The notes beneath the pieces were generated by a model. It was not told the origin of the DNA and did no database searches. It saw nothing but the letters and a program-made list of their open reading frames with translations. From Gautieria morchelliformis (lineage: Eukaryota > Basidiomycota > Agaricomycetes > Gomphales > Gomphaceae): 64,000 nt of DNA. Made by a program: the position numbers and the translations under genes. The stretch is taken from NCBI GenBank assembly GCA_015179125.1, contig WHVA01000129.1, positions 1 through 64,000 on the forward strand. Reading direction: 5' to 3'. Below, piece after piece: positions 1-64,000 of the stretch (its first letter is position 1; each line of letters opens with the position of its first letter).

Positions 1-129
1 CAGGTGTTTCTCGTCACCCGTATTGCTCTCATAGTAGTGGGATAGGCAGTCCGCTACTTTGTTCTCACGCCATCAATGTGGACGGTGTTGTAATTGAAGC
101 GGGATAAGAACTCCCACCACCAGACATGT

Positions 130-2112
130 CTACCAGACAGGTCCTTTTGGGTCTCGAAGTACTCGAGACCCTTGTGGTCCGTGACTAGGGTGAACTTTCG
201 CTCTAGGAGTTTGTCTCCCACTTAATGAGGGCTTTGAGCATGGCAATAGTTTCGTGCTCATGTGTTCTGTAGTGTTGCTGCCAACACTGAACTTCTTTGA
301 CAAGAAGCCAGCTGGCCGACAGGTTCTCCAGTCTGGTCCCTGGCCATAGACGGCACCGACACCAGACTTTGAACTGTTGGTGATGACCCATATCGGGTCC
401 GCGTTCCGTGCGTCAATGGGACGCAGGATTGGGGCCTTGCAGGCCAGCACCCTTATGCTGTGGAAGCATTTGTCCAGCGATGGCGTCCATTCAAATGGAC
501 GGTTGTTGCGCACGCATCCTGATAAGGGAGTGGTGTATGCACTGATGTCTGGCATGTAGTGTGCCAGGTATTGGACAAGGCCGAGGATCTCTGCACATCG
601 TAAACGTGCGAGGCCTCCTCACTCGCGGATGTGTTGCATTTTGCCTCCATCCGTGTGAACCCCTTGGCCATCTATGATGTGGCCAAGGCACTCCATTCTT
701 TCCGAATAGAGATCAACCTTCTTTTTACTTAAGAAGAGATGGCTGCTCTGTAGCCTGTCAAAGACTATGCGGAGATGTTCCTCGTGCTCCTGTATCGAGT
801 GCGAGAAGATGAAAATGTCATCCATGTAGACATGGACGAAGCGACCTATGCAGTCGTGGAATATCGACGTCATGAGACGTTGAAACGTCGATGGGGCATT
901 GCAATCCCCCATCTGTATCACTTGGCTCCTAAACGTGCCAAGGATCGTCGCAAAGGCTGTCTTTGGGACGTCTTCAGGATGAATACGGATTTGCTCATAT
1001 GCCTCTGACATGTTATTTTGTTATTTCATTGCCTTGCCAAAATGGGAAGGACTCGGAGGAGTCTGTGCATTAACTCGAGCGCAGGGGATGTAAGGAAAAG
1101 GAACTTGAGAATGATAGTGAGGACACTGTTAACTCACTCAACCGGACTCAACAACGTGAGTGAATGGGCTAAAACCAATGATTTGTTGTAGCTAAAGTCC
1201 TAGCTACTTATACAGTGGTGAACAGGGGTAAAACCCTATGGAACATTGGATTAGGAGTGCATACATCACCAATGATGTCGATGATGATGCTATGTGCTCC
1301 TAGGTGGATAATCCATTGATGATGATGTATGCCCCTAGGAAATGTCCCTCTAGAATCCCTCTAGAATCCAATAACATGACATATCGAGTTTCGTCCTGTA
1401 TTTACAGTGAGTGACATCGCTCCTGATAACATCCTGATCTGGGAAGGGCATCACGTCCTTCACCGTGTTCTCATTCTGCTGTTGCAGGTCGAAGACGGTA
1501 CGTAACGTACCGTTTTTCTTCGGTACGCACAGCATTGGCACTGCTTGATGGGCCACTGCTGGTATCCACCACTTCGCAGTGGTGTATCATTCTAGCTTTA
1601 TGGACAATTCCTCATGGAAGTGTTTGGGACACTTGGGTAGTCGATACCACATGTGTTTGTCGGGATCAATAAGATTGATCTCATGATTCACCTCCCGTAA
1701 GGGAGGGAGTTCCAATGGAATACCACTGATGAGGTCGGTGATCTTGTCCATCCATTCCTTGTGCAAGCGATGGATGTCATTGTCCATGAGGACGATGGTT
1801 GTGGTTCCATCAAGCACCATGTACATCTGTTTGAACCCCTGGCGCTCGGCGGCTTTTTCCTTTTTTCTAGCACTTTCATTGTGAGATGACAGCGTCTCTC
1901 CCTATGGGTGTAGGGAGCGGGTGAGGATGAGTCGCGAGACTTTTCCTCCTGGCTTCAATTGGCCAGGGGGGCGTGGGCTCCAAGGTGATTCTACTCACCT
2001 TTGGGTCCATGCCATTCTTCGACGACTTTTCGTTGTCGAAGCTTACTTTTCCTGTGGGGATGATTTCATTCTCCACAGGGATTGTCCCTGGACTGGCAAA
2101 GTCCAGGGTCAC
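130..2112 (-). pseudogene. Pol region of element A: reverse transcriptase and RNase H
   Basis: Minus-strand pieces from N to C terminus: 2112-1587 (linker before RT), 1556-1377 (RT start, VPKKNGTLRTVFDLQQQN), 1011-619 (RT core with the catalytic box VYMDDIFIFS followed by LGHIIDGQGV) and 555-130 (RNase H-like, with FLSKKFSVGSNTTEHMSTKL). The RT order and motifs match Ty3/gypsy polymerases, which copy element RNA into DNA. The frame is interrupted by a solo LTR at 1011-1376 and by several frameshifts. Integrase would lie left of the window. Confidence 0.7.
1011..1376. mobile_element. Solo LTR (366 bp) inserted in the RT of element A
   Basis: It begins TGTTATTTTG and ends CCAATAACA, so it has TG...CA termini with a short inverted repeat (TGTTATT/AATAACA). 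It is bounded by a perfect 5-bp duplication TGACA at 1006-1010 and 1377-1381. Removing it rejoins the RT codons on both sides (…KLDMS and MSEAY…). No internal region of its own is present. Orientation cannot be decided. Confidence 0.85.
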
Positions 2113-2645
2113 TCCTAGTTCCTTAGGAATGGAGTCCCCAAGGTAGCATCGTAGTAATTGATGTTCACCATGTCGAAGTATTCTTTGACTGTTTCGCGAC
2201 CAAATCTAATGCTCGTGTTTGTCCTGTAGTTGATCATTGATCAACTACCAATGCATGCCAATTGCAGGGCAATTGGCTGTTCCAAGGCAAATGTTTTTAT
2301 GCCAGTGGCACGCGTGAATTTGGGGGATAGCAGTACCCCTTCACTCCCACTGTCTAGCAGACAGTGGGCCTTTGTGCCACTGATTTCCCAGTACCCCAAC
2401 AGGGTACGGTTTTTGCTGCACAGCCGTACCAGTCACGTGTGGTGTTTGCTCCAATGATGATACATTGGCTCGGCCGCCTGGTCTGGGGCTGTTGTTCGAG
2501 CAGCCATGACTTTGGCTGTCTCGTCCACCTGTGTGATTCTAATCATGCTGGATCTGTAGGCAGTCTGATTGTCTGCCATGTCTTCATCCCAATTGTAGTA
2601 TTGGGATGGTTCCGGCTCCCAGGCTTCTGCTGGCTCGCCCTTCCC

Positions 2646-5112
2646 TTATTGATCCTCAGTTTCCTGAGGGTCACCCTCCCCCTCTTCAAACTCTTGAGGA
2701 GAGGTATCGATGGGCTCCTCCAGACCCTCATCATCATCCTGCCGTATGGCTGCTGTCCGCACTTTCAGCTTCAGGTGCGGGCAATTAGCCTTAATGTGGC
2801 CTGTCTGGCCGCATTCAAAGCAGCTTGCGCTGCTATGCACATTTTGTGGCCTATCTGGAGGGTGGCCGGATGGCTTTTGTGGGTAGTTCGGCTTTGCCGA
2901 GCTTCCCAACGCCTGAGGTGGACGACCTGTTTGTGGCAGCTTTGTCACCATGGGTCGGCGGAAGGCATTGTTTGCCTGGAATGCAGAGGGCTTGTTAAAG
3001 CCCGACTGTGCGGTCAGCTTGTTCATCACAAGCTGTGACGTGATGGCTTTCATGGCCGCGGTTTCTGCCCAGAGCACCCCTTGGTTATACTGGGATGCTT
3101 CCTCGATCATTCGGGCAGCTTCGAAGAGCTGCTCGATCGAGCTGGATTCGGCGTTATAGCCTTCTTCAGGACCTCATTGCGCAATGTATTGTGCAATGCT
3201 GACACGAACCGTCTCCAGAGCATGTATTCATCAGGCAGTTGTATCATCCACACCGAGTACTTCGTGAGCTCGTTCAGCATTTCCTGAACGGTCTTCGTGC
3301 CTTGCACAACCGTGTCGAATTTGTTCGACGTGTGGTGATATGTGAGGGTGTGCATGAATCTCTTCTGCAGCCCTTGCATGGCCATTTCCAAGGTCCATTC
3401 ACAGACTTGATGATCGAAACACTCAACGTTTCGAACGAACCATTCTTGGGCCTCGCTGGTTAGGCAAGTGCCCAGGTAATCCACCTGCATCTGCACGGTG
3501 GTTGGCCCTAGTAGGCAGTTCATCTTGAGCCACCTCAAGATGCCCGCCACGAACCCCTCAAATTCTTCGAGGTCCGAACCTCCGGTGTATGGCTCGGGAT
3601 GTGCCAGCTTTACGCCGACTTTCGCAAGCACGGACTTTTCAGGGTCCGTGTCTGCTGTGTCTGCGAGCGCTACACAGATCATCCATGTGACGCCATCGTA
3701 TGGCTCCTGTGGGCCTTTGATTTGGTCCAGGATGCCTTGACTGAAGGTCAAGGCAACGGACCTTTCACATGGCTGCACAGCGGCACTTGGCGGGGCAGTT
3801 TCTAACGGCTCACTGCTTTGCGGGGATTGATGTCAGGTGTCCCCTGTCAATCCCATGTTCTGGACTCGTAGTCTGCTCGAGAGAGCAGAACGTGCTTGTC
3901 TAGCCTCCTGGACTACATGCTCCTGCTGCTTGTTCGGCAGCTGGGTTGTCTGTGCTCGGGACACCGCCTCTTCGGCGTGCTGCCTGCGCAGCTCCAGGGT
4001 GCGTGTGTAGCGACGGGCGGCTTGTGCCTCTTTCCGTTGCCAGTGCTTGACTTTGAGCTCCAGGCTCATGGCCGTGTCCTCAGAGTTGACCTCCGAGGCC
4101 ACCTGTTTGCAGATCGCCTGTTGGATGGTTTTGCCATCCCTCGCTGGAGCCGTGTTGGTCCTGCAGCTTCTCGATTCATTCCTGAACCATATGTCCTGCA
4201 TGGATGGGATGTTTGGCAGTGGCATTCATCGCCGATCTTCAGCGGCACTGTCATGCCCACTGTCTGTCGCTCTATGTGACCCTTGGTGGTGGCAACACTT
4301 GTTCTTGTCTTCAAGGGCTTGTAGCATCGCCCTTACGCTGGCAATCTCTGTGTTGCTCTGGCGCATGTCCGTACGGGATTCTGCCAGCGATGCTCGCAGA
4401 CCCGCGAGCGACCTTGCTAGTCTGCGTGCCGTCATGACCATGCTGGCATCCTGTCTGCCACATTCTCTAGCTCGCGGCCTATCTGCTCGTTCCTCGCATC
4501 AGCGTGGCCGATGCATTGGGTTGCTTCATGTAGCTGATTGTTCAGCCACATGGTCACTGTTGTTTCATCAGTGGTGTTTGTCCTCGAGATCTTTCGACTT
4601 GAGCTCAAGTATTCCGAGTCCTGATGATCCTCAGGTGCTCGTCGTTTTTGACGTTGTTCCTTGGGAGGAGCAATGGGTGTCCGATCTTTCAACCGGGGGG
4701 CTGCGTCGTGGCTCTTAACTTGTCGTGACGTCTGGTCCGATGCTGAGCCTTCGTCATTGCTGATGGGGGATCTCACTTGGCCCTTGCCCTTGTCATGAGG
4801 TGGGGGTGAGCGGGATGGGGAGCGTGATTTGTCCCCGTCCTGTCCTTCTACCTCATCCACGCTTGGAGACATGTGGTCCATGGTGTCCGCGTCCTCTAGT
4901 ACCAGGATGGGCACGGCGAGGTCTATGACTTCGCCGTCTTCTATCTCCTTGGGCCCTGAGCCCAAGGTAGCGTCAGCCGTGGTGTCGCTAGGCTGCACCG
5001 GGGTTTTGTTGCGTGAACTGCTAGATCGTGTCATTCGACTGAGCGGGTACATCACAGGTGCACAGTTGAGTGTAGTATGTTGTACTACGTTCGTTTTCTG
5101 ACGATTTTTCAA
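2646..5112 (-). pseudogene. Gag region of element A with zinc knuckle
   Basis: Consecutive minus-strand reading frames: 5112-4432 (low-complexity acidic/serine N-terminus), 4225-3833 (charged, probably coiled coil), 3778-3107 (Retrotrans_gag-like core containing LAHPEPYTGGSDLEEFEGFV) and 3110-2646, with a CCHC zinc knuckle of form CFECGQTGHIKANC. Gag proteins of this kind bind element RNA and form the virus-like particle. Frame changes between the pieces indicate frameshifts, so a full-length protein is unlikely. Identification rests on the core and the knuckle; the N-terminal part has no recognisable domain. Confidence 0.65.
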
Positions 5113-5432
5113 TGGTCAGCACAGCGATCTTGTTTAAGATGCTGCAAGAACCACTCTTCAACTGTTTGCTAGGCAAACAGTCAGTGGAAGTTCAAAAAGG
5201 TGTAAAGTGGTTGGCTTATTACTTGTGTTATCACAAGGCAGTAGAACTCGACCAAACTATGGTGATTCTAATACAACGTAGTGACGGTTACAGGTAAAGT
5301 TAAGCTGGGGAATCCTGGTGGATTCCCATGCAAGAACTATACAGTGGGTCCGCGAGGACCCACTGGCGCTATGTAAGCTACCAGCTATTATGTGTTGCTT
5401 CGCGGCAACACAGGTAAATATCTATATTTACA
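5071..5432 (-). repeat. LTR/leader of element A made of consecutive perfect hairpins
   Basis: No coding sequence. Perfect hairpins follow one another: 5161-5181 (stem 9, loop 3), 5308-5327 (stem 8, loop 4), 5342-5365 (stem 10, GCGA loop), 5391-5412 (stem 8, loop 6) and 5414-5431 (stem 8, loop 2). Minus-strand sequence from 5432 begins TG, as expected of an LTR edge. The boundary between LTR and leader is not visible. Confidence 0.55.
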
Positions 5433-5433
5433 G

Positions 5434-5600
5434 TGGCACGGCTCTCAACTATTTCAAACCGGCTCTTATGGATCCCTATGCCATCATTGATTGGGCAGAC
5501 GATTTTCTCAATTTTGTTTCCAAACTCCGCAATAACTTTGGACCTTTCAATATGAAAGCCGATGTGGAAAATGAACTTGATAAGCTTCATATGAAAGTGT
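5434..5600 (+). pseudogene. Gag fragment of a second gypsy family
   Basis: About 54 codons read GTALNYFKPALMDPYAIIDW and onward to NELDKLHMK. They correspond to the gag of element B (minus strand, 28111-29463), which reads GTALDYFEPALMDPFALVDW at the same place. The fragment starts exactly where element A ends, so A probably inserted inside this older gag. The downstream sequence to 5780 has no recognisable coding content. Confidence 0.7.
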
Positions 5601-5787
5601 TACGACCATGCCGCCTAACCATCTCCACCACCTCTGGAACACTTCTGCACCACCTCCAACTCTATTCCACTGTATGGGAACTGCTGTTCAACCAGCATAT
5701 TGTGTAGTCTCAGATCTAGCTGTTCAACCAGCCTTTAAACTGTCTCCTTACTGTAAATTTGTATTCTGCATCAAAGGCCTCTAAAAC

Positions 5788-6232
5788 TAGTGATGGGCAG
5801 GGCCCGGCTTGGCCCCAAAGCCCAGGCTTGGGCCCGGCCTGCTCAGGCTTGGGCTTCCCAAATCCTGAGCCAGGTCCTTACCAGCAGGCCCGGCCCGACT
5901 TGGGCCGCAGCCTGTTGGTGGGGAACTAGACATGTATGTTGCACCTCCAACAATAGCACCACCAGCCGCCGCTGTTGCCGCTCGCGTGGCCAAACCAGCA
6001 CACCCATCCCCCCCACGCACCTGCAGCCCCATACGCACGTGCACACACAGCTGCATGTGCACGCCTACCCCCACGCAGATGCCCACATGCACGCAGAGGA
6101 GCAATGCCCCTACCGCGCTACTCTCACTGCAGGGTACAGGTGAAGGAAGGAGACGGTGGGGGTGGGGGTGGGATTTTTAAGGTGCTGGTGGGAGGGTGGG
6201 GCGGAAGGAGAAGGAGAAGTGCTGGGCGCCTA
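5788..6232. mobile_element. Left part of a split hAT-like non-autonomous transposon
   Basis: It begins TAGTGATGGGC (5788-5798), preceded by the 8-bp flank TCTAAAAC (5780-5787), and continues into a GC-rich run of GGGCCCGGCTTGG-type subterminal repeats. The matching end, TAGTGATGGGC next to GTTTTAAA (complement TTTAAAAC), lies at 15202-15220, pointing the same way on the plus strand. An 11-bp terminal repeat and an 8-bp flank match (7 of 8) are typical of hAT elements. The two halves were separated by an LTR insertion and then an inversion. No transposase is visible. Confidence 0.65.
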
Positions 6233-7764
6233 TGTTTTGGAACCCTTCAAGACTTTGGTGTTATTGCTAACGCCTCTGTCTATCAGAATGTGTCATTTAC
6301 ACGACTAGTAGAATACCAGTTCAATGCAGCAGCACAACTCCGGAAATAATTTAATATTTGTACCTTGGTTGCAATCTGTGTAATAACTAGTCCAAGTTAT
6401 TACAGCTGGAAGGCAATGCATTTCTTAGCTGCACTGAACAATAAACTAAAAGAGTGTGTAGGTTCAAGGACACTATCGGGGTCCAAGAGTATTCCTTTTA
6501 ATAAAGAGGGAATAGGCTCTGCAGGAGAGTTTGTAAGTGGACTGGGTCGACCAACGTCAATGCACTGCAATAACGAGAGAGTAATGTGAAGTGGCTTTCA
6601 TGCACAACTTGACTTGACTTGTGAAAGTCACTGAACAGGAAAATCAACTGAACAGCTCGTCTCGGGTATTGGAGTGCTAATTGACAAGAAAATCGATTGC
6701 CAACCTCACTCTGTAGAGTTTCACCCAGCGTGTTAGGCTAAGTGGCTAAGCAGTAAAGCAACTACTTAACTAAGAATAGTTACTCTAAGCAAGAGTAGTA
6801 TTCTAGTTTGGGTTAGGAACTTAGGTAAGATGTGCAAGTCACACAAGCTGTGTAGGATAGAAGATGGGTAGATTGATTGCTCAAAGGGCAGGCAAAGGGC
6901 CTCCTTTTATATTGTAATGTACAGGAGCTTAGTAAGCAGGTAGAACCTTCTATCTATTAATGGAATGGGGGAAGAAGCTTGTGGAAGGTGGAAGAAAGGG
7001 TTGGAAGAAACTGGCTGTTTCCAGGGGACTCTACCATGCTTCCTACCAATCAGAGCTTGATTTGTCAGGAATGACTCACTGAAAGGGGTCATGTGCCATA
7101 GCACAGCTTGGCTGAGTCATGTACTCCTGACTCACCAAGGTGTGCCTGGATTGGTTGAGCCATTGAGGCTATATCTCCAGATAACCATGTATTTGGCACT
7201 CAGAAGCTGAGTAAGCAGTTCTGAGCCAATTAGGGCGCTGTAGCCATAATTACTAAGAGCACTGCTTAGCACAGCTGAGCATAGCCTGGTACAGCCTAGT
7301 TGTCATGACTGACCATGATCCCCATTGTTTGGTGAAGCCAAACAGGCTGCACAGTTGCTATGGCTGCATATAGCAACTGTTTGGGACTCAGCTGGAAATA
7401 CTGAGAGAGCCATCCTGCCGGACTTGTGGGTGCTTGGGTGACCATAAGTCCGAAAATGTGGCCACCGCCGAGGTGCCCGGCGGAGTTTGAAATAGAGCGC
7501 CCGGAACAGAGTTGTGGGTGCTAGAGGATCCACAACTCTGTAATGACAGAAAAATGGTAGTTTGAGCCATGGAGACTTTGGAAAAATAAGGAAAAATATA
7601 AGATAACTAGAGGAATGTTTGAAAAGCCTTTCCCCAGTTATATTAACAGCATACAGATACTGTTAATTCTTCAAATGTGTTTTTACATGTTGTCAAGACA
7701 AAAAGAAAAGACTAGGGCTGGTTGAGCAGCCTTCCTTGGCTGGTTGAACAGCCGTTCCCCTACA
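6233..7764 (-). mobile_element. Solo LTR, 1532 bp, left copy (minus orientation)
   Basis: Plus-strand ends are TGTTTTGGAACCC and TTCCCCTACA, i.e. TG...CA. The copy at 15337-16868 is its reverse complement, of identical length; I saw only two substitutions in the parts compared. On the minus strand a TATAAAAG box (6911-6904) precedes the transcribed part, as in an LTR promoter. Flanks are GCCTA on the left and GCCCA on the right, so it lacks a matching 5-bp duplication of its own. Long ORFs inside (for example minus 7533-7303) are repeat sequence with no known domain. Confidence 0.85.
6904..6911 (-). promoter_or_regulatory. TATA box of the left 1532-bp LTR
   Basis: TATAAAAG on the minus strand, at the mirror position of 16190-16197 in the right copy. 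It lies in a GGAGGCCC-containing context typical of LTR U3/R borders. Confidence 0.5.
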
Positions 7765-7769
7765 GCCCA

Positions 7770-8700
7770 GGGACGAGTCCCCCACAAATCAGCGCAAGGG
7801 CCTGGGGCTGGGGCTGGAGAGCACGGCCGAGGTCTATGCGTCGCTGGCGAGCTACTACCGTAGTTGACCTTTCTAGTCCAATGTACCTATCTATATCTAT
7901 ATGCAAAATATATTATATTATCAACTATTAAATTGAGACCAGAATCTGCCATACAGGGCCATATACTGGAAATACTAATACATATGGCGCGCCAGATCTG
8001 GCCAGTCCTCAAAGCAAATCTGTGATTTTGCCCGATGGCATAGTCTCAATTATCTGGCGATGTCTGGCGAGTGTGGGGTGTCATTTTGCTGCCATATCTT
8101 ACCATATCTGGCCAGAGTCTGTTTTCACTGGGGTGGAGGTCTTGTGTCCTGAAGCTGGGACTCGGAAGTACAGCAGAAGTTACAAAACCTTCCAGAGATA
8201 GCATGCGTGGCGCTAGAGCTGTACTTCATTTCAGGTGTAAGCCATTAGTATGATCACGAAATTATGGACACTCGGCCTAGAAAGACGATGCGCATGGATG
8301 GGAGCAGAAGCCTGTAGGGGCCCAAGCTATAGTAAGGCTGGTGAAGTTGCCACTCGAGATGGGGTTACATCGGCCATTTGATCTACCAGCCGTTGATGGC
8401 ACTGTGGTGAAACGCTACATAATTAGAGAACACAAAGCAGTAAAAGGCGGTTAGCAGTGACACTGCAGATTCGGCGCTCAGCCTGGGATAGAGTGCTCCA
8501 CATACTCCACAAAAGCTACTCCACAAAAGCAGCACAAGCAAGCGCAAAGCCAGGCGTGGCTGCTTAAATACTTAGGATAGAATGGTCCCCCAGCTGAGAC
8601 ACATACTTATGATGGCTCGCTGATGCATGAGCGCAGATGTGACCAGCGGGACTCTATCATAAGTGTGCGAGTTCAGCGGAAATAGCGGTGCTTGAGAGAA
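7770..8700. other. Non-coding repeat-rich stretch
   Basis: No convincing gene. 8050-8137 contains GCCATATCTT and ends TTTTCACTGGG, a pattern shared with 18210-18262, so it is probably the end of a dispersed repeat. 8500-8545 has a short direct repeat around CTCCACAAAAGC. Confidence 0.4.
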
Positions 8701-8719
8701 CTCAAACTCTGACACTCAT

Positions 8720-11560
8720 GAAATGACAACAACCGACATGCCCTTCATCTTCCACTGCTGGTCCTCCACCCAAAACTCGCCGGCTGGACACTGTCGATAT
8801 CCAGCTGTCCGATGAACACCAAAAACAGATGGATGAAAAGGTTATGAATGATGATTTTGTCCAGCGCTTGGCATCTCCTCTCAGCCTTTCACATGCTGGG
8901 CTACTTCTTTCCACCATTGTTGACTTCACTGGCGAGCCTCTGGATGAAAACTATGCCCGCCAACAGAAGGCAACGGAACTAGTCCAAACAGAACGTCTCT
9001 TGCCACTGCTGAACCAGGCATTGGAGGAACAAAGCTTTGCTCGAATAAGAACCCTTGGTGAGTCATTTATCCAAATCTTCATTGGTTGAACTCTGCATTT
9101 TATTGATTGCAATGCACACCTTAGCATGCCTTCAATCGCCAAGCGTGACATATCCACTACATCTAGCCATCCCTAGGTAATCTGAGGTGTCAACAAAAGA
9201 TCAAAATGAAGGTTACATGCCCATCCTTTGTGCATTATTCTTAGAGATCTAATCATTACCACAGCAACCATTGGTGCTTGGAAGAACACGTACCAGGGGG
9301 GAGCCATTGAAGCATTCCTCACTACAATCAACCAGTATTATCTGAAAGCAGGGCAAAAGGTATCCAGTCTTCCTATACCGCATTGAAACACTCTCATTCA
9401 TTCTCAAATCCAGTATGCACATCACATTGCCATTGTCCAATCATCTGGCACAGGCAAGTCTAGAATGCTCCTTGAGGTGTCTTGTGTTGTTTTTGGTGTC
9501 ATCCTTAACTTTAGGAGCGATGACCTGACTGGTATGAGCATTGGCGTTCAAGTCCCTATACCACTGACTCAGAAGACCTCTTAAGGCTATCCAGGGCCCG
9601 ACAGGGCCGTTCGAGACTATCTCATTAAACCAGCTAATGCGAAACTCATCGTCAAGCGAACTAATTGCTTCTTTATCACACTTTTCAATCATCTCTCTGG
9701 CCATGGTTCAATCAGAGAACCAGCCGATCTGGCAGCTCTTCTAGCATACGGTGACCCAGAGAATCAGCATGCAAGAGAAGAGCTCTTTAATGCTGTGATA
9801 CACGACGCAGATGAGGTAAGTGACCCTTTCCTGGCATTCATTTCTTCTCTGCGCCTTAAAGTACCCGGTCGATCTAGTTGGAGGTCCTTCCTTCAACTCC
9901 ACAGAAAGAGGGTAGTCCAAAAGTTCTTGTTCAGGGTCGAGCTGGTAAGCAATCAACGGCATCCTCCAGTATCCGCTCTCATGTTTTTGGCTCCTAGGTA
10001 ACACTCTGAGGTGGCTAAGAAGCTGCACAACTGTTCTTGCTGATAGTAGCATCGACCGTCCTGTCAAACTGATCCTGGGCTTTGATGAAGCGAGCGAGAT
10101 GGCCGCCATTGTACCCACAAGGAACTGGAGCCCTTATACCATAATACGTCAAGCCCTTAGAAGCATATGTGACTCACATATCTTTAGTGCCTTTTCATCT
10201 ACCACTGGCTGTGTTCGCTGGTTTCATCCCACTCCAGAAGTGGAGTACTCAACTAGGATTCAGTCGGGCCAATTGACTCTTTGGCCCCCATTCACTTTAC
10301 CTGGGTATGACCAGTTAGCAACTGCGTTACATGAGGGCGTCAAGCTCAGTGACGTCACTGATGAAAAATTCATGCTCTCACTCGGGAGGCCACTGTGAGT
10401 CATAGACATTATCACCCCAATATTTATTATTGACATACATACCTCACACAAGGTATGATAGCGGCTCACCGGGGGTCAAGCGTAACATTATCAAGTTCAC
10501 CAAAGAAGCGCTCCTGAATGGGAAAGACCCCAACTCCAAGCAGCTTGCCCCCCTCGCAGTCCGTTTGCCCCTGACATTCAATTCTTTGACCTCCAATGGA
10601 TGCCAAGCGGAGCAACTACAAGTCAAGTCTCATATGTGCATCTGCCTGAATATCATCCCTGAAGCAGACACCATGTGTACTGTTGCACCCTCGGAACCAG
10701 CGTTAGTTGAAGCGGCAGCACAACTTATGAATCACCCAAACATGTCAGCGGGACAGAATCCTGTGGAAGTTGTAGCAGGTTTCTTGTCCGATTGCTTTCT
10801 CTTGAAGGGTGATCGTGGGGAGCTTGCCTGTATGGTTTTGATGTTGCTGGCGCATGATCAAGCTTGTGACCTTTGTGACCTTGGTGGAAAATCCTCAATG
10901 GAACGCCTTTTCATGCACTATCACAAGCCACTGCAAGTTACTGAATTTCTCCCGACTCTTCTTGCCACGAAGCATAGCCTGACTATTCTCAAGGCTCAAC
11001 CCCCTGCCGGTGGCATGCCATTCGAGAAGAGGTTTAGCACATTGTATGTTCATTTCATGCATTGTGTGAAAGTGATGGACTACAAGGTCATGGAGTAGGC
11101 TTTCCTTGCAGTCAATGTGTGTTCATTTTACTGATTGCATTTGATAGCTGTAAATTTCTGATGCAAATGATGGCGTGGGGAGCAGCTATTCTTTGTGCCG
11201 ATAGTCAAGTTGGGGTTGATATCATCATACCTGCTTGCTATGATGGAGAAACCCTGACTCTAGAAAACATCACTCCCCTGCTCTATCAAATTAAAAGTCT
11301 TGCTGCTCTGTTTCACTTGGATCCAACTTTGTTTGCGAACTTGGAACCAACAAGTTTGGGTGTCTATGGCAAAACCAACGGTTACTCTCCCAGTAGTGCC
11401 CCTCTCCGTTGTTTAACTCTTGTCTGTAGAACCACTTCCTGTCATCAAAATTGTTTTGAGCGTAGGTGTGCCCAATGCTTTGTTTGAATGCCTGACAGTG
11501 AGGGAGTTGAAGAGACCCTCTAGTCTAACCCCCATCATTGGGATGCTTTTTTCCCGCTTA
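8720..11560 (+). CDS. P-loop NTPase with C-terminal PD-(D/E)XK-like domain, Crinkler-like, multi-exon
   Basis: Exons joined by short introns. Coding pieces: about 8735-9057, 9247-9359, 9414-9531 (Walker A, QSSGTGKSRM), 9595-9815, about 9990-10394 (Walker B-like LILGFDEAS), 10454 to about 11090, then about 11165-11560. Phases agree at each junction from 9057 to 9815 and at 10394/10454. The last part has GVDIIIPACY followed about 20 residues on by LLYQIKS, the D...QxK pattern of restriction-like nucleases. This NTPase plus nuclease layout is known from eukaryotic Crinkler (CRN)-type proteins, which occur as large families in agaricomycetes; the assignment is by motif only. The first exon, the exon near 9862-9948 and the C-terminus are uncertain, and I cannot say whether the gene is intact. 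Confidence 0.55.
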
Positions 11561-11599
11561 TGGATACATAGAAGGCTCAATGTCGCTCCTTTCAGCCAC

Positions 11600-12440
11600 T
11601 ATGCCACATCTGCATAGTCTCAATCTGCACAGATGACAAATCCATCAGAGTTGCCTATTTCTATTTGGTATGCTTTCTCACTTGTGTTGGAGTCCCCACT
11701 ACCTTTAGCAGGTCTTTCCTGTAACATTCAATTCCCTGCCAATATTGATCTGTTTCTGAGTAATCACTGCGTTTGGACCTTCAATTACTGAGATTATCCG
11801 AACCACACGTACATGATAAAACCATCAGATGTGAACTGACCTAAATTATGTATAGCTGTGGCTAGTGTACCATCTGCCCATTGACAGGTGTACTTATTTC
11901 ATATCTAAGTGCGAACAGATGAGCTTCCATATACCTTGGAGTCTCCTTCAGTTCAACCAGCTCACATAAGCTTTGGCTGGCCAATCATTAGGATGCCATT
12001 TTGTGTGCTGGCACTGAGGCACCCTCTCGTCTTTCCATCTCTGCCCTTCATTCCTTTCCCATTGTGTTCACCATCTCCTCCACTCCTCTTCTCTTCCTCC
12101 ATCTTACCAGGCAGCCCATCCATCCCTCAGCCATGCCCAATGTGAAACAACAGGGAGGAAAGAGGATGAAGGCACCTATGGAGGATGTTTATAAATGTCA
12201 TATTTATGTATATATAGCTTAGCTCATCTATATTTCATAAAATATATCAAAATTGAGGCAGTTGCCAGCAATTGTAAGGCATGCTTAATCCTAGCCCCAA
12301 AGTTCTTTCTCACAGTCTGCTGCTCCCCCAGGAAAGGGTGTATACCCCATTGTCTAAACATCAATAGTTACATATCTTTGTACTATACATGCATATTATT
12401 TTAAACATACCTTCTAACCAGATCTCTCAACCATATATAA
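11600..12440. other. Intergenic, no gene recognised
   Basis: Moderately AT-rich sequence with a C/T-rich run near 12030-12130. Only short open frames without domain signals. Confidence 0.4.
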
Positions 12441-12446
12441 TAATAT

Positions 12447-13106
12447 TGTTACGTATCGAGATTTCCGCTAAGTCGGAACTGGAAAGGACAGCCGCTTCAA
12501 CTTATAGGTTGCGCCCCGATGAACTATCGTCCTAAGTATTTCGGAACTGAGTCGGAAGTCGGAAAGTACTGAACCGAAGGTTGGTCGGAACTTGGGTAAA
12601 CTGAGGCGGAAGGCGGAAGACAGAAGGCGGAGAGAGACTGAGATCTTGCTAAACTCGCTGTGCTAAGAACAGGAGATGGAGTGAAGGAAATCAAGTATCA
12701 AAGGTGATTATCTGATTGCAGAATAAGAGACATACATGACAGGCTTTTTATACAAAGAGCTGAGGCAACAGGTAATGATATGGTACTAAGCAAATTCCGG
12801 AGGAAGCGGAAGTCGAGTAGACAATGCGTGGGAACTAACTATTGGGAACAATGGGACTACAAGGGGGGTTCAGGGTAAGGTAGAACAATGGCAAAGAACA
12901 AGGGGTCGGGAAAACATATCTGACAACGAACTACAAGGGTGACCGGACATATGGTCTTGATGAACGGTGAGGTGGGTCCAGTGGGTCCGAGTAATAGAGT
13001 TGAAAGAACAAGGGAAATGTACAAGGGGCAGAATGTCGGAAATATCGGAGGGGCAGAAAGTGTTGCGGAACTGGAGGTCGGAAGTCGGAACTGAACGGTC
13101 GTAACA
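12447..13106. mobile_element. Solo LTR of the element B family (660 bp)
   Basis: It begins TGTTACGTATCGAGATTTCC and ends GGTCGTAACA, closely matching the LTRs of element B at 22337-23022 and 29497-30216. It is flanked by a perfect 5-bp duplication AATAT (12442-12446 and 13107-13111), so it arose by internal recombination of a full insertion. Confidence 0.9.
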
Positions 13107-13129
13107 AATATAGTACAGGTATTGTCCAT

Positions 13130-13988
13130 ACTTGCTTCTATATTCTGTGATTGTACATCTAACATGTTTCATGTATACTTTTAATATATAGTCATCCACA
13201 TCCTCTCTGAAATTGCTCTGTTATATCAATACACACCATGCTTTAGCACATACAACCATATTTTTAAAATATCAGAACATTCAAAAAAATTTAGGATGTC
13301 CACAATATACAAGTTGCTCAAAATGATGGATTATGAATTTGGATAGGGTTGATATTTTAAAAGATATCTAATATATCCTAGAAGAATATACATTGTTGTC
13401 AATGTGAACATCCTCCTATGTAAGAAAACATGTCTTGAGATCTGCATACATGTTGCCCTGCACGGACTCTTGGTCTGCTGGGTTGATCCCACACGACCTA
13501 CGGGTAGGATGTCCCATGAATGCATTCTGGCCATAGGAACACCCAAAGGGGGTTGAGTTGGGAAGATGATGGGGCCAGTAATGAACCATCAAGCCAGGTA
13601 AAGGATGTTGATCGTGTTTGATGGCGTGCCTACTGGTGAATGATGCGAGTAGCAAATAACCGTTCGGCAAATTCGGTGAAGAGCAAATGGAGCGAACATA
13701 GAAGTGGAGTGATGAAAGGGAAAATGGAGTTACTGGATATGAGAAATAAATGAGTCATGACAGTATCCCCCTCCTAGCTTCGGAGTCCAATGACGCAGTG
13801 TTCTGAGCATGGGGGGAAAGGCATAAGGACATAATGGGTCCCCTGATGAGATCTCTGAGGTCTGGGCCCTATCTCACTGCATGGTCCATGCACAGCTCCA
13901 CCTTGGGCTTAAAAGGCATTGCAGCGTGGGGCTACGGGGTGCATCCAAGCATTTGAGCCCTTATGGCAATTCCCTCTTTCTCAGCGAT
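13130..13988. repeat. Degenerate LTR-retrotransposon remnant
   Basis: Around 13757 the sequence ...TGACAGTATCCCCCTCC resembles the border of element B between LTR end and polypurine complement (GTAACAGTATCTCCC at 23016-23030). It is probably the edge of a related, decayed element. No open frame with domain content. Confidence 0.35.
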
Positions 13989-15165
13989 TGTTTTGGAACC
14001 CTTCAAGACTTTGGTGTTATTGCTAACACTTCAATCTATCAGAACATGTCGTTTACAAGACTCAAAGAATATCAAACAATGCTGCAGCACAACTCCAGAA
14101 ATAATTTAATATTTGTACCTTGGTTGCAATCCACATAAGAACTAGTCCAAGTTAATACGGATGGAAGGCAATACGTTTCTTAGCAGCACTGAACAATAAA
14201 CTAAAAGACTGTATGTTCAAGGACACTATTGGGGTCCAAGCATATTCCAAAATATAAAGGAATGTACTTAGCAGGGGAGCTTATAAATGGACTGCCCTGA
14301 TAATCTACCAGCACACTGCAATAAAACAAGGGACGAGTTTGTGAAAAAGGTGACTTGTGAAAGTCTCTAATCAGGAAAATTGACTGACCAGATCATCTCA
14401 GGTATTGGAGTGCGAATGGCAAGACTTTCAATCGACAGACTCCCTCTGTAGAATTACACCCAGAGGATTAGTCCAAGTGGCTAAGCAGTAAAGTAACTAC
14501 TTAACAAGCAATTAGACACTAAAGTAAGTGAATAACCCTAGCTGGGATTAGCAGCTTAGTAAGATGCAAGTCACACGAGATCACATGTAGGATAGAAGAT
14601 GGGTAGATTGGCTGATGAAAGGCAGGCAAAAGGGCCTCCTTTTACATCGTATTGTACAGGCACTTAACTAAGCGGTAGAACCTTCGATCTATTAATGGAA
14701 TGGGGGAATGTGTCACGAAGAAGCTTTCAGAATGTGTGGGAAGGTTCTGCCTGACTCATAATGACTCACAGTGACTTGAAATGACTCCTATTGATGACTC
14801 CACAGGGTTTTCCACCAATCAGGGCTTGATTTGTCAGGAATGAGTCATTAATTGGACTCATGTAATTTATGACAGCTTGGTTGAGTCATTGTGGCTGTAC
14901 AAGCAAATGACTAGGCTTTTTGAACTCAGAGGCGGAGTCCGAAGGAGCTGCCTGACCAAATTTGTGGGTGACTACAGGTGCACAATCCGCGAGTGAACGT
15001 GAGTGTCTGGTCGGAGTTTGAAATTGGAAGTCCGAAACAGAGTTGTGGGGACATGTGTATCCACAACTCTGCTGCACAGAAATAAGTGACTTTGAGTGAA
15101 GACAGCCTCAGAAAATTAAGTAAAATTTGTAGATAATTAGAGAGAGGTTTGAATAGGCCTTATGA
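13989..15165 (-). mobile_element. Older, truncated copy of the 1532-bp LTR
   Basis: It starts TGTTTTGGAACCCTTCAAG like the left 1532-bp LTR and follows it with many substitutions and indels to about 15165, where the last about 160 bp are missing. The left flank is GCGAT and no duplication can be tested. It lies in direct orientation to the copy at 6233 and inverted to that at 15337. Confidence 0.75.
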
Positions 15166-15209
15166 GGATAGCAGATATTTTTATGATGGCGATAAATGGT
15201 AGTTTTAAA

Positions 15210-15336
15210 TAGTGATGGGCTGAGCCACCAAAAGCCCAAGCCAGGCCAGGCCCAAGCTGATGGTGCGCCGGGCTTCCAGGCCTGGCTCGAGTTTTGACAA
15301 GCCCGAGCCAAGCCCTGAAGCCGCGGCCTTGTAGGC
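15210..15336. mobile_element. Right part of the split hAT-like transposon
   Basis: TAGTGATGGGC at 15210-15220, preceded by GTTTTAAA, then GC-rich CCAGGCC/GGCCTGG subterminal sequence up to the LTR. It is the counterpart of 5788-6232. Once the segment is turned back, the two pieces form one element of about 570 bp interrupted by the LTR at target GCCTA. Confidence 0.65.
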
Positions 15337-16868
15337 TGTAGGGGAACGGCTGTTCAACCAGCCAAGGAAGGCTGCTCAACCAGCCCTAGTCTTTTCTTTT
15401 TGTCTTGACAACATGTAAAAACACATTTGAAGAATTAACAGTATCTGTATGCTGTTAATATAACTGGGGAAAGGCTTTTCAAACATTCCTCTAGTTATCT
15501 TATATTTTTCCTTATTTTTCCAAAGTCTCCATGGCTCAAACTACCATTTTTCTGTCATTACAGAGTTGTGGATCCTCTAGCACCCACAACTCTGTTCCGG
15601 GCGCTCTATTTCAAACTCCGCCGGGCACCTCGGCGGTGGCCACATTTTCGGACTTATGGTCACCCAAGCACCCACAAGTCCGGCAGGATGGCTCTCTCAG
15701 TATTTCCAGCTGAGTCCCAAACAGTTGCTATATGCAGCCATAGCAACTGTGCAGCCTGTTTGGCTTCACCAAACAATGGGGATCATGGTCAGTCATGACA
15801 ACTAGGCTGTACCAGGCTATGCTCAGCTGTGCTAAGCAGTGCTCTTAGTAATTATGGCTACAGCGCCCTAATTGGCTCAGAACTGCTTACTCAGCTTCTG
15901 AGTGCCAAATACATGGTTATCTGGAGATATAGCCTCAATGGCTCAACCAATCCAGGCACACCTTGGTGAGTCAGGAGTACATGACTCAGCCAAGCTGTGC
16001 TATGGCACATGACCCCTTTCAGTGAGTCATTCCTGACAAATCAAGCTCTGATTGGTAGGAAGCATGGTAGAGTCCCCTGGAAACAGCCAGTTTCTTCCAA
16101 CCCTTTCTTCCACCTTCCACAAGCTTCTTCCCCCATTCCATTAATAGATAGAAGGTTCTACCTGCTTACTAAGCTCCTGTACATTACAATATAAAAGGAG
16201 GCCCTTTGCCTGCCCTTTGAGCAATCAATCTACCCATCTTCTATCCTACACAGCTTGTGTGACTTGCACATCTTACCTAAGTTCCTAACCCAAACTAGAA
16301 TACTACTCTTGCTTAGAGTAACTATTCTTAGTTAAGTAGTTGCTTTACTGCTTAGCCACTTAGCCTAACACGCTGGGTGAAACTCTACAGAGTGAGGTTG
16401 GCAATCGATTTTCTTGTCAATTAGCACTCCAACACCCGAGACGAGCTGTTCAGTTGATTTTCCTGTTCAGTGACTTTCACAAGTCAAGTCAAGTTGTGCA
16501 TGAAAGCCACTTCACATTACTCTCTCGTTATTGCAGTGCATTGACGTTGGTCGACCCAGTCCACTTACAAACTCTCCTGCAGAGCCTATTCCCTCTTTAT
16601 TAAAAGGAATACTCTTGGACCCCGATAGTGTCCTTGAACCTACACTCTCTTTTAGTTTATTGTTCAGTGCAGCTAAGAAATGCATTGCCTTCCAGCTGTA
16701 ATAACTTGGACTAGTTATTACACAGATTGCAACCAAGGTACAAATATTAAATTATTTCCGGAGTTGTGCTGCTGCATTGAACTGGTATTCTACTAGTCGT
16801 GTAAATGACACATTCTGATAGACAGAGGCGTTAGCAATAACACCAAAGTCTTGAAGGGTTCCAAAACA
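15337..16868 (+). mobile_element. Solo LTR, 1532 bp, right copy (plus orientation)
   Basis: It begins TGTAGGGGAACGG and ends GGGTTCCAAAACA. It is the reverse complement of 6233-7764 with the same length and near identity. Flanks are TAGGC and TGGGC, the swapped partners of the left copy's flanks. TATAAAAG lies at 16190-16197. Confidence 0.85.
16190..16197 (+). promoter_or_regulatory. TATA box of the right 1532-bp LTR
   Basis: TATAAAAG followed by GAGGCCC, about 850 bp into the LTR. Mirror image of 6904-6911. Confidence 0.5.
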
Positions 16869-16873
16869 TGGGC

Positions 16874-19270
16874 CCTGCTGACATGAAACTCGCGCTCGGC
16901 CGCGCCGCTGAACTCCCCTGCAGACACTGCCTTGAAGAATACCCGCAGTCTGGGGCACGCGCCCAGCCCTGTCCCCGCCCACAAAAAACACACGTTCCTG
17001 CAGTCCAAACCAACGTCCCACGCCATGCGCCACAGCTGCCTATTCTTCTCGAGGTCACTCCCCACACGGGCACCACACATCCTCCACGGGGAATCCCCCA
17101 ATGTCACGGTGGGCGTGGGGGTCGTGTGGGAAGGTGCCACCGCTCGGGGGACAGGTCGAGAAGAGCTTCATGAGCTCGTGCCCCGTGGGCAGGGGTGGGA
17201 AGGGGGAAGGGCCTGCTGTGAGGTGGGAGGGCGGTGCGGGATGTGGGGGGTGGGATGGTGGAGTCTAGGGAGCACCGAGTGGCATTCAGTACGAGACATG
17301 AGGGACTGGGCAACGGGACGTACCATCGGGAGCTACCTACCGCTTTCCATATCCATACATTGCCAAATCCCGCTGCAACCCCAAATACGAGCTGAAATGA
17401 ATGGATGGAAAGTCAAAGTAGGAAGACGTGAGAAAGGAAAGGGAAAGCATCAATAATATGTATATATGCACGATGTATATACCATATGGCACGAATGTAC
17501 CTTCCAAGATGCAACGCGGCTGGCAATGAGGCTTGACTCGTTGCACACGGTCTAGTGCAGACGCAGAGGGCAGGGAAGTAGCTAGAAGCAAGAAAGCAGG
17601 GACTAATGGCTAGAATAGAGGGGTCATTGCACACGAGACAGAGAAGAGAGACGGTGGAGCAGGAACGCACAGCAGAGGCCTCCGAGCACTAGAGCTGCTG
17701 ACAGCACAATCTTGGGATCACACAGGTGCATAACGTGAGGTGACTCAGGTGAGTGACGCGACTGTGGAGCTGGAGAGCTATGCTATCGAGCGAGCGCCCA
17801 GAGGCTGCTGAGGAAATACATGGTCAGGAGTGTAGTGATACACGAGAGCAGAGAGGGTACTAGACTCAACGACGATGACAACAGAGCAGCGACTTTGCGT
17901 GTAGTGAACTAGTGATATGGTGGTGGGTGAGGTGGAGAGAAAGGGGAAACGGATATGAAACCAAACGCGTGAACTATACACGACGGCTGGGCTCAAAATG
18001 ACTAGCTAGGCATATTTCAATTTTCAACTTCGACGAAATATCTACCTAAGTCAAATTCGCAGATTCATGGAACTTTTTCCTGGGGTTTCTTTGATGTTTT
18101 CACAATATTTTCTCGCTGGTTTGGAAAAAGTATTTTGAGTTTCAGGAATTGCATGCTTACTAAGATAATTTGGTATCTGCGTACCCCGATCCCACCAGAT
18201 CTCACACTCTAAGCCAGCTGGCGCCATATCTTGCCAGAGGGACTTTTCACTGGGATCTACGCCGCGTAGCTTTTCGAGCATGAGATCTCTGAGACCTCAG
18301 GCCCAGTGAGAAACGCCCCGGGTCCAGGGAGGTGGCACCGGGTGGGAGCTGTAAAATCTTGAGCTTCTGTTGACGATTCGGTTGAAATCAGTTCATACCA
18401 GACACGAGAGTAAAGAAATTAAAAGATCTATTTTTATCTGATACAGTCATTAGTATCTGATGTAATCCACCTACTAAATCTGACCACAGCGTGTCCAGAA
18501 GTGAAAAAATACAAATCTAAATTCTGAGAACATTTGTCAACCTTTGAAAAGTGAAATAAGCTTGCTGTGGACTTCTCAAATTCATTTCAAAACTTGCAAA
18601 TTTTTTTGACATGCACGTGCACGCAAAATTTTACTTGAGACAATATGCTTTCTACAAACTCAAAAGCTTTCGATTTCTTCAAGTCCAAAAAGATTGGCAT
18701 CGTTCTCCTCTCACCTGGTGCTGTCCTTTGCAGTCAAATTTAAATTAGACTCTTAGGCAAATACATGCAAACATACTACGTGTCTTTGCATATTGCTCTC
18801 CACCACAACGAGCAATGACTTCTGCAGGCATACGGTCCCCAGGAGTTCTAACTCAACTGCCCGCATCACTCTGACGTTAATGCTTGCCGCATCCCGTGAC
18901 TTCACCCACAACATCGACGCGGAGTTACATTTTCCATACGCACGTACCGAATCATGGGCTAGCTATTGCTCTTTCTGAATCGGAGTCACTTAAGACTATT
19001 TCTGCGGAGCTTCCTCTCAGTTGGAACGAAACATGGTCAACGATGGCGACTGATACCAATATTATATTCAAGTTCAGAGAGAACAGCGTGAGTCTGATCT
19101 GAAATGTCACATTCCTGTCATTAAAGCCATCTATAACAATCCAGAAATAGCAGTAAAAATGGATGAAGCTCTCCTGCTGAAAATTCTGTGAGAGTCTATA
19201 TATGCGCTGCGTTCTTCCTCGCTCACAGTGTCACAACTGTAGAATCGCTTTGGACGATGATCTTCGCGTT
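16874..19270. other. Intergenic, no gene recognised
   Basis: GC-rich to about 17450, then mixed. Open frames here overlap on both strands and have no domain. 18210-18262 and 18303-18313 carry copies of a TTTTCACTGGG / CCCAGTGAGAAA motif that looks like transposon ends. Confidence 0.4.
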
Positions 19271-19429
19271 TGTGTTAGGGATCTTCCACAAAGTAGCTAC
19301 TTATTTATGAACATTTACTAGGTAGTTAATTAGTTTCAAATGTCCTCAAGAAAGGTTGTATTAATATTTCTATGCTACACTCACATTGGGTCCACAAGAT
19401 ACAACAATCTCTTGATAGTTTAGCTAAGA

Positions 19430-19570
19430 ATCACCCACGATCACATGACTATCACATGACCTCAAAAACAGCTCAAAGTCACCTGATCACCCACCGTCAC
19501 CTGACAATCACATGACCTCAATCCAGCTTGAAGTCACATGACTTTCCTTGATCACATGATAATCACATGA
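19430..19570. repeat. Cluster of CACATGA boxes
   Basis: At least six copies of CACATGA(C/T/G), some in the context ATCACATGAC, within about 140 bp, alternating with CACCTGA variants. It could be a degraded tandem repeat or a cluster of CANNTG-type protein-binding sites. Confidence 0.5.
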
Positions 19571-19785
19571 GCGTGGGAGTTTCTTACATACTCTTAGCTT
19601 TACTGTCACAGAGCTGTGACTTTAACCCAATATAGCAATAGAACCTTCCACAGCCTTCCAATAGTTTCCAAAGCTTTCCTGAAGCTTCTCTAAGCTTCCA
19701 CAAGGTTCTTCACAGTAGTAGAAGCCTCTACAAGGTTCCTAGCAGTAGTTACATAAGCTAGATAGATGCAGTATAAACTAGGTGG

Positions 19786-19880
19786 GTACCCGCGTGAAGC
19801 GCGGGGGTTTAAGTCAAATGCATCAGTAAGGTCAAATGCATAGGTAAGGTCAAATGCATTGGGGTAAATAAAATGCATCT
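19786..19880. repeat. GC hairpin followed by TCAAATGCAT repeats
   Basis: The hairpin CCCGCG-TGAAG-CGCGGG is followed by three tandem units of about 18 bp containing TCAAATGCAT and a weaker fourth. A GC hairpin like this is seen near Helitron ends, but no diagnostic terminus could be fixed. Confidence 0.4.
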
Positions 19881-20402
19881 TGCACAATATATCCTCTTCT
19901 CATGTTTCCCATGTCCCCTTTATGTCATGTGCTCCCTGTGTGTATATCCTCAAAAGGTGTGATGATTATACGCATTTTCTCCGTATGGGATGTTCATATA
20001 TACCTATCATCTACTTCATAAAGGTCTGGGTCATATGCCTCATTATCAGCTGGGTTGCCCAAGGTGCAGGGATACCGACTTAAGGGCCTTGAGGAGCTTT
20101 GCTAAAGTGTTTCTGTGCTGCAACCTGCACTGCGGTTCTCCTAGTGCACCCCAGTATGGGTAGGGTGTTCCCTGGTGTAGTGTGCGTACACAGATACAAA
20201 CATGCAGACCTCCCTCTCTACATCTGTGATGGTCCTCGCAGCAACTCTAGACATGAAAGTGGTAATAGTCTTGACTGAATCATCAGGTATTATAAGATTG
20301 CGCCTATTATCATATTCCACAGGTTTCAAAGCTTTGAGAAGGCTTTCATCTCAAAGAACAGAAAAGTGGCTCCATTCCATAGTTGATGTGCCACTTTGGG
20401 AG

Positions 20403-21119
20403 TCACTGCACTGTCTTGGAACCATGCAGGAATGCCATCAGGAAATCCATCATGAAAGGACTCATCAAAATAATGGAATCCATGCACACCAGACACATGT
20501 CAAAAGTGAACAGTTTACATGTTACATTCCAGTAGCAATTCCTTGCCCTTGTGCATTGTGAAATAGATCCAATAGTGATCTTGGGGATCCTTAATTTTGA
20601 CAATGCTTGTATATATATATATGCCAGCTGATCCTCCGGTGACACTCTCAGAGAAATAGAAACAATACCAAAATCAGAAATGGGGGAAGACCCAAAATGC
20701 AGTTGGATTTGATGTGCTCTGTCCCTTCCTTGGTTGTTGTTGAGTAAATCCCAAGCATGAGTCCCAAGGCAGACAGATGTGATGATAGGTGGGACATTTC
20801 CTTTTCTTATGATGTGTGTTCTCATTTTACTCTGCACAGCTGCGGTTGGTGCTGTAGGCCACCTATTGCTCCCATCCAAGTTGCCTTCATTGATCGGTGT
20901 TCCAAGCTTGACAATAAAGGCAGTTGATCCATCAGGGAGTGGTGAATTGATCGCTTTGTATCTGAGGGCTGGGTGCCCCTCGCTCACACTCATGTGAGCT
21001 AACTCCGCTATACATGCCAGGACTGGATAGTACAAAGTCAGATCTATGCTATCTGTTTTGCCTGGTGACCAAAGAGGCGGTTGAACTGCTAATAACCTCA
21101 GTAGATAGCATGTCCTCAC
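20403..21119 (-). CDS. Hypothetical ORF, 238 codons
   Basis: An open frame with no domain I recognise. Its composition is not strongly biased and it could be a fragment of a mobile-element gene. It ends near a (TA) tract at about 20610 and begins at the edge of the 17-bp minisatellite. Both neighbours are repeats, so the chance of a functional gene is low. Confidence 0.25.
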   Translation of the reverse strand: MRTCYLLRLLAVQPPLWSPGKTDSIDLTLYYPVLACIAELAHMSVSEGHPALRYKAINSPLPDGSTAFIVKLGTPINEGNLDGSNRWPTAPTAAVQSKMRTHIIRKGNVPPIITSVCLGTHAWDLLNNNQGRDRAHQIQLHFGSSPISDFGIVSISLRVSPEDQLAYIYIQALSKLRIPKITIGSISQCTRARNCYWNVTCKLFTFDMCLVCMDSIILMSPFMMDFLMAFLHGSKTVQ

Positions 21120-21560
21120 CCGTAGCGTGTCCTCACCCGTAGCGTGTCCTCACCCATAGCGTGTCCTCACCCATAGCGTATCCTCACATGCAGCATGTCC
21201 TCACACGTAGCGTGTCCTAGCATGTCCTCACACGTAGTGTGTCCTCACATGCAGTGTGTCCTCACACGTGGCGTGTCCTCACATGCAGCATGTCCTCACA
21301 CGTAGCGTGTCCTCACATGCAGTGTGTCCCCAAGTATAGCGTGTGTAGGGTAGTCTGACCCTCAAGTATAGCATGCGTGGCATGTCCCCCATGCAAGTGT
21401 CCCCCAAGTATAGTGTGCATAACATGTCCCGTGTTTGTAGCATGTCCCCCATGCATGGTGTGTCACCCTGTAGTGTGTAGCTTGTCCCTTGTTTATAGCA
21501 TGTTGCCCTATAGTGTGCCTAGCATGTCCCTATAGTGTGTGTAGCATCCCCATGTTTAAC
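21105..21560. repeat. Minisatellite, 17-bp unit
   Basis: Tandem units of the form AGCGTGTCCTCACCCGT, with CCCAT, CACGT and CATGC variants, run almost without interruption to about 21345. They continue in decayed form (TAGCGTGTG, TAGCATGTCCCC) to about 21560. Confidence 0.85.
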
Positions 21561-21649
21561 ATATCCCCAAGAGCCTCAAAGTGAATTTATTGTAGGGGCA
21601 ATATAACAGAGGGTTTATAGTGAATATTAGAGGAATAGACTTATTTATA

Positions 21650-21870
21650 TTTGCAACCAGAGGCTGTTACTTATCATTAACTTTAGCAAACTCAGGGAAA
21701 TTTATTAATATTTGTTTTAACATAGACAGTATACAAAATAAAATAATAACAAAAGAAACTACATTGCAAGCAGAGCCTGTTGTCATTAATTTTAGCAAGT
21801 TCAGGATAATGTATTGATATCTATTTCTCGAAAAAATGTCAAAAAATATACAGTACATATGGTAAAATAC
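21650..21870. repeat. Diverged tandem duplication, AT-rich
   Basis: The segments around 21650-21710 and 21765-21815 share GCAACCAGAGGCTGTT / GCAAGCAGAGCCTGTT, then TTAACTTTAGCAAACTCAGG / TTAATTTTAGCAAGTTCAGG. No coding signal. Confidence 0.5.
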
Positions 21871-21935
21871 AATAACAAAAGAGATAAAAATAATATTACA
21901 GAATTTACATCGGATCAAATAGCAATATTACCCCT

Positions 21936-22010
21936 AAGGAGACCCAGCAACAGCAAGAGACACCCAGAGAAACTATCTCTGGGTGTCTCTTGCTGTTGCT
22001 GGGTCTCCTT
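21936..22010. repeat. Perfect 35-bp inverted repeat with 5-nt loop
   Basis: Arms 21936-21970 and 21976-22010 are exact reverse complements (start AAGGAGACCCAGCAACAGCA) around the loop AACTA. With one mismatch the pairing extends outward through CCCC/GGGG to about 21929 and 22017. It may be two transposon ends fused head to head. Confidence 0.9.
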
Positions 22011-22336
22011 GGGGGTAAAAGAGTAAGCCAACCATATAGCAGCCAGAGAGGAGTGACCGGTGATGGCTTTCCAGCATTGCTCTTTATACTGAGCGAAGCC
22101 CGTGCACGGACCACCCTCGCGTATGTGGTCGCGAGGGACATGAGTGGGTCATGTGACCAGCCACACTGCCAGTGTCAACTCGCGGCTGCGCCGCTCGCTC
22201 GCGATTGGACAGGGAAGTGGCGCTGGCTCGCGATTGGTTGGCTGACTAAGATTACCAATCATGACATAAGCGATGCCCACAACCACCCTTACCTGCGCGT
22301 TTCACTTTTTGATAGCCTGCAGTTTTAGCAGTGAAG

Positions 22337-23022
22337 TGTTACGTATCGTGATTTCCGCTAAGTCGGAACTGGAAAGGACAGCGGCTTCAACTTGTAGGTT
22401 GCACCCCCAATGAACTATCGTCCTAGGTATTTCAGAAATGGGTCGGAAGTCAGAATGTACTAAACTGAAGGTTGGTTGGAACTTGAGGCGGAATTGAGGC
22501 GGAAGACGGGAGGCGGAGAGACTGAGGTCTTGCTAGACTCGCTGTGCTAAGAACAGGAGATGGAGCGAAGGAAATCAAGTATCGAAGGTGATTATCTGAT
22601 TGCAGAAACAGAGACATACGTGAGGGGGTTATATACAAAGCGCAGAAACAACAAGTAATGGTATGATACTAAGCAAATTCCGGAGAGTGCGGGAATCGGA
22701 TAGACATACGGGGTAAGTAACTAATACGGAACAATGGGGTGACAAGGGGGGTGCAGGGTAGGGTAAGTACAATGGCAAAGAACAAGGCAGGTAAGTACAA
22801 TAGGCATCGGAAGAAGCGGAACTACCGAAATGGTATCTTGCTGTGCTCAGGGTCGAGTACGGGGGCCGGTGTCTGGAGGTGGCCAGGGGTACTGAAAGAA
22901 CAAGGGGTCGAGGCAGAGGGTTGCGGATATTGCGGATGTCGGAATAGAGTCGGAGGTGGCACGGAGGTGGCGCGGAGGATATGCAGAGGTGGCGGAGATG
23001 GTTGATCGGAACAGTCGTAACA
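22337..23022 (-). repeat. 3' LTR of element B
   Basis: Plus-strand ends are TGTTACGTATCG and CAGTCGTAACA. Same family as 12447-13106 and 29497-30216, with length differences (686, 660 and 720 bp). Confidence 0.85.
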
Positions 23023-23142
23023 GTATCTCCCTTTCAAGGTCGAGCCCCGCGAGACCACAGATCGGGTCACGTGACCTGTGAACAAACGTGTTGGAGTTCG
23101 AAAGAAAGGCGGGAGAAAAATCACGTCGATTTCTGATTCATC

Positions 23143-24347
23143 ATGAGCTCACTTCCCGATTTCTCAAAAATGACCAGCACTCAGATGAAAGAGCATTTTG
23201 CCAATGTTCTCGCCGAGAAGGAGCTGGCGGAAAAGCGCGAGGCCGAGGAGGCGGCTCAAAAAGAGAAAGAACGACTGGAGAAGGTGTGCAGGGAGGAAGA
23301 GCGCAGGGAAAAAGAGCGCAAGGACCAGGAGGAACACGATCAGCTGGAACGCGAGCGCGAAGACCGCGAGCGCGAGCTCGAGTGCATCGAGCACGAACAC
23401 GAGGAGCGGGAGGCCAAAGAAGCTGCGGAGAAACTTGCGGAGGAGCAAGCCGCTGCGGAAAAGGCCACCGCGGAGAAGGCGGAGGAAAATCACGAGTCGC
23501 AGAAAGTAGGCGCTTCTTGTCCTTGACGGTATGTGGTTGACCATCGGAACAGGAAAAGGCTGCGGACGCGGACCAGGAGTCCGAGCGGAGTGGACCTCCA
23601 TCGGAGACGTCGCCGGAAGAAACCCCGAGGCCAATGAACAAGGGCAAAGGGAAGGCGACGGCGGAATGGCGGGCGGCACAGGAGGAGAAACAGCGCCGGA
23701 AGGAGAGGGCCAAGAGGGCGGCTCTGGAAGAAGACAGCGCACCGCAGCTTAGCTGTGATGCGTGTCTCGAGAAAAACCTGCCATGCATGTGGGACTTGGC
23801 GGGAAAGGCCACGGCTTGCAATCGTTGCAAGGACATGAAGCGGGCATGCGTGGTCGACGGGTTTAAGGCTCGGGTGATGGCCAAGCGGAGGAAGACCAGA
23901 GGATCGGAAGTAGGCTCGGAAAAGCCTACTCAGGGTGCACGGAAGCCCTTGTCCAGGGCTGCCAAGGCGAGGGGAGTCCAAGACGAGCCGGAGGCGAGCG
24001 GAAGTGGGACGACGTGGGAGGAGCAGGTGGCGGATCCGCTTGCAGATATCGCCAGGTCGCTCCGGGGACTGCTTCGACAGGGGGAGCAGGGGTTGCAGAT
24101 GCAACACCACTTCTACCTGGCAGTCGCGGATTGACTTGGTGCGTACGAGTACCATCTTGACCAAGTCGTCGCGGAACTGAGGTGGATGCAGGAGAGGGAG
24201 GACTCGGAAGTGGAGGCAGAAGTGTCTGAGGGCGAGGTCCAAGATGTGCAGAGGTTTGCAGAGGAGTATGGGCGGAACAGAAACGCGGAGGATCCGGAAG
24301 CGGAAGACTGGGCAGGCTTTGGTGAAGACACTATGGAGGATGACTAG
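23143..24347 (+). CDS. Antisense accessory gene of element B: coiled coil plus cysteine cluster, with premature stop
   Basis: Reads on the strand opposite to gag-pol, between the 3' LTR and the end of pol. Exon 1 is 23143-23505; a 47-nt GT-AG intron follows; exon 2 starts at 23553. Residues about 10-120 are a highly charged E/K/R coiled coil. Further on is a cysteine cluster CDACLEKNLPCMW...CNRCKDMKRAC, reminiscent of fungal Zn2Cys6 DNA-binding clusters. An in-frame TGA at 24132 stops it after 314 residues, but the same frame continues (LGAYEYHLDQVVAELRW...) to a TAG at 24345. The TGA is therefore probably a point mutation and this copy may give a truncated protein. A role in regulating the element is inference. 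Confidence 0.6.
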
Positions 24348-24559
24348 GGGTTAAAGACATTTGTAGTATAGTTTTCTTGGGATGTCGGAAATAGTGTAGC
24401 GGAGAATTAATCGGATTTGAACTTGTGACTTAAGGAGTGAAAACGGAAACGGAGATGGCGGAGGTGTTGGAGGGACTTATTGCGCGAGAAGGGGTCCAGG
24501 CTTGGCAGGGTATGCCTGTGGAAATCTGAGACGAGTTCGGAGGCATGGTCGAGTTCCGT

Positions 24560-27500
24560 GGCGGAAATCCATGAAGTCTCTCATCTGTATTCTCGTAAGC
24601 CTGCCCACTTAACTAGGTACTGTAGTTGACAACGGTATCGCTTGTTGAGCTTGGAATTGAGGATGTCCGCAATCTCGTATTCTGGTTCTCCGTCGATGAT
24701 CACTGGCAGAGGCGGAGGTTGTTCTCGATTCGGAATCGTATTCGGAACTCGGGTTCAAGCATAGACAATGGAATACCGGATGTACTGCGCGCATATTGTC
24801 AGGAAGTCTGAGGTGAAAGAACGACTGCCGGCCTTAGCGATGATCTCGTAGGGCCAAGGTATTTTTCAGAGAGCTTCTTCGAGGGGCGAGTGGTGCGGAA
24901 GTTTTCAGCTTTGACAAAGACTTTGTCGCCTATCTCGAATGCTGGTTGCGGAAGCATTTCCGATCGGCGGAAGTTTGGTATCTCTTTTGTGCAGCGGAAA
25001 TGTTCTCTCGGAGGTGCTGGTGAAGGTCGTCAAGTTCCACAACGAAGTCTCGGGCTCTTGCAGAGGCGAGATCACGTTCAGGGTGGATGGCGAGATTCGG
25101 GTGATAGCCTTTGTTGGCATAGAAGGGCGAAATTCTGGTGGTAGCAGGGGCGCGTTGCTGTAAGCGAATTCCGCAAGCGGAAGAAGGTCGGACCAATTGC
25201 TGTGTTGGTAGTTGCAATAGACGCGGAGGTACTGCTCAAGGGTCTGATTAGTACGTTCCGTTTGTCCGTCACCTTCGGGATGATAACCGGAAGTGAAGTG
25301 GAGCTTCATGTCGAGGCCTTGCCGAGTGTGCAGAAAAAGGAGGACACGAATTCTGATCCACGGTCGGAAGTGACATGGGAGGGGATTCCGTGCTTGGAAA
25401 AGACGTGGAGCACTAAGAGCTGTGCGAGCTGGGCGGAAGTGATGGTGTCGTAGGTTGGAATAAAGATGGACTGCTTTGTGAGGCGGTCAACGATCACTAG
25501 AATGGTATCATAGCCAGATGACTTAGGAAGTTTCTCAATGAAATCCATGGATATCGAATTCCACGGTTGTTCCGGGATCGGAAGTTGCTTCAGGAGGCCG
25601 TAGGGTTTGTGACGTTGAGGCTTGGCTCGCATACAGGTGGTGCATGACTTGCAGTAGTCTTGGACCATCGTGCGGAGGAGAGGCCAAGTGTAGGTACGTC
25701 GGATTATGTCGAGGGTTTTGTTTTGGCCTTGGTGTCCTGAGAGCGGATGATCGTGGCTTTGCTGGAGTACGCGAAGTCGTAGATCGTTGGATCCGGAACG
25801 TAAATCCGGGACTTGTACGGAGAAATCCGTCGGAATCGAGGGACCATCCAGGACTGGTGGGTCATCGAGGTGGGTGCGGAGATGGGGTCGGAACGAGTGC
25901 GGAACGGATGTCGGAATGGAGAGACTCGGTGTCCATAATGATTGAGGCGGGAGTAGTGGAAACTGCAATGCTGTGGCACGCAGGGACGATGCCAGTTGCT
26001 CAGTGGAGAATACTGGGCGGAAATTGTGCGGATTAACGCTGGCATAGTCGCTACTTCCCTCTTTTGGGTAGACATCCCAACGTCTAGTGAGCGTGTCGGG
26101 TTTTGCTCCGAGCTTTCCGGGGCGGAACGGATCACCATGTTGAACTGTGAGAGATATTCAGACCAGCGGACTTGACGGCGAGTCAAAATCTTAGTAGTTG
26201 CAAAATACTCAAGGTTCTTATGATCCGTTACAACGTCGATCGGATAAGTTGGACCTTCGAGGTAGTGTCTCCAATTTTGAAGGCTTCGAAAATCGCAAGT
26301 AGTTCCTTATCGTGGACGTCGTAGTTGAGTTCCGGGGCGGAAAAGGTGCGGGAATGAAAGCGATCGGATGAATTTCTCCTCGTCGGGGGAAATGATGGAA
26401 AGAATGGCGGCTAGCGCGTAGTCGGAAGCGTCGGTTTCGAGTACAAGTTGGGCATCAGGAATCCAGAAACCGAGTATAGGAGCCGTAGTGAAGGCCGATT
26501 TGAGGGCTTCAAATGCGGAACGGCATTCCGGAGTGAAATTCCATGGGGCACCCTTCCTGGTGAGACGCGTGAGCGGAACAGTAATGTCGGAAAATTATAA
26601 ATGAAACGCCGGTAAAAGTTGGCGAAGCCAAGGAAAGACTGCACATCCTTAACACGTCGGGGTTCGGCCATTCTTGAATTGCCTTGACTTGTCCTCTGCC
26701 ATGGTAAGACCGTTGGAGAGAGGATGTAGCCGAGGTATTCGACCGTGTCGCGATGCCATTCGCATTTCTCTGCTTTTGCGTAGAGATGTGTTTGCGGAGA
26801 CGGCGGAGTACTTCGCGGACATGTTCCCGATGTTTTCCGGTGGTCGGAATAGATGAGGATGTCGTCAATGTAGACTAGGACGCATACGTCGAGAGGTCGG
26901 AAAATACGTCGTTCATGAATCGCTGAAAAGCGGGGGAGCATTGGTTAGACCAAAGGCATGACAACCCACTCAAAAGCACCGTAGCGGGTGCGGAAGTGGT
27001 TTTCCACTCATCACCTTCGCGGATGCGGACAAGTGATAAGCGTGCCGGAGGTCAATTTTGGTGTAGATCTTCGCCCTGCGGGGAGTGTCGAGTAGATCGG
27101 AAATGCGCGGAAGCGGATATTTGTCCTTCTTAGTGAGGGCGTTGAGTCCGCGGAAATCGACGCAGAGGCGGAGAGATCCATCCTTCTTCTTGACGAAAAG
27201 GACCGGAGCGCCGTGCGGAGACAGCGAAGGGCGGATGAAGCCCATGTTGAGATGTTCATCGACGAACTCTCGGAGAGTTGGAGTTCACTTTGCGAAAGGG
27301 AGTAGATCGGTCCAAGGGGCGGAGATGCTCCTTCTTCCAAATCTATCTTCAAATCGTAAGGTCGATGTTCAGCAGGTTTATCGGCTTTGGCCTTATTGAA
27401 CACATCCGGGAAGTCACGATATTCTTCCGGAACTGAGCTCATGTCGACCGGAGCGGAAGTCGAGGCGGAACAGCCTTGACTGAAGCGAATCGGAAGGTGA

Positions 27501-27987
27501 AGCTGAAAACGGTCGTGTCTTCTTGCCGTTGCAATACGCGGAAAGCGGTGGCGAAACGAGGCAATTCGAGGAGCTTCGAGGGACGGAGGTGCTAAAGCGG
27601 GACCGGAGTGCGGAACTGAATCCACAAGCGGAGTTGCAGAAGAGGCCTGAGCCATCTTTGCGGACGACGTCGGAATAGACGGAAGTTGATCCGGGGTACG
27701 GAACTGTATCTGACCCAATGCCCAGTTAATCGACGGATTATATCGGGTGAGCCAATTGTGTCCTAGTACAACAGAACAGCTAGCATCTAGCGGAGTAACG
27801 TAAAACGTAACTTCATGGTTGTCCCCAGTAGCGAAACGGATAGACAGGTCCACGACTTGGGAGATTGCCGTGTTGGATGACCCGTCGAAAAGGCGGAGCA
27901 GAATTGTCGGAATGTTGCGGGTCGAAGTTTATGTTTCAAAACAAAGTCGGAATCGAGGAAGCAATGAGTCGAACCAGAGTCGATCAA
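24560..27987 (-). pseudogene. Pol of element B: protease, RT, RNase H, integrase, chromodomain; frameshifted
   Basis: N to C on the minus strand: protease-like (IDSGSTHCFLDSDFV, 27985 down), linker with VVLGHNWLTRYNP, RT ([20 protein letters not shown] near 27200; VYIDDILIYSD near 26860), RNase H with [12 protein letters not shown] near 26180, and the integrase zinc finger [20 protein letters not shown] with core [19 protein letters not shown] (25968-25306). Then comes [15 protein letters not shown] (25309-24905), and near 24590-24720 a chromodomain end (EYEIADILNS...LQYLVKWAG). At least five changes of frame break it, so it is not expected to work. Confidence 0.75.
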
Positions 27988-28110
27988 TGCTGTAAACGGG
28001 GTGCGGAAATTGTGTCTGAATTCAGTGGAACAGAGAGGGAGTCGGAGGACGAAAGAGCGGATGCATTGAGTTTAACCTCGTTTGTCGCACGAATGGGGTA
28101 AACACAGCCC

Positions 28111-29463
28111 TCAGCTCATGCGGAGGCCGGAGGACTGCTGACTATTTTTTTGCATCCATAGCGGGAGTCGCTCGGATTTCTCTTCCGTCTTCGCTGCGTG
28201 GCCCTTGGCCTTAGCAGCGGAAGCGGAAGCTCGGGTGCAGTCGCGAGCGACGTGACCGCCTTTGCCACAGAAAAGGCAAAGGTTGTTGTCCATGCGACGC
28301 TGGCGTTCTACAGGGGTTAGCTTGCCGTCCTTCCCAAGTTTGTCAGAAAGGTCCGGAGTGCTCTTCCGGGCGTTGGTGTTGGAACCAGAGGCCTGGTTGT
28401 TGCGAGGGGTGGAGTTGTTGTTCCGGTTGCCGGAGTTGGAGCCAGAACTGTTATTGTTGTTGTTGTTTCCGGAGTTGTTGTTTCCGGAATTAGTCTTCTT
28501 CTTGTCTTTGTCAGACTTCTTGTCGGAAGACTTGTTGTTCTTGCTCTGGGCGGAAGTTTCGCGAGCGATCTCGGAATGTCTTTCCCAGTAGCGCGAATCG
28601 ATGGATTGGGCTAAGTTGCGAAGGTTGGTAAGGGTGGCGGGTTTTCCGACGCGGGCAATTTCATCCTTGATCCGGGATGGCAGGCCCATGTAAAACTGGC
28701 GTCGGAGTGCAGCTTCTCCCCATTGTACTCCAGGAGCGAGCTGCTGGAATGTGACGATATATTTAGCTATCTTATGAGTGTCTTTCATACGAAGCTTATC
28801 GAGTTCATTTTCCGCATCGGCTTCCATATCAAATGGTCCGAAGTTGCTGCGGAGTTCGGAAACGAAGTTGTGGTAATCGTCGGCCCAGTCGACGAGAGCG
28901 AACGGATCCATGAGGGCGGGTTCGAAGTAGTCGAGAGCCGTGCCTCGGAGATAGGAAAGGGCGTAATTGACCTTTCGTTCGTCGTCGGGAAAGGCGTCGG
29001 GACGATCGCGGAAGTTGAGTTGAAGCTGGACCAGAAATGGCTGGAGCTTCTTGGGGTCAGAACCGTCAAACTGATCTGGTTCGCAGACCTTGGTCTTGGG
29101 GCGTGGTGGTGCTTGGGCCAGGTGCTGAAGTTGTCTGGCTAGCATGGCGATGGCTTGTGCAAGATCCGGAACTGGCGCGGGCGGAACTGGGTTGGTGGGA
29201 ATCTGAGGTGGGATTGGAGGTGGAGGACCACCTGGGGGACCGCCGGGTGGGCCGCCATGAGGGCCACCTGGGGGTGGTCCTGGTGGGGGTGGTGGTGGTG
29301 GAGCTGGGCGTCGGAATGACGCTGCTGTTTGTTCGCCACTGCTACTCATCGAATTCCCGTCATAGTCGGGATTGTCTTCGGGATTAGCGTCGGGAACTTC
29401 TTCGAAACGTTGCGGAATCGCGTCGGAGAGCTCGTCATCTGCACGAGAGCTGTCTGAAGGCAT
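28111..29463 (-). CDS. Gag of element B, intact
   Basis: A 450-codon open frame starting 33 bp inside the 5' LTR. It has an acidic N-terminus, a proline/glycine stretch (residues about 52-95), the gag core (YLRGTALDYFEPALMDPFAL near residue 172), an asparagine/serine-rich linker and a CCHC knuckle CLFCGKGGHVARDC near residue 405. It is the only long intact frame of the element; pol is broken, so this copy could act only with help from another. The frame after the knuckle ends at 28111, just upstream of the protease region. Confidence 0.85.
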   Translation of the reverse strand: MPSDSSRADDELSDAIPQRFEEVPDANPEDNPDYDGNSMSSSGEQTAASFRRPAPPPPPPPGPPPGGPHGGPPGGPPGGPPPPIPPQIPTNPVPPAPVPDLAQAIAMLARQLQHLAQAPPRPKTKVCEPDQFDGSDPKKLQPFLVQLQLNFRDRPDAFPDDERKVNYALSYLRGTALDYFEPALMDPFALVDWADDYHNFVSELRSNFGPFDMEADAENELDKLRMKDTHKIAKYIVTFQQLAPGVQWGEAALRRQFYMGLPSRIKDEIARVGKPATLTNLRNLAQSIDSRYWERHSEIARETSAQSKNNKSSDKKSDKDKKKTNSGNNNSGNNNNNNSSGSNSGNRNNNSTPRNNQASGSNTNARKSTPDLSDKLGKDGKLTPVERQRRMDNNLCLFCGKGGHVARDCTRASASAAKAKGHAAKTEEKSERLPLWMQKNSQQSSGLRMS

Positions 29464-29496
29464 AGCGGTAGTTATCAGGTGGGAATCAGATAATAC

Positions 29497-30216
29497 TGTT
29501 ACATATCAGAATTCCCGGAGGTCGGAACTGGAAAGGACAACGGCTTCAACTTATGTGTTGCGCCCCTGATGAACTACCGTCCTAAGTATTTCAGAGTTGA
29601 CTTGCGGATATCGGAGAAGGTGGAAGTTGGGAGCAGAGTACTGAAGGTCGAGGGTCGGAGGGCAAAGGTCGGAAGAGGCGGAAGAGGTGGAGGACAGAGG
29701 TTCGAGGACTGAAGGAGACAAGACTAGCAAAACTCGCTGTGCTAAGAACAGGAGACAGTGCGAAGGGAATCACGTATTGATGTCGATTATCTGATTGCAG
29801 AAACAGAGACATACATGAGGGGGTTTTATACAAAGAGCAGAAGCAAAGGTAATGGTATGATACTAAGCAAGTTCCGGAGAGTGCGGGAATCAGATAGACA
29901 TTCGGGGCAAGTAACTAATGCGGAACAATGGGATGACAAGGGGGGTGCAGGGTAGGGTAAGTACAATGGCAAAGAACAAGGCGAGTAAGTACAATAGGCA
30001 TCAGAAAAAGCAGAACTACGGAAATGGTATCTTGCTGGTTTCAGGGTCGAGTACGGGGGCCGGTATCTGGAGGTGGCCAGGGGTACTAAAAGAACAAAGG
30101 GTCGAGGTAGAGGGTTGCGGAAGTTGCGGATGTCGGAATAGAGTCAGAGGTGGTACGGAGGTAGTGCGGAGGATATGCGGAGGTGGCGGAGATGGTTGAT
30201 TGGAACAGTCGTAACA
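29497..30216 (-). repeat. 5' LTR of element B
   Basis: Plus-strand ends are TGTTACATATCAG and CAGTCGTAACA. Immediately after it (GACCATGCC) the pol frame of element C begins in mid-protein, so this LTR marks the insertion point in C. Confidence 0.85.
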
Positions 30217-31862
30217 GACCATGCCATCGAGTTGGAGCCTGGGTCAAAGCCCACCAACTGCAAAGTCTACCCGCTGTCACCCAAGGAGCAGGTAGAGCTC
30301 GATGCATTCCTTGCGGAAAACCTCCGTACAGGGAGGATCCGCCCCTCCAAGTCACCCATGGCATCTCCGGTGTTCTTCATCAAGGAGAAGGACGGCTCGC
30401 TCAGCCTTGTGCAGGAATACCGGGCCCTGAATGCGATCACGATCAAGAACCGGTACCCCATTCCACTCATTTCCAAACTAATCACACAACTCCGTGGGGC
30501 AAGGTACTTCACTAAGCTGGATGTCTGCTGGGGCTTCAATAATGTTCGGATCCGGGAGGGAGACGAGTGGAAGGCCGCATTCCGCACCAACCGAGGACTC
30601 TTTGAGCCGCAGGTGATGTTCTTCGGCCTCACCAACAGTCCCGCCACATTCCAGACGATGATGAATGACATTTTCCGTGACATGATAGCAGAAGGGGTTG
30701 TCTGCGTCTACCTTGATGACATCCTCATCTTCACAAAAACAATGTCGGAACATCGGGAAGTTGTGCGGAGAGTGCTGGAACGGCTCCGGGAATACAACCT
30801 GTGTCTCAAGCCGGAAAAGTGCGAATTTGAGCGGATGCGGATAGAGTATCTTGGGGTGATTGTGTCGGAAGGAAAGGTGGAAATGGACCCAGTCAAAGTG
30901 TCCGGTGTATCGGATTGGCCTGTGCCGTGGAACAAGAAAGAGGTCCAGTCCTTCATTGGGTTTGTCAATTTCTACCAGCGGTTCATCAAGGACTTCTCCT
31001 GCCACGCTCATGCCCTCTTCGACCTCACCAAGAAGTAGGTTGGATGGCGGTGGGGAGAGCCGGAACAGGCCTCCTTTGACAAACTCAAAGAGCTGATCAC
31101 TTCCGCCCCGGTCCTGATCTTTCCCGATGACTCTCGCCCTTATCGAGTCGAGGCAGATTCTTCCGACACAGCTACCGGAGCGGTCTTGTCACAACAGTCA
31201 CCAGAAGATGATGGGGGATGGCATCCGATTGCCTTCTTCTCTAAAAGCCTTAGTCTGGTCGAGCGGAACTATGAGATCCACGACAAGGAGATGCTGGCAA
31301 TCATCCGGGTGCTGGAGGAGTGGCGACACTTCCTCGAGGGTGCTCTATGCCCATTTGAGATCTGGACAGACCACAAGAACCTCGAGTACTTCCACACATC
31401 TAAGAAGTTGAACCGACGACAAGCACGGTGGTCCCTACACCTGTCCCGGTTCGACTTCATGCTCCACCACTGCCCCGGCCGCACCATGGGCAAGCCCGAT
31501 GCCCTATCCCGCCGTGCAGATCATGGAAGCGGAAGTGGAGACAATGCTGATATGACACTACTCCACCCAAGTCTCTTTGCAATCCGCGCCCTCGAAGGAG
31601 TGACTGCAGTTGGGGCGGAAGCGGAAATGCTCTGGGACATCCGCAGGCAGTACCGGAATGGAGAGAAGGAGGAGTCGGTGGTGAAGGCGGTGGAGGAACT
31701 TCGGAAAAGGAACTCATGATCTGTACGGGCAGCGGAATGGTGGGAACGTGATGGGCTGATCCACTTCAGAGGCAAGGTCTATGTTCCAAGTGGGGCGGAC
31801 CCCCGCCGCCGCATCGTGTCCCAGCACCATGACACATGGGTCACTGGGCATCAGGGCTGTCC
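30217..31862 (+). pseudogene. Pol fragment of gypsy element C (RT, RNase H, integrase N-terminus)
   Basis: The frame starts in mid-protein (HAIELEPGSKPTNCK). The RT has the intact box VYLDDILIFTKT, followed by RNase H (NYEIHDKEMLAIIR) and the start of the integrase zinc-binding region (HHDTWVTGHQG). In-frame stops occur at 31036 (TAG) and about 31717 (TGA). It ends at a junction with the inverted copy C' near 31862. The missing 5' part of C would lie left of element B but is not there. Confidence 0.8.
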
Positions 31863-31869
31863 ACGCATC

Positions 31870-34135
31870 AGGCTTGCCCATGGTGCGGCCGGGGCGGTGG
31901 TGGAGCATGAAGTCGAACCGGGACAGGTGTAGGGCCCACCGTGCTTGTTGTCGGTTCAACTTCTTAGATGTGCGGAAATACTCGAGGTTCTTGTGGTCTG
32001 TCCAGATCTCAAATGGGCACAGAGCACCCTCGAGGAAGTGTCGCCACTCCTCCAGCGCCCGGATGATTGCCAGCATCTCCTTGTCATGGATCTCATAGTT
32101 CCGCTCGACCGGACTAAGGCTCTTAGAGAAGAAGGCAATCGGATGCCACCCCCCACCATCTTCCGATGACTGTTGTGACAAGACCGCTCCGGTAGCTGTG
32201 TCGGAAGAATCCGCTTCGACTCGATAAGGGCGAGAGTCGTCGGGAAAGACCAGGACCGGGCGGAAGTGATCAGCTCTTTGAGTTTGTCAAAGGAGGCCTG
32301 TTCCGGCTCTCCCCACCGCCATCCAACCTCCTTCTTGGTGAGGTCGAAGAGGGCACGGGCGTGGCAGGAGAAGTCCTTGATGAACTGCCGGTAGAAATTG
32401 ACAAACCCAATGAAGGACTGGACCTCCTTCTTGTTCCGCAGCACGGGCCAATCCGATATACCGGAAACTTTGACCGGGTCCATTTCCACCTTTCCTTCCG
32501 ACACAATCATCCCAAGATACTCTATCCGCGTCCGCTCAAATTCGCACTTTTCCGGCTTGAGACACAGGTTGTACTCCCGGAGCCATTCCAGCACTCTCCG
32601 CACGACTTCCCGATGTTCGGACATTGTTTTTGTGAAGACGAGGATGTCATTGAGGTAGACGCAGACAACCCCTTCTGCTATCATATCACAGAAAATGTCA
32701 TTCATCATCGTCTGGAATGTGGCGGGACTGTTGGTGAGGCCGAAGAACATGACCTGCGGCTCAAAGAGTCCTTGGTTGGTGCGGAATGCGGCCTTCCACT
32801 CGTCTCCCTCTCGGATCCGAACATTATTGAAGCCCCAGCGGACATCCAGCTTAGTGAAGTACCTTGCCCCACGGAGTTGTGTGATTAGTTCGGAAATGAG
32901 TGGAATGGGGTACCGGTTCTTGATTGTGATCGCATTCAAGGCCCGGTAATCCTGCACAAGTCTGAGCGAGCCGTCCTTCTTCTTGATGAAGAACACCGGA
33001 GATGCCATGGGTGACTTGGAGGGGCGGATCCTCCCTGTACGAAGGTTTTCCGCAAGGAATGCATCGAGCTCTACCTGCTCCTTGGGTGACAGCAGGTAGA
33101 CTTTGCAGTTGGTGGGCTTTGACCCAGGCTCCAACTCGATGGCGTGGTCCCACAGCTTCCGTGGAGGCAGGGCATCAAACGACTCCTTGGAAAAGACATC
33201 CTCAAACTCCCGCAGGTACTCTGGAATTTCCGCCTCTGCTCTATCGTGCTTCTTGGAGGCTTCAGCAAGGCGTTGCGAAATGTTTCCGGTGGCGCGGATG
33301 TGTTCCGCTTCTGGCGAAAGGTTTATGTACAGCAAGCGCTCCCCTTCCGCCAGAGTGTCTTCCGGACCGAGTCGGATGACGTCGGAGTCGGAATCGGAAT
33401 CGGAATCGGAATTGGGAGTGGGATCCGGTTCAAATTCCGCTTCCGAGTCTTCTTCTGCAAGCAGCGGATGGGGGCCAGAAGACATGTCTGTATAAGCCGT
33501 TCGGTCTTCCGCTGCTCCTGGCGTTCCTTCCGCACCTCCGACCGGCACATGTGACACTTGGCTGGACATCGACTCATCAGTACCTTCCGAGTCTGCCAAT
33601 TGATCTCCGGGTTGTGCTCCTGAAGCCAGGTAAACCCGAGGATGATGTCTTGCTTCCCCAGGCTGGTGACTGCAAAGGAAGTGCGTTCTGAGTGCCCATC
33701 GTAGCGGAGAATTGGGTCTACTATCTCCGTGATGGACCCTGCCTCATTGGGGCTTCCATCCACATTGAACACCGGGATTGCACATTGCAACTTCCGCGTG
33801 GTCAGTCGGTTCCATTCCACATAGTCCCGGTCTATAAACTGACCAGTGGCCCTGCAATCGACAAGGGCAGGTCCAGATTTGACTTCCGCCGTATCCGTCG
33901 TCTGGATCTCCACCTTAATGACTAGTGACTTGGGGCCAGGGGTGGCAGCGACAACATAGCGCTTCGGAAGGTGTTTCTCCCAAGGGCGGATGCGGGATGG
34001 ACGGGGTGTCGGATTTGGTTTTTGTGTGACTTTATCCGGTGGGTCTGTACGAAGTGAGGGGAGTGGGGGCTTTTCATTCTCTACTTCAAGACAGGCAAAC
34101 CGGTTATGTACAGGCAGCAGGGGCACACATCTCAC
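31870..34135 (-). pseudogene. Protease and reverse transcriptase/RNase H of C', with active-site changes
   Basis: Two overlapping frames: 34135-33323 (protease region) and 33599-31956 (RT), followed by RNase H in another frame (32181 to about 31870). At the protease active site the expected D-S/T-G reads DCRATGQFI. The RT box reads VYLNDILVFTKT, with Asn replacing a catalytic Asp; the sister copy C keeps YLDD. A run of SDSDSDSD residues comes from a GGAATC repeat at about 33388-33412. Frames shift between domains. This copy is judged dead. Confidence 0.75.
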
Positions 34136-35289
34136 CCGCTGCGCGTCACAAAATCCGATGCATCCTCCACCTCTGGTGGATCATGTTCCACATTTTCGGA
34201 AACTTCTTCGGCAGAGGGCACTCCGCTTATGTCCGCAAGTGCGAGGAACTCTGGAAGGAGCTCGAGTTTCTCCTCCGTGGTCATAAGCCGGATATCAAAG
34301 GCTTGGGGGCACTCGTGAGCATAGTGGCCTGGTTGTTGACATCGGAAGCAGGTGATAGTTCCGCGGCCTTTTCCGCGCATGCGGTCAACATCCATCGGGG
34401 CAGGGCCACTCTTCGAGGGAGGAGGGCTAGGGTTTCTAATAGGAGCAGGCGGAGCAAGCGTCGGAAATAATTTCTGGGTGGGAATGAATGCGCTTCTGGG
34501 TTTTGGCACAGGTGGAGCAGGACGAGTGGAACTGCTTGTCATGTTCCGGCTCGTCTCCACGAAGGCCTCATTTGCTTCCCTGTTCCGGGACACCCTCTGC
34601 GCAGCCTTCCGGGTCATCAAAATCCAGAGCTCCATCCCAAGCAGCGCGACTTGGTTCTGGAGTGTCGGATCAAGTCCTCGTCGGAATTTGATGACGATCG
34701 TCTTGTCGTCATCATACTTCGCAAGGTTGATGAGCTCCTGGAAGCAATCAATGTAGTCATCGACCGGATCCTTGGCCTGGTACCAGCTGGTCCCCTCGAG
34801 CTTCGTAAGGGTGGTGAGCTGCTCGTTTTTTGGGCAGAACTGGTGGGAAAATGTTTTCTCGAAGGCGTCCCAGTCCCGGAAGTAGTTCCCCTTGCCCTTT
34901 GCTTCATGTCGGATCACCTTGTTTGCAAAACGGGCTGCGCGGTCCGACTTGAAAAAGGACAATGCCCAGTGAATCCGAGCCTGGTCGTTTGGAAAGAGGT
35001 CTCCAACAATTGCGAAGTAGATGCTGCATGTGTTGAAGAATGCGCGTCCCTTCTCCCGATCTCCGTCAAAGTCCGCCAGAGTTGCGGGTTTGACCTTTGC
35101 CGCGGAGACCCTCTCTTCCGCTACTTCAGCTTTTCCGAAATCCGGATCGTCCAGCATTCCATTTCCACCACTTTGTGGAATATCTAACTTAGCCAAAATC
35201 GCTTGTAAGGCTGTTTCAATTGTGTCGGTCTTCATCTGGTTCCGCGTCAGTTCCTCCTCCATACTCCGAAGACGATCGTCCGGATCCAT
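34132..35289 (-). CDS. Gag of element C'
   Basis: The frame is open from 35487, but the first ATG is at 35289 (MDPDDRLRSMEEEL). It contains the Retrotrans_gag core (RIHWALSFFKSDRAARFAN and later QFCPKNEQLTTLTKLEGTSW) and a CCHC knuckle, CFRCQQPGHYAHEC, near the C-terminus. The upstream in-frame extension reaches into the LTR and probably is not translated from ATG. Confidence 0.75.
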   Translation of the reverse strand: MDPDDRLRSMEEELTRNQMKTDTIETALQAILAKLDIPQSGGNGMLDDPDFGKAEVAEERVSAAKVKPATLADFDGDREKGRAFFNTCSIYFAIVGDLFPNDQARIHWALSFFKSDRAARFANKVIRHEAKGKGNYFRDWDAFEKTFSHQFCPKNEQLTTLTKLEGTSWYQAKDPVDDYIDCFQELINLAKYDDDKTIVIKFRRGLDPTLQNQVALLGMELWILMTRKAAQRVSRNREANEAFVETSRNMTSSSTRPAPPVPKPRSAFIPTQKLFPTLAPPAPIRNPSPPPSKSGPAPMDVDRMRGKGRGTITCFRCQQPGHYAHECPQAFDIRLMTTEEKLELLPEFLALADISGVPSAEEVSENVEHDPPEVEDASDFVTRSG

Positions 35290-35476
35290 GTTGGAAGGAG
35301 AAATATGGGACGGGATTTCCGGGGTTGGGAGCTCGGCGTAAGAAGAGGGGCTATCGTACGCTGTGTGTGCGGAAGAGGTCGCAATCTCCGAGTTGCTGTC
35401 TCCGATTCCGAACGCACCTATGGTGAATGCAACGCGCAGAACGACCGCCGGTCCTCTAGGGGAGGGACTTTTCTGC

Positions 35477-35966
35477 TGTAAGGGCAACCCTGGCTGGTTG
35501 TGGAGATCACACTACCACACAACTGACAAGGGGAAATCCAAAGTATGTATAAATGAACAGAGTATACAAGAGAGGGGATTCTCACCTGACAAGGGGAAAT
35601 CCAAAGAGAAAAGTCTAAGGACCCCCAATGTCAGCGAGCCTGTATTATACTACGCTGCGCAGCCAGGGACAACACTTGGCACCCACCATCAACCCTGCAT
35701 CTCCTTGACCACCCTGACCCTTGATCGACCCTTGATGCCACCTATTACGCGAGTCGCTTGATTCCCGACACTGTTCTGAGAGTGGAAGTCGGAAATTGGA
35801 GTGGAACTGGCAAGGTGAACAGAACTGGTGGAAGTTCTTCCAGGAGCGGAATCATTTCCGAAAGCGGAGGCGGAGATGGAATCGGAACCAGAAGCGGAGT
35901 CAGAACTGGAGTCGGAACTGGGTGCGGTGTCAGAACTGGAAATGGAAAACAGGGTGTCCCCTGACA
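35477..35966 (-). repeat. 5' LTR of element C' (490 bp)
   Basis: On the minus strand it begins TGTCAGGGGACACCC and ends CCCTTACA. It has the same length and family as the LTR at 37064-37553. It contains stretches rich in GGAACTGG/TCCGACTCC-type simple repeats. Confidence 0.85.
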
Positions 35967-37050
35967 GTCTCATGGCTACGACGTGATCATGAATGTCATG
36001 GACTCGGTAAGCAAGGTGTCCCACTTCATTCCAACACACACGACGATCACAGCCCTCGGAGTGGCCCACCTGTTCCTTGCGCATGTCTGGAAGTTGCATG
36101 GGCTCCCGAAGCAAGTTGTTTCCGATCGAGGTCCGCAGTTTGTCGCGGAACTGACTTGGGAGCTCTATCGCCTGCTTGGCATAAAGCTGGCTACCACCAC
36201 AGCATACCATCCACAGGGTGACAGACAGACAGAACGGGTCAATCAGGAGTTGGAGCAATATCTCCACCTCTTTGTCAATGAGAGGCAGGATGACTGGGAT
36301 GAGTTACTTCCACTGGCGGAACTCCAATACAACAACCATGTACATTCCGCCACACAACAGACTCCCTTCATGCTTGACTCCGGAAGACACCCGCGGATGG
36401 GCTTCGAGCCACGCCAGGCTGACTCCCGACTCGAGACGGTCAATGAGTTCCGAGACCGCATGGACTCCACCCTTTCGGAAGCCAAGTCGGCCCTTGCGAA
36501 GGCCAAGGATGACATGGCAAGGTACTACAACCAACGCCGGGTTCCTGCCCCGGAGTACCAAGTCGGAGACAAGGTGTATCTAGATGCAAGTGACATCCGC
36601 ACCACGCACCCTTCGCAGAAGCTTACCCACCGCTACCTTGGGCCCTTCACAGTGATGCGGAGGGTTGGACGGAATGCATACCGCCTCCAACTTCCGATGT
36701 CCATGTCCCGCCTCCACCCCGTCTTCAACGTGGTGAAGTTACTCCCTACTCTTGAGGACCCAATTCCAGGTCGGAAGGCTCGTCCGCCACCTCCACTGGA
36801 AATTGTAGATGGGGAAGAGCACTATGTGGTAGAACAGATCCTGGACAGCCGGTTTGTGCGAGGATGACTCCAATTCCTTGTGAAATGGGAAGGGTATGGG
36901 CATGAGGAGAATTCGTGGGTCCCGGAGCAAGATGTCTCCGCTCCAGACAAACTCCGCGAGTTCTATAGGACACACCCTGGTGCCCCTCGCCGAATCCGCT
37001 CCCTGGCATTTCAATCCCTTGTGTCCCATGCTTCGAGGACGCAGCATGCT
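35967..37050 (+). pseudogene. Integrase core and chromodomain of element C
   Basis: Continues the integrase interrupted by C': GYDVIMNVMDSVSKVSHF, VSDRGPQFVAELTWELY and ATTTAYHPQGDRQTERVNQ (DDE-type integrase), then the GPFTVMRRVG-like C-terminal domain. The chromodomain (EEHYVVEQILDSRF...LQFLVKWEGYGHEENSWV) is cut by an in-frame TGA at 36865. Integrases of this type insert element DNA, and the chromodomain directs them to chromatin. Confidence 0.85.
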
Positions 37051-37063
37051 AGAGGGGGGGTGA

Positions 37064-37553
37064 TGTCAGGGGACACCCTGTTTTCCATTTCCAGTTCCGA
37101 CACCACACCCAGTTCCGACTCCATTTCTAACTCCGCTTCCGGTTCCAATTCCATCTCCGCCTCTGCCTTCGGAAATGATTCCGCTGCTGGGAGAACTTCC
37201 ACCAGTTCTGTTTGCCTTGCCAGTTCCACTCCAATTTCCAACTTCCACTCTCGGAACAGTGTCGGAAATCAAGCGACTCGCATAATGGGTGACATCAAGG
37301 GTCGATCAAGGGTCAGGGAGGTCAGGGGGATGCAGGGTTGATGGCGGGTGCCAAGTGTTGTCCCTTGCTGCGCAACGTAGTATAATACGGGCTCGCTGAC
37401 ATTGGGGGTCCTTAGACTTTTCTCTTTGGATTTCCCCTTGTCAGGTGAGAATCCCCTCTCTTGTATACTCTGTTCATTTATACATACTTTGGATTTCCCC
37501 TTGTCAGTTGTGTGGTGGTGTGATCTCCACAACCAGCCAGGGTTGCCCTTACA
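37064..37553 (+). repeat. 3' LTR of element C (490 bp)
   Basis: TGTCAGGGGACACC...GCCCTTACA, preceded by the purine tract AGAGGGGGGGTGA. The right flank is GGAGC. The partner 5' LTR of C is not in the window. Confidence 0.85.
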
Positions 37554-37559
37554 GGAGCA

Positions 37560-40140
37560 TGCCAGGAATAAAAATTATGTGAATAACTGTGATGTCATCA
37601 TGTGATCCCCGCTCAACACCCTTACCTGCATGCATCAAAAAGCTCTTCTTACCAATGATATTGTGATATTGGATTCAAACATGATGATTCAGAGGATGCA
37701 TCCTGGTAAGTTACTCTTTAATTGAAAATAACATGCATATACTCAATATATATTATTGCTGTATATCCCCTCTGTTGCTCTCGCTCTCACTCTCACAATT
37801 GGCCACTCTCACCCTCACCCTCACCCTCACTCACACTCAAACTCTCACTCTTCCCTCAAGCTCTTGCTCTTACAATATGTCCCCTTGGATGCTCATTCTT
37901 ACAGTAGACTGCTCTCACCCTTGCTCTCATGCTCTCACTCTCACAATGTCCCCTTGGCTGTTCTTGTTCTCACAATTATAAGTAACTTGAAAGCCCAATA
38001 TCAGTGTTTTAGGCTTCTGAATTGAACATTTGGGCTACTAGATTTCAGTGTTGACCCATTCAACCCAAACTACCAAAAATCTGCTCCCGCAGTACTTCAT
38101 ATCAGTAACTTGGGTGCTGAAAAATAGGTGCATAATGTACTTATTATAAGTGCCCCCAGTTGCTGCAGTGTACAGTGAGCCAAACATTGTGAAGTCATTG
38201 AAGAGAAGTAATGTGGGCAAAGCATACCAAAAGGTATGATCTTTGATTCTTTTCATGGCTATAAGCTACTACAGTGGCTATATCTAAAGTGTATTAGCTG
38301 CAGTGGTATCTTTTTCCACCACCAAATGGCTGCCATTCCTCCAAATAAGGATCAGCCAGCACCAGCCTCTCATTGCCTCTTCAGCTCACTCCTCTTGCAC
38401 AGCCCATTACTATTCCTCAACCGTATGTGCCTTCTATTCCAGCTAGCGGTGGATGTCCACGCTGTGGAAGCTTGCGCATCCCATTATGAGTATCCTGTGC
38501 ATAGAACTGATTTTGACATCTGAGGCCAAGCAAATCCCCGTTGTGGTGCGAGGCTGGTTAGGGATAAACGAGTTCATGGGACCTTGGCTCCAATATCTAG
38601 AATTCTCCGAGTATTAGAATATCAGCGACTTGGCGCGTTCATGCCTATTACTGTCAGCTGTCACTTGCCACGGGGACAAGACTTAACGGCATGAGTATTA
38701 CACAACCGTAACCGCTGCCACGTGGTCATGTGATGTCGCCCTGGCGGGCGCAATTCTGGCAAGGTTGACGTGGGTTGTCGGGTTGTTGAACTAAAATGGG
38801 GATAGCCATGAACCATTCCAGGGAACGGAAAAGGGCAGGGAACACACACGTGACGGCCCTGAGCTGCAGGTGGTGGTGTCTTGCCCTTTGCTGATATAGG
38901 TGCAAACAAGCCGCACATCCTTCGTGACAGTGGCACTACGGGTCATTCCAGGGTACTCCTTGGATTGTAAAAGCGGGGATACCATGCCCCGGTAGCACCT
39001 GAGGCTGTGAGCACAGCATTGAAAAATGTCTAATGAAACAAACCTGACCTTTTATCAGATCTGAGACATTAATTACATTTAATGGATGACCATATGTTAA
39101 ACACAGGTGCCGCATAATGAGAGCGATGCTCGCAGTCTTCGGACGTGAGTGGCGCGTGAAATCCTGCATGATGGAACGATGGCGGGATCCGAAGGTTGTT
39201 TTAGCACAAGCGATGCTTTCCGAGTGGAACGGGGCCGGAAGTCGTTGTAACCGAGTGGAGGAAGCAAAGGGCAGGCATCAAGGACATAGCATCGACATGC
39301 GACTGTTCCGCGCGAAGGGTTCCAAACTTATGTGGTTAATCAACATAGGTCCGTCCCAGTCATAGATAAACCCGACCCTTCCGTTGAACGAATAGCTGGC
39401 GAGTAGGACATTTCATGGTTTTTAAATGCCATCAAACCGATTTTCACGGTGAGTCTGAGGTGCCGGAGCTTTTCATATAGGCAAGGGGGTGGACTATCTA
39501 TAAACGCGCCAGTTCGAGCAGCAAAAAAAAAAAAAGTGTTAGTGGCAACGAAGTTGATATTTGATCTTGCATGTAGAAATGTGGCCACGCATGTGGAACT
39601 ATACCTGATATAGACCTATAGCGGCAGTATTGCGGCGGCGAGGAGTAAATAAAGAGCTCTGCCAGTGCAGCCGAATAACATACTTCAGCTTCCAGTCTAC
39701 TTGCCCGGCCGACTATGAGTCAGTCGACGTCCTGATACGCAGCCCTACATAGCCTACGGAGCCAGAGGGTGATGCAAGAGAAACCCTTAGCGTGCCGCTT
39801 AATCTTCCGGTATCAGAGGTTGAAGGAGTGAGTCATTACAGTAGATTTCCGAAGGAAGGAGATTTGTAAAGTAGTCAATCGAATCTCCGCCCGAAAGCCG
39901 CAACTCGTGGAATTGACCAAGTGACGTCACGGCTCTCCGCAGGAAATGCCTGCCAAATCCTTGATGCATTGTGTTGGTATCATACCAGAAATACCTTCTG
40001 TTTGTACCAGCGCTCTGCCACCAGTACAGCTTTCAAAGTCGCGTCTACACGTTGCCCAGGTGGTGGAAGGGCGTCGACTGACGAATGGGCGCAGCCATAT
40101 CTGGTTACCTTCATCCCTAGCCTTAAAACCGTATATCTAT
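37560..40140. other. Intergenic region, no gene recognised
   Basis: 37790-37975 is a CTCAC/CTCTCA-rich simple repeat. A frame near 38345-38510 encodes a proline-rich stretch with CPRCGS, which might belong to a small cysteine-motif protein but has no start or splice support. An A-rich run lies at about 39520-39535. The rest has only short open frames. Confidence 0.4.
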
Positions 40141-40143
40141 AAT

Positions 40144-41170
40144 ATGTCATCCTCGTCACCCTATTTTCCACTGTATATTTCCGGACGCCCTTCATCCTCA
40201 CCCACACCAACAATCGACCCTGGAAGTATTTCTGACGACGAGTGGAATTTGCGGGCCGGTGAGTGGCCGTCTATTTCAGATATAAAATTTTTGTAAGCTG
40301 GCTCTAAGCTTATGTCCTGACTTTCACAACGGTGATCGCAACTTTGTGGAGCCCCTCATCATTTCCTTGATTGGAACAGTCTTCGTCCCCGTATCTTTTT
40401 CTCGGCGGAATGCTAAGTTCCTTGTGCTTGGTACAGGAAGGGCCGTATACACCCTCCGAACAACTTTGCCTAACTTCTTTGAGACAGGCTTAGTTTCCCA
40501 GGTGGATGAAGACTACGGTCTCTCTGTCCTGTCGTCCCGCCAAGGTCCACTTGGAACTGATGTGCACAACGAGCGCTCGAAGGCGCCGCATCCACCTGAG
40601 TCAATATATGCACCAAATATTAGATTAACCTATACACCTCCAACGGCCCTGAATCTTCCATCCGCGTTCCCAAAGACTCTGCAAGTTGAAGGTGACGTCA
40701 GGTTTGGTAACATTTTTAAGCTAAAATTGATGGTTCTACTAGGTCTTCCATTGTATCATGCTTCGGCGGCATTTATTAGACACACATTGAGTGCTTTCAA
40801 TACTGAGCTGCATGTTGACCTGTGTAAACTGCAAGTGCATTCGACGGGAGCGCGCCATCGTCAAATTCTTGTCCGCACTGTTGTTACAGGCAATTCACGC
40901 ATCAGTGGGTCGCATAATGAATGGGACGTGTACGTACACCTTGTTACAAATCATTTTAGGGCTCTTTTGGCATGTTGAACTCGTGACAGACACTCGACAT
41001 ACACACTGTCTCCCGCCCTTGCCCTCATTGATCTGCACGTCGTCGAGTCAATACACCCGGCGCCTCATATCACGTTCTATGATGGCTTGCGTGGCGCGTT
41101 GGCGAGGATGGCCGGTATAGATGTTGACCGCCAAGCGAGCGGCGGGATGCGAGGTTGCGTGTCACTATGA
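40144..41170 (+). CDS. Conserved fungal protein of unknown function
   Basis: Starts at ATG 40144 (MSSSSPYFPLYISGRPSSSP). The first exon ends at about 40258 before GTGAGT. A long exon covers about 40340-40700 (DRNFVEPLIISLIGTVFVPV, then FLVLGTGRAVYTLRTTLPNF); later pieces read GLPLYHASAAFIRHTLSAFN and RISGSHNEWDV. The last exon ends LHVVESIHPAPHITFYDGLR to a TGA at 41168. The pattern resembles a basidiomycete protein family without known function. Several introns are evident; the one between 40258 and about 40340 could not be resolved exactly. No signal peptide or catalytic motif is visible. Confidence 0.6.
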
Positions 41171-41663
41171 TCGCAACTTGGCGCGCGTGCCCGTTCGAGA
41201 ACAACGAATGATGAAAACACTGCATTTTAACGTGACCTCCTGAAGGATGTCTACATGTAGTAGCCTAAGGCATGGTGTTGTTCCTAACGAGGAGCATCGC
41301 TCTTGACTGGTGCTCCTTACGCAATGGATTTGTCAGATTGCCTTACGGCGGAGAAACCTGGGAAAATCATACTAAATTGGTAGGATCCAACGGCGTCTGC
41401 CGGCACATGATCAAACTTTACCGCGGCACTACGGTTTCTCGTCCACGGCGCCACCGAAGGCAATGCTCTGCGCATGCTGAAAAAGACCGTCATATTTAAG
41501 GCCTGCTGTGCCTCGGATCCGCGAACGGAGATGTGTTGTGGCGCCACGATGATCGCCTTTCGACACTTCGGTAGTTACTCCTGCCGGGTGGCATAAGACT
41601 TACTCAATCATGACTACAGAGGGGCAAGATGCTCTGGGAAGATTCTTGGGTTCTTGGTCGCAC

Positions 41664-41670
41664 TATAAAA
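41664..41670 (+). promoter_or_regulatory. TATA box of the zinc-finger gene
   Basis: TATAAAA followed by GGCGGACGG, about 100 bp upstream of the ATG at 41768. It is the only clear TATA motif in this intergenic region. Confidence 0.6.
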
Positions 41671-41767
41671 GGCGGACGGTCGATCGATCTCGTGCGTCAA
41701 GCGCATTCTTTGTTCCGGATCGTGTATACCACATCCCTCATACCTTACATTCTCTTATTCTTACCTG

Positions 41768-42754
41768 ATGTCTAAAGACGCACTCGACCCATACGCGGGC
41801 GATCCTGACCACCACGGCACTCGCTTTCCTGCCAGCCGCAGATTACCACCTCTGCATGAAGTCCTAGGCGGCAAGACATCCTACTCTGTAAATAGATCCT
41901 CTTCTAACACTTGCCTCCCACAGATGTGCTCGAGCAGCCATCCATGCCCCGTCCTTCACGTCGAGCGTCTCCTGACGGTCGAAGGAGCGTAAGTGCGGTG
42001 ATGAGATTATTTGGAGATCCGTATCTCATCCCGCACCATGCTCAGCGTTCAACCCCCAGCGGTCGCGACCAAGGCCCTGACTTACCTCCCATGACACAAC
42101 ATTCACGGCACTCATCTCGCAGCAATACTTATCCCTCTACTACCAGCAGCAATAATTCGTATTCATACGCCAGCACGTCGCAACCACAGCCTCCCGCACA
42201 CTCATATCATCTCTTCAATTATTCACCAAATCAGGGCTTAATACACCAACGATCCTCTGCCCAGGACGATCTCGATCCATCGATTCCGAAACCGCGTTTA
42301 CCTCCCTCAGATCCAGCACGCAGATACGTATGCGCTGAGTGTGGCAATCGGTTCTCGAAGCAGAGCACTTTAAGAGCAAGCACTTTTTCCACTTTCCTCG
42401 TGCAACGATGCTTATGATTTCCTTTAGAATCATTTACTCACCCATTCGGGTGAACGTCGTGCGTAGTGCTCCATATCAGCGTGCGTAAACGAGTCCTAAC
42501 TATCTACATCAGCATTCGCATGTACACATCCAGGGTGTGGCCGACGATTTAGCATGGCATGCAATATGCAGCGCCATATGCGTACCCACACCTCTGCAAG
42601 CGCATTCCAAACAGATACTACCGACGATGGAGATCGAGATACTCCGACGGGGTGGGCTACACAGCCCTCAAGTCGCGGTGGATCTAGTCGCGGCGGATCC
42701 AGCCGCGAAGGATCAAGTAGAGGTGGTTCTCCTCGCGATGTGGTCAAGCAGTAG
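41768..42754 (+). CDS. C2H2 zinc-finger protein, probable transcription factor
   Basis: Exons 41768-41887, 41938-42375, 42428-42458 and 42513-42754; 276 residues. The N-terminal two thirds is serine/proline-rich and disordered. Two adjacent C2H2 fingers lie near residues 175-230: YVCAECGNRFSKQSTLRNHL, then the linker HSGERPF and CTHPGCGRRFSMACNMQRHM. A serine/glycine/arginine-rich tail has repeats of SSRGG. The second intron begins with GC (AAGA|GCAAGC) and ends TTTAG, a GC-AG intron falling inside finger 1; without it the finger is destroyed. The exon 2 acceptor was chosen to keep the frame (GAGCAG|CC). Paired fingers of this type bind DNA; the target is unknown. Confidence 0.75.
42376..42427 (+). 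other. GC-AG intron
   Basis: A 52-nt intron with donor AGA|GCAAGC and acceptor CCTTTAG|AAT. Splicing here restores the histidine half of the first zinc finger. Confidence 0.7.
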
Positions 42755-42779
42755 TCGACACGCGGGACAATCTTAGTTT

Positions 42780-44550
42780 CATGGATTTTGCTTTCAAATT
42801 GCTTTCGTCTACTTTACCCCTTCCCCACCCCAATTAATTGGCATTACACGCTCTAGAGTTAATCACTACTTCTTTCATCACCCCTTCGATAGACCTACCT
42901 GTATCGTATTAGACCTTTCTCCCTCTTTGTGACGTATGAACGGTCGACGTGTATTATACAGTATAAAATAAGTATGCAGCTATAGATGCGGCAAAGTCCT
43001 TGGATTCATCTTGAGGTTCGTGGATGAGCCAGGTACATTCTCAAAATATTGGACCATGCATGTTGATAGGCAATGCTTCCTGAAACATTTTGCCGCGATA
43101 GAAGACATGCAGCTGAGTTCCTGGATCTAGCGGGGCCCGTCGCTTGGAAATGTACGGCATCTTGTGGAGGTCGAAGTAATTCATGGCCCAACCATATATA
43201 ATGTTTGATTCGGAGCGAATGTTTCACATGAGATTCTAGATCATATATAATTGTTTTGACGTACAAGATTAGAGATGGTCAGAGTGAACGATTTCGGGCC
43301 ATTTTGGAGGTGGTTGGATTCTATCACCGAATCGGGTTATGGAGCAAATTTCACCACCCCCAAAGCTTCTTTTTTTATCAAAAAAAAAAAAAAGCTGTTA
43401 CATTTATGTAATTGTATTGAACTAGTTTGAGCCTGCAAAACATTCCCCTGAGGGGGGGAATTTGTCTCTGATTCACTTCATGACCCCGATCCACATCCGG
43501 TTCGGTGATATAGTTCCAGGTTCCTATTGTCCTCGATTTGTTATTGTTCTACAAACTAAGTACACAAAGCGGAGTCTGAAATACATGCTGCCCAGTGCCG
43601 CCTGAAAAGATCGAGCATATCTCTCCAACCATTGAAATATTGATGATTAAGAGGTGGGACATATTCTGTACTATGTAGTAGGTACCATCATTTGATATAA
43701 AAGAACCTGGCTTATTCTGAACCATTTATGTAATATTGACTTTTCATTGATGTTTCTTCTTTTCTATTCAATTTTTCGCATGGCTATGCCTTGTTCACTG
43801 AAATTCCATAAGGCTTTCCATGTAAATTACCTGTGTATGTCACACTGAAATGTTAAAATATCTGGAAATTTTCAATGCCAAAACCACTTAGAAAACTTCA
43901 ATGATAACTTCAGTGAACAAGTTGAATTTTTTTCAGTGGCAGAAGCATTGAAAATTGAAAGCCTACTGTATGGGTTTTCAATGGTTCCGCTATCCACAGT
44001 GTACACAGATCAAACGGTATCACAAATTGTGACCATCTTCATGCAATGACAATACAGTGGCACAGTCCACTGGTAATACGGCTCATGAATGAGATACATA
44101 TCTTCTTTTACGATAGATATTTAGATGCAATCATGCATATATTATGGCCACGTCGGAAATCAATGGGCCCCCATGCCTCCAGGGTGGTGCAGATGGCAAC
44201 GTCCTATTTTCACTAGTGGACGACATTCTGTTACCGAGATATTTGGAGGCACAAACTTTGACTCTCAAAGCACAGGCGTAAACAGACGATAATCCTCGTG
44301 CGACCCGCAAGACATACATGACTTGGTTCTAGATGTCTCCTCGACAGCATTGATCCTAAATAGGATAATAATACGTGGTACAATACAAACATTTCGTGTA
44401 CCAAGAACAAGTAAAACAGCAGCTCTACACGCACTGCCTCAAATAAGACGTTGGCAATTATACCTACACCATCTAGACATCTAATTGAACCGATGCCGCG
44501 TCTTCTATACAATTATCAACTCGGAGGCGACGCCGCTTGGGCTCGAGCAG
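42780..44550. other. Intergenic, no gene recognised
   Basis: Contains an A/T hairpin (TTTTTTTATCAAAAAAA) near 43370-43395 and several AAAATTGAAAG/CTTTTCATTG-like motifs at 43740-43990. No supported gene. Confidence 0.4.
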
Positions 44551-44557
44551 CGCGATA

Positions 44558-46047
44558 CTAGGCGGTGTCGTCCGGCGTACTATTTGTTACGAGGAGCGAA
44601 TCAACAATCGTCTCGTCTGGACCGTCAGGCGAACGGATTGACACTGATCCATCCTAGAATCACAGTAAGACACGCAAGTCAAAGGGAGCAAAGTACGAGG
44701 GAAAATCGAATTCGCGATAGGAAGTAGTTATTAGGGTTTTCCACACAGAAATAAAGAACGAGTTTTTACCCAACAAGCAACTCACATCATTTCCAAAGTA
44801 GGCAGCCTTAGCCATGCCGCAAAACAACCCCACCTCAACTACGCCGGTGAGCATTTTTATGCGCCTGAGAAGCTATCAGAAGAAGTAAGTTAGCGCCAGC
44901 ATTCCAGATAATGAGCGCGGATGACTAAGAGGCTATTACAAGTCCCACATAAACGAAAACACGGATCTTCATTACCACGCAATGTTTGATACGCTTTATT
45001 CAGCACTTACATCCAAAGGCATTTTGAGCATTTCAGATGAAAACGGTGCGTCTATAATGAAATTGCCGTTGTCAGACACGACGGGACCAGCCTTGCGTGT
45101 TGCCATGCGTAGGGCTGCAGAGGGCTACATTTTCGGCGAGTAGTGCAAAGAAAAGATATCAGTCTAAACAATAGAGAATGGAGTTGAGAGCATCATACCG
45201 ATCCAAGGGAGTGGAGGTTCTGGAGCAGCTTTGCATACGCAAAGGGCGCGACTTCAACGGGAACACCGACAGTGTACTATAAGAAATGGATTTGGACAAT
45301 GAGTGATAGGGGTGGATGTGCAACATGTCTGTACCGTCGTGCCGAGAACCATTGACTTCTTCCGGTAGTCTGCGACGACAATCCACCTACAAGGTACGTG
45401 GAAGACAGAAGTCGGTATCGAATAGGTTATTCGATATATTGAGGGATGAGAGATCGGTGACCAACGTTTCTGCAGCCTCGGCGAGAACTTTTTCACGCAA
45501 GTGGCATGCTCCGCCACCTTTAATACAATTCAGAGATTGATCAACCCTATCGTTACAGTAGTCTTAACCTGTGGCGATCTAGATCTAGTGAACGAGAATA
45601 GAAAACTCACTCATCCGCGCCGTCAATGGTGACATCAATTACGGGGTATTGATCGACATCCCCCAGGGAAAGCCCTGCTTTGATTATGAGTTCCTTGGAT
45701 TGGAAGCCTACGCGAGTGCCGAATAATGAGAACTGGCATTGGGCAGAAGGTGAGATACGCACCAGTGGGAATGAAGACACGGTGCGAGTTGACGGAGCCT
45801 TGTGTGATGATACGCTCGACGACATAGGGCACCGTTGAGCCTGGAAATGGTAGGTCGATGAATGGAGGGGAGAGTATAAGATTGGGTGCCCACCAGAGCC
45901 TATGCCAATGACCTATGTATGCGGGTGAGATGAAGTAAAATGGCAAGCGAGGGAGAAGCAGACCTTGTGGTGGGGCAGAATGTGTTTGTCGACAGCTGTG
46001 AAGGCTGCGAGGCGTTTTGCAGCCTCGAGTGACTGCTTGGTGGCCAT
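44558..46047 (-). CDS. RKI1: Ribose-5-phosphate isomerase
   Basis: Ten exons: 45964-46047, 45894-45912 (only 19 nt), 45763-45840, 45611-45707, 45466-45546, 45335-45386, 45199-45276, 45011-45124, 44786-44872 and 44558-44653. They join in frame to 261 residues, the usual length. RpiA motifs in order: [88 protein letters not shown] and [11 protein letters not shown]. The enzyme interconverts ribose-5-phosphate and ribulose-5-phosphate in the cytosolic pentose phosphate pathway. All motif residues expected around the active-site Asp/Lys/Glu regions are present. It is divergent from the secreted protein gene, with 140 bp between the two starts. An in-frame ATG lies upstream at 46140; 46047 fits the family's usual start. 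Confidence 0.92.
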
Positions 46048-46187
46048 GTGTGTTGGTGTTGGACTCGCTGTCCACTGGCTGGTGGCGTGGCAGGGCCAGG
46101 CACAGAGATCCGAGTTCTCGGCCTTCCAATGGTCGGGCACTCCGACAGACTGGCTGGTACCTGAGGGAAAGTCCTTTTAGTGTTGAC
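46048..46187. promoter_or_regulatory. Shared divergent promoter region
   Basis: 140 bp between the start codons of RKI1 (minus) and the secreted protein gene (plus). No TATA motif is evident. Any shared regulation is inference from the spacing. Confidence 0.4.
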
Positions 46188-47095
46188 ATGTTTCTTTTTT
46201 TTCTCTTTTTCGTTCTCTTCACGGCCGGTCTTGCCACTGCTGCTCCTACTCCTCGTGGCACAGGTCAATGGTTCACCGTGGAATGGGATGCTCCAGAGTT
46301 TACGGCCATGTCTGGTGGGTACCGGTACCAGTTCAACGCCAGCCATTCAAATCATAATCTTGCTTCCAGGCGACTTTGTGATTCCTAACTTGCCAGAAAA
46401 TGGTGGAATCCCTTCAGTATGGCCAGGACTTCAGGGTGACATCGGCGTCCTGCAAGCCGAGTTGAATGGCCAGTAAGTATGCCGTGTTTCCACCGTCGTC
46501 TATAATGAGCTCATCCCTCCAGATCTGGCGCTTGGACCCTTGGGACTAGGTGTGTAGATCCCCGTGTCTTCAATTATCAATAATTTACCCGCCCACCTCC
46601 AGCTTCTACGGCTTGGCGGAACCCTCGCTTGGTTCGCGATTCCCCGTCTCTCCAGGTGACATGGTGCACTTTTCGTTCATGCGAAATGCTACCTCTGGGT
46701 TATGGGTGTGCACACTCACTGGCACGCACAATACTGAGCAGACGGTTTCCCTCCCTGCTGAAAACCTCAACCGTGCCATATTTGCAGTTGGTGAGTCGTC
46801 TTTGATAATACCTGAAGACATTCTGACCAACGACAAAAGATGTCACTGATGTCCCACATGACTTCACTGTTTCATACAGTAATGTCGTCATTACTGCCGC
46901 CTCCACCGCTATCGATTGGTGTGGCACCACCGCTTCTAACGGGTACGGCGCAGGGGCTGAAGTGGGTGTATTGACTCTATGTGCTGTTAGTTTGCTTAAC
47001 CTCATCATGAACTTCAGGGCTATACTGTGACAAACGCGACTGCCGAAGGCACCACATGCCGCATTGGACAAATCATCTTACCTGGGACTGCGTGA
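46188..47095 (+). CDS. Secreted beta-sandwich protein, concanavalin A-like or peptidase G1-like
   Basis: Six exons: 46188-46314, 46370-46472, 46523-46549, 46603-46790, 46840-46961 and 47018-47095; 214 residues. It begins with a hydrophobic signal peptide (MFLFFLFFVLFTAGLATAAP). The mature part has GIPSVWPGLQGDIGVLQAEL, FPVSPGDMVHFSFM, a tryptophan/cysteine-bearing strand GLWVCTLTGTHN and TAIDWCGTTASNGYGAGAE. The last exon is GYTVTNATAEGTTCRIGQII. The arrangement resembles fungal secreted proteins with a jelly-roll fold, including eqolisin-type peptidases. I cannot point to a complete catalytic pair, so enzyme activity is not claimed. Exon phases agree at all five introns. Confidence 0.65.
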
Positions 47096-47099
47096 ACTT

Positions 47100-48150
47100 A
47101 TAATCGTCTTCATGCTCCCCGCCGGTTCTTTTTACTCGCACACACCGTCTGTCCCGACGCCAGCTTCTATACTGTCAATACCCTTCGTACAAGTTTTCAA
47201 TACCCCTCGTACAAGTTACCCGCGGTTGGAGCGAGATGTCGCCATTCCTTTCATTGTTCGGATCCCCCAAATCAAACCCAATATTTCCCGTCTCCCGTCT
47301 CTCTTTCTCGACTCGGATTCTCCTTAGGCTCAACGCCACTCACAGTCTTTGCTAGGTCACATTTCTGATTTCGTTTCAATTACATCCCATGGCTGGAAAA
47401 ACAGGGGCATGTAAGTTGTTCCACCGTTTACGCTCGTTCTACCCCGTCCCCTGCTCGCCTGGTTCGATCATATGACGTCGGACGTTTGTTGTTTGTGTTC
47501 TTTGGCGTGCTGTTCTCAGTCTATCAGCGATACCAGTGTCGCACGCTGTCTTTACTCTCTCTGGGATATACCAATTATGAGTTTGCTGTTGCTTCGTCGG
47601 TTGTGTTCGGCATGACGAGTCTTTCTGGCATTTCATCTTGCTTTCCGGGGTGTCTCTACTAGTAAGCCATAAGTCTGCTACGCAGTTTCACCGCGGGTCG
47701 CTCAAAATTCCAGAGGTAAATATTTTGGAGAAATTCAATGTTTCTCCGGATCATCTATTACATTTACACCAAATAGCTACCAATTTGTATACTTAATTGT
47801 CAGTGTTTCGGTTGCGTACCTCATAAGTAAATATCAACTTTGCCAGCTTTTGAATTTAATATATTTCCAGTACTCCGGCGCCGGTGCCCCGGAAGGCATT
47901 GACCCATCGGCCTGGCGTTGGCCGGATCAGTACTTACTGTAATTGGGTTTTTGCCGATCACAAACAATTCTTGAAATTGTTTCACCTAAGTATGCTGCTA
48001 CATGTTACATGTTGCTGATCTGACGGGACTCGGAATTGCCATGATGGACCGGCAAAAAATACCCGAATGTGATCAGCAGTAACGTGACCGTGTGAAAAAT
48101 GGTCCGCAAGGCGAAGTTTACCTCGTCACCTTACTCTACTGTTCATATCA
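47100..48150. other. Intergenic, no gene recognised
   Basis: Short open frames only, e.g. minus 47636-47439, without domain content. Confidence 0.4.
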
Positions 48151-48153
48151 GCC

Positions 48154-49891
48154 ATGTCTGAGGACTTGGACGACTTAACAACATCACAGAGGGAGGCTTT
48201 AGGCCAGTTGCAAGCTATCACGAATGGCGCTGACATCCCGAGTGAGATAGCTATCTTGGCCAGTGTCAACTGGGACGTACAGGTAGGTGCCACCTACATC
48301 CTACCTACGCACATTCCAACGCGTTTCTTTACAAGCGAGCAGCGGAGGCCATATTTGATTCGCAGACATCTACCACCCAGCCAAAATTGGAACAAATGCA
48401 GATTGATGATTCCACCCAGGGGTTACCGCCACCCAACCGGACACATGTTTGTACATTATAATACATCACGCTGACCTCTCTCATTCTCTTACTACCAAGA
48501 CTCCCATCGCTCCCATCGCTCGAATAGGACTGAACCTCGTTTCCCTTGCCACATTTCCTATCTCGCTGTCCTTCAGTGTCCTATCTCACCTCTTTCACTT
48601 TATATTCCGCATCCTCCGCATCCCATTACCACGCCTCAGCTCAACTAATATTTCCTTCAACCTCTCCACTATCTTGGGTCGCTCCTCTCACCCACGCACT
48701 CACCACCCCAATGACCCCGCTAGCGTTGCTGATCGGTTCGTGCGCGAGCTCGAAGATGAGACTGGTGCAATGACCGTAAGCCGTGCGCGTGCGTCACGCC
48801 GCGAAGACGAACCGGGGCCTTCAATCCTCGCAGCGGGACAAGATGTCCTTGTTGACCCAAAAAGGAAACTATTGCCTGATTTTTGGTTAGGAAGCTATGA
48901 GAGCGCCTTAGACGCCGCTAAACGCGAGGCGCGGGTGCTCTGTGTCGTGTTGTTAAGTGACGAGCATGACGACACGCCTGGGTTCAGAAGGAATGTGCTG
49001 ACTGACCCTGAGCTAGTGCGCGTACTTACGGAAAATGAGTTCATCGTTTGGGCAGGTGAAACAAGAGAAAGCGAAGCATACCAAGGTGAGTCAGGTCATT
49101 TATCTTGTACAGGTGTTTACAGTTCGTCTGTAGCTTCGATGAAACTCACTGCTACTACTTACCCTTTCGTCGCCTTTATCTCCCTGCAGCCGCGCGTTCG
49201 TTCAACTTCCTCCGCACCGTCAAATCCCTCCCTCGCCATCCTCTCCCGACATTCGGGATGTACTGCCGAGACACTTGTCACACATATTACTGAAACTATC
49301 CTTCCACGTATGACACCCTTTCTCGGTCGTCTCCAGGCTCAGTCCCGCGCAAGGGAGACAGATCGCCTTTTGCGGCTTGAGCAGGATAATGCATTTCATG
49401 CATCGGAGCGTGCAGATGCAGAACGCATCCTTCGACGTCGGGCAGAAGAAGCTGAACAGATCGCGCGAGAAGAAGCGATGAGGCGAGCTGAGCGCGAAAA
49501 GAAGAACCAGGACGAACTGAAAGGACGGTGGCGGAGGTGGGCCCATAGTCGGTTAAGCGACGAGCCATCCGGTGGTGTAAGAATCGGCGTTAAGCTCCCT
49601 GATGGTCGAAGAGCCATCAGGCGATTCGATGAGTCTGACAGTCTCGAAGTACTCTACACGTTTGTAGATGGTAAGCTATATCCTATTGACAGGGATGAGC
49701 CGGGAGAGGTCAGCGAGCCACAGGATTACGTTCATGAATGGGAGTTCAAATTGGCGGTAGCATTTCCGAGGACGGAGGTTCCATGCTTACCTGGGCGCAA
49801 GGTAGGCGACGTAGACGCGTTAAAAGGCGGGGCCAATCTCGTCGTAGAGGGTTTTGCTCGGGGAGAAGAGAGCGACGAAAGTGACGAGTAA
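48154..49891 (+). CDS. UBX2: UBX-domain ERAD adaptor, Ubx2/FAF2 (UBXD8)-like
   Basis: Exons 48154-48282, 48336-48446, 48500-49085 and 49134-49891 give 527 residues. N to C: UBA-like domain (TSQREALGQLQAITNGADIP...NWDVQ), a hydrophobic hairpin near residues 83-118 (LVSLATFPISLSFSVLSHLF), a UAS thioredoxin-like domain (LPDFWLGSYESALDAAKREA, later HITETILPRM), a charged coiled coil, and a C-terminal UBX domain (GVRIGVKLPDGRRAIRRFDE). This order is that of Ubx2/FAF2, which sits in the ER or lipid-droplet membrane and recruits Cdc48/p97 to ubiquitinated substrates. The third intron is 48 nt, a multiple of three without a stop, so a retained form would also be open (plus 16 residues). Confidence 0.88.
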
Positions 49892-50206
49892 TATTTCATT
49901 AAAGCCCTTTGGTGTGTACAATGATTTATTTGGACATTGGTTGTTAGCCCTGTCGAGGTTGGTTTCCTACACTTTCTTACATTGCTAGTCTTGCCGAGTG
50001 AGGTCACCTCCAAAGTCCATCCTATACCTTGATGTAGACTATTCTATTCATGCATATGGCAGGCACTTCAGGAAAAGTTGGTATACCACGTTGTCATTGC
50101 ACATCTAGCTAGGTTTACTGCAGAAGACGAATTCCTAATCCAAGTCTTCTCTGGGATAATAAGATCACGTCCTGCCGACAATGTACAACAAACAAATATT
50201 AACTGA
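49892..50206. other. Convergent intergenic region
   Basis: Lies between the stop codons of UBX2 (plus) and the GST gene (minus). No gene. Polyadenylation signals for both are expected here but not clear. Confidence 0.5.
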
Positions 50207-51131
50207 TCAGTGAGCCGTCGCTAGTTTTGCGTACGCCTTCTCGACGCTGGGCAGCGCCTGTATCCTCTTGAAATAAGCTTGTACCTTGGGGAATTTGGAT
50301 AAATCCAATTTAGCAACCTCGTAAAGGAGGATCCCTGCGGCAGTATCAGATAGTCCAACGGGAAGATGAATTCAGGCACGAACAAGGGTAGAAGGCCATA
50401 TCTAGATTATAATACGGCGAAATCAGGATGGGTATGAGGATCGGTGGATGTAAGTTTTACGTACCAGCAACAGTAAAGCGCTTCAGGGCAAGCCAATCAC
50501 CCTCGCCTTCAAGACGCTTCTCTAGCACGCCGTATATCCTGTAAGCCTCGTTTTGATACCGTTCGAGGACAGATGGATGCAAGTCTTTGACGGGGTGATA
50601 ATGGATGAACCAGTTTGCCTGTCCCTGAGTTGGTCCAAGTCCAGAAACCTATAATCAATGCTGTTAGCTTGAGATGTCTCTTCGGCGACACATCTTACCT
50701 GATAAAATAGCCATTCATAAACCTGGGCTCGCTCATTGATATCCTTCCCAACAAACTTTCCAGCCTTGTCGAATCGTTCAGCCAGGTAGAGCAAAATCGC
50801 CCCTGATTCCCACACAATCTTGTCGTTATTGCTGTGGTCGATAATGGCAGGAATGCGGCCATTCCTGACAGCGTCCATGATAAGTTCAGCTTTGCTTTCA
50901 ACATTTGAGACAAAACGCGTACGGATTAATTTTTAAGTATGCCGGGTTCTTCACCCCATCCGGGCCATCGCCAAAGACCTGCTGTACTCAGCGGGCGCTT
51001 CATCCTCTTTAGTAGGCAGTGCCTACCTTATTCTCAACAGCATACTCAATGCCGAGCTCTTCGAGAAGGATCGCGACCTTGGGAGGGTTAGGAGTTTTCC
51101 CGTGTACGAATAATGTAATCTGAGGGGCCAT
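50207..51131 (-). CDS. Glutathione S-transferase
   Basis: Six exons: 51027-51131, 50923-50978, 50699-50864, 50465-50648, 50384-50401 (18 nt) and 50207-50334; 218 residues, the usual length. The N-terminal thioredoxin-like domain begins MAPQITLFVHGKTPNPPKVA and has the conserved INPNGRIPAIIDH and ESGAILLYLAERF. The helical C-terminal domain has GLGPTQGQANWFIHYHPV and ends LDLSKFPKVQAYFKRIQALP. This fits the fungal Ure2p-like class. It conjugates glutathione to electrophiles or reduces peroxides. The 18-nt exon is needed to join VADMAFYP to WILLYEVAK; skipping it shifts the frame. TATATATA at 51167-51174 lies just upstream of the start. Confidence 0.9.
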
Positions 51132-51166
51132 TGCTGATTCTGCCCAGATGAAAACAGCCAGTGCAG

Positions 51167-51174
51167 TATATATA
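51167..51174 (-). promoter_or_regulatory. Possible TATA box of the GST gene
   Basis: TATATATA about 36 bp before the ATG on the minus strand. It would give a very short leader, so it may be coincidental. Confidence 0.3.
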
Positions 51175-53313
51175 TGCGCGTTGCGAGATTAAAGTGCTTG
51201 CTCATCCAAGGTTATTATTCATCATATGCTGACTATATGGTATGCATTAAGGTTAGCCGTAGCGTGCATCTGAAAGATTGGTAAAGAACCATCAAAGAGT
51301 GAGTAAGCTAGCTCCCATGTCATGCGTCACCGCGGCAACCAGGCCCTGGAGCGTGGCGAACCATGACTGCTCGATTCTTAGTTCGGCTCGATCGGTTCGT
51401 TCGCGCATCAAAATTTTCGAGTCCGACCGTGAACGAGGGGGGCAGTTCGTTACCCCCAGTGGAAATCGGCTCGAATTAGGGCTGCGCGTAGCTGTAAATA
51501 CCGGTATTGAAATAGAAAGTCGGGGTTAAATCTGCAGGTACCTGTGACGCACCGATGCATGAAAATACTTTTTTACAAAACTCAGTTGCTTCCGGTTCAG
51601 CACCGCCACCAACCGATACCGGAATGCCTTCGCCCTATTTTGCATGAAGAGATAGCTCTAATCTAGTTTACAAAACCTAGCTGCTTCCGGTTCAGATCCG
51701 CCACCAACCGATACCGGTACATCTGCTTGACAGCTTTGCTCAACTTTTTCTGGACCTACTCGCATCTCGTTGTTACTCCATTTCCCATATCTGCGCGCGC
51801 AATCACATCTGCATTCTGCCATTTTAACCTGATTTCCAGTTGCTGCGCGTTCACGTCAACGCACGATTTTCCATTTCCATGATTTCGGGTGCGAGTTTTT
51901 CGTTTTTCGTTTTCTGCAAACGCACATAATCTTTTTATTTTTCTACGCACAGACACGCGACGTGTGGCCGGCGCTATTTTTTCTTCAGGTTTTTCGACAT
52001 TCGCTCTCTCCACCTTCCACGCACACCCGAGCGTGTTTTATTCCTAAGTCGACCTACGGCTCGACTAACGATTTATTGGACTTACCATGCTATTCTTAAG
52101 AGTTAGGAAGGGAGAGGCGTGCGGGGAGGGTTCAGGACCCGCGAAGGGTGCTCCGGATGTAGCGTAGCTCGACTACGCAGATACGCATCGGGTCCTGAAC
52201 GTGGCAGCTGCTCTTCACCAGGCCACGCTCCTGTACCGACTGGAAGACGTCTCCCAAGGGGTCCCGTGTTTCAGTTCACGCCGGTACGTGCGACTCGACG
52301 TGCTGGGGGCGCGTGCACGGTTGGTCTCGGCGTGGGAGGAGGACATGCGATGAGTCTGTCTCTCTGACCATGGTGGTGCACGTCGAGGACTCGGGTGCGT
52401 GCGGATGCGATGCGCGACCGGCGTAGCGCCTGAGGGAATCCTGGAACCCATCGGGAGGGCTTCCAGGGGCGGATGCACATCTCCCATTGCACATTTGAGT
52501 CGTTGCCGCTTTTCCGGCCTGAGTGGGAGGCTGGACGCGCGATCGGCGGTTGTGGTGGCGTCGGCGATGGGCGTGCGACGTGCTTGCTATGCGCGACTTC
52601 TGGGGCATCGCTGTCCATCCCCCCATAGCGCTTTGAGGCGCGTAGACGGGGGAGACGGGGCCGGTACCACATCGGCCCTATCCCTGTCTTCCTCTTCAAC
52701 ACGCATCCTTGGCGGCGCCTTCGTGTCGTCAGCTCCGCGTGTGCGACGTGGGCATTTTCGGTCCGTATTGGCCATGAGAATACGCGTGGGCGCGGACTGC
52801 GGAGGGCAAGAAGCGAGGCGGTTAAGGAGGTGCCACCGATCCGTGAGGATTGCTTCGTCTCTCCTTGGCCCCACACCGCTGCTGTTGCTCCCGCTTTTCT
52901 GACGGTGTCTCCGTTCCTTGCCGCAGGCCTGTGCACCAAACCACCGTCCATCCGGACCGTGCCTTCGGCTTGCGTACGTCGCGTCCGTCGCTGGGTTCCG
53001 TCATGGGTCACACGAGCGTGTATGTGTTCCCTGTCCACTCTCACCGCTTCGCGCTCTTTTCCGAGTCGTAGGCGGCGCTGCGGGTAGACACGAACGCGCG
53101 TGGGGGATCTGCGCGCTGGGAATCGCCTACATGGGGTCGGACGCTGCGGCGGGGGGCGTCGATAACGAGCGCAGGACATGACACGTCACCCACAACGTCA
53201 GGGGTGCAGCTGTCCGACTCCTGCAGCCCTCACCGCTTGTTGTAGTGTCGATCCGCGTCCCTGAATGCGCCTGCTCCACTCGACTCATCTAACGGTTTGC
53301 TGCAGATCGTCGG

Positions 53314-53770
53314 TATGGCTACACAACAACTCTTGGTGGAATCACGCAACACTGCTTTCCTTGCAGTCGAATATCAACTCCAAACATTGGGGTAAGTGGT
53401 GATATATATGACTTCTCCAGAATCTGTCAACTCACACGCATATACACAGCAAATCTTATGCCCTACTCTTGGCTCGAATCCCCTCCCATGCCAGCACCAT
53501 CTCCCACGCCGCTTCGCTGGATAACGAAGGCCAGCTAACCGCCACTACAAGCCGAAACGAACTATACAGCAAAGAAAACGATGATGCAACGTATTACCCC
53601 AGCAAACATCCAATTCACCGCAGTAAGGAGTATTCATTCATCTACTAAGCATAACGATTATTTGACATTTTCGGCTGCTCAGGAACTTGTTCTCTATTAA
53701 CTATTGCCTTGCCAATCAGGAAGCGAAGGGCAGGTCAACGAGGGGTGGCGTCAAAGAAGCATTCACGAAG
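53314..53770 (+). pseudogene. Gene-like exons inside the transposon
   Basis: An ATG at 53314 reads MATQQLLVESRNTAFLAVEY, followed by a GT-AG intron ending TACACAG at 53450. It continues in frame through KSYALLLARIPSHASTISHA to YYPSKHPIHRSKE. A further exon-like piece near 53720-53793 reads KGRSTRGGVKEAF and ends at AAGGAG|GTGAGT. The codon pattern and splice signals suggest a captured, partial cellular gene. I do not recognise the protein. Confidence 0.4.
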
Positions 53771-53984
53771 CTCTCAGAAGCAGAGAAGGAGGTGAGTTAA
53801 AAGCCTTATTCTGTTATGCCAGTGTCTCATCTAGGTACAGTTCTACAGTGAACCCAGCAAAACGAACAAGTCACGCAAGATATCGCCCATCAAACACTCA
53901 CTTCGCATTACATTGGTGTGTATATCTCTCATTTTATTGTGTTGCTTCTCATTTGTTTCAGTCTTTTCTTTCTAGCCATTGGAC

Positions 53985-54150
53985 GTGGTACGGGTGGACG
54001 CAGAGCGGAGGGATCGGTTCCGGGACGCGCGGTGCAGGCGGATGCAGAGCGGAGGGATCGGTGCTGGGGCGCGGGGTACAGGTGGAGGACCGGGAATCGG
54101 TTCTGGGGCACGCGGTGCAGGTGGACGCAGAGCATGGAGGGATCGGTTGT
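53985..54150. repeat. GC-rich minisatellite in the transposon
   Basis: About four units of 42-45 bp built on GCAGAGCGGAGGGATCGGTT followed by CCGGGACGCGCGGTGCAGG-type sequence, each slightly different. Confidence 0.65.
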
Positions 54151-54391
54151 GTACATGTACCAGCGGTTGTACACATACGGCAATACAGAAAAAATCGGTT
54201 TTATTCTGCTATCTACCGGGGAGAACATCGCTACACATCTCACAGCGACTCTGAGCATCTCTCAGCCGAACAAAATATCGGTTATAGTTCCATTTCTCGG
54301 TTTGTGGCGGTTCTCACATGTAGCGCTTATTTTACAGATATTTACAGCTACGCGCAGCCCTAATTCGAGCCGATTTCCACTGGGCGTTACC

Positions 54392-55270
54392 TGGCACCTT
54401 CGCATTATAATTATCGACTGGCCACTTCGTGCGCGTGTGCATGAGGCTGAGGAGCAAGAAGGAATACCACAAAATGGTTTAAAGAGGGATCCTCCTGGCT
54501 GCGGGGGCTCAACAGCCAATTCTCGAATTGCAGGAGACCTTGATGACGTGTTACATAAATGACCTGCTTAGTATTCCTCATTGGTTGCTGGCAAACGGAA
54601 GAGCGTGGTACTGTAGCACCAAAAGAGGTGAAGTCTTCGAGTCCGGCCACTAGACGTTGCCGAAATACCCAGTTTAGGTCGGATTTGTCAATGTAGGCTC
54701 CGCTAATGCCGCATACTGAGTGCCTCAGTTCTTACAGTCCGGCTCGTTGCAAAAAAACTCCGACCGACCTTTTGCACAAACGAACCGAACTAAGAATTGA
54801 GCCTTATGGATAAGCTGGTACTGCCATTACAGAAAGTACTTTTTTTTTGTAAGTACTATCGGATCAGGTTGAAAATACGCTCGCATCTGACCGTGACATG
54901 CGGCACCTCAGAGTTACCCCTTGTCAGCTTACTACCTCATCATTCAGCAGTTTAGCTACAAAATGGACCACTTTTTCATGAAAATTGAATAAGTTTTGAG
55001 CTGCTGCAGAATTAAAATCCGTCAAGATGTCAGAAATACTTAGTGGTTGACAGGTCTACTTCCCAGCCACACCTGCACAATTTCTGATTTTTTGGTTTTA
55101 TAATCTTGTTAAAGGGTCCATAGCCTTCAATTCTAGCTACTGAGATTGACATCAGGCGTAGTGTGGCTACTAGGGAAGGGGCTGTTGTCCGATAGTAAAG
55201 GCCAGCCATAAGAATCAGAAGTGACTCTCCGATTCAACGTGCCTGGATGACCAATCGAATCTTACATTCA
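54392..55270. other. Intergenic with a possible outer transposon end
   Basis: Around 54785-54805 the sequence CCGAACTAAGAATTGAGC is the complement of GCTCGATTCTTAGTTCGG at 51371-51388 apart from one base, so an older inverted repeat encloses the 2930-bp element. No gene recognised. Confidence 0.4.
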
Positions 55271-55275
55271 CCATT

Positions 55276-56990
55276 TCACGCTAATTCAACTAGGGAGGGA
55301 TCCGCCGCAAATTCAACCAGGAATATCTTTGTCTCTGCGAGGACAACCATACGCCCGGGCCCAGCAAAAATGTGATTAGATGAAGTTGTGCCGAGGAATA
55401 TCTTTCCCAGAAGAACCCCGGAGGTGTTGAACACCTGTCTCGTGGATTGTCATTTTAGCGACTGAAACAGCTCCCCAACAAAGGAAAAAACAGACCTGAA
55501 CGCCATCACCACATGAAGCATATACGTTGCCGTTGCTGTCCACTTGAACCCCGTCCGGTACACCAGTGTCTACCCATGCGAGCACTCGACGATTGGTGAA
55601 CACTTGTGTCTTCTCATCCACATCAAAAGCATATCTAAGTGAAAGATCAGCGCCTGAACTAGAAAGTATGTACTAACATCTTACAATGTGGCAGCTTCTG
55701 TAGAGTTGAAGCCTCCTTTTACGCTTGCCCCCGTATCTGCTCTAACTCGCAGATCAGCAGATCAATATGGAGCACGGAAATCAGTCAGTCAGATACCCAC
55801 ATATACGCCACACTTCCATCCGGAGAGAATGCAATCCCATTGCACTTGTCAAAACCGTCGGCGACGACTCGTATTTGACTCGTCTTGGGGTCAAAACGGT
55901 ATACTTGATTAGGAAGCTGCAAAAGAAATAAGTTTCTCCCAGAGCTCCAGTATTTGTAATACACGTACAAGTGGTGGCGGCCTAAAATCGTTGATGAAGC
56001 CGTAACTACCTCCCATGGGTCAGTTGAGACGCAAACCAGAGCTGCAGGCTTACATGACATCAGTGAAAAATATGGCACCGCTTTTCGGGTGAATCTTCGC
56101 ATCATTGAGGGAATTGAACTGACGACCATGTATATTGTCCAGGATTGTAGTGGAATTGAAAGGAGGATTAGGATTGACGAGAGATAAACCGGGGGGGAAG
56201 CTCCCTCGCCCAGAAGTAATGAATAACAGGTTGTCCCCGAACGGTGTTCCACCGTTTACCATCTGAATTTCCGGGGTAATCGGTACCTAAAGTGGGTATT
56301 ATAATATATCAAGGGGTCTCAGCTTACAGTCCAAGATGGGTTACCTTGGTAAATGTGATATTCTGTGGTCCGGTCCCGTTGACGTCGTTCAGGTTGATCA
56401 TGGAGACTTGATTGTTGTGGTTCAGATCGCTCATTCCTAAGGGGCCCTAACGACCGAAATGTCAATTTGAACGCTGCTCTTAGTGTAAACTGAGTGAATA
56501 ACATACTCCGTCATTGCTAGCAAAGAACACTTCATTTGTTGCGGGGCTCCAGATTGGAGCCTAACATTACCGGGTTTAGAGATAGGTGCAAACACCAGAG
56601 ATCGACGTAGACATACCTCGTGTGCAAAGGCGAAATCATCACGCTCTGAAATAAGGCGCACCGAGGGATTTGATCCCAGAATATCCAGGAAACTGGAATC
56701 CCAGACTTGGAAAAACGGAGGGGTAAGGTTTGTGGGGTTCAATGGAGTGATGACATCCCGAAAACTCCCATTAGCTCCAAGAACGGCAAGCCCTGGGACA
56801 TCGATCAACTGGCCACACAGCGGTTCATTTACTGCAAGGAAACTTATGAATCAAATCTGATAGGTGCACATACCACTGTTTGAGGCGGAGGGGCATTTGT
56901 GGCTGCTGTTGAAGCATGCACGGCTTGAGACGACACCAACAGCGCAACAAGGGTTCCAGATAAACCAAGAATAGAGAAATACCGCGCCAT
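55276..56990 (-). CDS. Secreted SMP-30/gluconolactonase-like protein
   Basis: Ten exons: 56874-56990, 56617-56808, 56507-56560, 56345-56446, 56054-56286, 55969-56005, 55801-55916, 55685-55741, 55496-55634 and 55276-55434; all phases agree, 401 residues. It starts with a signal peptide (MARYFSILGLSGTLVALLVS). Beta-propeller motifs follow: SSFLDILGSNPSVRLISE, PIWSPATNEVFFASNDG, GRQFNSLNDAKIHPKSGAIF, GIAFSPDGSVAYIADTGAS and TGVPDGVQVDSNGNVYASCG. These match fungal lactonohydrolase/gluconolactonase proteins, which bind a divalent metal in the central channel and hydrolyse lactones. Asn in SLND and Asp in VPDG/NGNVY regions are plausible metal ligands. Substrate unknown. The second exon acceptor (GCCAG|TTG) was chosen because the earlier one gives an immediate stop. 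Confidence 0.85.
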
Positions 56991-57368
56991 ATTTGATGAT
57001 TGAGGAGTCGGGTTGTGGGTAAGGGTTGGAAGAGGGCAGCTTGGGCTTCCTCATCGAAGCATTCGTTGCACTTCATAAGTACTGGTTGAGTGGCCCGAAA
57101 TTGGAGCGCTTGCTAGTGTGCCAAGCCATGTGACTATGCGTGTTGCAAAGACTTCACGCGGGTAAGTGAGCAAGTCAGCTTGTGGGTGAGCCCGTGACCC
57201 AGAAACATCAGTGAGTCGGCACGAAATATAACCAGAATTCGGAGGCTGAGATCTGAGGCCTTAAGAAGACTTTGGCTTCATGCAATAATGATCCTAAGGG
57301 CTTATCTTCAGTGGTGGATGCATATGTAATTACGTACAAACGTAGACCACGGTTACAGTAATCCACAA

Positions 57369-57590
57369 TTAGCCCCCCCGAAGTTCGTGTAAGTATGCAT
57401 CGACGCCAAAGCTGAAGCAGATGACGTGGCTGCGCAATTCGTATACCTCCATTGGATGAACTTTCCGTAGAGCTAGATTCCTGGATTTGAGTGCTAGCCG
57501 ATGACAGGGAAGCGTTTTGTGGGCAATTTCTTGGTTGTTGGGCCTCCTCCCAACTTGAACTTGAAGTTCAGCAATGTCGGTGTCCAGCTA
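57369..57590 (-). pseudogene. Isolated exon-like ORF next to the viral island
   Basis: On the minus strand an acceptor-like TTTCTAG precedes a frame reading LDTDIAELQVQVGRRPNNQE through LALRKVHPMEVYELRSHV to a TAA at 57369. It looks like the last exon of a host gene whose upstream part would run into the viral junction near 57895. Not recognised. Confidence 0.3.
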
Positions 57591-57898
57591 GAAACCAAAT
57601 ATCAGTCACTGCAAGGTGAATCGTACAAATACAGGCCTCTGAGGGTCATTCGCTTGCAGACAGTTACGTAACTCATTTACACAAGATCAGTGACTAGCGT
57701 GACACGAACTTATTGCTCACCTGCCGGCACTTTTACCATCGTTTTGGCGTTACGGCTTCGAAATCGGTCCCAAACTCGACAACTGCCATACGAAGAACTA
57801 GGAGTTTAGCAATTTAGAGGAATGGAAAGTCACCCACTGAGTAGCAGTTGCATGTACCTGCGCAGCAGCGCCTGCATACATGAGAAACTCACTCAAAT

Positions 57899-60582
57899 GT
57901 GTCTATAAAATTAGGAGAGCCAACAGATAGAGATAATTATGGATTTAAAGTATTCCAATCCTCCGGTCATATTATATCAAACCTGATAAAAAAAGCATTC
58001 AGGAAAAAAAGTGGTCGGATAAGAAAACGGATGCAAGATGAATTATATTCTGTAATGAAGACGGGGAATATAAAAATAGGTAATACTATAAAATCCAAAT
58101 TAGTAGTTCAAGTCAGAACAAGATCTACTCTGGATACTATGTCTAGTATCAGGAGAATTATCATACCTGTGGATGACAATTCTATGAGTCATAAGATGAG
58201 ACAAATTCACCCCACCCAAAAAGGCTTTGTATGTCATAGCAAGACTCCGGAGGGAAAACAGGTAGGACTCACAAAGAATCTAGCATTGACCTGTGTTATA
58301 AGTCCAGCAATGGAAAATATATATCATATAGTACTAAACTATGTTACACAGGAACCTGGGAATTGGGTAATATATAACGGAGTTGTAATAGGATTTGAAC
58401 TTCATAATACATATAAGAGATTAGTAGAACTTAAAAAGACATATCCATATATGTCAGTAAATAGGGGTATATATTCCGAGATTTTTGTAAGAACTTGGGA
58501 AGAAAGGTTAATGAGACCATTGGTAAAAACTGGTGGTAAAGTGTTCCCATGGAATATAATATATGAAAACTCATGGGAAGAAATGTTACAATATGGGATA
58601 ATAGAATATGTAGATCCATTGGAAATCAAGTTGAAGAAGATAGCCAAAGATTCATATGAAAAAGAACCTCACAAATTCACTCATATGGAGATACATCCTT
58701 ATACTATGTTTGGGATAGCAGCTTCGACTATCCCTTTTATTAACCATAACCATGGGGCCAGGTCAACATTTGCATCATCTATGATCAAACAAGCTATGCA
58801 AAGTCCTCCCAATCCAAAAGTAGATGGTAAATACCTGGTATATGGTCAAAAACCTTTGATATACACACAAACTGAGAAAATGTTAGGTCTTCCACAAAAT
58901 GGCATTAATGCACTTGTGTGTATATCATCATTCACTGGTTATAACCAAGAGGATGCCATTTTAATTAATAAGTCTTTTGCTGAGAGGGGAGGATTTTCAT
59001 CGGTTACTAATAAAACAAAGAGAATTGATTCAGAACATGAAAGAAGAGAGATTGTAGTTCAAAAGAATATACCGCATACTATAGAAAGATTGCCACATGA
59101 AATACGTGTTACGGAGGTGAATGGAAAACTACCCAAAGAGATAGATATTACAAAGAGAAATAATAGAACAGATGACACAATATGGGTTATAGATGGAAAC
59201 AATCAAAAAATAGTAAGCAAATATAGTTTTCAGGAAGTTATTAGTAATGAGATATTATCTACAGTAAGGGCCCGTTCGGCGCCCGCGAATTGACATGCAA
59301 TGGTGAATTAGTTCAGATATAAGCAGGGTAGTTAAATCTGGACAGATTTTATTTTCTTCGCGAATTGAAACCAGCCGAACAGCTGGAGTTTTCAACTGTT
59401 CTCAACCCAAGCAAGGAGTACTGCCGGCACCACAGCCTACATCTAGTAAGTACTGATGCATCGGCAGATTGATTGCCAAGAGCATGTGCAAACATAATTA
59501 AGCTGTCATGTGACATAGCCAAAGTTTGCCATTTCAGAGGTTTTTCCATGCCTATGTGCGATGTAAGGGAATCAGGCTTACAAGGAAGCTTACTTATTAC
59601 AAAAAATTTACCTGTTTTCTAGTGCAGTACAATGGTCTATGAGTACTAGAGCATTGTGGCACTGGCAACGGACTAGATGATGGGTGTCGTGGACCGGATG
59701 ACGGGACGGACCTGACAATACAGTTTGAGTTAAATGCTGCTAGATTACGGCTAGATATTAAAGAACTAGAAATTTAAACTGCTTAAACTGCTCAGAGCAG
59801 TATGGAAAAATAGTAGAGGGTTCCTTGCGAACTGCATCGCAAAAATCTTGCGAAACCGCGTGCCGAACAGTCACAATCCGCAGAATTTCTACGAACTGCC
59901 AGTTCGCACATTTTGGGTGGTGCGAATTGTTCACAAAATCAAATTTGCGGGCGCCAAATGGGCCCTAAGGTATAAGAATTTGGAGCAAGGTGATAAATTA
60001 TCATCTAGACATGCTCAAAAAGGAGTTGTAGGATTAATACTTGATAGTATCGATATGCCATTTACAGAATATGGTATTATTCTAGATATCATTATTAATC
60101 CTCATAGTGTTCCATCTAGCATGACGATGGGACAGCTAATAGAAGGAATGTTAGGCAGAAAGTGTGCTATTGCTGGTAGATTTGCGGATGGTACACCATT
60201 TAGTAATATTGACATATCTCAAGAACTAGATAATAAAGTAACTCTTATTAATGGTATAACAGGAGAAGTAATGGAATCATATGGTGTTATAGATATAGTA
60301 TATTATATGGTTCTGACTCACCGAGTAGTAGACAAGATATATATCAGATCTGTAGGACCTAGAAATGAGTTCTCCCACCAGCCAGTACCCAGGAAAGCTA
60401 AGGATGGTGGTTTAAGATTTGGAGAGATGGAATTAGATTTATTGATAGCTCATGGAAGTGCATCAATGACATTGAATATGATAAGAAATAGTGACATGAC
60501 AATTTTCAGAATGTGCAGAGAATGCAAATATTTCCCAATAGATGGAAATAAATGTAGAATGTGTAATAATAGATATATGTGA
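57899..60582 (+). pseudogene. Viral-type DNA-directed RNA polymerase subunit 2 (RPB2), 5'-truncated and split by a MITE
   Basis: Two open parts, 57899-59267 and 59966-60582, lie on either side of a 698-bp insertion. The first begins at DRDNYGFKVFQSSG, a site some 400 residues into a normal RPB2, so the N-terminal third is absent. Then come TPEGKQVGLTKNLALTCVIS, HPYTMFGIAASTIPFINHNH, NQEDAILINKSFAERGGF, then after the insertion GDKLSSRHAQKG and GLRFGEMELDLLIAHGSA. It ends with a Cys4 zinc site (CRECKYFPIDGNKCRMC). The subunit forms the nucleotide-binding half of a multisubunit polymerase, which such viruses use for transcription in the cytoplasm. Apart from the truncation and the insertion, the remaining frame is open. 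It lacks introns and is AT-rich, unlike the host genes. Confidence 0.82.
59268..59965. mobile_element. 698-bp MITE, PIF/Harbinger (Tourist)-like, inserted in the viral RPB2 gene
   Basis: The ends are GGGCCCGTTCGGCGCCCGCG and the inverted GGGCCCATTTGGCGCCCGCA, a terminal repeat of about 25 bp with four mismatches. The 3-bp flank TAA occurs at 59265-59267 and 59966-59968. The target and terminal pattern fit PIF/Harbinger elements. No transposase. Removing the element and one TAA would return the viral frame exactly. Confidence 0.85.
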
Positions 60583-60682
60583 TTAAAGTACTCAAGTACC
60601 TCATGCTTATAAATAACATCAATCTTTGTGTTGACAAATAGACAAAGTTTGTAGTTTTAAAAAAATTAGAATTCTATAAAAT

Positions 60683-61240
60683 CTATAGTCTTCCCTCAAA
60701 TTCATCTACAAATTTCTTAAATACTTCAAAATATTGTAATGTATTTTTTCTAGGTACATACTTTGATACAACTGTAGGTTTTTGCATATGTTGGCCAGTG
60801 ATAATACAGTCACTAAGTTCTTGGGTGACTGGTATCAAATAAAATCCTCCGGTCATTATAATACATGGTATAATCATTTCTTTCAAATCACCCAATCCAT
60901 AGGCATTTCTCCTTATTCTGTTATTTTCTTGGAATATTGCTATTGCTCTTGGTATGATCTCAGAATCATTATCTTCATACATCATAAATAATACTTTGAA
61001 TCTTTCTGAGATCATACAAGCACCACTTTGGGCAACTGTTTCTTCTCCACATACTACTAGTGGTATGATATTTCTTGACCTTGTTATCCTATTATCATAT
61101 ATAGATGATAGTAACTCTATTGAGCGATTATCTATGATATTCTCATTTGGAATTATGTTTGTACCAAAGAATTTTTCTTCTTTTACTACTTTTATATTGT
61201 ATATATATTTGTTTCTATATATAACATACAATGAAATCAT
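60683..61240 (-). CDS. Orphan viral ORF, 185 codons
   Basis: An ATG-initiated frame convergent with the polymerase gene, 100 bp apart. Notable segments are IPLVVCGEETVAQSGACMIS and PCIIMTGGFYLIPVTQELSD. I recognise no domain. It is short compared with many viral enzymes and could be the C-terminal part of a longer gene, but no upstream continuation is seen in frame. Its AT-rich codons match the rest of the island. Confidence 0.5.
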   Translation of the reverse strand: MISLYVIYRNKYIYNIKVVKEEKFFGTNIIPNENIIDNRSIELLSSIYDNRITRSRNIIPLVVCGEETVAQSGACMISERFKVLFMMYEDNDSEIIPRAIAIFQENNRIRRNAYGLGDLKEMIIPCIIMTGGFYLIPVTQELSDCIITGQHMQKPTVVSKYVPRKNTLQYFEVFKKFVDEFEGRL

Positions 61241-61371
61241 TTTAATCTAAATTCTTTTTTGAATTTTTAAAATCTGGAATTTGGAATGTGAATACTTCTA
61301 GAGGTTACACCCAGCCAAAATGGTTTTCAGGTGACCCTCAAAATAACAATCTTAATATTTAAAAAAAAAAA

Positions 61372-63210
61372 TCATATATTTTGGGAAAATATACAGGATT
61401 CTAAATTTGGGAAGAAATTATATTTATTATTTGATTCATCCCACTTCAAATTGGTAATTCCATGCTTTCTCCTAATCTTATTTATATATCTTATATAATC
61501 ACTTATGATACTATTTGAAGGGACGTATATCTTCAGAGCCAATGGTCTCGTATTACATTGTTCTTCATCCATGTTTGCATTTCTGACTGATACACATTTA
61601 CCCATATTATTGATAAACTGTTCTACTATACCATTCATTGTATTTGGTACTCCTCTTATAGTCATACTCTTTTTTACTCTTAGAAGTTTACTACATATAT
61701 TTTTCTCTTCCAGAGAAAAAATACATGTGTCTTCGAATACAAGTTCGTATGTGTTCTTAGTCTTTGTATGAATAGGTGGATATACTTCTATTATCAAAAT
61801 ATATCTATTAGATAACTGACGATTCCATATATATTCTCCTCTATGATGGGGTAAATGTATTTCATATTCTCCTTTAGATACAGTTATTATTATTATATTA
61901 CATGAATACAGTTCTTCATAATATCTGTAATAAGAGCTATCTACATTATCATTGTTGATGTTTGTCTTTATTTGTTCTTCATCTATATACCATAAATCTT
62001 GTTTACATACCAAGTGCAAATGCTTATTTATCTTACTATTACATTTTCCAAATGCTGATTCTACACATTCCAAGAATGAGCTCTTTTGAATTACGGTATA
62101 TTCTTTAGAATTAATTTTACGTACATATGATATCTTATGTTTTTTATTTTCAGTGGTATTCCCATGTATGTATTTATATGTAATAGAATTTTCTCTTTTC
62201 ATATGATTTGTTTTATAACATGTCACTAGATACTGATACTTATCTTTGTTTGATAGTCTATTCACTTTCAATCCTACATAATAATTTTCAGGTGCTGTAT
62301 GATATCTACCATGATATAATGTGCTTGCATCTCTGGTATCATCAGTTATTATTGGAAGGACAGGGCATTCTCTTGAGTAGTTATGTATGAACAATTCAGG
62401 TTCCACTTTTCTCAAAATTTTCAAAGTATTTTCTTTCTTGTCTGTCCTTTCCTTTTCTTCATTATATAATTCAGAATATGTTTTATTCATACTATCATAT
62501 ACATCCTCGTATATTTCAAACAATACCAATATTATGGACAATACTATTTCTATATTATAGTACAATTTTGGAGACGATATTCTTATTATTATTCTGTTAG
62601 ATTCATCTATTATCGTAAATTTGAGAATACGCAGACAGCTGTAAGATATCTTTTCTCATGAAGAAGCTTAGAAGATTCCTGTACTGAGACTACTCTGAGA
62701 TACTTCTCTATCATTTGTAATAATATCCACCATAATATGTTTTTTTCCACGGTTTTTTTATATTTATTTCTCTTATCCAACACACTATCCAAATCTTCTT
62801 CGATATCATATTTGAACATTATACTATGTTTTCTTATTTTCACATTCATATTTTTGAACCTGGTATATATAACATCAGTTTCATTCTTATCATCTTCTAA
62901 CATCCATTCTGGTAAGGGTCAATGTTTGATGAAATTTTTCTCATTCCATTATATATCATCATAGGGAATCTAATTCTTTAAATATCAAGCTGAGATCTAT
63001 CTTCCCATCTTATATGACACAATTGATATTTCTGGCAAATTTAAATTTCTTCTCATTATAAACTCATAAATATTGTGATATAATATTCTGTGTTCCTCAA
63101 ACAATGGAGCATCTACTAGAGTTTCATGATCATCTCCTAACCCAAGAACTATTGACCGTAGATTCCACAATTCCTTACAATTAACCCTGTGTTTCCTCCT
63201 TTCTAGGGAA
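61372..63210 (-). pseudogene. Decayed viral ORF resembling early transcription factor large subunit (VETF-L)
   Basis: The long frame 62565-61372 continues upstream without ATG to about 62640 (…LRILKFTIIDESNR). It is then in another frame at 62903-62610 (MLEDDKNETDVIYTRF...), and before that about 63210-62985 (KELWNLRSIVLGLGDDHE...). This suggests one gene broken by frameshifts. The segment PELFIHNYSRECPVLPI, followed by ENYYVGLKVNRLSNKDKYQY and CYKTNHMKRENS, resembles a block I associate with the large subunit of the early transcription factor of large DNA viruses. That match is from memory of the motif, not a search. The C-terminal part has no further domain I can name. Confidence 0.45.
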
Positions 63211-63212
63211 GA

Positions 63213-63404
63213 TCAATGTTCCCTGTTCCAATTTTCTACTATATCATCCAAGTTATCAAATGTATCGTAACCATCAAAAACAATAGTATTTGGGGTACAA
63301 TTATTGTTGTAACAGAAAGAAAGTACTTCCCTACACGGCCAATGGGATCTAACCCAGTGACCTGCTCGGCCATGGTTTGAACCCCGAATTCCAACAAGTT
63401 TCAC
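63213..63404 (-). other. Junction ORF at the right edge of the island
   Basis: The frame starts in host-like GC-richer sequence (MKLVGIRGSNHGRAGHWVRS) and runs into AT-rich sequence with TPNTIVFDGYDTFDNLDDIV. It crosses the composition border near 63330 and stops at a TGA at 63213. The first part has a tRNA-like flavour in DNA (TGGCCGAGCAGG, GGGTTCAAACC) but no cloverleaf forms. Probably a chance fusion across the integration border. Confidence 0.3.
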
Positions 63405-64000
63405 CGCATTTTTAACACTACATCCCAGCTGCTTTAAAAATTCTCACCTGCAGCACCGGTCCGCCGTGAAACCCGACCGCTCGCTTTCCATGACTAGTCT
63501 CCAGGCCTTATTTCATGTTACGTTGTAGGAAGCTTTCACCACTCCTCCCACCCTCCGTTCTTAGTTTTCACCGGCAACACTCATTGGAATCACAGCTGTG
63601 CAAAGTTCACCCTCACACTGGCCCGTTTTTCCAGGTTATGTCGCAGCTTCACTTGCGGGTCCTAATATAGTTATATACATACAGTTTAACGTTATCATCT
63701 TTTTATAAACATGTATTACACCTCTGAAGTACACTTCGCGTTCATTCTTTGCCAAACGATCGTTCGTCCCAGGCCACACACACACTCACATAACCCACCC
63801 AGGGGCCCCTCGTCAAGTCGCGCCCCCACCGCCTGGCTTTCTCGTCATACCAGGCTTCGACCAGGCCCCAAAAGTTGATACGTTGGCGGCAGGAGGCTCG
63901 TGTGGCCCCCGCCATTCCAGGCAGAGGGGTCATGCGTGGGGGCGGGTTGAAATAGATTAGTGCATTTTCAATCTCTTTGAAGTTTTCGTACACCCATCGT
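63405..64000. other. Host-type sequence, no gene recognised
   Basis: GC-richer than the island. Short open frames only (e.g. minus 63993-63742), without domain content. Confidence 0.35.

Follow-up and report, generated by a model that had tools for sequence, protein, structure and literature searches.

Remnants of virus-type transcription genes within host DNA of the basidiomycete Gautieria morchelliformis

Genes and features of the block

The window, a stretch of 64,000 nucleotides, comprises positions 1 to 64,000 of the forward strand of contig WHVA01000129.1 (assembly GCA_015179125.1). An intronless block of 5.4 kb was found at positions 57,896-63,330, with an overall GC content of 0.31. 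Leaving out the transposon, GC content was 0.307, compared with 0.491 in the 20 kb to the left, in agreement with the AT-rich, intronless island described in an earlier note made from the letters alone. Similarity to relatives begins at 57,896-57,899 and stops at 63,326-63,332, and a host repeat starts at 63,331-63,332; the limits given earlier (57895..63330) were thus right to a few bases. The features are listed in Table 1.

Table 1. Features of the block and its borders (window positions)
Feature	Position	Strand	Details
Host repeat left of block	57489..57838	.	family end at about 57,838; 57,839-57,895 lie between repeat and viral block
Viral RPB2, first piece, 5'-truncated	57896..59267	+	P0091 residues about 222-664; frame open, stop-free; Pfam, tblastn, trees
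MITE-type host transposon in RPB2	59268..59965	.	terminal repeats GGGCCCGTTCGGC...; TAA at 59,265-59,267 and 59,966-59,968
Viral RPB2, second piece, domains 6-7 and CxxC..CxxC	59966..60579	+	P0091 residues 662-862; Pfam, tblastn
185-codon ORF within viral block	60683..61240	-	open reading frame only
DUF5757 pseudogene	61375..63330	-	PF19061, E 3.1e-14; first ~5 codons missing
Host repeat adjoining block on right	63331..63600	.	copies in C181, C374 and C560

The RPB2 translations contain TDRDNYGFK, GYNQEDAILINKSF, GDKLSSRHAQKG and a CxxC...CxxC tail. Using Pfam, the first piece was matched to RPB2 domain 3 (E 2.5e-14) and domain 6 (E 1.4e-20), and the second piece to domain 6 (E 1.1e-47) and domain 7 (E 8.1e-12). 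The RNA polymerase subunit 2 with its named motifs and Cys4 tail, as first proposed, was thereby confirmed. Identity to P0091 was 68% for the first piece and 72% for the second. Compared with this protein, the first ~221 codons are missing and one frameshift lies close to the gene end, out-of-frame similarity continuing to about 60,626 (tblastn). For the polymerase gene of the window, as for P0091, P0073, P0085 and P0104, Pfam gave matches to Rpb2 domains only, the beta-prime part not being fused. As it stands, the block cannot code for a whole polymerase subunit. The two polymerase parts originally reported were indeed polymerase, but they are one gene, split by the MITE between TAA duplications.

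The MITE is about 700 bp long, has inverted repeats and a GC content of 0.446, and occurs in 13 further near-full-length copies elsewhere in the genome (87-91% identity); the viral block is therefore nuclear DNA. It differs from the majority of these copies at 39 of 697 sites; 23 of the differences are common to other copies and 16 (2.3%) are private, so that dating by the MITE is a loose guide only. On the left, positions 57,489-57,518 and 57,727-57,838 are present in many copies across the fungus's own genome, and both of the two copies inspected diverge past AAGTCACCCA. On the right, the repeat copies on C181 and C560 start at most one base from that of the window, the DNA upstream being unrelated, and the match to the copy on C374 begins at 63,351. 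No empty site was found using paralogous flanks; the junctions may be eroded. With a MITE in the gene, a repeat at the border and a contig of 239 kb in a 122-Mb fungal assembly, the viral genes lie within host chromosomal DNA. A DUF6533 match on contig C682 fits a basidiomycete host, the family not being known outside basidiomycetes.

The DUF5757 pseudogene has accumulated one stop and seven frameshifts and was matched to its relative P0027 at 67%. In the predicted structure of P0027, a TBP fold was recognized that resembles poxvirus VETF-l. For the 185-codon ORF, a Pfam search gave no match and none of six pattern matches in IMG/VR was confirmed. What had been described as several ORFs without host-like features thus resolved into this single ORF and one DUF5757 pseudogene, in pieces, on the minus strand.

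Placement and relatives of the RPB2 gene

The first tree held 131 sequences (the window, 119 proteins and 11 IMG/VR ORFs), none being dropped. For the second, 76 sequences were chosen, the proteins among them being 62 of the 152 retrieved; 75 remained, since C471, a host gene, had too few columns and was dropped. Splits were counted without re-rooting, with P0115, a compact protein, on the compact side. In the second tree, the window RPB2 was placed in a compact clade of RPB2 proteins, set apart by a 100/100 split, which takes in proteins of Mortierella, Podila and Linnemannia genomes. The host RPB2-type genes on C198 and C479 fell on the other side of this split, by which a host paralogue was ruled out for these two genes. 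Grouping with the fungus's own subunits, named beforehand as evidence against a virus, was tested and not seen for either. The window gene also lay outside the 10 IMG/VR virus RPB2s in the tree, on a long branch and with the references unnamed. Judged by its Pfam domains and the trees, it belongs to a multisubunit RNA polymerase, probably virus-coded, with a relationship to eukaryotic RPB2.

An IMG/VR scan with the window RPB2 gave no match, and with DUF5757 none of seven pattern matches was confirmed. Broader RPB2 alignments yielded 23 and 26 IMG/VR loci (38 overall, several sharing contigs). The two trees included 11 and 10 of these loci, all on the full-length side. Scans for two other compact sub-clades gave 33 and 7 pattern matches, none confirmed, and no member of the compact clade was found in IMG/VR. 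From prokaryote genomes, 62 loci were obtained: 61 were archaeal by record title, and the remaining one (L155), filed under Bacteroidia, lay outside the compact clade. Fifteen phage records partly match P0091, none of them across more than 80% of it, and no phage record matches DUF5757. Models of the double jelly-roll major capsid protein and of VLTF3 (PF04451, PF04947) gave no match in the assembly, where the controls were silent too and just 5.4 kb of the virus is known. The unknown fungal virus lineage suspected earlier is supported in the form of this compact clade, with its members from Mortierellomycotina genomes and none found in IMG/VR.

Further fragments and origin of the block

Virus fragments of 27-197 bp were found at six further loci of the assembly, on five other contigs. 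Some of these are mosaics or, at C148:179.4 kb, a fold-back. At C304, two non-adjacent viral bits are joined in opposite orientation, and at C611 an RPB2 bit and a DUF5757 bit lie ~90 bp apart in the same relative orientation as in the virus. As a control, 258,767 bp of host DNA were searched at E 0.01: reversed and eight shuffled queries gave 0 matches, the real queries 8. The loci with a match had all been fetched on a match, the unselected part being the second bits of C304 and C148:179.4 kb only, and the latter bit was already listed earlier at E 0.08. An unrelated RPB2 stretch from IMG/VR, with a GC content of 0.57 compared with 0.33, gave 0 matches genome-wide at E 1.

Between the C345 fragment and the window there are 13 differences, of which 12 fall at third codon positions, and later neutral change in this pair amounts to at most 3.65% (95% upper bound). 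The copies therefore parted while the gene was functional, and at least two captures took place. The single lone fragment assumed before was not borne out, given the six additional loci. Together with the window, the seven loci would represent several independent nuclear fragments in stages of decay, as suggested by the third-position divergence of this one pair.

The data are probably best accounted for by repeated capture, at chromosome breaks, of DNA from cytoplasmic, nucleocytovirus-like fungal viruses, followed by decay. The source would be a large dsDNA virus with its own transcription machinery, represented here by RPB2 and by a promoter factor for which a TBP fold is predicted; following the poxvirus analogy, it would be transcribed in the cytoplasm. 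Pieces of its DNA would have reached the nucleus and been inserted into breaks by end joining, as indicated by genes that are cut off internally, by non-adjacent pieces joined into mosaics and by a fold-back. More than one capture, from related yet different virus strains, is supported by one test of synonymous divergence. Subsequently, the copy decayed: a host MITE entered RPB2, the stop and frameshifts arose, and the repeat now adjoining the right end probably replaced the original junction. Endogenous large-DNA-virus DNA, as claimed at the outset, is supported by the host transposon in a viral gene, the virus-type RPB2 and its TBP-fold neighbour; the label 'giant virus' is unproven.

Derivation from a large cytoplasmic linear plasmid or virus-like element of the killer-plasmid type, and not from a virion-forming virus, is unlikely. 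Such AT-rich elements have nuclear captures (NUPAVs) documented in yeasts in the available passages of PMC4431711. No capsid gene is among the virus genes read here, and several compact-clade contigs of about 35-37 kb are possibly complete small elements, but those of other clade members measure 54,482 to 124,495 bp. Moreover, the RNA polymerase of cytoplasmic linear plasmids is a single fused beta/beta-prime polypeptide, whereas this RPB2 stands as a subunit of its own and ends in an RPB2 C-terminus. The beta-prime-type motif D.DGD was present in just 2 of the 152 retrieved proteins (P0041 and P0059, both compact-clade). Yeast linear plasmids are not known to have a TBP-type VETF-l factor. 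In the portions available, this factor is presented as a feature of poxviruses (PMC12917281) and the cytoplasmic plasmid polymerase is termed 'uniquely structured' (PMC4431711).

A single insertion of one large virus genome, later broken up and scattered through deletions and rearrangements, would explain the closely spaced bits at C611, as after an internal deletion. It is nevertheless doubtful: the window and C345 copies parted as functional genes, C304 joins its bits in opposite orientation, and the contig shows no further RPB2 or DUF5757 similarity over the 20 kb that follow. A chimeric assembly or a contaminating virus contig, as the sharp GC step might suggest, is very improbable in view of the host MITE with its target duplication in the gene, the host repeat at the border and the fragments on five other contigs. 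That the gene is a divergent or pseudogenised copy of the fungus's own second subunit is scarcely credible, since, although all these sequences are homologous, C198 and C479 (C471 left out) stand across the split and the block is intronless, of low GC content and linked to DUF5757 like its relatives.

The compact clade and known systems

The block and the scattered shorter fragments point to a little-known large DNA virus family that has met the fungal lineage more than once. With somewhat less than even confidence, the clade is proposed as an unclassified deep lineage of fungal large DNA viruses, ranging from Mortierellomycotina to Basidiomycota and absent from catalogues, of which basidiomycete chromosomes archive many shards, only those from ~5 kb of its genome being visible here. 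Going further, fold-back shards such as C148:179.4 kb might conceivably be a source of anti-virus small RNAs. A basidiomycete fossil record with signs of repeated capture from functional viruses would widen the host range, and the compact RPB2 with the TBP-type DUF5757 could serve as bait for finding these viruses. Should shards be captured generally, fungal genomes would preserve a record of earlier infections, in pieces that the usual screens are too coarse to pick up because of their shortness.

In the predicted model, the DUF5757 protein has 690 aa, compared with 708 aa for poxvirus VETF-l (chain 7amv_K), and would likewise carry a TBP-like domain in its N-terminal half, as do VETF-l and VITF-3l (8p0j_H). 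According to the accessible text of PMC12917281, both poxvirus factors partner a virus-coded multisubunit RNA polymerase, as is probable here. Large DNA virus genes are also described, in the sections available, from the fungal genomes of Rhizophagus irregularis (a 1.5-Mb Asfarviridae-like region that, as here, includes RNA polymerase subunits), Gonapodya and Allomyces (PMC10640383, PMC5294986). By description only, those are early-diverging fungi with Asfarviridae- or Phycodnaviridae-type genes, whereas here the host is a basidiomycete, the RPB2 belongs to a compact clade, and the pieces are short and scattered. Fungal large DNA viruses have, as far as these extracts go, mostly been recognized from sequences of early-diverging fungi or inferred from co-occurrence (PMC10640383, PMC5294986, PMC9894930). 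The NUPAVs of yeasts, for which Frank and Wolfe (2009) are cited in PMC4431711, are similar in that, in the part consulted, AT-rich cytoplasmic DNA was captured repeatedly and is found in various stages of decay; they differ in their yeast hosts and in their source, which in the present case codes for RPB2 and for a factor of TBP type. Finally, putative Ascomycota-infecting mesomimiviruses from crustal fluids have likewise been proposed as large DNA viruses of Dikarya; as excerpted from PMC9894930, these are single-virion genomes of Mesomimiviridae, likened to the present case by description and not by sequence.

The interrupted RPB2 gene and its surroundings

The window corresponds to bases 1-64,000 of a contig of 239,559 bp (C148), within an assembly of 122,073,039 bp in 1,113 contigs. 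With the transposon excluded, GC content at 57,896-63,330 was 0.307, versus 0.491 across the 20 kb leftward. The RPB2 gene was compared with a retrieved relative of 894 aa (P0091). It begins at P0091 residue 222, and its first piece showed 68% identity over 461 aligned residues, with zero stops and zero frameshifts in 439 aligned codons. Past the insertion, the second piece picks up again at residue 662 (72% identity, 201 aligned). The inserted element is ~700 bp long, with inverted ends of 25 nt (88% complementary) and TAA duplications; a DNA search of the same genome returned 50 matches including itself, 13 of which, besides the window copy, were near full length at 87-91%. Since this host transposon sits inside the gene, a free virus contig was ruled out. 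The gene is broken by three lesions: truncation, transposon and one frameshift.

Beside the block, an SMP-30/gluconolactonase-like gene (window 55,372-57,255) has three paralogues on C181, C626 and C411 (90-92% over 1.75-1.9 kb). Minus-strand ORFs for a Ty3-type retrotransposon gag and a reverse transcriptase were found at 28,114-35,511.

A compact RPB2 clade

An RPB2 profile search gave 247 matches, the best 120 of which were retrieved. P0036-P0108 (73 proteins of 813-1,101 aa) and P0115 (882 aa) form the compact set; the remaining 43 of P0109-P0152 measured 1,079-1,417 aa. In the precomputed Pfam lists of the compact set, domains 3, 6 and 7 occurred, but domain 2 (lobe) was absent throughout. 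Full Pfam scans of P0091, P0073, P0085 and P0104 likewise lacked the lobe, which P0109 has. The compact set, together with the window gene, P0001 and P0002, was split from all others in IQ-TREE (100/100; 41 vs 34, branch 1.25) and in FastTree (1.0; 77 vs 54). The window gene clustered with P0091 and P0088 at 97.9/100, and at 96.6/100 on adding P0093. Host genes on C198 (best matches, PDB RPB2 chains) and C479 fell on the opposite side. The compact matches listed include proteins of Mortierella sp. GBA30 (P0073), Podila clonocystis (P0084) and Linnemannia elongata (P0085). Scans of IMG/VR with RPB2 queries found no compact-clade record at the sensitivity of a few short patterns each.

RPB2 and DUF5757 relatives were both found on contigs of 9,809, 33,074, 54,482 and 5,988 bp, taken as the same contig from equal size, and their identities to the window drop in parallel; the two genes therefore probably form a conserved neighbourhood in the lineage from which the block came. 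Seven compact-RPB2 contigs (P0042, P0049, P0052, P0073, P0081, P0082, P0085) measured 34.9-37.5 kb, a size that may point to complete ~36-kb molecules. A low-coverage contig filed as Bacteroidia (JAUIKE010000039.1), possibly viral or phage, carries a large RPB2-like ORF and, after it, one of 1,458 codons.

Fragments elsewhere and the number of captures

Fragment counts are lower bounds, as the genome search scores best candidates only.

Viral features in the block and elsewhere in the assembly (C, contig)
Feature	Location	Detail
RPB2 gene (+)	block, first
185-codon ORF (-)	block, second
DUF5757 gene (-)	block, third
RPB2 fragment	C345:104,592-104,787	93% of 197 bp vs window
DUF5757 fragment	C682:25,465-25,579	90% of 115 bp vs window
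DUF5757 fragment	C611	22 residues, E 5.0e-4
RPB2 bit, 15 codons	C611, ~90 bp from DUF5757 bit	E 0.001 within that locus
Virus fragment	C148:179,357-179,446	E 1.6e-10; second arm E 0.08
Virus fragment	C981:129,230-129,274	E 1.6e-7
Virus fragment	C304:438,751-438,790	E 3.5e-6

The C304 locus (438,650-438,900) holds a second viral bit of 36 bp, non-adjacent and in opposite orientation, all within ~100 bp. At C148:179,250-179,550, ~116 kb from the block, one 27-32-bp RPB2 bit occurs twice, head to head (locus 141-197), with a fold-back arm of 26 bp, 24 matching; it is a possible source of a hairpin transcript. By eye, a gag/zinc-knuckle-like stretch lies directly beyond the C345 piece (near 5,000 of its locus), and the C682 piece has a copia-like ORF (3,728-6,556 of its locus) a few kb away.

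Between the C345 fragment and the window there are 13 differing sites, 0/1/12 by codon position, plus a single 1-base gap. Neutral decay after host duplication would spread changes across codon positions (P 1.7e-5). The third-position bias indicates, from this one 197-bp fragment, that the copies diverged, most simply in viruses, while selection still kept the protein working, and were captured separately. Differences between C682 and the window (3/2/6) do not decide between these readings. For the window-C345 pair, subsequent neutral change amounts to no more than ~3.65% (95% bound), with which the transposon's private changes (16 in 700 bases) agree as a loose guide only.

Fungal large DNA viruses and the proposed capture

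Large DNA virus sequences are known from Rhizophagus, Gonapodya and Allomyces (PMC10640383, PMC5294986), the three positives among 392 fungal genomes in PMC5294986; a link to Ascomycota has been proposed (PMC9894930). Within the open-access PMC literature covered, no report from a basidiomycete and no description of the compact clade was found, which is no proof of priority. Nuclear capture of NUPAV DNA in yeasts is documented (PMC4431711).

Here, viral DNA fragments would have been joined into breaks by end joining. In-gene truncation, the joining of non-adjacent pieces, the fold-back and the lack of any terminal repeat seen at the block ends point to this; the block is now bordered by a repeat on the right and by 57 bases without assignment on the left. 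End joining at breaks is likewise the mechanism proposed for NUPAVs, the nuclear copies of cytoplasmic plasmid and virus DNA in yeasts.
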